Shown here: positions 1-30,367 of the stretch, one piece after another | Layout of the letters: every line of letters starts with the position of its first letter | Position numbering within the stretch: the first letter of the stretch is position 1 | Virus record (IMG/VR): IMGVR_UViG_3300028558_000219 | Span: 1 to 30,367 of that record | DNA length: 30,367 bases | Direction: 5' to 3' (one strand) | Origin: a virus | Made by a program: the position numbers and the translations under genes | The notes under the pieces: generated by a model | What the model was told of the DNA's origin: nothing | The model's input: the letters and a program-made list of their open reading frames with translations, nothing else | The model's database searches: none

Positions 1-919
1 GGATGTATCGGTAAGTGTAGCTGGCACTGCCGATAGCGTTTACTGATTCCTCGCCCTGAATTTCCAGAGCTAAGAATCCGTTAACGTCTACAGTGACACT
101 ATCCAAGTATGTGAACAACCCCAACGGGATTCCACCGGTGGTATACCCACCGGGAATAACGTTGATAATTAACCACGCTCTTATTGTCTTCCCTGTGATG
201 TCTGGAAAGCAAAGCTCAGTAAGAGTAGCGGTAGCTTTGGAGGACGAAGTGCCAAATGGAGGAACCACTGGAATTGTGCCTGCTTGAATAGGTGAGATCA
301 TCGTGTTGCCAAGCAAAGTAACTGCTCCGGTCAATCCAATGGCTCTTCCTGTCATCTTTGCTCCTGTTCCCAAGGATACAGAAGACAGTGCAAGAACATC
401 TCCTACCATTACTGCGCTGGCGTTGATTGTGGCAGAACTTCCTACCAACCAAATAACGTTTCGTGGCAACGCTCCGTTTGTCAACACCACAGTGGCACTG
501 GTATTGATCGTCAGTGTTGATCCAATCTGGAAAATGAAAACCGCGTTGGGATCGCCTTGTCCGTTTAGGGTAAGTACTCCACCTACGGACAAGTCCATAG
601 ACGTTGCTGACTTGTAGATGCCGGGGGTTAGTGTCTGCCCAGCCAAGTTGCCTACTACAGTTACGCCACCCGGCTGTGCTTGAAAGCCAGTGTATGCAGT
701 CATTGCGTCTGTCTGTGCAACGCTTGCCGTTGCATCAGTAATGTGCTGCACGTAAGGTGACTCTACGATACCGGGAGGAAATCCCGTGACGGAAGTACCG
801 GGGTACAACCCTAGGTTCCCTCCGTTTATGTCTGTCGCTCCTGAGTTGGTTACAGTAGAAGCGCCTAGCACTTCAAAGTTAACCGCAGACCCAAGGAGTT
901 GATCAATTGTTAAAGCCAT
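1..919 (-). CDS. Ice-binding-like (DUF3494) domain protein fused to a repeat C-terminal domain, 3' end cut by window
   Basis: I translated this by hand: 306 codons are visible and the C-terminus runs off the left edge. Residues about 9-210 carry the DUF3494/ice-binding-like pattern: the LGSAVNFEVLGASTVTNSG start, G-T-L-x-P-G-x-Y near 95-102, VFIFQIGSTL at 127-136, NVIWLVGSSAT at 154-164 and a TGAVTLLGN end. Known members fold as a beta-solenoid with an alongside helix; many bind ice, but others are adhesin-like. From about residue 233 a second domain starts (ELCFPDITGKTI) that is clearly related to the next gene upstream, 938-1315. The ATG is preceded by AAGGAG at good spacing. Position after the tail fibre and glycan genes suggests a virion appendage or decoration protein; an ice function is not implied. 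Confidence 0.8.
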   Translation of the reverse strand, partial: MALTIDQLLGSAVNFEVLGASTVTNSGATDINGGNLGLYPGTSVTGFPPGIVESPYVQHITDATASVAQTDAMTAYTGFQAQPGGVTVVGNLAGQTLTPGIYKSATSMDLSVGGVLTLNGQGDPNAVFIFQIGSTLTINTSATVVLTNGALPRNVIWLVGSSATINASAVMVGDVLALSSVSLGTGAKMTGRAIGLTGAVTLLGNTMISPIQAGTIPVVPPFGTSSSKATATLTELCFPDITGKTIRAWLIINVIPGGYTTGGIPLGLFTYLDSVTVDVNGFLALEIQGEESVNAIGSASYTYRYI

Positions 920-937
920 ATTTTCTCCTTAAGGGTA

Positions 938-1315
938 TTATCCAAGAGTTACAGTGCGATTCCAAACTGCGTGGAAGATCACACTTGAATCAACCAGCAG
1001 TGCTGTGGGCAACACAGCGCCGTTGCTCAGTTCTGTTCCTGCTGCAAAAATCTGTAGCTTGTCCGTAGATGGTACATATCGGAAAGTGTACAGGGTGCCG
1101 CTCACTGCGGTCTCATCGAATACGCGGCACTCTAAGAATCCGTTAAAATCGACGGTTCGCACATCTGCAAACGCGACCAGACCCATAGGGATTCCGCCTG
1201 TGGTGTAGTTCAGTCCGTACCCAAACAGAACCGTTCCCCACGCACCGATGGTCTTACCTGTGATGTCAGGAAAGCAAAGTTCCTGAAGTGAAATTCCTGC
1301 TACGATGTTAGACAT
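938..1315 (-). CDS. Putative virion appendage protein, stand-alone copy of the C-terminal domain of the DUF3494 protein
   Basis: 125 aa, probably all beta. Residues 12-80 (ELCFPDITGKTIGAW, YTTGGIP, TVDFNGFLECRVF, FRYV) match residues 235-306 of the following gene nearly motif for motif, and the DNA is also visibly similar, so the two arose by duplication or by fusion of this unit to a DUF3494 domain. The family itself I do not recognise. The gene ends 18 nt before the DUF3494 gene, which keeps its own ribosome-binding site in that gap. The start follows an AAGAGAAC ribosome-binding-like stretch. A short inverted repeat (GTCTA, ATA, TAGAC) lies in the 58-nt gap upstream. A role on the particle surface is inferred from context. 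Confidence 0.7.
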   Translation of the reverse strand: MSNIVAGISLQELCFPDITGKTIGAWGTVLFGYGLNYTTGGIPMGLVAFADVRTVDFNGFLECRVFDETAVSGTLYTFRYVPSTDKLQIFAAGTELSNGAVLPTALLVDSSVIFHAVWNRTVTLG

Positions 1316-1373
1316 CTTGTTCTCTTTTCCCCGCCTAGTCTAATATAGACATTATTCGCGGATACATTTAGTT

Positions 1374-1586
1374 TTACTGCAATCGCGGAAGTGGAAGTTT
1401 CCGCAAAACTTGTGATATGCCTCTTTTGGCAATGAGTCTTTCCCAGTTGCCTTTTACTGAGTTTTGCATGGCGTTTTCTGATGCCACGCGTTGCTGCTCT
1501 AAGAATGCTAAGTGCTCGTTCTTAGAGTTTTCTATTTCTTTTCTGCTTTGTTCATTCGATGTCTGAATCTCATCGTGAATTGACAT
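1374..1586 (-). CDS. Small charged helical protein
   Basis: 70 aa. The N-terminal 50 residues are rich in Glu, Gln, Lys, Asn and Ser with hydrophobic spacing compatible with one long helix or a coiled coil; the C-terminal 20 are basic and leucine-rich. It overlaps the end of the glycosyltransferase gene upstream by 17 nt and has AAAGAGC just before the ATG, which supports translation coupling. No family recognised. It could be a chaperone-like or anchoring accessory of the neighbouring appendage proteins, but nothing in the sequence proves this. Confidence 0.5.
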   Translation of the reverse strand: MSIHDEIQTSNEQSRKEIENSKNEHLAFLEQQRVASENAMQNSVKGNWERLIAKRGISQVLRKLPLPRLQ

Positions 1587-2271
1587 GCTCTTTGAATACC
1601 TTTCTCATCTCAGCTACTATGCGCTCGTCTGGTGTGCATCTGTGTCCATTCCAGTTGAGGTATATACAGTACGCCGTTGCTGTGCTTAAGTCCGGCACTA
1701 TATTTGGAAGTCTAGTGCGAGGAGGTGCTCGTAATGCTCTGGGTTTGTTAGGTACGAACTCTGACCTTTGCCCAGTGTACATTATGTATCGTGCCTCGTG
1801 GTGGAGTACTATACCTGCTTTGGATAGTACGCTGGTCACCCATGCTTCATCGTTGTTGTCCACTGGCAAAGTCGCATCTGCTACAAGCTGCATAGAGCGC
1901 CGACTCATCCAATAGGAAAATCCAAACGGCACAGGGTACTCTCGTATGTCATTTCTACGCCCTGTAAAGTCATAGTTTTGAAACCCAGACAAAAACTGCA
2001 CAGGGTTAATAACTACATCGTCGTCTAGCTTTACAACGTAGTCGTAGCCTTGCTCCAAAGACCACCGCACAATACTTTGCACTTTGCTAGGCAAGCCTTC
2101 GTAGGAGTCGTCGCAGTCAAGGAATACTTCGTCGTCCTTTGGGGGCCTATCCGATGGTCCGAAGAAGAACTTAACATCTGCTCCTTGAACCAGTGATAGC
2201 CACGTCTCACGTATGCACTGCTGATGCAATGCGTGTGCGTGGCAAGTTACGACGGCTATCAAAATCTTCAC
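1570..2271 (-). CDS. GT31-like (galactosyltransferase/fringe-type) glycosyltransferase
   Basis: 233 aa from a GTG start that overlaps the stop of the preceding gene as GTGA, with AGGAG 8 nt upstream; longer in-frame starts lack this signal. The N-terminus (VKILIAVVTC, then IRETW at 20-24) and the block KVQSIVRWSLE...YDYVVKLDDDVVIN (63-89) are the hallmarks of beta-1,3-glycosyltransferases of family GT31, with the metal-binding DDD at 83-85 intact. The family transfers Gal, GlcNAc or GalNAc from UDP-sugars. It is the last transferase of the glycan cassette and is related to the N-terminal half of the two-domain enzyme at 8411-9721. The acceptor is unknown. Confidence 0.8.
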   Translation of the reverse strand: MKILIAVVTCHAHALHQQCIRETWLSLVQGADVKFFFGPSDRPPKDDEVFLDCDDSYEGLPSKVQSIVRWSLEQGYDYVVKLDDDVVINPVQFLSGFQNYDFTGRRNDIREYPVPFGFSYWMSRRSMQLVADATLPVDNNDEAWVTSVLSKAGIVLHHEARYIMYTGQRSEFVPNKPRALRAPPRTRLPNIVPDLSTATAYCIYLNWNGHRCTPDERIVAEMRKVFKEHVNSR

Positions 2272-3032
2272 CGAATTCTCCTGAATCGTATTGATGGTTC
2301 GACTGGTACTCTCTGCTGCTCCGGTGTATAGGGCTGGTCTAACGTCATAGAAGTCTCTGTGTCTATCCATGCTTCCATTCCCCACTTCTTACGGAACTTT
2401 TCTGCTCCTGTTGTGCAATCGTTTCCGGGTCCGGTTCGCGTAAACGTACTGGCCGCGTGCCTGTGTTCCACACTTACCTTAGAGGTGACTGCTAGCATGT
2501 AGCCTGCTTGTCGTACGCGGTAGTTGTAGTCGGAATCGTCACTGCCGTATGAACCTCCAAATGCTGGGTCCATGTAGCCAATCTTTTCTATCACTTCTCT
2601 TTTGATGTACGTGCATATCAAAGCTAAGCGTTGACTGGAGTACGTAACCCCTTCTAGCTTTGGGTTGGTTTGTAGGATGTTTCCTGCTGCTCCTACTATA
2701 CGTGGGGACAACATTCCTATCTTCGGGTCTGAATATGCTACTTCTTGCAGCAACTCCCATGTGTTTGGTTGTAGGAACCGTACGTCGTCTCCGCAGTATA
2801 GTATGTCACTGTCGGACGCGGCAGCTTGCCATGCTTGATTGGCGTTTCCGGGGTTGCTAAATACTGGCGGTCCTTGTAGACATGTCCACATAGGCCCAGT
2901 TGGCATGACGATAGCGGACCCATCCCGTACGAACACTTTTGGAATGTCTGGTAAATTCTTATCGGCACTCTCCACAAACCCATCAAAGATGTCTGGGAAC
3001 TTTCCCAGCACCGCTACGGTCACTGGGCGCAT
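2268..3032 (-). CDS. GT2-like glycosyltransferase
   Basis: 254 aa. A GT-A fold is suggested by the nucleotide-sugar binding acidic motif in ILYCGDDVRFL (77-87; GDD 81-83) and by a later acidic patch YGSDDSDY (162-169) followed by YRVRQAGY and a conserved-looking VEHRHAAS at 188-195, an arrangement typical of family 2 rhamnosyl- or related transferases where the second acidic motif carries the catalytic base. The ATG follows GAGGAGGGACT, and the gene overlaps the ColD-like gene upstream by 13 nt and the GT31-like gene downstream by 4 nt, so all three are translationally coupled. Donor and acceptor cannot be read from the sequence. Confidence 0.8.
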   Translation of the reverse strand: MRPVTVAVLGKFPDIFDGFVESADKNLPDIPKVFVRDGSAIVMPTGPMWTCLQGPPVFSNPGNANQAWQAAASDSDILYCGDDVRFLQPNTWELLQEVAYSDPKIGMLSPRIVGAAGNILQTNPKLEGVTYSSQRLALICTYIKREVIEKIGYMDPAFGGSYGSDDSDYNYRVRQAGYMLAVTSKVSVEHRHAASTFTRTGPGNDCTTGAEKFRKKWGMEAWIDTETSMTLDQPYTPEQQRVPVEPSIRFRRIR

Positions 3033-4183
3033 AGTCCCTCCTCGATGGTGTCTGCAACGAAGAACATGTCCTCGTCTTCTAGACCCTGATGCATTCCGAT
3101 GAAGGCACCTTGCTTCTCTAAGTAACTAGCCACTGGGTATTTCTCTGCCATGCCGGGGAATAGTCTCTTGTACACAGGTTGGCTAAGCAATGGAAACATG
3201 AAGCGCGTCTCTATGCCTTTCTGTTCTAGGTGCAGCAGTAGCTTGTCACGATCTACGCCCTCTTTGCAGACAAATGGGTACATCATGTACGAGTGGTCGT
3301 AACCTTCAGGTGTGAACGGCAGTTGCAACCTGTCTTGGAGGTGCACAAGGCTGGCAGATAAAAGCCATGCGTTGTGTCTGCGCTTTTGTATGTTCTCTCT
3401 CCATCTCTCTAGTTCAGACAGGGCGATTGCAGCTTCTATCTCAGTGCATCGATATGAGTAGCCTACGCGGTCGAATTTATAACGACGCTCTATCATGTCT
3501 TTGCTGATCTTGTCATCGTCATCGATGCTGGTGTAAATACTGTCTCTACCATGCGCCATTAGGCTGCGGCACACTGTGGCGTACACGTCGTGGTTAGTAG
3601 TTACTAAACCTCCGACTCCACCTACAATGAGATGCGCAACGTACGTACTGAAGCACGCCATGTCTCCGTAGGAGCCTACAGACTTACCGTTGATACCTGC
3701 AAACATTGTTTCGCAAGAGTCTTCAATAACGCTCAGTCCATAGTAGCGTGCAATGGACATAACTCTGGTCATGTTAGCTGGCAGTCCGAACAGGTGCACA
3801 GGCATGATTGCTCTGGTTCTGCTTGTCACTTTCTCTGCGATCTTATCTGGGTTGATATTGAACGTAAGCGGGTCAACATCCACAAAAACCGGAGTAAGGT
3901 TATTCTGCAGAACCACATTAGACGTTGCGATAAACGTGATCGCCGGGACAAGTACTTCATCTCCGTCTTCATAGTGGTGCCGTTCCTTTAGTGCAGCCAA
4001 CGCTATCTGCAACGCGGACGTTCCGCTGTTACAAAATACTCCGTGGTTGCATCCATGAAGTTTAGAGAAGTCCTGTTCGAACGTCTCTGTGTACTTCCCT
4101 TTTGATAGCCTATTGTTGTCTAGGCAGTCGTTGACGTACTTCTTTCCCATTTCGCTGATTGATAGTTGTCCCAAGGTTATCAT
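3020..4183 (-). CDS. ColD-like PLP-dependent 3-dehydratase of the DegT/DnrJ/EryC1 family (Lys replaced by His)
   Basis: 387 aa from an ATG preceded by AGGAG and the recurring ACTCAG box. Fold-type I aminotransferase features: SGTSA (53-57) for the cofactor phosphate, IEDSCE with Asp155 facing the PLP nitrogen. At the place where sugar aminotransferases have the Schiff-base Lys, the sequence reads STYVAHLIVGGVGG, so residue 184 is His. In this family Lys-to-His marks the 3-dehydratases, such as GDP-4-keto-6-deoxy-D-mannose 3-dehydratase (ColD, colitose pathway) and the E1 dehydrase of CDP-sugars. The long insert after GRD (212-214) and the following VGYSYRCTEIEAAI also resemble ColD. GMD encoded nearby makes the ColD substrate. 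Inferred role: C3 deoxygenation towards GDP-colitose or similar; an aminotransferase is unlikely without the Lys. Confidence 0.8.
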   Translation of the reverse strand: MITLGQLSISEMGKKYVNDCLDNNRLSKGKYTETFEQDFSKLHGCNHGVFCNSGTSALQIALAALKERHHYEDGDEVLVPAITFIATSNVVLQNNLTPVFVDVDPLTFNINPDKIAEKVTSRTRAIMPVHLFGLPANMTRVMSIARYYGLSVIEDSCETMFAGINGKSVGSYGDMACFSTYVAHLIVGGVGGLVTTNHDVYATVCRSLMAHGRDSIYTSIDDDDKISKDMIERRYKFDRVGYSYRCTEIEAAIALSELERWRENIQKRRHNAWLLSASLVHLQDRLQLPFTPEGYDHSYMMYPFVCKEGVDRDKLLLHLEQKGIETRFMFPLLSQPVYKRLFPGMAEKYPVASYLEKQGAFIGMHQGLEDEDMFFVADTIEEGLCAQ

Positions 4184-4985
4184 TGCTGAGTCGTCTCCTG
4201 ATTTCCTCGTCCACACGCGCATGTATGTCCGTGTACTTCATAGCCTCGTGCAGGTTGTGTTCAACAGCCTCTGCTCGTGACTGATAAAACTCTGGTGTTA
4301 GACCCTCTAGTATCCTTGACAGGTCTTCGTAGGTATCAAAAGAAAGAATCCCTCTTGCGTCAAAGAACTCTCCTACGTTTGGTGCACCCCAGTATATGGG
4401 GATAGTGCGCGACACTAGACAGTCGATTAGTTTCTCTGTTATCCAGTTTGTGCGCTTCCCGTTTTCCATTACGATTGAGTACTGGTAAGGGTAGAGCAGA
4501 GGACGTTTGCATTCCAATTGCGGCTGAGCCTCTGGCATGCCGCCGCCAGCCGAGGACATGTACTTAGTTACTTCCAACTGTCCTATACTTGCTGGTAGTC
4601 TTTTGTAAATTTCGTGTCTAAAATAGTGCCCAGCACACATTGTCTTGGAACTGGTTAGGTAGGATACTGCAAAGCGTTTCTTTGATGCATCACAGTGATC
4701 CTGAGGGTTTGATGCCCAGCGGCATGTGCCAAAGATGAACTTCACTGCGTTGTTTGGGCAACCGTCTAGCACTCTTTGGTTCCAAGCTAGTATCAGGTCA
4801 TAGAACGTGTGGCTGTCAATCAACTGCTGTTCTGTAGGAACTATGTCTGGAGGCTCTAGCTGTATGAAAACCCTGTACGGTGAGTCATCTGTAAAATCAA
4901 ACGTATCAGTTGCTATAGACACAGGAGCTTCCTGCTCACCGAATCCATAACCTAAGATTGGTCCTACTATTTTTGGCTTGAACAT
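4110..4985 (-). CDS. GT10 alpha-1,3-fucosyltransferase-like protein
   Basis: 291 aa. The GT10 signature is clear: YSIVMENGKRTNWITEKLID (169-188) followed by RTIPIYWGAP and EFF. In this family the E-N and T-E-K residues bind GDP-fucose, and the enzymes make alpha-1,3/4-fucosyl linkages as in Lewis structures. Some members may use GDP-colitose or other GDP-6-deoxysugars. The gene starts inside the end of the GDP-fucose synthase-like gene (19-nt overlap) and its own last 74 nt overlap the start of the ColD-like gene; its basic, Gln/Arg-rich C-terminal tail lies in that overlap and may have been gained there. Soluble, no membrane helix seen. Confidence 0.85.
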   Translation of the reverse strand: MFKPKIVGPILGYGFGEQEAPVSIATDTFDFTDDSPYRVFIQLEPPDIVPTEQQLIDSHTFYDLILAWNQRVLDGCPNNAVKFIFGTCRWASNPQDHCDASKKRFAVSYLTSSKTMCAGHYFRHEIYKRLPASIGQLEVTKYMSSAGGGMPEAQPQLECKRPLLYPYQYSIVMENGKRTNWITEKLIDCLVSRTIPIYWGAPNVGEFFDARGILSFDTYEDLSRILEGLTPEFYQSRAEAVEHNLHEAMKYTDIHARVDEEIRRRLSNDNLGTTINQRNGKEVRQRLPRQQ

Positions 4986-5908
4986 TCATTCTCCATGTAC
5001 CAATCTATTGTTCTTTGCAGACCTTGCCACAGCGGAGTTTTATACTTAAATCCAAACTGCTCTGCCTTGGTGGTGTCGAACAATCTTCTAGGCTGTCCCT
5101 CTGGTTTAGAAGTGTCCCATTTCACTAACCCTTGGTATCCAATTAGTGATGTCAGTAAACTCACAATGCGCCCTACCGTCACTTCGTCTCCAGTGGCTAT
5201 ATTCACAGGCTCTGCACCGTGATAAGACTCTGTAGCAAGCACTATGGCTTCTGCACAATCTTCTACGTACAGGAACTCTCGGCTGGCTGAACCTGCGCCC
5301 CACACGGTTAGGTCTGTACCGTCTCTCTTTGCTTCTAGGCACTTTCGTATAAGAGATGGTATGACGTGCGAGCGTGCCGTATCGAAGCTGTCCCTAGGTC
5401 CGTACATGTTGGCTGGTACCAACCCTATGCAGTTCATGTCGTACTGCTTGCGGTACGCCTTACACTGCTCCAGAAGAACTCGTTTAGCTATGCCGTACGG
5501 TGCATTTGTCTCTTCTGGGTATCCGCTCCACAAATCTTCTTCTCGCGCTGGTAGGCTTACGTTCAATGGATATGCGCAAACGCTGCTGATCGCTACGAAC
5601 TTGACCACTCCGTGTGTCTTGGCTCCTTCTAGAACCTCGGAATTGATTGCTAAGTTGTCGTATAGGTAGCTTGCTGGGCTGGCGGAACAAGATTGTATTC
5701 CTCCGCAGTGCGCTGCTGCATGTATCACTACGTCCGGCTGTAATGTCCTGTACATCCTAGTTACATCGTTATGTCTGCGTAGGTCATAGTCTTTTGACTC
5801 TGGAACCGCTACGCTCAGGCATCCGTGCTCATACAGTTTATCTACTATGTGCGATCCTAAGAATCCTGCGCCTCCGGTGACGCACACTCTTTTACGTTCT
5901 AAGTTCAT
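4967..5908 (-). CDS. fcl: GDP-L-fucose synthase-like epimerase/reductase (Fcl/ColC family)
   Basis: 313 aa, near the 321 aa of E. coli Fcl. An extended SDR with a [11 protein letters not shown] nucleotide loop (10-20), Cys111 in SSVCAYP, the Tyr138-x3-Lys142 pair (YGIAK) and His181 in SHVIPSL; these correspond to the Cys/His epimerase pair and Tyr/Lys reductase pair of GDP-fucose synthase. It converts GDP-4-keto-6-deoxymannose to GDP-L-fucose with NADPH. ColC of the colitose pathway belongs to the same family, so with the ColD-like neighbour the natural substrate could be the 3-deoxy intermediate. The start at 5908 is chosen because it has GCGAGGA before the ATG and removes a non-family N-terminal extension. 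Confidence 0.88.
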
Positions 5909-6863
5909 TCCTCGCCTCACGTAAGTCTGAGTCAACCATCTCTTCAATGAGTTCTTTAAACCTAACCTTAGGTGACCATCCGAGTAGTCTCTTTGCTTTG
6001 GAAGCATCTCCTTGAAGCAAATCAACCTCTGTCGGTCTGTAGTACCTTGGGTCTACTCCTACGTAGTCGCTCCAGTCCAATCCTACGCGCTTAAAAGCTA
6101 CGTCCAGAAGGTCTCGTATACTGTGTGTCTCTCCTGTGGCAATCACAAAGTCATCTGGGCATTGGTGCTGTAGCATTAGCCACATGGCTTCTACGTAATC
6201 CTTGGCGTGTCCCCAGTCTCGTTTTGCATCTAGATTTCCAAGAGTAATGACCTTTTGTAACCCTAAAGAAATTCTGGCAGCGGCTTTGGTCACTTTGTGT
6301 GTGACAAATGTTTCACCCCGGCGAGGACTCTCATGGTTGAACAGTATGCCGTTACTGGCAAACATGCCTTGTTCTCGTGCGTTCACTGTGTACCAAAATG
6401 CGAACTGCTTAGCGATCCCATAGGGACTACGTGGGTAAAAAGGAGTAGTTTCCTTCTGTGGAGTTTCCAGCACCTTGCCGAATAGTTCTGAAGAGCTAGC
6501 TTGGTAGTATCTAGACTCTGGGCAGTGTGCTTTTACTGCCTCTAGGAGCCTCAGGGTTCCCATGGCGTCCACGTCAGACGTGTACTCGGGACAATCAAAG
6601 GACACGCGCACATGACTCTGAGCACCTAGGTTGTAGATTTCATCGGGCTTTACCTTGGACAGCAAAGCGCCTAGGGCACTGCCGTCACTCAGGTCACCAA
6701 AGTGCAGGTGCAACTGCTCAAAGATGTGGTCGATACGCGCGGTGTTCAACGACGAAGAGCGACGTATAATTCCGTGCACTTCATACCCTTTGCTAAGCAA
6801 CAACTCTGACAGGTACGATCCATCTTGTCCCGTTATGCCAGTTACTAGCGCCTTTTTAGACAT
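5892..6863 (-). CDS. gmd: GDP-mannose 4,6-dehydratase
   Basis: 323 aa. Extended [15 protein letters not shown] (7-18) for [16 protein letters not shown] at 78-89, SSSELFG at 123-129, Tyr148-x3-Lys152 in SPYGIAK, and the GMD-specific [15 protein letters not shown] (176-190) and [14 protein letters not shown] near 275-290. It converts host GDP-D-mannose to GDP-4-keto-6-deoxy-D-mannose, the branch point to GDP-fucose, GDP-colitose, rhamnose and perosamine. ATG with AGAGGAAACAGG upstream; it overlaps the synthase gene downstream by 17 nt. GMD is known from large DNA viruses and some phages; a full length and intact catalytic set suggest it is active. Confidence 0.93.
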
Positions 6864-7027
6864 CCTGTTTCCTCTTGAGTCTTGCACACTGCATGCATGA
6901 GGTAATATTCGTCGTCTCTGAGTTCTATGTGCATGTCGTCTGTGCCTTCTACTATCTTAGAGCAAAGAACACAGCGCCTACCGTACAGCTTCCTGTACAG
7001 TATTAATGCCATCTTTTTCCATTTCAT
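6845..7027 (-). CDS. Small zinc-binding-like protein between GT11 and GMD
   Basis: 60 aa. Starts at an ATG that overlaps the stop of the fucosyltransferase gene as ATGA and ends 19 nt inside the GMD gene, so it is embedded in the cassette operon. CVLC in the first half and a His-x2-Cys (HAVC) about 26 residues later could hold a zinc ion as in small treble-clef or ribbon proteins. Family not recognised; it may be a folding or regulatory accessory, or merely a carried gene. Confidence 0.55.
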
Positions 7028-7752
7028 ATCCGAGTCCACCGCTCAGGGACTATATCCCGTGCGTCTTCGTTGCCCGTCCTAAACCACTGCTTAGGAGCAA
7101 CTACCTTGCCACGCTTATCTGCTCCAAGCCATGCACCCCACCACGAAAAGCTACTGTTGGCAATTACGGCGCTGTGACATAGGCTCATAAGCCACAAGTC
7201 TTCGTGTGGTGTGCATATGACGCGCGTCGTAGGGTAAGGTATGGGTAGGTTGTAAGCTGCATCATCGGAGAACACAAAGAAATGTGGATTGGTAAATTGC
7301 TTTGCAGCTTCTTGGTAATACTCCACAGGAAGAACTCCATGTCTCTGAGCGGCCCACGTCAGGTAGTCTCCCCGGCGCACATGCAGCATGACGCTGTTGG
7401 GTGTGCCTATTATAACCTCTGCATACCTTTTAGCAAGGGTGCTTGGTTCTTCTTTTAATCTAAACTCCAACAGTAGAGTGTGTGTTAGGTGTTTGAAGTA
7501 CCTTTCACATTGCCAATACCCGTTCTGCACGCTTGGGTCTTCCACTTCTGGGTGTGGGTCATACGGAAGTCCACGCTCACTGATCCACCTACCCTCTGGC
7601 TTAGTAGTGTATGACAACTTCGTGTTGAATCGGTCTAGGTGACATCCGTACTGGTTGCAGTTATTGAATAGGCTTGCATTCGGCAAAGTCCTAGCGTACG
7701 CATATTGGAACAGGGTATTTCCTATCCCACCTTGCAGATTAACGGTAATCAT
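7024..7752 (-). CDS. GT11 alpha-1,2-fucosyltransferase
   Basis: 242 aa, a little shorter than typical bacterial members (about 280-300). All GT11 landmarks are present: the N-terminal GGIGNTLFQYAYAR (8-21), the GDP-fucose binding HVRRGDYL (124-131), and the late block LMSLCHSAVIANSSFSWWGA (188-207). The family moves L-fucose from GDP-fucose to the O2 of galactose. Start at 7752: the initiation region reads AGGACTCAGAATG, containing the phage's recurring GACTCAGAA motif overlapping the start codon. With GT10 it provides two different fucosyl linkages in one phage. Confidence 0.9.
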   Translation of the reverse strand: MITVNLQGGIGNTLFQYAYARTLPNASLFNNCNQYGCHLDRFNTKLSYTTKPEGRWISERGLPYDPHPEVEDPSVQNGYWQCERYFKHLTHTLLLEFRLKEEPSTLAKRYAEVIIGTPNSVMLHVRRGDYLTWAAQRHGVLPVEYYQEAAKQFTNPHFFVFSDDAAYNLPIPYPTTRVICTPHEDLWLMSLCHSAVIANSSFSWWGAWLGADKRGKVVAPKQWFRTGNEDARDIVPERWTRI

Positions 7753-7760
7753 TCTGAGTC

Positions 7761-8510
7761 CTAGCTGTTGATCGGGCTGGGCCACGTCACGTGAGACCAT
7801 GTGTGGTCAGCGTGGTCGCGGTAGTATTGCTCTTCTTCTGAAAATGGCTTGGAGATGTACCACGGAGTGTGCTCCACTACGTAGGGCAGGTCTAAGCGGA
7901 TGTTGTTCCACTCTGGTGTGATCCACGGTGAACGTGCTTTGTAAACTGCAAAGGTGGTGTCTATGGGAGCGTTGAACCCTCTCTCACACACCCTCTTCCA
8001 GAACACACCTTCACCTTCCCATCCTTTTCCGTCTCCATGCGTAATGAAGTCTCTACTCAGGTCGGGTATGTTGTCTAGGCGTAACCCCGGTCCCACTTTT
8101 CCGCTCTCTGGGTGCTTTGCAAGAAGTTTGCTGCACCTCTCTATCAAATCTTTTGGGCAGCAGTCGCTGGGTACGATATCAGCGTCGGTCACTACGTACG
8201 GAGTGCTCTGCACCAGATGCATTCCCTGCGTCCAGAACGACCACGGTCCTAGGTTCGGTTGGAACTTTACCGCCGTTATGTCGAACTCTTTGTACCACTC
8301 CAGAAGAGGAGGATACGTGGAGCCATTGTCCAGAATAGTAATGTTGTAAGTCCCGGCCTCTCGCAACCACTTCACCAATTTCATGATGCTGCTCAGTCGG
8401 TCACGATTGTTTATGAAGACTGGAATCTGTGCTGCGGGTGTTTCCTGTACGTCCACGTTGCTTGTGGCACATACCTGAATCGCGCTCCTGATAAGGCGGC
8501 TCTTAACCAC
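7761..8510 (-). CDS. GT-A glycosyltransferase (family 2-like)
   Basis: Up to 249 aa. The domain starts at IPVFINNRDRLSSI (about 29-42) and shows ILDNGSTYPPLLEWY and VVTDADIVPS with the DxD-type metal site (DAD). This pattern is found in small GT2-like enzymes with a glycosyltransferase A fold. The GTG start at 8510 is preceded by GAGAGGA and makes a 100-nt overlap with the gene upstream; a closer GTG further in (start of VDVQETPAAQ) has a weaker site, so the first 20 residues are uncertain. The C-terminus ends a few bases before the GT11 gene. Acceptor unknown. Confidence 0.75.
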   Translation of the reverse strand: MVKSRLIRSAIQVCATSNVDVQETPAAQIPVFINNRDRLSSIMKLVKWLREAGTYNITILDNGSTYPPLLEWYKEFDITAVKFQPNLGPWSFWTQGMHLVQSTPYVVTDADIVPSDCCPKDLIERCSKLLAKHPESGKVGPGLRLDNIPDLSRDFITHGDGKGWEGEGVFWKRVCERGFNAPIDTTFAVYKARSPWITPEWNNIRLDLPYVVEHTPWYISKPFSEEEQYYRDHADHTWSHVTWPSPINS

Positions 8511-9721
8511 AGGTTTTGATCCTCTCCGGGGTAGGGTTCAGTTTTAAACCCTCCTACCTTGTCAAACACACTGCGTCTCATCAATACAGTCACTGGTATG
8601 TAATTGTCCGATTGTACTGCAGCGTAATCAAAGTCTCTTGTCTTCCACGTTTTGGTAAATCCACTCTCTTTGCAATCTGAGTAGATGATGTCTGCGCTGC
8701 CACTGTAAGAAATTAGCGTAGATAGGTGCTCTGGATTCAGCAGATCGTCGTCGTCTACGAACGCTAGCCACTCATACGATGGGTCTAGGTTTTTCACTAT
8801 CCTGTTACGTGTGGTGGCGGCACCTTCTGCTTTGTCATCTACGCCTATAGCGTGATACACATTTCCTTTCCAGTCTTGGGAAAGAACAGATGCCTTGCAT
8901 TCGTCCAGCAATGCGTACCTACTGGATACAGTAGGAGTAATGACTGCAATTTTTTCTACTCTGGAGACAGAGAAGGAGTTTAACCACGCCTGATGCTTGC
9001 TTAACAGCCATCTATAGTCGTATTGGGAAGGCTCTCCTTCTTTTACTGGCCTAGACAAGTGCTGAGTGATCTTATCGTTTGTTGCTTCTGGTCCTGAAGA
9101 GTAGACATCCTCTTCATATCTAATGTCGTGATGTTTGGTGAACAACTTGTTGTTTTTTACAAGATCGCCTGTCCACTTGTCCTCAGCCCATGTGTCTATG
9201 CTCTTTATAACCAAGGGTTCTCTATGCAATCTGGGCCTCTGTATAGCCCGTGAGTATGGAGACTTTGGCACATCAAACCTTATGATGGTGTCCTCTGTTG
9301 GTATACGAGCGTTTACAAGTTCCTCGCATGCGCGGCTGCTTAGCCAGTACCCTGTGCCGCCACAGCAATAAGGTCCGGTATCGGGCCTGCATGCAAAGTT
9401 ACCAGAGTAGTCGTAGTCTTCAAAGCCGCTTTTCACTAATCGACTAGGGCACACATAGGTGTCTGGATAGCACTTGAAGACGTAGTTGTAACTTCTCTCC
9501 AATGCCCATCTATGCATTGCCCTAGCTTTGTATGTGACGTTCTTGTAATCGTCTGGTGCATCCAGAAGCACCTCGTCCTCTTGCGTTACGCTGCTTCCTT
9601 GCCCCATGAATATTTTGTAGTCGGCATCTTTTACCAAAGGTAACCACGTATCACGCATTGCTTGGTTGTTTCCGTTGGTTCTGAACAATTCGCAACTAAG
9701 GACTGCTATGAGAACTTTCAT
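8411..9721 (-). CDS. Two-domain glycosyltransferase: GT31-like plus GT2
   Basis: 436 aa, starting at the ATG of MKVLIAVLSC; an earlier in-frame TTG is not needed. Residues 1-150 resemble C1GalT/fringe-type GT31 enzymes: MRDTW (22-26), DEVLLDAPDDY, KARAMHRWALE (65-75), FKCYPDTYV (82-90) and GGTGYWLSSRACEEL (121-135). Where active GT31 enzymes have DDD before T-Y-V, this one has YPD, so metal binding may be lost or changed. Residues 258-436 are a GT2 domain: IAVITPTVSSRY, AATTRNRI, WLAFVDDDDLLNP with DDDD at 323-326, and a PGEDQNLWLRA acidic motif near the C-terminus. Inference: GT2 is the active half, the other half recognises the acceptor. Paralogous to the GT31 gene at 1570-2271. Confidence 0.82.
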   Translation of the reverse strand: MKVLIAVLSCELFRTNGNNQAMRDTWLPLVKDADYKIFMGQGSSVTQEDEVLLDAPDDYKNVTYKARAMHRWALERSYNYVFKCYPDTYVCPSRLVKSGFEDYDYSGNFACRPDTGPYCCGGTGYWLSSRACEELVNARIPTEDTIIRFDVPKSPYSRAIQRPRLHREPLVIKSIDTWAEDKWTGDLVKNNKLFTKHHDIRYEEDVYSSGPEATNDKITQHLSRPVKEGEPSQYDYRWLLSKHQAWLNSFSVSRVEKIAVITPTVSSRYALLDECKASVLSQDWKGNVYHAIGVDDKAEGAATTRNRIVKNLDPSYEWLAFVDDDDLLNPEHLSTLISYSGSADIIYSDCKESGFTKTWKTRDFDYAAVQSDNYIPVTVLMRRSVFDKVGGFKTEPYPGEDQNLWLRAALSGARFRYVPQATWTYRKHPQHRFQSS

Positions 9722-10022
9722 TTTCGTCTTTATACTCCTCGGTGTCGGCAACCTTATCTGCTGCCTTCTTGAACATGTTGGTCAGTTTCATTACACCGTA
9801 TGGGGCCGTTGAGAACGTAGCAAGCGCTCCTATGATGAGTGGAAGACCACCGATCCACGTTTGTAGCTTGTCGGCAGGCTGGTTCATCATATGACGTACC
9901 ATCCACCATATTAGTGCCATGGATGATACTGATAGCCATGCACTAACAACTCTGGAAGAGCTAGGGCCGTGCTCATCGCTGAAGGCCCTGCCCAACCATG
10001 ACCAAACTTTTTTCAAATCCAT
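9696..10022 (-). CDS. Small membrane protein, holin candidate
   Basis: 108 aa from an ATG one base after the stop of the fibre gene, with GGAGTGTAAT in front. Two hydrophobic segments are visible: about 27-44 (VVSAWLSVSSMALIWWMV) and about 55-78 (TWIGGLPLIIGALATFSTAP), followed by a highly charged, Lys/Asp/Glu-rich C-terminal tail. Two helices, small size and a charged tail fit class II holins, and its place after a tail-fibre gene fits lysis genes. No endolysin gene is seen in the window, so the call is only topological. Confidence 0.5.
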   Translation of the reverse strand: MDLKKVWSWLGRAFSDEHGPSSSRVVSAWLSVSSMALIWWMVRHMMNQPADKLQTWIGGLPLIIGALATFSTAPYGVMKLTNMFKKAADKVADTEEYKDENESSHSSP

Positions 10023-10023
10023 A

Positions 10024-12135
10024 TTACACTCCAAACAGTACAACAGGTGCGTACTGCGCGTTGGTATTGTCCAACGGAGTTAGAACACCTAGAGTAGCTG
10101 GAAGGGCATTTCCTGAAAGGGCATTTGCTGCTGTAGCAAAACGCGTGGGAGCAGTCTGAGGTGCGCTAATATCTAACCCGTTAAGCATTTGCTGGAACCA
10201 TGTCTCCAGATCATGACAGATGACAGAGCCTCCGGTTGTGCCGTTAGAACCCCAAGCAAACCAGTACACTCCAGCAGGCAGTACTACAGGAGACCCAAGG
10301 GTCACTGATCGATACTTTTGACTAGCAGTCGTATCGAACGCCGCTGCTCCTGCGTTCACTAGCAGAGTAGTTCCTGCCGCATTGTAAATCCCTGCTGTGA
10401 AGTTTTGAGTAACTCCATTTCCTGTGACCACAAATGCTGCTGCTCGTGATATAGTCCAAGCAGCGTTCAGCATAACCTGTACTGCGTACACCGTGCCGTT
10501 TGTGCTGATGTTATGCCCCGTATCATTAAGTATGGGGGCTAGGTCTTTTGCTCCTAGGAACCAACCTTGATTTGATGTCTTGAACGCTACAGGCGCTCCA
10601 AATGCAGACCACCCTGTGTTTCCGGTGCCAGTTTCTTTAACATAGAAAGCTGTGCCCGTCGATCCATCTCGTCTAGAGCAGATTGACCCAACATTTGCTG
10701 CCAGCGATGCTTCTGGTGTACCTGTGACGCTGTACCATCCGTCATGCAGAGGTATAGGTCTGGTAAGGGAATTTACATCTCCGTGCCCTATGAAACTTCT
10801 TCCAGATGTACTGTCATCAACGACTATACTAGCGGTCTTCGCCATGCCTATGAACGCGTAGCTGTCTGAAGTGACCGCGCTGTCCAGAAGGTATGACGAT
10901 ATTCCAGTAGCATGAGCGACTGTAATTCCATTGAAGTTCAACCCAGCAGCTATGCTGGTGTAGTTTGTTACTGTGCCTCCACCTGCTGGAGTGTCTATGC
11001 CAAATCCAAAGAAATTGTCAATAGTACCTCTCCATGTTGGGAGATATTCTAATATTCCTAAAAGATTTGTTAGGTGCGTACCTGTGTCTACCAGACTTCT
11101 CAACTTTAGCAAGTTAAGTTGCGGGGCGGTTACAGCCGCTCCTGACACGGACCCGAATATTTCTAAAGCATCCATATGGTACCCAACTGTTTTGGTGTTT
11201 GCTGTTACAGTCAACCCTGCGTTGATCTGTAAACCTGACAGGTTGTTACCATTGGCTCCATCGTTTTCAAAGTACACGTTCAGAGCTTTTCTTTTTGTAT
11301 TGATGCCTGTTCCAGAAATGTCCTGCATGACCACTTGGTTCTGCGACACTGCTATTCCTGCGTCGTTTAGCAGATATGCGCTTAGTGCCGATGCGGGGTC
11401 GGTGCTTGCAATCTTTGTGAATCTAGTAAAGTAGTTTACTCCATCAGTGGTGATAAGTGCAGATTGGTACTGACCGACCACTATGGTAGGCCAATTGTTG
11501 ATGGTAGAAACCGCTGGGGTGATGGTGACTTGTCCAAGCCCTAGGTTCTCGACGTAGCAGTACCATCCACTGGAGAAGTTCCCGGCTGTACCTGCCTGCG
11601 CTATGCTGACGGCTACGCTGGCGGAGTTTGAGAAAGTTATGTACTTTCCACGGTCTCCATCTTGAATAGCGTATGTAGTTCCTACCTGTGCATTTTGCAC
11701 AAGTGCCTGAGACGGCGCTCCGAATATGGTAACTCCACCTGATCCATCAGAAGACACTGACACAGTTCCTGAACCCTTTAGGTTGAGAAGAGACTGTACA
11801 GTGTTGGGAGTTCCGTTTGTCTGTAAAATAATAGAAGAGCTTGACCCTGATCCACCTACCGCTTGGTCTGGGTATACTTGCTGTATTCTTCCACCGCCCA
11901 CTAGGACTACTGTGTACGTGCCTGCTGCGCAGTAAGCAAAGGCATGACCGAAGCCGTCACATGTCAATGGCTGCGTGATAGACGTAGCTGCTCCAGAGTC
12001 CGCAAATAGAGGAATGAGGGGACTAGGAGGAATGGTGCTGGATACGGCAGGCTGCGAACAAATATAAACCAGTGTCCCGGCAGCTGCAGGACCTATTGTG
12101 GAGCGAACCCACGTATCAAACCTTGCTAATGGCAT
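10024..12135 (-). CDS. Tail fibre / receptor-binding appendage protein
   Basis: 703 aa. Rich in Gly, Ala, Ser, Thr and Asn with many short beta-like repeats, no long hydrophobic helix and almost no Cys, typical of trimeric tail fibres. The N-terminus (RFDTWVRSTIGPAAAGTLVYICSQPA, then DGFGHAFAYCAAGTYTVV near 60-77) looks like the particle-attachment domain found in many phage fibre proteins with a D-x-x-G-x-x-x-x-Y-x-x-x-G-x-Y/T-V pattern. The middle has a YAIQDGDRGKYITFSNSASVAVS-like beta module (shown here only in part), the end a beta-sandwich-like tail. AAGGAG six nt before the ATG. It may carry the glycan made by the cassette downstream, or bind host glycans. Confidence 0.7.
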   Translation of the reverse strand: MPLARFDTWVRSTIGPAAAGTLVYICSQPAVSSTIPPSPLIPLFADSGAATSITQPLTCDGFGHAFAYCAAGTYTVVLVGGGRIQQVYPDQAVGGSGSSSSIILQTNGTPNTVQSLLNLKGSGTVSVSSDGSGGVTIFGAPSQALVQNAQVGTTYAIQDGDRGKYITFSNSASVAVSIAQAGTAGNFSSGWYCYVENLGLGQVTITPAVSTINNWPTIVVGQYQSALITTDGVNYFTRFTKIASTDPASALSAYLLNDAGIAVSQNQVVMQDISGTGINTKRKALNVYFENDGANGNNLSGLQINAGLTVTANTKTVGYHMDALEIFGSVSGAAVTAPQLNLLKLRSLVDTGTHLTNLLGILEYLPTWRGTIDNFFGFGIDTPAGGGTVTNYTSIAAGLNFNGITVAHATGISSYLLDSAVTSDSYAFIGMAKTASIVVDDSTSGRSFIGHGDVNSLTRPIPLHDGWYSVTGTPEASLAANVGSICSRRDGSTGTAFYVKETGTGNTGWSAFGAPVAFKTSNQGWFLGAKDLAPILNDTGHNISTNGTVYAVQVMLNAAWTISRAAAFVVTGNGVTQNFTAGIYNAAGTTLLVNAGAAAFDTTASQKYRSVTLGSPVVLPAGVYWFAWGSNGTTGGSVICHDLETWFQQMLNGLDISAPQTAPTRFATAANALSGNALPATLGVLTPLDNTNAQYAPVVLFGV

Positions 12136-12257
12136 TGTATCTCCTTAGGGTTAACCCCATACCCACCCACACACGCACTTAAGCACATGTGACAGGTGGC
12201 TCTTTCGTAACTCTCGGCCACACTGGCCGCACATTCTCATCCACATGGAACACCTTC
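12136..12257 (-). other. Gap between connector-like gene and tail fibre
   Basis: About 120 nt without an open frame of note. It holds the fibre gene's AAGGAG site at its left end and C-rich sequence on the plus strand; a short palindromic GGCC centre is visible near 12228. I see no convincing terminator or promoter. Confidence 0.4.
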
Positions 12258-13109
12258 TTACCACGAGAGGAACGTAAATTCGTTGTTTAGATCGCCGTCA
12301 CTATTTCCAAACGGTATGCGTGCGTAGTCTTGATGTTGCATGCGGCGTACATTAGCATTCTTCAATTGGAACATTTGCGTTCTGGATTCTGCCAGCAAAT
12401 CCGCAAGCCCCGGTGACCCTAACATGCGAGCGTACTTTACTGCTGTCATATACGCTACAGCATCTGTACAGTCCATAACCGGAATGTACGTTGAAGAGAA
12501 GTCTAAATTAGGACTGAAAAACTGTGGCAAGGAGCAGTAGTATCGCAGGCGAATGTCTCGTTGCTGCGTAGCTCCGTGGAAGTTAAGGTTGTTGTTTCTC
12601 CACTCCCACTCTCTCAAGCATGTGCCTTGCTGCCAGCTACTAAGACCCCCAGACGGTGCATCCATTAGGCAGAAAGGATCGTTGCTTCCCGTTGCTCGTT
12701 CCCATAGCTTAGTGGGATAAAGCATGTCCTCAGGAAGTCGTAGATTTGGCCATAGCTGCACACCATCGAAGTAACCTTCGGGCGTTAGGATAGTTTGAAT
12801 AGCTGGATCAACAGCGCCGGGACCACCTTGGGTTGGGCTGTTGATTATTGGCAGACCTGTCAGTATGACGTTATCTTTGATGAGTACCGGATCGCCTACG
12901 TTACGTAGCTCGCGGTATAGTTCTCGAATGGAACTGTTGAGGAAGGGCTGTGTGAAAGGTGAAATCGTTGGATCGTTCGTGAAGATTTGACCTTCTCCCG
13001 GCGTGTCCGTTTGACCTGCTTGGGTATCGTTTACCAAACTGCGTACTAGGTCCATTACTGTTGCAAGACTTGTAGTTTGCTGCCCTACATTAAGGGTTGG
13101 TGAAGACAT
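12258..13109 (-). CDS. Putative head-tail connector / virion protein
   Basis: 283 aa. N-terminal helix-rich part (SSIRELYRELRNVGDPVLIKDNVI about 58-82), central Trp/Pro-rich segment, and a C-terminal helical block (DAVAYMTAVKYARMLGSPGLADLLAESRTQMFQLK, described in pieces) such as seen in adaptor proteins that dock under the portal. No exact family recognised. It lies after the capsid region and directly before the tail fibre, fitting an adaptor or nozzle protein of a short-tailed phage. ATG with GAGAGGAATGCACA upstream. The preceding HNH endonuclease gene overlaps its first 25 nt, meaning that gene was inserted right at its start without breaking it. Confidence 0.55.
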   Translation of the reverse strand: MSSPTLNVGQQTTSLATVMDLVRSLVNDTQAGQTDTPGEGQIFTNDPTISPFTQPFLNSSIRELYRELRNVGDPVLIKDNVILTGLPIINSPTQGGPGAVDPAIQTILTPEGYFDGVQLWPNLRLPEDMLYPTKLWERATGSNDPFCLMDAPSGGLSSWQQGTCLREWEWRNNNLNFHGATQQRDIRLRYYCSLPQFFSPNLDFSSTYIPVMDCTDAVAYMTAVKYARMLGSPGLADLLAESRTQMFQLKNANVRRMQHQDYARIPFGNSDGDLNNEFTFLSW

Positions 13110-13693
13110 TGTGCATTCCTCTCTACAACTTTAGTACACAACTCTAGGAATCTTTTCTTGGGCAAGTCCATCTTCATAGCGTCGATGTCTGCACAGCAAG
13201 GTACACAGTTTTCTTCTGTGTACCCCTTTGAGTTGTCTACCCTGTCTATTCCGTTGTAGGTGTACTGCTCTCCTGAGCGTACTGTTTTCACATTGGACGG
13301 CAATTCTCCTGTGTAATAACACGGAGACTGCGTAAGCGTATAAAACTGTTCCTCGGTTAACTCCCAAGTCAGTCCTCTGTGTTTCGCATTTGCCTTGTAC
13401 TGATCTAGACATCTACGAAAGGCAGTTCCCGGCTTCCTACTCTTAGCCTTCCACTGCTCACTTGCCTGTACTTCTTTCACGTAACAACCACAACTTCTTG
13501 TAGTAGTTACTGCGCTTGGACATGACAGGTGGCATCCTCTTATAACTTTAGTTCCTCCACACTCACATGTGCAGAACCAATACCTAATCAACTGCCCTGT
13601 TTTACCTTTTGGTTTGGAATGATGCAAACTTTGAACAGTAAGCCTTCCAAACTTCATCCCAACTAAATCCTTGAATTGCCCTAATCTTGGCAT
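13085..13693 (-). CDS. Free-standing HNH endonuclease
   Basis: 202 aa from the ATG following GGAGGAATATA. The first 75 residues hold a small zinc-finger-like DNA-binding module (DLVGMKFGRLTV at 9-20, then CTCECGG at 41-47, RGCHLSC, RSCGCY at 67-71) that is common in phage HNH proteins. The nuclease part is at 125-175: SPCYYTGELP, YNGIDRVDNSKGYTEENCVP (146-165) and CC...DAMK, the usual HNH variant where D-R-x-D-N replaces the classic HH. It overlaps the next gene by 25 nt. A homing endonuclease inserted between virion genes is the likely origin. Its leader resembles that of the EndoVII gene at 16647-17129. Confidence 0.82.
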   Translation of the reverse strand: MPRLGQFKDLVGMKFGRLTVQSLHHSKPKGKTGQLIRYWFCTCECGGTKVIRGCHLSCPSAVTTTRSCGCYVKEVQASEQWKAKSRKPGTAFRRCLDQYKANAKHRGLTWELTEEQFYTLTQSPCYYTGELPSNVKTVRSGEQYTYNGIDRVDNSKGYTEENCVPCCADIDAMKMDLPKKRFLELCTKVVERNAQCLHQPLM

Positions 13694-13781
13694 TATATTC
13701 CTCCGCAAAGGTTTGTGAGGCGCATTGCGGTGCGCCCCACCACTGCTTGGGAGCTACCCAAAGCAGGTACAAACTAAACAG

Positions 13782-13847
13782 AGGGGGACAGGGCTAAGTT
13801 TACGGCTTTTGGACTCAGATCAAAAGCGGTTCTCTCCCTGTCCCCCT
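13782..13847 (-). promoter_or_regulatory. Long hairpin with inner stem-loop ATCTGAGTC
   Basis: Outer stem of 12 perfect base pairs (AGGGGGACAGGG with its exact complement) encloses a second perfect 7-bp stem (GCTTTTG/CAAAAGC) with a 9-nt loop, read ATCTGAGTC in the minus strand. The loop is complementary to GACTCAGAT-type sequences in mRNA leaders. No U-run follows on either side, so it is not a standard terminator. Confidence 0.75.
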
Positions 13848-13886
13848 AAGATTGGTACAGAAATTACATGGCACCCTTGCCCACCC

Positions 13887-13917
13887 GGAAGTACGGGGGA
13901 CTCAGAACCCCGCTTCC
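13887..13917 (-). promoter_or_regulatory. Hairpin with loop TTCTGAGTC
   Basis: GGAAG-CGGGG pairs with CCCCG-(TA)-CTTCC, 10 bp with a 2-nt bulge, leaving a 9-nt loop read TTCTGAGTC in the minus strand. The exact complement GACTCAGAA occurs five times in minus-strand transcripts of this window: in the leaders of genes starting at 28078 and 7752, upstream of 14836, just inside the gene starting at 27712, and inside the GroES-like gene. Confidence 0.75.
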
Positions 13918-13984
13918 TGACGGAAACACGAGTGCCAAGCTTGTTACTGAAATGTGCGCGGCGTTGTTCTGCCGCGACTTGATG

Positions 13985-14809
13985 TTACACAGCCTTTGGC
14001 TGTCTTGGTGCATATCGCTCATCTTCTGTTGCTTCGTACGCCTGTGCGCGACTGCGGACGCCTGCCTTGATAGCTGCATCCCAATCTCCAATACACAAAC
14101 CGCCTCCGTCCATAGGATGGAACGGTGCACCGACACGCGCAGGTGATCCGCAACGTGGGCAGTTCTCCAAGTGGACTTCCTTCTTGTGCCAGTTGAAAGT
14201 CTCGTGGAAGTAATCCGCTGCAGCGTGGTGCGCTGGAGTCAACACTGCAGGCAATGCCTGAGGGTTAGATGTCTCCACTGCACGCGCTTCAGTAAGCAGA
14301 CTACGATAGTGCGCTTCAAGACGGCGCGTAGCAGCAGCCAGTTCCTTTTCGGTAGGCTCTTCACTCAAAGACCAGAACACTCCCAGTCTTCCAAGGTTTT
14401 GTCCTACGGAATCACTGCCTGTAACAACCGCGTCTTGGTCTAGCGTCCAGTTGTCAGGATTCACGATGTCCATTGCCATGCGTCGTCCGTCCATGACGGT
14501 GATGTCAATTTCGTTGGAGTCGATGTTTCCCTTCGGCATCTTGAAAGGAGAAGGCAGCTTGGTCACTCTTGCATACTTCTCACTCTCTTTACGTGCCGGA
14601 ATAACCATTTCCTTAATCACTGGCAGGCGTGAAATCTTGTACTCCTGCTTTGCGATGTTGAACAGATAAACAAAGAAGTCGGCTGGACGACTCAGCATGT
14701 AGTCTGCTGTAGAGAAGTTCCAATCGATGTTGTTGATCTTGCTCAAGCTGGAGGCGGCTCCAGTATTCACTGCTGTGCTACTAACTAGCTTTGCTGAGAT
14801 TTCGGGCAT
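13985..14809 (-). CDS. Virion-region protein with zinc ribbon near the C-terminus
   Basis: 274 aa from the ATG at 14809, chosen because AAGGACTCATA precedes it; a start nine codons earlier (14836) has no good site apart from two ACTCAG boxes. The first half contains a mixed alpha/beta segment (MLSRPADFFVYLFNIAKQEY, VIPARKESEKYARV); the second half has a Lys/Glu/Arg-rich helix (TEKELAAATRRLEAHYRSLL) and then CPRCGSPARVGAPFHPMDGGGLC, a likely zinc-binding knuckle. No family recognised. In other phages proteins of this sort with zinc knuckles lie near capsid genes, but function is unknown. It ends with a possible small AGCC/GGCT hairpin at the stop. Confidence 0.6.
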   Translation of the reverse strand: MPEISAKLVSSTAVNTGAASSLSKINNIDWNFSTADYMLSRPADFFVYLFNIAKQEYKISRLPVIKEMVIPARKESEKYARVTKLPSPFKMPKGNIDSNEIDITVMDGRRMAMDIVNPDNWTLDQDAVVTGSDSVGQNLGRLGVFWSLSEEPTEKELAAATRRLEAHYRSLLTEARAVETSNPQALPAVLTPAHHAAADYFHETFNWHKKEVHLENCPRCGSPARVGAPFHPMDGGGLCIGDWDAAIKAGVRSRAQAYEATEDERYAPRQPKAV

Positions 14810-14836
14810 TATGAGTCCTTCTGGCGCGTACGCCAT

Positions 14837-14874
14837 TCTGAGTTTCTGAGTCTAAATCGTGGGATTTGCTGAGT
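14837..14874 (-). promoter_or_regulatory. Cluster of three ACTCAG boxes in a leader
   Basis: Three copies of ACTCAG (mRNA sense) lie within 38 nt before the gene at 13985-14809, spanning the end of the preceding gene: CACTCAGCA, GACTCAGAA and ACTCAGA directly before ATG. GACTCAGAA is an exact complement of the loop of the hairpin at 13887-13917. Confidence 0.6.
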
Positions 14875-15586
14875 GCGAACTAAGTCCTCTCCCTAAGGTC
14901 TTAGCGTTTGTTACCATCCTGTTCCAGTGCCGAGTCATTTGCTCAACTTTCTTGTCTATGAGTGAAGTCCTGCACCCTTGCCGTGCGTATGACACAGGGC
15001 CTTTGAAGGCAAGAGAAGAATCTCTCATGCAATCTTCGATCATAGTTAAGTCTGCTGCATCGTCCTTGTCTTTCTGTTCCTTCAGTGCTGCCATGGTTTT
15101 CTCGTAGGAGATTTCCCTAGCCTGCATAATGATAGGAACTACTGTGTCCAAGACAAATGAGTTTAGAGGCATTGCTTCAATGTGCATCTTACCGTTTTGC
15201 ATGTCACGCCAGCACATGTTGTACAGTAGAGTGTACTTCCCTGAGTAAGGGTACTCTCCTAGCATTTGCAACCCAGTGTCTTCGTCTATGTTTCCAACGT
15301 AGTATGACTCTGGTGTTCCGTATGACAGAGCGTCTTGCCACTGCATCAACATCCAACTAGGAGTTCCTCCACCTACCAGAAGGTCTCTGTACCCTCTGTA
15401 GCTGGGTTGTCCTTCTACGGTCCAGTCGCCTCCGGCGCGGTACGTACACTCGGGTTCGCCGCCCATTCCCCAACGCACAATGAAGCTTGGTTGGTCGTAG
15501 CGGTTAGTCCCTCCAATACGCGTAAGCTCTTCTTGGAACCACTCTGGGCATTGGTTGTACTGATAACTATCCGTTGGATTGGGCAT
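14852..15586 (-). CDS. Hypothetical virion-region protein
   Basis: 244 aa. Not recognised. The first 130 residues are rich in Trp, Tyr, Gly and Pro (FIVRWGMGGEPECTYRAG near 34-51, WMLMQWQDAL, GEYPYSGKYTLLYNMCWRDM), suggesting a compact beta-rich domain; the rest is helical with a charged segment (EKTMAALKEQKDKDDAADLT) and a basic C-terminus. It starts within the end of the 103-aa gene upstream with AGGAGG in front of its ATG and is followed at once by the zinc-ribbon gene. Repeats of acidic/basic helices could point to a scaffold- or DNA-contacting head protein; unsure. Confidence 0.65.
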   Translation of the reverse strand: MPNPTDSYQYNQCPEWFQEELTRIGGTNRYDQPSFIVRWGMGGEPECTYRAGGDWTVEGQPSYRGYRDLLVGGGTPSWMLMQWQDALSYGTPESYYVGNIDEDTGLQMLGEYPYSGKYTLLYNMCWRDMQNGKMHIEAMPLNSFVLDTVVPIIMQAREISYEKTMAALKEQKDKDDAADLTMIEDCMRDSSLAFKGPVSYARQGCRTSLIDKKVEQMTRHWNRMVTNAKTLGRGLSSHSANPTI

Positions 15587-15878
15587 CTTGTGTGCTGCCC
15601 TCCTGAGCCTTCATTGCTTCGCGCTGTGCAGCTACCTGCGCCTTCTTCACTTCGACGTAATCATCGATCTCTTTTCGATCAACGATTGCTAGTTTCTTTT
15701 CTAGGATGAAGTTGAGCAGAAGTGCTGCGGTGTCTGCCATACCCATCAACTCGTTGTCGTTGGTGGCTAATTTCATGAACAGAGTCTGTGCCTCACGCCG
15801 AGTCATGGGTGCATCCCAGTACTTATCGTAAGGGCGCTGAATAGGTGATTCGTTTGGATCAATAAGTAGGCTAGACAT
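15567..15878 (-). CDS. Small helical hypothetical protein
   Basis: 103 aa, starting 8 nt inside the GroES-like gene's end, with GAGGTGAACAACT before the ATG, and ending 20 nt inside the next gene. Residues 25-65 (TRREAQTLFMKLATNDNELM, AALLLNFILEK) look helical and hydrophobic; the C-terminal 35 residues are a Lys/Glu/Ala/Gln helix. No family recognised. Tight coupling to the co-chaperonin-like gene suggests co-expression. Confidence 0.65.
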   Translation of the reverse strand: MSSLLIDPNESPIQRPYDKYWDAPMTRREAQTLFMKLATNDNELMGMADTAALLLNFILEKKLAIVDRKEIDDYVEVKKAQVAAQREAMKAQEGSTQDAQSNG

Positions 15879-16473
15879 AGTTGTTCACCTCTACTGGCTT
15901 GTACACGCCACGAATGTCTTGCACACGAACCACATCTAGGTCTTCGCTGGCTTCGAACTCTACGCCTATTGCATCGCACATAGCTTCTACTTGCGCATCG
16001 GGAACCTTAAGCTTCTCCGCATTGTATTCGCCAAAGAGAACTCGGTACCCCGGCTTGATGATGTCGGACAGTCTGGTTTTGACTCCACCCATAACAACAA
16101 AATCACCAACCGCTAGGACAATACCTACGTTTGAATGCTGTCTGTACTTTGCTGGAATGATGAACCCTGTGCGTTTGTCACGCATAGAGCCGTCTTCAAG
16201 CTGTTCCATGTTCTTGTCTTCTGCCACGCGCTTGATAAGCACACGGTCAAGGATTGGTGTGAAGGGTTCATACTGCTTCTCTGGGAACTTTGGTTCTGCC
16301 TTCTTCACTGGTTCTGAGTCGAATCTTGAGCGTCGGTCAATTACTGTGATCCCACTGCCTAGCTCTTCTGGAGCCACGTTGTGCAGTTCGATAGGATCGT
16401 TTACTTCACTACCACCTGCTGAGAACTGGGCACTGCGAGCGCCCCGTGCTAATACATCTCCACCTGAGTTCAT
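15871..16473 (-). CDS. GroES-like co-chaperonin with N-terminal extension
   Basis: 200 aa. Residues about 71-160 follow the Cpn10 pattern: FTPILDRVLIKRV (71-83), a loop region ending in GFIIPAKYR (103-111) that corresponds to the mobile loop, NVGIVLAVGD (115-124), and GYRVLFGEYNAEKLKV (142-157), as in GroES 'G-D-x-V-x-F...Y'. GroES has about 97 residues; here a 70-residue N-terminal extension rich in Ser, Gly and Glu and a C-terminal extension are added. Phage co-chaperonins such as T4 gp31 replace GroES so that GroEL can fold the capsid protein; the gene sits right after the capsid gene. Start at 16473 has AGGAGACTCA directly before ATG and several ACTCAG boxes. Confidence 0.75.
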   Translation of the reverse strand: MNSGGDVLARGARSAQFSAGGSEVNDPIELHNVAPEELGSGITVIDRRSRFDSEPVKKAEPKFPEKQYEPFTPILDRVLIKRVAEDKNMEQLEDGSMRDKRTGFIIPAKYRQHSNVGIVLAVGDFVVMGGVKTRLSDIIKPGYRVLFGEYNAEKLKVPDAQVEAMCDAIGVEFEASEDLDVVRVQDIRGVYKPVEVNNYV

Positions 16474-16498
16474 TGAGTCTCCTGAGTCTTTCTGAGTT
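16474..16498 (-). promoter_or_regulatory. Leader with repeated ACTCAG boxes before the GroES-like gene
   Basis: In mRNA sense the 25 nt before the ATG contain AACTCAGAA, GACTCAGGAG and GACTCA, with AACTCAGG again just inside the coding region. The Shine-Dalgarno AGGAG is embedded between two copies, so anything bound to the boxes would block ribosome access. Confidence 0.6.
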
Positions 16499-16615
16499 AA
16501 GAATCGATCCTCGGAGGACCAGTCCCTATACGTTTGCGCGAGAGGGGCTGGGCCGAGGGCATTGCTCATGCACCGCAAAGTGCCAAGCAAAAGTCGTTTT
16601 CATTGCAAAACAAAA

Positions 16616-16639
16616 GGCCCTGCGAGTGATCGCAGAGCC
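16616..16639 (-). terminator. Rho-independent terminator after the EndoVII gene
   Basis: Minus strand GGCTCTGCGA-TCAC-TCGCAGGGCC: 9 base pairs with one mismatch and a 4-nt loop, followed by TTTTGTTTTG. It lies 7 nt past the stop of the endonuclease gene and well ahead of the GroES-like start, so it would end or attenuate the capsid transcript. Confidence 0.8.
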
Positions 16640-16646
16640 TGCTTTG

Positions 16647-17129
16647 CTAAATTCGTTTGTATGAGTCTAGGTAACGCAACGCACGCCCTGTCCATGACTC
16701 CAGTTTCCCTATGAGTGTTGGAAACGGGATGACCAAGGCTTCTTTCAAAATTGCTTCTAGGAATCCTACCATGCGGTTGCAATCTGCACAAAGAATGCCA
16801 CGGTTGCATTTACCACACGTTAGTTCCTTGTCACAACATGTGTGATCGTGATCTACAGCCATTCGACGTTTATCATCACCTTGTACTGCCTTGCACAGTG
16901 CGCAGTGACCGCCTTGTTCTTTTAGCTGCAATTCGTACTCTTCCACCGTCATCTTATGGCGTCTTTCCATTTGCTTTCTTCGCCCATACTCCGGTGTGTA
17001 CCACTTACCGTTTGGAAGTGTTGTCTCCCACGCTGCTGTAGCCTCTTGAAGTTTCCGGCGAAACTCCGGGTCTTCAGCGTAGCGTTTACGGTCATTCTTT
17101 CTTCGGTCTTCTTTGTTCTTATACGGCAT
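16647..17129 (-). CDS. Recombination endonuclease VII-like HNH nuclease, free-standing
   Basis: 160 aa from the ATG preceded by GAGGAGAAAATTA; an in-frame TTG upstream is the Shine-Dalgarno region itself. The N-terminal half is basic and helical (RRKNDRKRYAEDPEFRRKLQ). The endonuclease VII core follows: CALC (76-79), RRMAVDHDHTC (88-98), GILCADCNRMVGF (111-123), the typical C-x2-C, D-H-D-H and RG/GI-L-C-x2-C-N elements. It lies 99 nt after exon 2 of the capsid gene, not inside the intron. Likely a homing endonuclease; paired with the nearby intron it may support 'collaborative homing'. The capsid gene may be its recognition target. Confidence 0.85.
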   Translation of the reverse strand: MPYKNKEDRRKNDRKRYAEDPEFRRKLQEATAAWETTLPNGKWYTPEYGRRKQMERRHKMTVEEYELQLKEQGGHCALCKAVQGDDKRRMAVDHDHTCCDKELTCGKCNRGILCADCNRMVGFLEAILKEALVIPFPTLIGKLESWTGRALRYLDSYKRI

Positions 17130-17156
17130 TAATTTTCTCCTCTGCAAAGGTAGAGC

Positions 17157-17182
17157 AGGAACCCTGTTGCAGCAAGGTTCCT
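17157..17182 (-). promoter_or_regulatory. Hairpin in the EndoVII leader
   Basis: AGGAACC pairs with GGTTCCT (7 bp, 12-nt loop) between the capsid stop and the endonuclease start. Next to it, CTCT and AGAG flank ACCTTTGC and would hide the AGGAG site. The HNH gene at 13085-13693 has a comparable hairpin-plus-CCTTTGC leader. Confidence 0.5.
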
Positions 17183-17228
17183 ACTCCATCTATGGTATCA
17201 CAACTGCAATTGTAATACAAGGACAAAA

Positions 17229-17315
17229 TTACACCGTTGGAACGGCGGCATTCTGAATATACAAGCCAGCGCGAGGAGCCGCATTGGCAAGGTTAAAGCA
17301 CGTATTGTACGCAAA
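17229..17315 (-). CDS. Major capsid protein, exon 2 (C-terminal 28 residues)
   Basis: An open stretch without its own start: FAYNTCFNLANAAPRAGLYI followed by QNAAVPTV and TAA. Joined in frame after codon 412 (ACT) of exon 1 it completes a 440-aa capsid protein. Reasons: it follows a group I intron core at the right distance; the reading frame is kept; and it is a protein-like sequence where the unspliced frame gives only a 10-residue tail from intron sequence. The 3' splice site is placed after ATG at 17316-17318; placing it three bases earlier would add one Met and is equally possible. Confidence 0.75.
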   Translation of the reverse strand, partial: FAYNTCFNLANAAPRAGLYIQNAAVPTV

Positions 17316-17528
17316 CATCATTTTGTTACACGCTTTGCGTGGTGTAGTCATTTCTGCTACACTCTCATGGTTTATTTTCCATGAAGATCGGACTATTGCA
17401 TCACTCTTTCGAGCGCCCTATCGCTTAGTCTCTCACGGTCCCTATTGGGTTCCGCCTCGTTGCCGTTTCAGGTTTCGAGTCAATCAGATTGGGTTTTACT
17501 CGCACATGTTTTGCGTCGGTTTATGCGA
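17316..17528 (-). ncRNA. Group I self-splicing intron in the major capsid gene
   Basis: About 213 nt, the size of the small Azoarcus-type introns. In the transcript: P1 pairs TTCGCA at the 5' splice site with TGCGAG, giving a U-G at the splice junction; P3 CCCAATC with GATAGGG (17487-17493 with 17416-17422); P4-P6 region CTCGAAACCTGAAACGGCAA followed by CGAG, with CGG-CCC-AATA-GGG-CCG as P6; P7 GACTA in GAGAGACTAAGCG (17426-17430) with TAGTC in AATAGTCCGATC (17391-17395); P8 CTC-GAAA-GAG; P9 TCATGG/CCATGA, P9.1 GTGTAG/CTACAC and P9.2 CACGC/GCGTG. The last nucleotide is G. No reading frame inside. Confidence 0.9.
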
Positions 17529-18764
17529 AGTCAAATACGTTCCGTTCGTGGTGCCCACGTCTGGAACTGGTGCTACGACGTTTCCGCCGCCGAAGTCATA
17601 CAACTCCAGTGGGGAAAGCTCACCGATGTACCAGTTCTCCATCAGGAGAAGGTCCATACGGCTAGCAGTAGCGGTAGCGCTCTTGTGGTACTTGCGTCCA
17701 CCGAACGTATCGCTGAAGTAGCGCTTGGACATGTCCAGAGTCTTCTCGCCCTTAACTTCCTGAGCGTTGACGATCTGCACATTGTACATCAGGTTGCTCT
17801 GGGCAAATGCTTGCTCAAGAGGACCATACCAAATACCAGACTTCAGGGACTCTGCGTCTGGGCCGAGTGCACGGGTCAGGAGCACTTCTGCACGTTGCGC
17901 GATTCCGGGGGTAATAGCTGCACCATTCAGGTTAATGGTTGGTGTGCTCAAACGTCCGGGGTACGCATTGCGGTTCAGTCCACCGATGGTTCCGGTGTTG
18001 CTGTTCACGTCCCAAGCCTTGATACCTAGGATCGAGTTGCCGCTGCCGTACGATGCGCCAGCCACAACGATGTAGTCGGTCACGACAACATCAGAGGGCA
18101 GTGCGGTACTGAAAAACAGAGTGTTGCTGGGGCCATCGGAGTAGCTGATGGTTGCGCTAGACACTCCACCAGTGCGCTGAACACCACCCGTGCTGTAGAA
18201 CTTCACGACCTGTTGGTCGGTGAAAGCCACTGCGACGTTGATGCCAGTGATGCTGGCGGTCTGGGCTGCAGGTGATCCGCCGCTCAGAACGATGACTGCT
18301 GTTGCAGGAATCTGGTCGATCATGCCCGTACCATCCGAGTTGATAAGACCTTCAATACCCTGCATTGCGCTGTCCAGAGAGTTCTTCATTTCCTGTGCCT
18401 TCACAGCGAAGAGACCCTTCTGCTTGGAATCGGTGGAAGCCTGAGCTAGCCACGAAATCTCGCAGACGTTGAACAGATAAACCGGGGCCAGAGCGAAGGA
18501 AGCCCATTGCGAACCGCTGCCACGTAGCATGCTGTCTGCATTGCCCGTGCCTTGAGTAATTGCCGCACCAGCCTGCACCCGGAAAGGTACGCGGAATGAT
18601 GCACGTTGCGTCCCGCCAGCGTTCGACTGGTTGGACACAGGGATTTTGGTTGCTTCTGCCTTGAACATGCTGTATGCAGTGGTCCCGTGGAAAACTAGAT
18701 CGGGTATCTCCTTGGCAAACGCATCTAATTCAACTGCTTCTACTGCGGCTTCTAAAAGAGCCAT
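17529..18764 (-). CDS. Major capsid protein, exon 1 (residues 1-412)
   Basis: 412 codons up to the predicted splice site; unspliced, the frame continues only 10 codons. Features: N-terminal helix MALLEAAVEAVELDAFAKEI, then PDLVFHGTTAYSMFKAEATKIPVSNQS, a region with RVPFRVQAGA; a central beta-rich insertion of Gly/Ser/Val-rich sequence (about 180-290), and QRAEVLLTRALGPDAESLKSGIW and FGGRKYHKSATATASRMDLL near the end. Order after portal and scaffold candidate, size (440 aa after splicing) and expected composition fit an HK97-fold capsid subunit; I cannot name the closest family. Start is preceded by TAGGTTAT, a modest site, and by a 280-nt leader with a very long hairpin. Most expressed gene expected in the window. 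Confidence 0.85.
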
Positions 18765-18933
18765 ATAACCTACTATGCTGCTATGAAAAGTTCCACGTAA
18801 AATGATAGGGTCTCTGAGCGAACCTAACCGGAACTGTTCCGCTGAGTCGTTCTACTGCGTTTGTGCTGCAGCAATTCTTGGTGTGCCCATATTTAAGGTG
18901 TTGTCGCCACCGCCACACTTCAGAACTGACGAT

Positions 18934-19027
18934 GAGATGTAACTCCGTAATGTCTGAAACCTGCCGTCAGGCTTCGCATGCTAGTTGCTGTCCGTTGGTT
19001 CCATCAGACATTACGGAGGCACATCTC
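18934..19027 (-). promoter_or_regulatory. Very long stem-loop in the capsid leader
   Basis: A perfect 15-bp inverted repeat (18943-18957 with 19004-19018; half-site CTCCGTAATGTCTGA) is extended by a further perfect 7 bp (GAGATGT/ACATCTC) across a 2x2 internal loop. The 46-nt apical part contains a CCTG-CCGT-CAGG hairpin. Fits an RNase III-type processing or mRNA-stabilising structure 170 nt before the capsid start; no U-run, so termination is less likely. The rest of the 280-nt gap (18765-19044) shows one CTGAGT box at 18842 and no gene. Confidence 0.8.
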
Positions 19028-19044
19028 TGTGCTCTCCTTGATTC

Positions 19045-19254
19045 TTACAGAGACTGCGTGCCTACAACGTCCGTTGCTAGAACGGTGATGTTGTATGGTA
19101 CATCAGGGGCTGTTGGTTGTGCCGCTGAACCTGTGCATCGCACAGTCAGAGACGCTTGACTTCCAGAACCAGATACAGCAGTTACGACGCCAACGACTGA
19201 TACTTGATCATTGACTTCGATGGGCTTGCCGTTACGAGTTGTTCCTGTTGCCAT
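19045..19254 (-). CDS. Small beta-rich protein between scaffold and capsid
   Basis: 69 aa. Pattern of a small beta-barrel: NGKPIEVNDQVSVVGVVTAV, then SLTVRC and YNITVLATDVV, with Gly/Ser turns and no helix. It starts 35 nt after the scaffold-like gene; AAGAGTAACAA precedes the ATG and a CTCAG box lies just upstream. Size, fold pattern and place suggest a capsid decoration or head-completion protein; not recognised as a known family. Confidence 0.6.
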   Translation of the reverse strand: MATGTTRNGKPIEVNDQVSVVGVVTAVSGSGSQASLTVRCTGSAAQPTAPDVPYNITVLATDVVGTQSL

Positions 19255-19288
19255 TTGTTACTCTTTTCTCTGAGATCGGATACGACAT

Positions 19289-20806
19289 CTACTTCCGCCA
19301 TGTAATGAACTTGACGGACTTACCGTCTGTAGTCTTAACGAAGCCGCGTCCCATAATCTGTAGCGTAACCAAATCAGAGGAAGAATATTCCTTGCCTCCG
19401 ACCTTAATTGCGTCACGCACAAGATTTGCAGGGCGACTTGCAACGTATATTGGCTTTCCTGTGGCTACTGACTTTGCTGCATCTTTGACTGCCGCGTCCT
19501 TCTTCACTGTTGCTGCGGCTGCTTTGCCTGCCGCACTACCGCCCTTTGCGTAACCGGGGTAGCGTGCTTGGATTGTCTTAGTCACAATGTCGTTGGCAAT
19601 AGACTGGACCTTTGCATCGTGGTATTGAACCATCTTTGCACGGTCTGGTGTCTTCTGCTTCCACATCGCGTCCATCTGTATCTGGTAGGCTTTATCGGCC
19701 TTCAGTGCAGCGTACAGTCTGTCCTTGATTCCATTTCCTAAGTCAATGATTGTCTCTCGTGGGAAATCCTTGAAGAAAGGCTTAGACCTTAAAAATGCAC
19801 CTAAGGATTTTCCTAGAATATCATTGTTCTTGTGTTCGCACTCTTCAGCGACTCCACTTTCAAATTTCTTACGCTCAGCAGTGGCCGCATCAGTCTTTGT
19901 CTTTTCGAATTCTGCCTTTTCTGCTAAGAACTTCTTACGCTCCGGTGTTTCCGCTGGAGTTGTGGTTCTGTTCTTTGCATCGTTGCTTAGATCGGTATAC
20001 CAGTCTGTGAGGCTCTTAACTAAGCTGGTGATCTTGGCAACATCAGGAACTGTTTCTCCCTTATCATTCTTTGTTGCAAGCGCAGCGTTGAATTGACTTA
20101 CAAAGGAATCCATCTTGACTTCCTTCAACGCTTCTGCAACTACCGGGATGGTCGTATTGTAGAATGCATCGGCATCATGTGCCTTCAGCTTCTGTAATAG
20201 CGACGGTGCCAGTACACCTAGTGCCTCTGGGTGACCGCTGGCTTTAAGGTCTTCAATAACGTTGTCCCACAGCTTTGGATCGGCTGCGTAAAGCAACTCA
20301 TCTGTTGCAGTAACCGCTTCGATTGCGTCCTGCATCTTTTGATAGCCTTCTGGGCCACCTACTGAGTCGATGAAGGCTTTGGCTTCTTGCATTTCTGCAA
20401 CGCCTTTTGGGAAGATTTGCTTTGCAGCATTCCATCGCTCAAAAGAGCCGTGCAGTTCCTTAACAACTCCAGCGTTCTTTGGGTCTGCATCTCGCATGGC
20501 TTTCAGTGCTGTGCGGACGTTTGCTGGGGTTGCATCTGTCGGAGTATTCTTGGCAGCGGCTGCGGTCTTGAACGCCTCTTGTTCTTCAGGTGTCTTTTCC
20601 GTTCCATCTGCATTAAGTGTTTCGGTTTCTTTACCTGCAGTATCGGTGGTATCATCCGTGCTGATGTCTGTGGTATCCGCTGTTGAGTCGGCAACGGTTG
20701 TATCTACTGTTGAGTCTACAGTAGTGTCCACAGTGGTATCTGCTGAGTCTGATGTAGCTGCGGCTGAGGAATCCAGCATCGCAAAATCTACGATATCTGT
20801 TGCCAT
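19289..20806 (-). CDS. Scaffolding-protein candidate
   Basis: 505 aa. Residues about 14-60 are a low-complexity acidic Thr/Asp/Ser/Val stretch (TTVDTTVDSTVDTT and similar), followed by long Lys/Glu/Ala-rich helices (EKTPEEQEAFKTAAAAKN, ERKKFLAEKAEFEKTKTDAA) and a basic Ala/Lys-rich C-terminal zone (SAAGKAAAATVKKDAAVKDA), then a small C-terminal beta segment ending in GKSVKFITW. Acidic, highly helical, basic at the C-terminus and placed between portal and capsid: the usual profile of a scaffold. Length exceeds P22 scaffold (303 aa), so it may have additional internal-head or protease-related roles. Start preceded by AAGGACTCAACAA. Confidence 0.65.
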   Translation of the reverse strand: MATDIVDFAMLDSSAAATSDSADTTVDTTVDSTVDTTVADSTADTTDISTDDTTDTAGKETETLNADGTEKTPEEQEAFKTAAAAKNTPTDATPANVRTALKAMRDADPKNAGVVKELHGSFERWNAAKQIFPKGVAEMQEAKAFIDSVGGPEGYQKMQDAIEAVTATDELLYAADPKLWDNVIEDLKASGHPEALGVLAPSLLQKLKAHDADAFYNTTIPVVAEALKEVKMDSFVSQFNAALATKNDKGETVPDVAKITSLVKSLTDWYTDLSNDAKNRTTTPAETPERKKFLAEKAEFEKTKTDAATAERKKFESGVAEECEHKNNDILGKSLGAFLRSKPFFKDFPRETIIDLGNGIKDRLYAALKADKAYQIQMDAMWKQKTPDRAKMVQYHDAKVQSIANDIVTKTIQARYPGYAKGGSAAGKAAAATVKKDAAVKDAAKSVATGKPIYVASRPANLVRDAIKVGGKEYSSSDLVTLQIMGRGFVKTTDGKSVKFITWRK

Positions 20807-20830
20807 TTGTTGAGTCCTTCAATCTGAGTT
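20807..20830 (-). promoter_or_regulatory. Leader with AACTCAGAT and AGGACTCA boxes
   Basis: In mRNA sense AACTCAGATTGAAGGACTCA precedes the ATG of the scaffold-like gene. ACTCAGAT matches eight of nine positions complementary to the loop of the hairpin at 13782-13847; the second box fuses the Shine-Dalgarno AAGGA to CTCA. Confidence 0.55.
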
Positions 20831-20861
20831 AGGGCCGTGAATAATCACGGCCCCTTTGTTC

Positions 20862-23462
20862 TTACTGTGCTATCGGTTGCTTCAGTGCTTCTGGGATTGC
20901 TTTACCAGCAATCTTATGGTCGAGCGCTGTGCCTGCTGCTTGGGCGAACATGTCAGGTGTTGCATTGATGTTCATCTTAGCCAGAGCTTGCACTGCAATC
21001 GGTGGAGGCATCTTAGATACATCGACACTCAGTGACTCGGATGGTGGTTTACCCGGAGGCATGTTAGCCGCTGCAATCTTCTTAGCCATAGCTACGTGTT
21101 CTGCCCAGTGTATGTGGACGTTTTCATAGCCTGCACTTTGTTCTTCTGTTCCGTGCTTGAACTTCTGTCCCTCCGTAGAGTTCATCCATTCAAAGCACTC
21201 GTTAGCTTCTACTGCGTGATTTTCGCTCTCATCTTGTGCAACAGGTATAGTGCTCACCATCTTTGGTAGAGAGTTCATAGCCTGTTGTATTTGTGAGACC
21301 ATAGCGGCGGCTTGAGGCGGTACTTGTTCGCCTTGTGCCGATGCGGCTGTCATGCCCATTGTTACCTTTTCCAAACCTGCACTCATTTGTAAGAGTTGTG
21401 GATTCGGCATAGGTGCAGCGCGTAGCAAGAGTTCAAACTCACTACGTTGTTTAGTGACTGATGACGCCCCAGCTACTTTGTAGTTTTTCATACGAAGTGC
21501 TTTTGACGTTTCCTCTAAGTTCGATGGGCTGAATACCCATTGTGCAAGAGGTGACGCAGGTGCAAGGTTTGCCTTATCAATCAGCGTCATTATTTTTACT
21601 GCTTTTTCTTCTTCAGTCTCTGGCAATGATGGATTGCTCTCTGGATAACATAGTACGTTACCTCCAAGAAGGTTCGCAGTGTTGACTGTTACGTTTCCAC
21701 GTCCCTGTATATTCTGCGATATTTCTTTTCCATCTCTGCATTCTGCTGCGCACTTAACGGCTTGTCTAGCTGCGGTTGCGAATAGGTCTTGAATGTTATT
21801 CCAAGGGCAACCTACGCGCTGCAGTGCTTGATCACGCTGTATTACTGCGTTTCCTACTGTGTTCTCCCCTGTAGCATTGCCGAACAATGATGGCAGTGCT
21901 CCAGATATCTCTTCGGAAAGAGTAGTTATGAACCACTTGATAAATTCAGGCAGCGCAGGCTGGTGCTGAGGAGTAGGCTCAACCATTATGTATTGAGACT
22001 CTGCCGTCAGTCCGGGCTGAGGTATAAATGGTCCGATGCTTCCGGGGATGTTTGGTTCTTTCTTAATTGCATCCATATCGAAAGCTTCAGAGTTCATCCA
22101 CTTCTTAGGTATGGTTCTCTTGAAGAAGTCATCTAACAAATCAACCCAGTCGTTTATTCGCTTCTGGACAGATATAAGTGCAGTGCCCATAGCTCTACGA
22201 TTTTGTCCCTTACCTGCGGTTGGGTGGGCGATTGCTAGGTGGTCATCCATCTTCTCATTACGAGAAAAGGCATACTCTTGTCCGGCGCGAGCCAGCAGCA
22301 CTCCGTCTGGAAATGCTTCTAACAGTTCTGCTTTTGCTTCATCGCCTACAGAGGGATCAAGAAACATTGCAGGACGCATCCACGTGTACTTAACAGTGGT
22401 GTGTCGTGACAATGAGTCACCAGTGACGTACGCTCCAAGTACAGCTTGGCGCACGTTCTCTCTTGCGATGCGATCAAGTTGTGTTGCTGATTGTCCATCG
22501 GTGCCGGGACTAATCTTACTTGCGATCCACGGGAACATACCACGAACCATTGCAACGTCATAGTCCAACATCAACTGCACAAACTGCATTTCAGAAAAAT
22601 TGTCTACGGAAATAGGAACCTTATGATCCAACTTGCCGTGAGCAGTAGTGACTTCCATACCAAGTGGTTTCTTAGAACTGTTACCAACTCCTGCGGAGTC
22701 CAACAATCCGTCTATATCTCCACCTGTGTCTGATACTGATTCTGTTACTTGTAAAAAGTCTTCTTGTCCATCTTGTCCAGTAGGTTTGTCGTCTGGAGGA
22801 TTTAAGATGTCGTCAGGAACGGTAGGAGTAGTCTTGTCTTCTTCGAATCCGTACTTCTGTCCGTCCAGTTGATAGCGCGTCCATAGAAGGACACGATCTT
22901 CGTTCCAGAAAATACGAGCGCACTGCACCAAAAGGTCATGGAGCTTGTTGTTGCGTGACCAAATGTCTTTGAATCTATCGGCTTCTTCGGCTGCAATCTT
23001 GTCCGGTGCCCACTCTGGGTTTACAGGAGAAAATTCTACCTTCGGTACTTCTCTTGATAGTGCCGATACAATGATGTCACCTTTGGGTCCATACACGTTG
23101 GTGTCGTATATGCTATTGTGGTTTCTATCATTGGCTTTCTTACCTTGGCCTCCACCGGGGAGTTCCCATCCTCCACGCTTGCCTCTAAGTAAATGCTGAT
23201 ATCCTCTTTCAAAGTGCAGAGCTTCCCACGTCTGCTCGACTTCCATGCGTCGTGCAGCTACGTCTGTTTTTGTGCAGATGTCATCAAGGGATATCAAAGT
23301 ACCTCGTGCTATGTCGCTCAACTCAGCAAACGGCTCTGGAGAATGAGGGAACGGAGCGTACACACCAAGGGGACTGTTATTAGGGCTTTCAGGCTGAGCT
23401 TCGGACCCGCCTTTTGCGCCTTCTGTCCCCGCCCCTACAACTTCTGAAACATCGTCTGCCAT
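20862..23462 (-). CDS. Portal protein
   Basis: 866 aa. Features of large podovirus-type portals: an N-terminal acidic tail, then a helical entry (SLDDICTKTDVAARRMEVEQTWEALHFERGYQ, in part), the Asn-rich YDTNVYGPKGDIIVSALSREVPKVEF at about 118-143, a wing region with FWNEDRVLLWTRYQLDGQKYG, and a core ISVQKRINDWVDLLDDFF followed by GALPSLFGNATGENTVGNAVIQ (about 545-566), which matches the stem/crown approach seen in P22-like portals. The C-terminal 200 residues are helical (SLPKMVSTIPVAQDES, HIHWAEHVAMAKKIAAAN), possibly a barrel extension. Upstream ATAGGAGTCCCAA. It lies between terminase and scaffold, as expected. Twelve copies would form the DNA channel at one vertex. Confidence 0.85.
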   Translation of the reverse strand: MADDVSEVVGAGTEGAKGGSEAQPESPNNSPLGVYAPFPHSPEPFAELSDIARGTLISLDDICTKTDVAARRMEVEQTWEALHFERGYQHLLRGKRGGWELPGGGQGKKANDRNHNSIYDTNVYGPKGDIIVSALSREVPKVEFSPVNPEWAPDKIAAEEADRFKDIWSRNNKLHDLLVQCARIFWNEDRVLLWTRYQLDGQKYGFEEDKTTPTVPDDILNPPDDKPTGQDGQEDFLQVTESVSDTGGDIDGLLDSAGVGNSSKKPLGMEVTTAHGKLDHKVPISVDNFSEMQFVQLMLDYDVAMVRGMFPWIASKISPGTDGQSATQLDRIARENVRQAVLGAYVTGDSLSRHTTVKYTWMRPAMFLDPSVGDEAKAELLEAFPDGVLLARAGQEYAFSRNEKMDDHLAIAHPTAGKGQNRRAMGTALISVQKRINDWVDLLDDFFKRTIPKKWMNSEAFDMDAIKKEPNIPGSIGPFIPQPGLTAESQYIMVEPTPQHQPALPEFIKWFITTLSEEISGALPSLFGNATGENTVGNAVIQRDQALQRVGCPWNNIQDLFATAARQAVKCAAECRDGKEISQNIQGRGNVTVNTANLLGGNVLCYPESNPSLPETEEEKAVKIMTLIDKANLAPASPLAQWVFSPSNLEETSKALRMKNYKVAGASSVTKQRSEFELLLRAAPMPNPQLLQMSAGLEKVTMGMTAASAQGEQVPPQAAAMVSQIQQAMNSLPKMVSTIPVAQDESENHAVEANECFEWMNSTEGQKFKHGTEEQSAGYENVHIHWAEHVAMAKKIAAANMPPGKPPSESLSVDVSKMPPPIAVQALAKMNINATPDMFAQAAGTALDHKIAGKAIPEALKQPIAQ

Positions 23463-23474
23463 TTGGGACTCCTA

Positions 23475-23675
23475 TTACTTATGCATTGCCTTCAGGCCCT
23501 TTGCGCTTGCTATCATGCGACCAAGACGACCTGTGTGATGCCCAGCTAATTTCTTTTCGGGAATTTTTTCTCCCTGTGGTACTCCTAGCGCCTCGTGGAG
23601 TGCGCCGGGGTGATGGATTGTGAATCCACCTTTCTTTCCAAGATCAACTTTGTGTGCTTTGTGACCTATTGCCAT
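23475..23675 (-). CDS. Very small basic protein
   Basis: 66 aa from the ATG after AGGAGAACGGCA; the longer in-frame alternative lacks a site. Basic, rich in Gly, His and Lys (GHKAHKVDLGKKGGFTIHHPGALHEALG), with a Lys/His/Gly tail. Could be DNA-binding or a minor head protein. Not recognised. Confidence 0.6.
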   Translation of the reverse strand: MAIGHKAHKVDLGKKGGFTIHHPGALHEALGVPQGEKIPEKKLAGHHTGRLGRMIASAKGLKAMHK

Positions 23676-23685
23676 TGCCGTTCTC

Positions 23686-23859
23686 CTAGTACACGTTGAC
23701 GCCGTTGTTACCACGCTTCTTGGTAGCCGATGCGTTCGTGCCTTTACGAATACCCATGGTCACTCTTTTGAAAGAGGTAGGGTTTTGATCTTTTGCAGAC
23801 AATGGAGGTTGCTGTGGAGATGGGTTTAACTTTGTTCTTCGTCCGATTCCTACACTCAT
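23686..23859 (-). CDS. Very small basic protein
   Basis: 57 aa translated by hand; starts as ATGA overlapping the stop of the gene upstream, so translation is coupled. Rich in Lys, Arg, Asn, Gln and Pro (GRRTKLNPSPQQPPL; ATKKRGNNGVNVY at the end), probably disordered. Function unknown; the cluster position suggests a minor virion or packaging accessory. Confidence 0.55.
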   Translation of the reverse strand: MSVGIGRRTKLNPSPQQPPLSAKDQNPTSFKRVTMGIRKGTNASATKKRGNNGVNVY

Positions 23860-24035
23860 GCTGCCCTCATAGCTTGACGAGAGAGTTGCCCACCTGCATC
23901 AAGTTTTGGTTTCTTTTTACGAGGAGGCATAGGTGCCTCTCCCTGTAACCAACTGGGGAGAGGATTTGGATTTAAAGACGCCGTCTCCGCAGGTACTTCT
24001 TGTTTCTTTTTCTTAGGAACTCCGAGACCTAACAT
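23856..24035 (-). CDS. Very small Pro/Lys-rich protein
   Basis: 59 aa translated by hand. Two basic KKKK-type clusters (VPKKKKQEVP, PRKKKPKLD) flank a LPSWLQGEAP segment. It starts one base after the stop of the Cys-rich gene upstream, with GGGAGG spaced well before its ATG, and its stop overlaps the next start. Likely disordered and nucleic-acid binding; unknown family. Confidence 0.55.
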   Translation of the reverse strand: MLGLGVPKKKKQEVPAETASLNPNPLPSWLQGEAPMPPRKKKPKLDAGGQLSRQAMRAA

Positions 24036-24257
24036 TTACTTAGCCTCCCAGAAGCGGCAGTATGCAACTGCATGAACTTTCACGTCTCCATTTGGCAAAC
24101 GTGGTTGCTTCGATAGTTCCTTCATCTTTGGACCGTTGCATCCACTCTCTGACTTAACAAAGTGCTCACAGTTGAAACAGTGCTCCGAACTGCCGGGATG
24201 ATGCGACTGGTACCCTGTCTTCGGTTCTTTAATTATGGAGAACGCAAATTTACCCAT
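24036..24257 (-). CDS. Small Cys-rich (metal-binding) protein
   Basis: 73 aa from the ATG preceded by AAGGAGAAGGTCA. HCFNCEHFV followed by SGCNG and a C-terminal YCRFWEA give four Cys spaced as in small zinc or iron-sulfur proteins found in phages (C-x2-C-x8-C ... Y-C-x-F-W). Probably binds a metal; role unknown. The longer in-frame start overlaps the gene upstream by 80 nt and is less likely. Confidence 0.6.
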   Translation of the reverse strand: MGKFAFSIIKEPKTGYQSHHPGSSEHCFNCEHFVKSESGCNGPKMKELSKQPRLPNGDVKVHAVAYCRFWEAK

Positions 24258-24426
24258 TGACCTTCTCCTTCTTGCGACCGAATCCCGGTGCTTTCTTTTT
24301 TCGTTCAGGGAGTCCCTTAGGAGAGCCTGTTGCACCAATCCACTCCTTGACTCCCGAATCCCCTAGCTTCTCTTTGGCGTCCGCTGTGTGCAACCACCGG
24401 AACTGTGCCTTAGATTCTGCTGGCAT
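24250..24426 (-). CDS. Very small basic protein
   Basis: 58 aa translated by hand, with GTAAGGAGCAGCA before the ATG. N-terminal SKAQFRWLHTADAKEKLG, middle VKEWIGATGSPKGLPERKKK, and a basic C-terminal end. It overlaps the Cys-rich gene by 8 nt. Similar one-page proteins with 'KA(Q/K)xRxLxxAxK' starts occur next to portal genes in phages; not identified further. Confidence 0.6.
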   Translation of the reverse strand: MPAESKAQFRWLHTADAKEKLGDSGVKEWIGATGSPKGLPERKKKAPGFGRKKEKVNG

Positions 24427-24435
24427 TGCTGCTCC

Positions 24436-24912
24436 TTACTTAAGGTCCGGCATTGCAAACCCATCTTCTTCCGATGGTGCTCCAGCTTGCCCCTTAGCGC
24501 TGTGACCAAAGCCCTCTTCCTCTTGTCCATCCTCTTTACCAGCAGGTGGAACCGAGGCTAATTGGCGTGCTTCGTCGTGCGCATTGTGCGCGTGCTCATG
24601 AACGTTCGTATGAACATGGCCATCCTTGTGATGAGAGGTGACAGTGTGTCGTCCAGACTTTTCATCATGATGGATAATGACCTTATGTGCGGCTCCATGT
24701 TCTGACACTACCGGATGCTCCTCACCGTCATGTTGCTCTGCTTCGTTCTCTTTTGCGCCTTCTTGTTCTCCAGCTTCAAATTCAGGCGTTTCCTTAGCTT
24801 CATGCTCAGGCGACTCGCTGTGCATTCCATCTTCAGAGTGTGACTCGTCGAACTTGCGTCCCGCGAAGATACTGCCGAACTTCTTTCCCGGTACTTTCTT
24901 TGACTCGTACAT
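24436..24912 (-). CDS. Acidic, His-rich hypothetical protein
   Basis: 158 aa. Starts basic (MYESKKVPGKKFGSIFAGRK), then is dominated by Glu, Asp, Gly, Gln and 24 or so His. The middle reads HKVIIHHDEKSGRHTVTSHH with further DGHVHTNVHEHAHNAHDE, a beta-strand-like pair with alternating His that could hold metal. AGAGGAGCAATAA precedes the ATG. No family recognised. A metal-loaded virion tip or packaging accessory would be speculative. Confidence 0.65.
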   Translation of the reverse strand: MYESKKVPGKKFGSIFAGRKFDESHSEDGMHSESPEHEAKETPEFEAGEQEGAKENEAEQHDGEEHPVVSEHGAAHKVIIHHDEKSGRHTVTSHHKDGHVHTNVHEHAHNAHDEARQLASVPPAGKEDGQEEEGFGHSAKGQAGAPSEEDGFAMPDLK

Positions 24913-24938
24913 TTATTGCTCCTCTTCGGCAGTGCCGA

Positions 24939-25148
24939 TTACTTCTTGTCGTCCCCAAGCAATTCACTGACCTTAGCGGTAAGTGCTGCTTTGCTATTAC
25001 AAACGTATTTGTCTGGTTCCATATAGCATGAAGGAACCCAACCCTTCTTCTGACTCAGGGTCTTCTTTGGTTCGTAGCTGGCTTCGATTTCGAATCCATT
25101 CTTTGCTACTGAGATGCTGATGCGGCACAACTTTCCTTTATCTGCCAT
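24939..25148 (-). CDS. Small hypothetical protein
   Basis: 69 aa; AAGG before the ATG, which overlaps by spacing the stop of the coiled-coil gene upstream. Alternating beta-type segment RISISVAKNGFEIEASYEPKK, then WVPSCYMEPDKYVCNSKAALTAKVSELLG, a small alpha/beta fold with two Cys. Unknown function. Confidence 0.6.
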   Translation of the reverse strand: MADKGKLCRISISVAKNGFEIEASYEPKKTLSQKKGWVPSCYMEPDKYVCNSKAALTAKVSELLGDDKK

Positions 25149-25150
25149 GC

Positions 25151-25516
25151 TTATACCTTGGCGGCTGTTGCCGCTTCCTCTTCCAATTCCTTTGCGATCC
25201 TAGCTTCGTGCTCTTCTTGTTCTGCCTGCCAACTCGTCTTGACTTGGGGAGACTGGAAGCTAGCGAAGCTTGGTTTTTCAGGTTTCTTTGCAGTGGGATC
25301 AATGCCTACGCGCCGATTTATATTCAGTTCGTATATACTGATTTTGGTCTGAAGAAACGCCTTCTCCGTTCGAAGCTCAGCGATCACCTGATCCTTGTCT
25401 TGTCGTACTCTTTGCAGGTCTTCACGTAGAAGAAGTAAATCTTTTTCTAAACGATCAACCAGCGACGAGTAGAACAGGTCATCCCAGAAACCTCTTATGC
25501 TAGATGCGATGCTCAT
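25151..25516 (-). CDS. Coiled-coil protein after the large terminase
   Basis: 121 aa from an ATG overlapping the terminase stop as ATGA. An N-terminal amphipathic piece (SIASSIRGFWDDLFYSSL) leads into a coiled coil of about 45 residues (VDRLEKDLLLLREDLQRV, QVIAELRTEKAFLQTKI), then a Pro/Lys linker and a Glu/Ala-rich helix at the end. Such a shape fits an oligomeric packaging accessory; unknown family. Confidence 0.65.
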   Translation of the reverse strand: MSIASSIRGFWDDLFYSSLVDRLEKDLLLLREDLQRVRQDKDQVIAELRTEKAFLQTKISIYELNINRRVGIDPTAKKPEKPSFASFQSPQVKTSWQAEQEEHEARIAKELEEEAATAAKV

Positions 25517-27192
25517 CCTTGATCCTGCTTTCCCATCCACACCGCTTGTTCCGGTGGGCGAAACGATGCATGCTTATTCTCGTTCTCTGCATCGAGCTTC
25601 ATCTTTAGAAAATGTGCTGCTAGAGGATCAGTCTTTTTCAATGCAGCAACTCTTTCTGCCTCGACTTGCGCTTCGGGTTTCTTTTTGGCTGCTAGGTATC
25701 CGTACAGTCCGTATCGGAAACCGTCGTAGCAGTCATCACCTTTGGCGTTGACCTTTAGCACATCGTCCATCAAATCAGGGTTTCTCATCAACGACGGAAT
25801 TGCTAAGATTATCTCTTTGCATGTGTCGAGGATTACTAATTCACCTTTTTTGATAGCATTGTACATTAGCGATGCAGAACCTATGCGGTCCCTTGTCGCA
25901 GATGTAACCGGAGGAAGTCCCACAAGCTTCAACGCTCGTGAGTATTCGTCCGCTGGTGTGCGGCTGTCCATTTGTCGATTAAACTTTTCGTGTGAAAAGT
26001 ATATGGCCTTTAGAGTTACTGGTCTACCGTCTGGAAGGTGTGCTTTTGCTTTGATGATCGAGGCTAGCTCGTCCATCGTCTTTCCACCTGTTACCACTAT
26101 CTCTTGAAAGCAAACTGTCTTGAGTCGGTAGTTGTCTCCAACTGAGTCCTTAACCATCGCTTTCGTAAATAAATACGTAGCGTTGGCGTGCTGCATGCCC
26201 CAGTCTTCTCCAGCCCAGCACGGTTGCCAGTCTTGCCAGATGATAGCCTCGGGGTCTTCTCGCAAATTTAATACGTGGTATGATGGGTCAAAGCAATCGA
26301 AGTATTGACCTTCAACTGCACCGTCGAACCCATACAGAACTTTGTCGCGTTTCGCTTTTGGCATCGACATCAAACGAGCAACAATGCCGGGGTCGCGTGC
26401 TAGCAGTTCTGGGTTATCCAGCACTGTAGATCGCTGATAAGCGTACGCATCTGGATCGTAAATCTTATTCCATTCTCCAGACTCTTGAATCCACCATGAA
26501 CCGTCCACCGGATCACGCTTAGCGTCTTCTCCGGGGTTCCATGGTTCTTTCTGAACGAACAGCGTGCGGTAGTACTCGTAGTGCGGACCTAATGGGTTGG
26601 TGCATCCCACAATGGCCGGGATTGGAAGATTGCCTGCCTCGTCCCTCTCGCAAGCTGGGTTCACAATGTTACGTTGGAACAGCATCATCCACGCATCCGG
26701 CGAGAACTGTCCACATTCATCTACCAGAATGGCTGGGTATGCTTGTCCTAAGTACTGTTCGATATCTCTATCTTTGTTGTTCTGGCAATGCCCGAAGACT
26801 ACGCGGGAGCCGTTCTTTAAAGTAGCAACGTGCTTCGTCTGGTCATAGTCATATAGTTCCTTCGGCATGAAGGTCTTGAAATCGGCAATAGCTCCGTTTT
26901 CCAATTCCTTGAAGTTCCTACGAAGGACCAACAAGTTGCATCCTGTCCACTGCAGACAGTAATGCATCACAAAGTACATCAACCATCCACAGGTCTTTCC
27001 TGAACGGATTCCGCCAGTGCTGAGACACTGACCAGCTGCTGGTTGAAGGTACACTTTGCCATCGCGCTGTACATACCTTAGCAACTCTGTTTGCTTTGCC
27101 TGAAACTTGAAAATCTTATCAAAGTTCAGCGTGCCGTCCGAGTTCAGGTACGGCTTTGTTTCTACCGCGTCTGTAGTTTTTCTACGGGGCAC
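25513..27192 (-). CDS. terL: Terminase large subunit
   Basis: 559 aa from a GTG preceded by AGAGGCAACTCA. The ATPase half shows Walker A GGIRSGKT (60-67), a C-motif region with LLVLRRNFKELENGAI, and Walker B AILVDECG (154-161) with a later coupling motif VGCTNP (195-200). The nuclease half has GEDWGMQHA with Asp330, and GDDCYDGFRYGLYG with Asp490, likely metal ligands of the RNase H-like fold. It cuts concatemeric DNA and drives it into the procapsid through the portal encoded downstream. The upstream 169-aa gene could be its small partner. Confidence 0.93.
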   Translation of the reverse strand: MPRRKTTDAVETKPYLNSDGTLNFDKIFKFQAKQTELLRYVQRDGKVYLQPAAGQCLSTGGIRSGKTCGWLMYFVMHYCLQWTGCNLLVLRRNFKELENGAIADFKTFMPKELYDYDQTKHVATLKNGSRVVFGHCQNNKDRDIEQYLGQAYPAILVDECGQFSPDAWMMLFQRNIVNPACERDEAGNLPIPAIVGCTNPLGPHYEYYRTLFVQKEPWNPGEDAKRDPVDGSWWIQESGEWNKIYDPDAYAYQRSTVLDNPELLARDPGIVARLMSMPKAKRDKVLYGFDGAVEGQYFDCFDPSYHVLNLREDPEAIIWQDWQPCWAGEDWGMQHANATYLFTKAMVKDSVGDNYRLKTVCFQEIVVTGGKTMDELASIIKAKAHLPDGRPVTLKAIYFSHEKFNRQMDSRTPADEYSRALKLVGLPPVTSATRDRIGSASLMYNAIKKGELVILDTCKEIILAIPSLMRNPDLMDDVLKVNAKGDDCYDGFRYGLYGYLAAKKKPEAQVEAERVAALKKTDPLAAHFLKMKLDAENENKHASFRPPEQAVWMGKQDQG

Positions 27193-27202
27193 TGAGTTGC
27201 CT

Positions 27203-27712
27203 CTATTTCTTTTCGTTTGTAGTGACGCTTACCACTTCCGCAAATGATGGTTGTTTTGCTTTCTCAACAATGTTGTCCGCGTCTACAATCTTTGGGTTCA
27301 TAATGTCTGGTGACACTACGATGATAGTCTTCACAGGCTGAGTCGTCAGTTTGTCCATTTCTTTTTCGGACGGGTCTTCTTTACCCAGCGCACGGCGCAT
27401 AGCGACTTCATACGCTTTTACTGCTGCCATGTCAGCTTTCGGGTCTCCTGATCCTTCTCCCTGTGCAATACGCATGACGTTCCTGAATGCTACTTCGTGC
27501 TCTGTCAGTCCGGGGTTTTTCTTGTTTGGACTGTTCAGGAACTTCCTATCTTTCCTTGTGAAATCTACCACTGGCGCTGGAGGTTTAGGTTTGCGTACGA
27601 ACTGACCGCTACTTGCGCGAATCATTTCACGTGTGCCACCCTCCTTCGTCTTGATGACGACTAGGGCGGTCTCAGGTGGGGTTGCCACCTGAGGTTTTTC
27701 TGAGTCCGCCAT
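27203..27712 (-). CDS. Possible small terminase subunit
   Basis: 169 aa ending 10 nt before the large terminase. Mostly helical and charged; basic patches (KTKEGGTREMIRASSGQFVRKPKPP, only part needed) and a central helix-turn-like EVAFRNVMRIAQGEGSG... AYEVAMRRALGKEDPSEKE. Sites immediately before terL usually encode TerS, but no helix-turn-helix signature is certain here. GACTCAGAA appears at codons 2-4 of the coding sequence (ADSE). Confidence 0.5.
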   Translation of the reverse strand: MADSEKPQVATPPETALVVIKTKEGGTREMIRASSGQFVRKPKPPAPVVDFTRKDRKFLNSPNKKNPGLTEHEVAFRNVMRIAQGEGSGDPKADMAAVKAYEVAMRRALGKEDPSEKEMDKLTTQPVKTIIVVSPDIMNPKIVDADNIVEKAKQPSFAEVVSVTTNEKK

Positions 27713-27724
27713 GTCTTGTTCCTC

Positions 27725-28078
27725 TTACAGTTTCTTGAATTGAGCTACAGCAGCGTCGAACACGTACTCCGCTTTTGAGAGTCCGTACTTAACGTACAGT
27801 TTCTCGACAGCATCAGTAAAGGTCTTAGCCTTCGCTTCTGCTGAGACTTGTAGTCGGTGCATTTCCAGTTGAATCTTCAGGTACTCCAGTTCCGTTTCGC
27901 GGAGCAGAAGTTTTTCCTCTGCTTCGATCTTAACTAAAGCAGCCTTTACTTTCTCTTCAACCTTTTCCACTTCTGCAACGACTTCCTTCTCGACGGATTT
28001 CACTTCTGCAACCACGGCTTCAGTCACGGTCTTTACTTCGCCTTCAACTGCCTTCACTACGTTTTCTAGTTCGCTCAT
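27725..28078 (-). CDS. Coiled-coil hypothetical protein
   Basis: 117 aa, nearly all Val/Glu/Lys/Ala heptad repeats (VKAVEGEVKTVTEAVVAEVK, VEKVEEKVKAALVKIEAEEK), long amphipathic helix up to residue 85, then a short hydrophobic-charged tail. The leader reads AGGAGACTCAGAAC before ATG, the cleanest copy of the GACTCAGAA motif. Possible oligomerising structural or DNA-associated factor. Confidence 0.65.
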   Translation of the reverse strand: MSELENVVKAVEGEVKTVTEAVVAEVKSVEKEVVAEVEKVEEKVKAALVKIEAEEKLLLRETELEYLKIQLEMHRLQVSAEAKAKTFTDAVEKLYVKYGLSKAEYVFDAAVAQFKKL

Positions 28079-28092
28079 GTTCTGAGTCTCCT
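28079..28092 (-). promoter_or_regulatory. Ribosome-binding region carrying GACTCAGAA
   Basis: AGGAGACTCAGAAC ends at the ATG of the coiled-coil gene: Shine-Dalgarno AGGAG fused to GACTCAGAA, the exact complement of the 9-nt loop at 13899-13907. Same pattern at 7752 (AGGACTCAGAATG). Confidence 0.6.
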
Positions 28093-28107
28093 ATGAGTTT
28101 TGTGCCT

Positions 28108-28500
28108 TTAGAAAATCGTTAGACCTTTCAAGATGGCACCTTTCTTGAAAATCCCTCTATCAGAAATCTTTTGTCTCTGCTCTTCAAAAGCAGGCCCGTG
28201 ATCATCACGCATTTTGGTTGCTACATGACACATCTCGTGCGCTAGTGTTGCAAGAACGGCTGTCTTACCGGGATTTTTGGTTTTGCTGATGATGATTATG
28301 TACTCGTGTCGATAGTGATCTTCGGCAAATGCCGTTGGAGAGTCGTGCTTGTCTGAAGTCCATGCAAAGTACTTTTCTTCAAACTTCTCAATCTCCAATT
28401 CGTTGATCCATCGTACACACACGTTGCTTGGAAGTTCATTGTGAAAGAACTTTTTATTTATAAGTCTGTACCAATGCTTTAGACACTTGTCGGATCGCAC
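28108..28500 (-). CDS. SprT-like zinc metallopeptidase
   Basis: 130 aa, starting at GTG with GGAG upstream. LAHEMCHVATKM (87-98) gives the HExxH zinc site (H88, E89, H92), and a third ligand His101 in DDHGPAFEE follows, as in the SprT/Spartan-type family. N-terminal KHWYRLINKKFFHNELP (8-24) is also typical of the family, which cuts DNA-bound proteins or acts in repair. A zinc-ribbon C-terminus, common in bacterial SprT, is absent. Often found in phage and plasmid early regions; here at the border to packaging genes. Confidence 0.8.
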   Translation of the reverse strand: MRSDKCLKHWYRLINKKFFHNELPSNVCVRWINELEIEKFEEKYFAWTSDKHDSPTAFAEDHYRHEYIIIISKTKNPGKTAVLATLAHEMCHVATKMRDDHGPAFEEQRQKISDRGIFKKGAILKGLTIF

Positions 28501-28553
28501 TGCGATTCTCCAAGCTCACAACGCCTTCGGCGCATTCGAGCGTATAAACGACA

Positions 28554-28583
28554 AAGGCTCAACCCTGTTAAGAGTTGAGCCTT
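28554..28583 (-). terminator. Terminator-like hairpin closing the structured RNA
   Basis: AAGGCTCAAC pairs perfectly with GTTGAGCCTT (10 bp, 10-nt loop); the minus strand continues TGTCGTTT, a weak U-tail. It ends the elaborate fold upstream, so the RNA of 28554-29013 would be released here and the SprT gene served by partial readthrough. Confidence 0.6.
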
Positions 28584-29013
28584 AAACCCACCGTTCTTCA
28601 CGGCAGGGGTGTATTTGAATGTGTCCTGTTACCAGCCACGCGTTAACGCGGTCTTACAAGTTTTAGGGTACAGGTAAATCCCTTATGTGTGACATTCCCG
28701 AACTCGTGCCTTGCAAGGGTGAGGATCGGTGTCACTTGCTGCTGGTATAACCTGAACGCTACAGCTATACGTTCCCGGTCGCTGTTAATAAAGCCTATTG
28801 AGATAGAACAGCGAACGTCTCACAGGCTTAGTCGTTGAGTTGGCCTTGGCGCAACGATACGCCTTATGCGGTTTCCGTACCCCGCGCCGTTGCGTGCGGT
28901 GAAGACACGACGGACTAGTGCAGATCGAGGGATGATCACTTCCCAAACATCTGCTTTCGATGCATCTCCTCCACCCCTATAGGGCACGTGCTTAAGTTAC
29001 ACCAAGCATCGAA
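28554..29013 (-). ncRNA. Large structured non-coding RNA candidate
   Basis: About 460 nt without a gene but densely foldable on the minus strand. Seen, from the 5' end: an 8-bp stem TTCGATGC/GCATCGAA (29006-29013 with 28956-28963) enclosing palindromes GCACGTGC and CCCTATAGGG; GCAGAT/ATCTGC around GGGA/TCCC (28920-28954); an 11-bp hairpin AAGCCT+TGAGA (28791-28829) whose 14-nt loop has AACAGC and GAACG pairing 11-12 bp with 28769-28786, a pseudoknot; ACCAGC/GCTGGT long-range closing; GTGACA/TGTCAC around CCTTGCAAGG; CGCGTTAACGCG; CCGT/ACGG within CACCCC...GGTGGG; and the terminator. The design resembles ornate phage RNAs (GOLLD, ROOL) or omega-RNA-like elements, but I cannot assign a class. 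Confidence 0.7.
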
Positions 29014-29016
29014 TCT

Positions 29017-29229
29017 TTACTTACTGATCTCTTTTGACTTTTCAACCGTTGGTCCGTCTTGAGCCAACGCTCCCAGCATTTCAAAACCGGGAGTCGTAAT
29101 CATTGTGCCGCGCGGTTCGCTACGGTACAGTGTGTCGAGTTTCCTATGCGAATACGTTTCTTTCACGAAGTCTATCGTGAGGAAGATCGCAAGGAATAAC
29201 AGAACTAAAAGAACTGTCATTGTGCTCAC
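29017..29229 (-). CDS. Small single-span membrane protein
   Basis: 70 aa from GTG (or 67 aa from an ATG three codons later). Residues 4-24 (MTVLLVLLFLAIFLTIDFV) form one N-terminal transmembrane anchor; the rest is polar with SEPRGTMITTPGFEMLGALA. No SD better than GAAAAGAAAG is seen. Could be a spanin-like or superinfection-related membrane peptide; unknown. Confidence 0.55.
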   Translation of the reverse strand: MSTMTVLLVLLFLAIFLTIDFVKETYSHRKLDTLYRSEPRGTMITTPGFEMLGALAQDGPTVEKSKEISK

Positions 29230-29332
29230 ACTTTCTTTTCAAACTGGTCGGCTTTGCGAGGGGCGCGTCTCGCGTAGTCCGCGTCTCGCGGTGCATGCCT
29301 CGTTCTCTGCCATCAGCCGTCGTAAAGCTTCC

Positions 29333-29695
29333 TCAGTCTCTCGCGAGCCGCTGAGGTACCGGGTGCGTTTGTGTCTGCACTTGACATCTGTGAAATTTGC
29401 GGTGACAATTCGAACACAGTGTGTCGCACTTTGCTATTTCCAAAGCAAGGTGTTGCACCGACCAACCGTGATTGATTGCTGTCGCTATTTCCAATTCTTT
29501 TTTGCTTGGGTCTCTGTGGTGGAAGTCTAGACATGCATCGTCTGCTTCTCCACACTGTATACAGGGATGTGTGCACCTGTACTCAGTTACCCATTTCTTT
29601 ACTGCGGCTTTACGGTTCTTGTTCTCGTCTAATCTTTGTTGCTTGTGCTTCTCGTAAAACCTTCTGCTCCACAACGCTTGTTTGGTCCTTGTCAT
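29333..29695 (-). CDS. HNH endonuclease-like protein
   Basis: 120 aa from the ATG preceded by GAGAAACG; an in-frame start at 29740 would add 15 residues. Basic helical N-terminus (RRFYEKHKQQRLDENKNRKA), then CIQCG (45-49), CLDFHHRDPSKKE (55-67), and CSNCHRKFH (94-102). The arrangement C-x2-C, D-x-H-H-x-D-P, C-x2-C-H-x3-H is that of small phage HNH proteins that often act as homing or packaging nucleases. Followed directly by the small membrane gene and the structured RNA. Confidence 0.8.
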   Translation of the reverse strand: MTRTKQALWSRRFYEKHKQQRLDENKNRKAAVKKWVTEYRCTHPCIQCGEADDACLDFHHRDPSKKELEIATAINHGWSVQHLALEIAKCDTLCSNCHRKFHRCQVQTQTHPVPQRLARD

Positions 29696-29745
29696 ACGTT
29701 TCTCATTTCTGAGACTTTCGTATAACGGAGGGTCCACCACTCGGT

Positions 29746-29949
29746 TTAAGTCCGAGAACTTTTTGGAACCCTATAATGATTGCGCTTTGCTGCCGCGAGT
29801 TCTGCCTCGCACTTTGTGCGTACTTCCTCGCTTACATAGAGTGTAGCAGCGAATTGAATAAGGTCTGCCATGCGCTGGTCAAACTCTTCTAAGCTGTTTG
29901 CTTTTTTCAGTGCAAAGAGTGGTTCATCCTCTGGATCGATGTCTGCCAT
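29746..29949 (-). CDS. Small acidic hypothetical protein
   Basis: 67 aa, AAGG before the ATG. Acidic N-terminus (MADIDPEDEP), then a helical SLEEFDQRMADLIQFAATLY and a basic tail (AELAAAKRNHYRVPK). It ends 6 nt before the HNH gene region. Unknown. Confidence 0.55.
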   Translation of the reverse strand: MADIDPEDEPLFALKKANSLEEFDQRMADLIQFAATLYVSEEVRTKCEAELAAAKRNHYRVPKSSRT

Positions 29950-29961
29950 GGGAACCTTAAT

Positions 29962-29998
29962 GAGTAACGCGGCATGTTTGCCGCATACCGCGTTGCTC
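29962..29998 (-). terminator. Hairpin between EndoVII fragment and small gene
   Basis: GAGCAACGCGG pairs with CCGCGTTACTC (10 of 11 bp) around TATGCGGCAAACATG; an alternative inner stem GCGGCA/TGCCGC also exists. No clear U-run follows, so it may be a terminator or a leader structure for the next gene. The remaining 110 nt up to 30112 also hold a CCAAC/GTTGG hairpin near 30093-30106 and no gene. Confidence 0.45.
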
Positions 29999-30112
29999 GG
30001 TGCATCTTTGTCGTGTGCGTGTCTTTGGTTGCGCTAGACTGATGCAAGATTAAAGGGAGGGAGTGGTGTGCTCAGTCCCTATCGCCAACAACTGTTGGTG
30101 TGGTTATAAACT

Positions 30113-30367
30113 TTAGTACTTCTTCAGATACTCTAGAGCGCTCTCGAATAGATCAATTCTATCTTGAAACATACCTAGGACTCTGTTACATGTGCCACAT
30201 AGAAAACCTCGTGGTACCGGAGGGTCTGAGTGCTTATGGTCAGCATGCAGTCTTCTTCCGTTAGTGGACTTTCTGTGGCATATAGCACACATTCCATCTT
30301 GTTTCTTCTCTTGCTCTTCGTAGCGTTCTTTTGTCCACCCTTGTTTCTTAACACGCCAAAGTAATTT
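30113..30367 (-). CDS. Endonuclease VII-like HNH protein, 5' end outside window
   Basis: 84 codons visible, start lies to the right of the window. Translated by hand: MCAICHRKSTNGRRLHADHK carries C-x2-C and D-H; GFLCGTCNRVLGMFQDRI carries the second C-x2-C-N pair. Together with LFESALEYLKKY at the end this is an endonuclease VII-type fold related to the gene at 16647-17129. Function: structure-specific or homing nuclease. Confidence 0.75.
   Translation of the reverse strand, partial: KLLWRVKKQGWTKERYEEQEKKQDGMCAICHRKSTNGRRLHADHKHSDPPVPRGFLCGTCNRVLGMFQDRIDLFESALEYLKKY

Follow-up and report, generated by a model that had tools for sequence, protein, structure and literature searches.

The Ig-like domains of tailed phages are mobile and are often found on a fraction of subunits (Fraser et al., cited in PMC5009743 and PMC6669499), and both they and carbohydrate-binding modules are described on proteins of the tail, capsid, neck and baseplate, often added by programmed frameshifting (PMC5009743; PMC6669499). 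In the 936 lactococcal phages, carbohydrate-binding modules are carried by MTP/TpeX, Dit and the neck passage structure, and some of them have been shown to bind the host (PMC6669499). The DUF3494 domain (PF11999, Ice_binding) is the domain of the ice-binding proteins EfcIBP (6eio) and SfIBP (6bg8). Two columns of its b-face track ice environments, and the strong ice binder SfIBP is distinguished by a column 2 that consists of alanine only (PMC12337378); DUF3494 proteins are also known from the tropics and from hot springs, and a variety of binding substrates has been proposed for them (PMC7783341). PF11999 genes on viral contigs of Arctic vOTUs have been read as genes for host cryoprotection (PMC11515562). 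The papers found in the open-access literature gave no account of phage PF11999 as anything other than a host-cryoprotection gene of this kind, and no paper joining ice binding with a tail sheath.

The window analyzed here, meaning the whole of a linear virus record of 30,367 bases with its main genes on the minus strand, carries two adjoining genes that place DUF3494 in a different setting (Table 1). Gene B encodes a small module by itself, and gene A encodes the same module behind a DUF3494 domain. The preliminary description of this DNA had reported the module as occurring twice in this way, and the observation is borne out: the copies are about 50% identical, the motifs ELCFPDITGKTI, TTGGIP and NGFL are all common to genes A and B, and tblastn within the window genome matched the module to gene B at 52% identity (E 3.8e-18). 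That description had also made its DUF3494 assignment answerable to a profile search, and in Pfam gene A matched PF11999 with 169.3 bits against a cut-off of 28.7, covering profile positions 1-207 of 208; its best PDB match was the bacterial antifreeze protein 6eio (E 7.4e-47). Gene B had no match in Pfam, PHROG or PDB. Gene A starts at the ATG at 919 and encodes at least 306 amino acids, with the final 45 or so residues of the module missing, and an exact-match scan for an overlapping contig that would complete it returned 0 matches. Gene A was also considered as a programmed-frameshift extension of gene B, a possibility that is ruled out because it is a separate open reading frame with its own ATG and an AAGGAG site 5 nt before it.

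Table 1. Features of the window, with positions, strand and the evidence for each
Feature	Position	Strand	Basis
Gene A: DUF3494 domain + C-terminal module	2..919	-	ORF and PF11999 (E 1.2e-49); 3' end lost at contig end
DUF3494 / PF11999 domain of gene A, residues 17-207	299..871	-	Pfam; beta-solenoid and capping helix from model of the L003 homologue
Module of gene A, residues 229-306, truncated	2..235	-	Paralogous to gene B, 51% identity over 76 aa, E 4.9e-18
Gene B: lone module, complete, 125 aa	938..1315	-	ORF; relatives of both forms aligned
AAGGAG Shine-Dalgarno-like site	925..930	-	5 nt ahead of gene A ATG (sequence)
Glycosyltransferase / GDP-mannose dehydratase / epimerase / aminotransferase cassette	1570..9751	-	Pfam; just upstream of gene B
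703-aa protein, probably fibre-like structural (from position and sequence look; matched to no family)	10024..12135	-	
Portal protein candidate	20862..23462	-	phrog_156 (E 0.0022)
Large terminase; start of structural gene run leading to A and B	25513..27192	-	phrog_979 (E 1.3e-21); PF03237

The gene order runs from the terminase through the portal candidate and unassigned genes to the glycosylation cassette, gene B and finally gene A. The cassette comprises Galactosyl_T-like, GT10 and GT11 glycosyltransferases, a GDP-mannose dehydratase, an epimerase and a DegT aminotransferase, a content that suggests glycosylation of the virion or of the host surface. Sugar genes, named by eye, also precede the module in L003, L012, L016 and L196-L198; the cassettes of the relatives lie in the same place and are related, with their order reshuffled. 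A second record, IMGVR_UViG_3300028800_000069 (82.7 kb), begins at window position 12932 and overlaps the window over 12932-30367 at 99.99% identity, so that the two are pieces of one phage population.

IMG/VR was scanned with gene A, the module and the domain as queries. A lone module followed by DUF3494 plus module, in the same order as in the window, was found in L003, L004, L005 and L016 (L017 being a copy), and because the order recurs in this way the A/B arrangement is confirmed as real and not a product of chance. One relative (L006) has the fused gene without the lone module, and four (L012 and L196-L198) have the module without DUF3494; the last three are more distant, have the terminase family of the window in common and a diverged module, and gave no PF11999 match. 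No relatives of the module were detected in the cellular genome collection. The simplest history would start from the lone module, which would then have been duplicated in tandem, one copy gaining DUF3494. Two genes past its fused gene, L004 encodes a match to a PHROG tail protein (8.3e-10). A very large protein of about 1,400-1,700 amino acids is encoded shortly downstream in L003, L005, L012, L016 and L196-L198, either directly after the locus or one or two small genes on, and as two open reading frames in L016; it had no Pfam, PHROG or phage match and could not be aligned with the giant proteins of L050 and L051. The split in L016 lies between 9435-10430 and 10443-14708, the first frame ending in an intein/Hint-like stretch that starts CFSAAVSVRTPEG and ends near DIAHN, and L010 4660-7653 is likewise intein-bearing in appearance.

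The structural results rest on an AlphaFold model of the fused protein of L003, a homologue 62% identical to the window copy. Its DUF3494 part has pLDDT block means above 90 over residues 11-210, and the solenoid aligns with 7bwy at Z 34.2 and an rmsd of 1.0 over 200 residues and with EfcIBP (6eio) at Z 34.1, the model being 51% identical to the latter over 207 residues. This confident solenoid is followed by a low-confidence linker and then by a poorly predicted module. Gene B modelled alone reached a mean pLDDT of 69.7; structurally that model came closest to the Dettilon tailspike in its C-terminal part, with Z 5.8 and an rmsd of 3.8 across 104 residues, a similarity too low to count, and the weaker rows, lectin- and CBM-like sandwiches among them, likewise fall below a meaningful level. 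No significant match for the module fold was obtained in PDB or BFVD, and the module of gene B may need an oligomer to fold. The DUF3494 part of gene A is of the same fold and family as EfcIBP and SfIBP with high confidence, but unlike them gene A is without a signal peptide, is joined to a phage-specific partner module and stands at the end of a run of structural genes.

The signal peptide bears directly on the published reading of such genes, by which a phage-made ice-binding protein would be an auxiliary product that shields the infected cell or its surroundings from freezing. In gene A the domain begins almost at the start methionine, with no hydrophobic segment ahead of it. Using a 14-mer of mean Kyte-Doolittle value of at least 1.8 as a crude stand-in for SignalP, a hydrophobic segment ahead of DUF3494 was found in 4 of 43 phage proteins against 75 of 78 cellular ones, the cellular set having been drawn from the 80 best matches of one scan and not at random. 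Two viral-labelled contigs, L032 and L037, both among these four, have clear hydrophobic N-termini, and their DUF3494 domains fall among the cellular rows; they may be host DNA or genuine secreted phage genes. In a tree of 52 domains, the window family and L007 form one group (99/99), and together with five Acidobacteria domains they make up a starred set (96/92), the other phage domains lying elsewhere; a larger FastTree tree needed 10 label changes. Phage branches are interleaved with cellular ones. The natural reading of these sequence trees is that there were several exchanges between cells and phages and that the window family has an acidobacterial link. Descent from, or sharing with, a cellular pool would suit host cryoprotection, as would the retention of the b-face columns and the interpretation given to the Arctic genes (PMC11515562). 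Those genes are of the same Pfam family and likewise lie on viral contigs; they are read as host cryoprotection, whereas the architecture of gene A argues for a structural protein, a comparison in which the three Arctic genes enter by description only. Host cryoprotection is quite unlikely for gene A, given the start of the protein with the domain and the phage-to-cell difference in hydrophobic segments, the fusion to a module without relatives in the cellular genome collection, the position of the secreted-looking L032 and L037 among cellular rows and the occurrence of DUF3494 inside the tail sheath of other phages.

The domain search of IMG/VR gave 43 viral DUF3494 loci, or 46 distinct proteins including the window. 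In L040, L044, L049, L152 and L154 the domain lies within the tail-sheath protein. Proteins annotated as tail sheaths in Tunturiibacter phage Tunturi_5 (8e-13), Myrna, Finch and others are matched by the C-terminal 391 amino acids of the L044 protein, and the annotated sheath matches for the region C-terminal to DUF3494 in L040, L044 and L049 include Mycobacterium, Rhodococcus, Gordonia and Eggerthella phages. DUF3494 is placed between two sheath segments, the N-terminal part also being common to the sheath proteins. It is present in five of the six sheath loci found; the sixth, L151, encodes a sheath that is the same but for lacking the domain (565 amino acids against 768 with DUF3494), and its tblastn match to the C-terminal part shows 90% identity. 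Elsewhere, a 2,616-residue protein of L058 combines Baseplate_J (5.7e-11) with two DUF3494 stretches, and the DUF3494 protein of L035 has a weak minor-tail PHROG match (5e-4), while most phage DUF3494 proteins had no family or PHROG match naming a virion part. Taken as a family, and not in the window itself, DUF3494 occurs on several different virion proteins, as an accessory display domain would, and it is dispensable among close relatives, both in L151 compared with the sheaths of L044, L040, L152 and L154 and in the lone modules of L012 and L196-L198. Searches of 50,697 phage records by tblastn with P0001, P0002 and the L007 domain detected no DUF3494, the low-complexity filter being on, which may hide Thr/Ser-rich sequence; nor was PF11999 matched in Synechococcus phage S-SKS1 (named in PMC11515562) or in Tunturi_5. 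In some phages DUF3494 is present in two or three copies, within a single protein or spread over adjoining genes (L042 5745-12611, L055, L035 and L058). In others the domain is interrupted by an insert and gives two profile matches (L011 5494-7176, L057 5769-7271 and L061 7719-9161), and the insert within the L011 domain resembles a second domain of the same protein.

The modular architecture proposed in the preliminary description is supported and proves much more general than the window alone. The same description took the locus for a virion appendage that would act as an adhesin or receptor binder; location on the virion has good support in part of the wider family, through the sheath insertion and Baseplate_J, and for A and B of the window it is suggested by gene position, the absent signal peptide and the tail gene near the fused gene of a relative. 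Binding of the primary host receptor did not find support. Were A and B alternative fibre tips, swapped between relatives as a host-range cassette, the variation of the locus among related phages (lone, paired or fused), the adjoining glycosyltransferase cassette and the weak resemblance in structure between the module and the C-terminal region of a tailspike would make sense; this is nevertheless an unlikely reading, as DUF3494 is present in or absent from otherwise very similar sheaths and sits on different structural proteins, as accessory domains do and a primary receptor binder does not. An accessory binding role fits better than primary receptor binding because DUF3494 can be absent from the sheath.

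The best explanation of the locus, and one that we consider fairly probable, is that DUF3494 is a mobile accessory binding domain displayed on virions by means of paralogues with and without it. Such pairs were sought by matching the part of each protein outside DUF3494 against the genes beside it. Adjacent DUF3494-less paralogues were found in five unrelated module families, those of the window, L007, L060, L028 and L038. The domain was inserted inside a module of the 138-aa type in L007 and near residue 57-79 of a 240-aa protein in L060, and a search for an annotated relative of the L060 paralogue found none. Immediate-neighbour paralogues accompany 11 of 44 DUF3494 genes against 15 of 462 other genes (p 1.8e-6), the 11 including L040 and L058, whose DUF3494-less neighbour shares only a small part; with each family counted once, a fairer count since the rows are related, the figure is 5 of 38 (p 0.007). 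The L007 and L038 pairs have, by eye, signal-peptide-like N-termini, so that signal peptides are probably present in these two of the five module families and, because of these starts, export of their products from the host is possible. A wider proposal, which we put forward tentatively and regard as rather doubtful, is that phages repeatedly evolve plus/minus DUF3494 subunit pairs as a gene-pair alternative to frameshifting for setting copy number, the resulting array adhering to ice or to ordered soil polysaccharide.

The assumed ice-face columns of the window copy, placed by sequence pattern and not on a structure, read V/T/S/S/A and T/T/T/S/T; they approach EfcIBP, with its Ser/Thr/Ala, and differ from SfIBP, whose column is alanine only, in having one alanine in five in the first. 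The Thr/Ser/Ala columns are equally conserved in phage and cellular domains, which suggests that the flat face is still used in some way, and because of this equal conservation ice or another repetitive surface may be the ligand. A displayed array that bound ice might anchor particles in cold soil or lessen their freeze damage there, and EfcIBP is both the closest solved relative and the one that the window columns resemble. Given the single alanine in five where SfIBP column 2 has alanine only, and the presence of DUF3494 in warm habitats as well, we regard ice binding by the virion as improbable. The view in the preliminary description that the domain is an adhesin rather than an antifreeze is plausible and is the one preferred here.

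Under the preferred reading of an accessory domain displayed through paired subunits, gene B would supply a small structural module, and gene A would have arisen from it by tandem duplication and gained the DUF3494 beta-solenoid at its N-terminus. Both products would be made late, alongside other virion proteins, and would assemble through their common module so that the solenoid points outward on some subunits only. The solenoid would then have an accessory role in binding, in which the flat Thr/Ser/Ala face gives a weak hold strengthened by avidity on a repetitive surface. The ligand would most likely be a polysaccharide, belonging either to the envelope of the host or to the surrounding matrix, and holding to such a surface would raise encounter or adsorption.

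With the Ig-like domains the likeness lies in a mobile, accessory, beta-rich domain that is found on different virion proteins and is sometimes absent; DUF3494 differs in its beta-solenoid fold, and the share of subunits bearing it would come from a second, paralogous gene that has a start and a ribosome site to itself rather than from a frameshift. In the 936 phages, too, binding modules of an accessory kind have been attached to more than one component of the virion, partly as a tail-protein extension. There the module family is another one, TpeX uses a frameshift and binding was shown by experiment, whereas for DUF3494 it is proposed. It seems that a known fold is seen here in an apparently undescribed setting, in which phage structural proteins would bear it as a display domain that recurs and is mobile, often through plus/minus pairs. 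Phage PF11999 genes have so far been counted as host frost protection; should many of them prove to be display domains of the virion, these counts need revision, with DUF3494 gaining a role as a general surface-binding fold. Plus/minus pairs, if real, would be a second route besides frameshifting to placing an extra domain on a fraction of subunits. The sheaths with and without DUF3494 offer a ready-made natural comparison.

Some further features of the structural region may be recorded. Within the structural run of the window, positions 15871-16590 encode a protein of 239 amino acids that contains a GroES/Cpn10 domain (PF00166, 6.1e-8). Genes that by eye look like HNH or GIY-YIG homing endonucleases are scattered through the structural region (window 30113-30367; L003 12942-13316; L016 8426-9130 and 14788-15417), and one of them directly follows the DUF3494 gene of L016.
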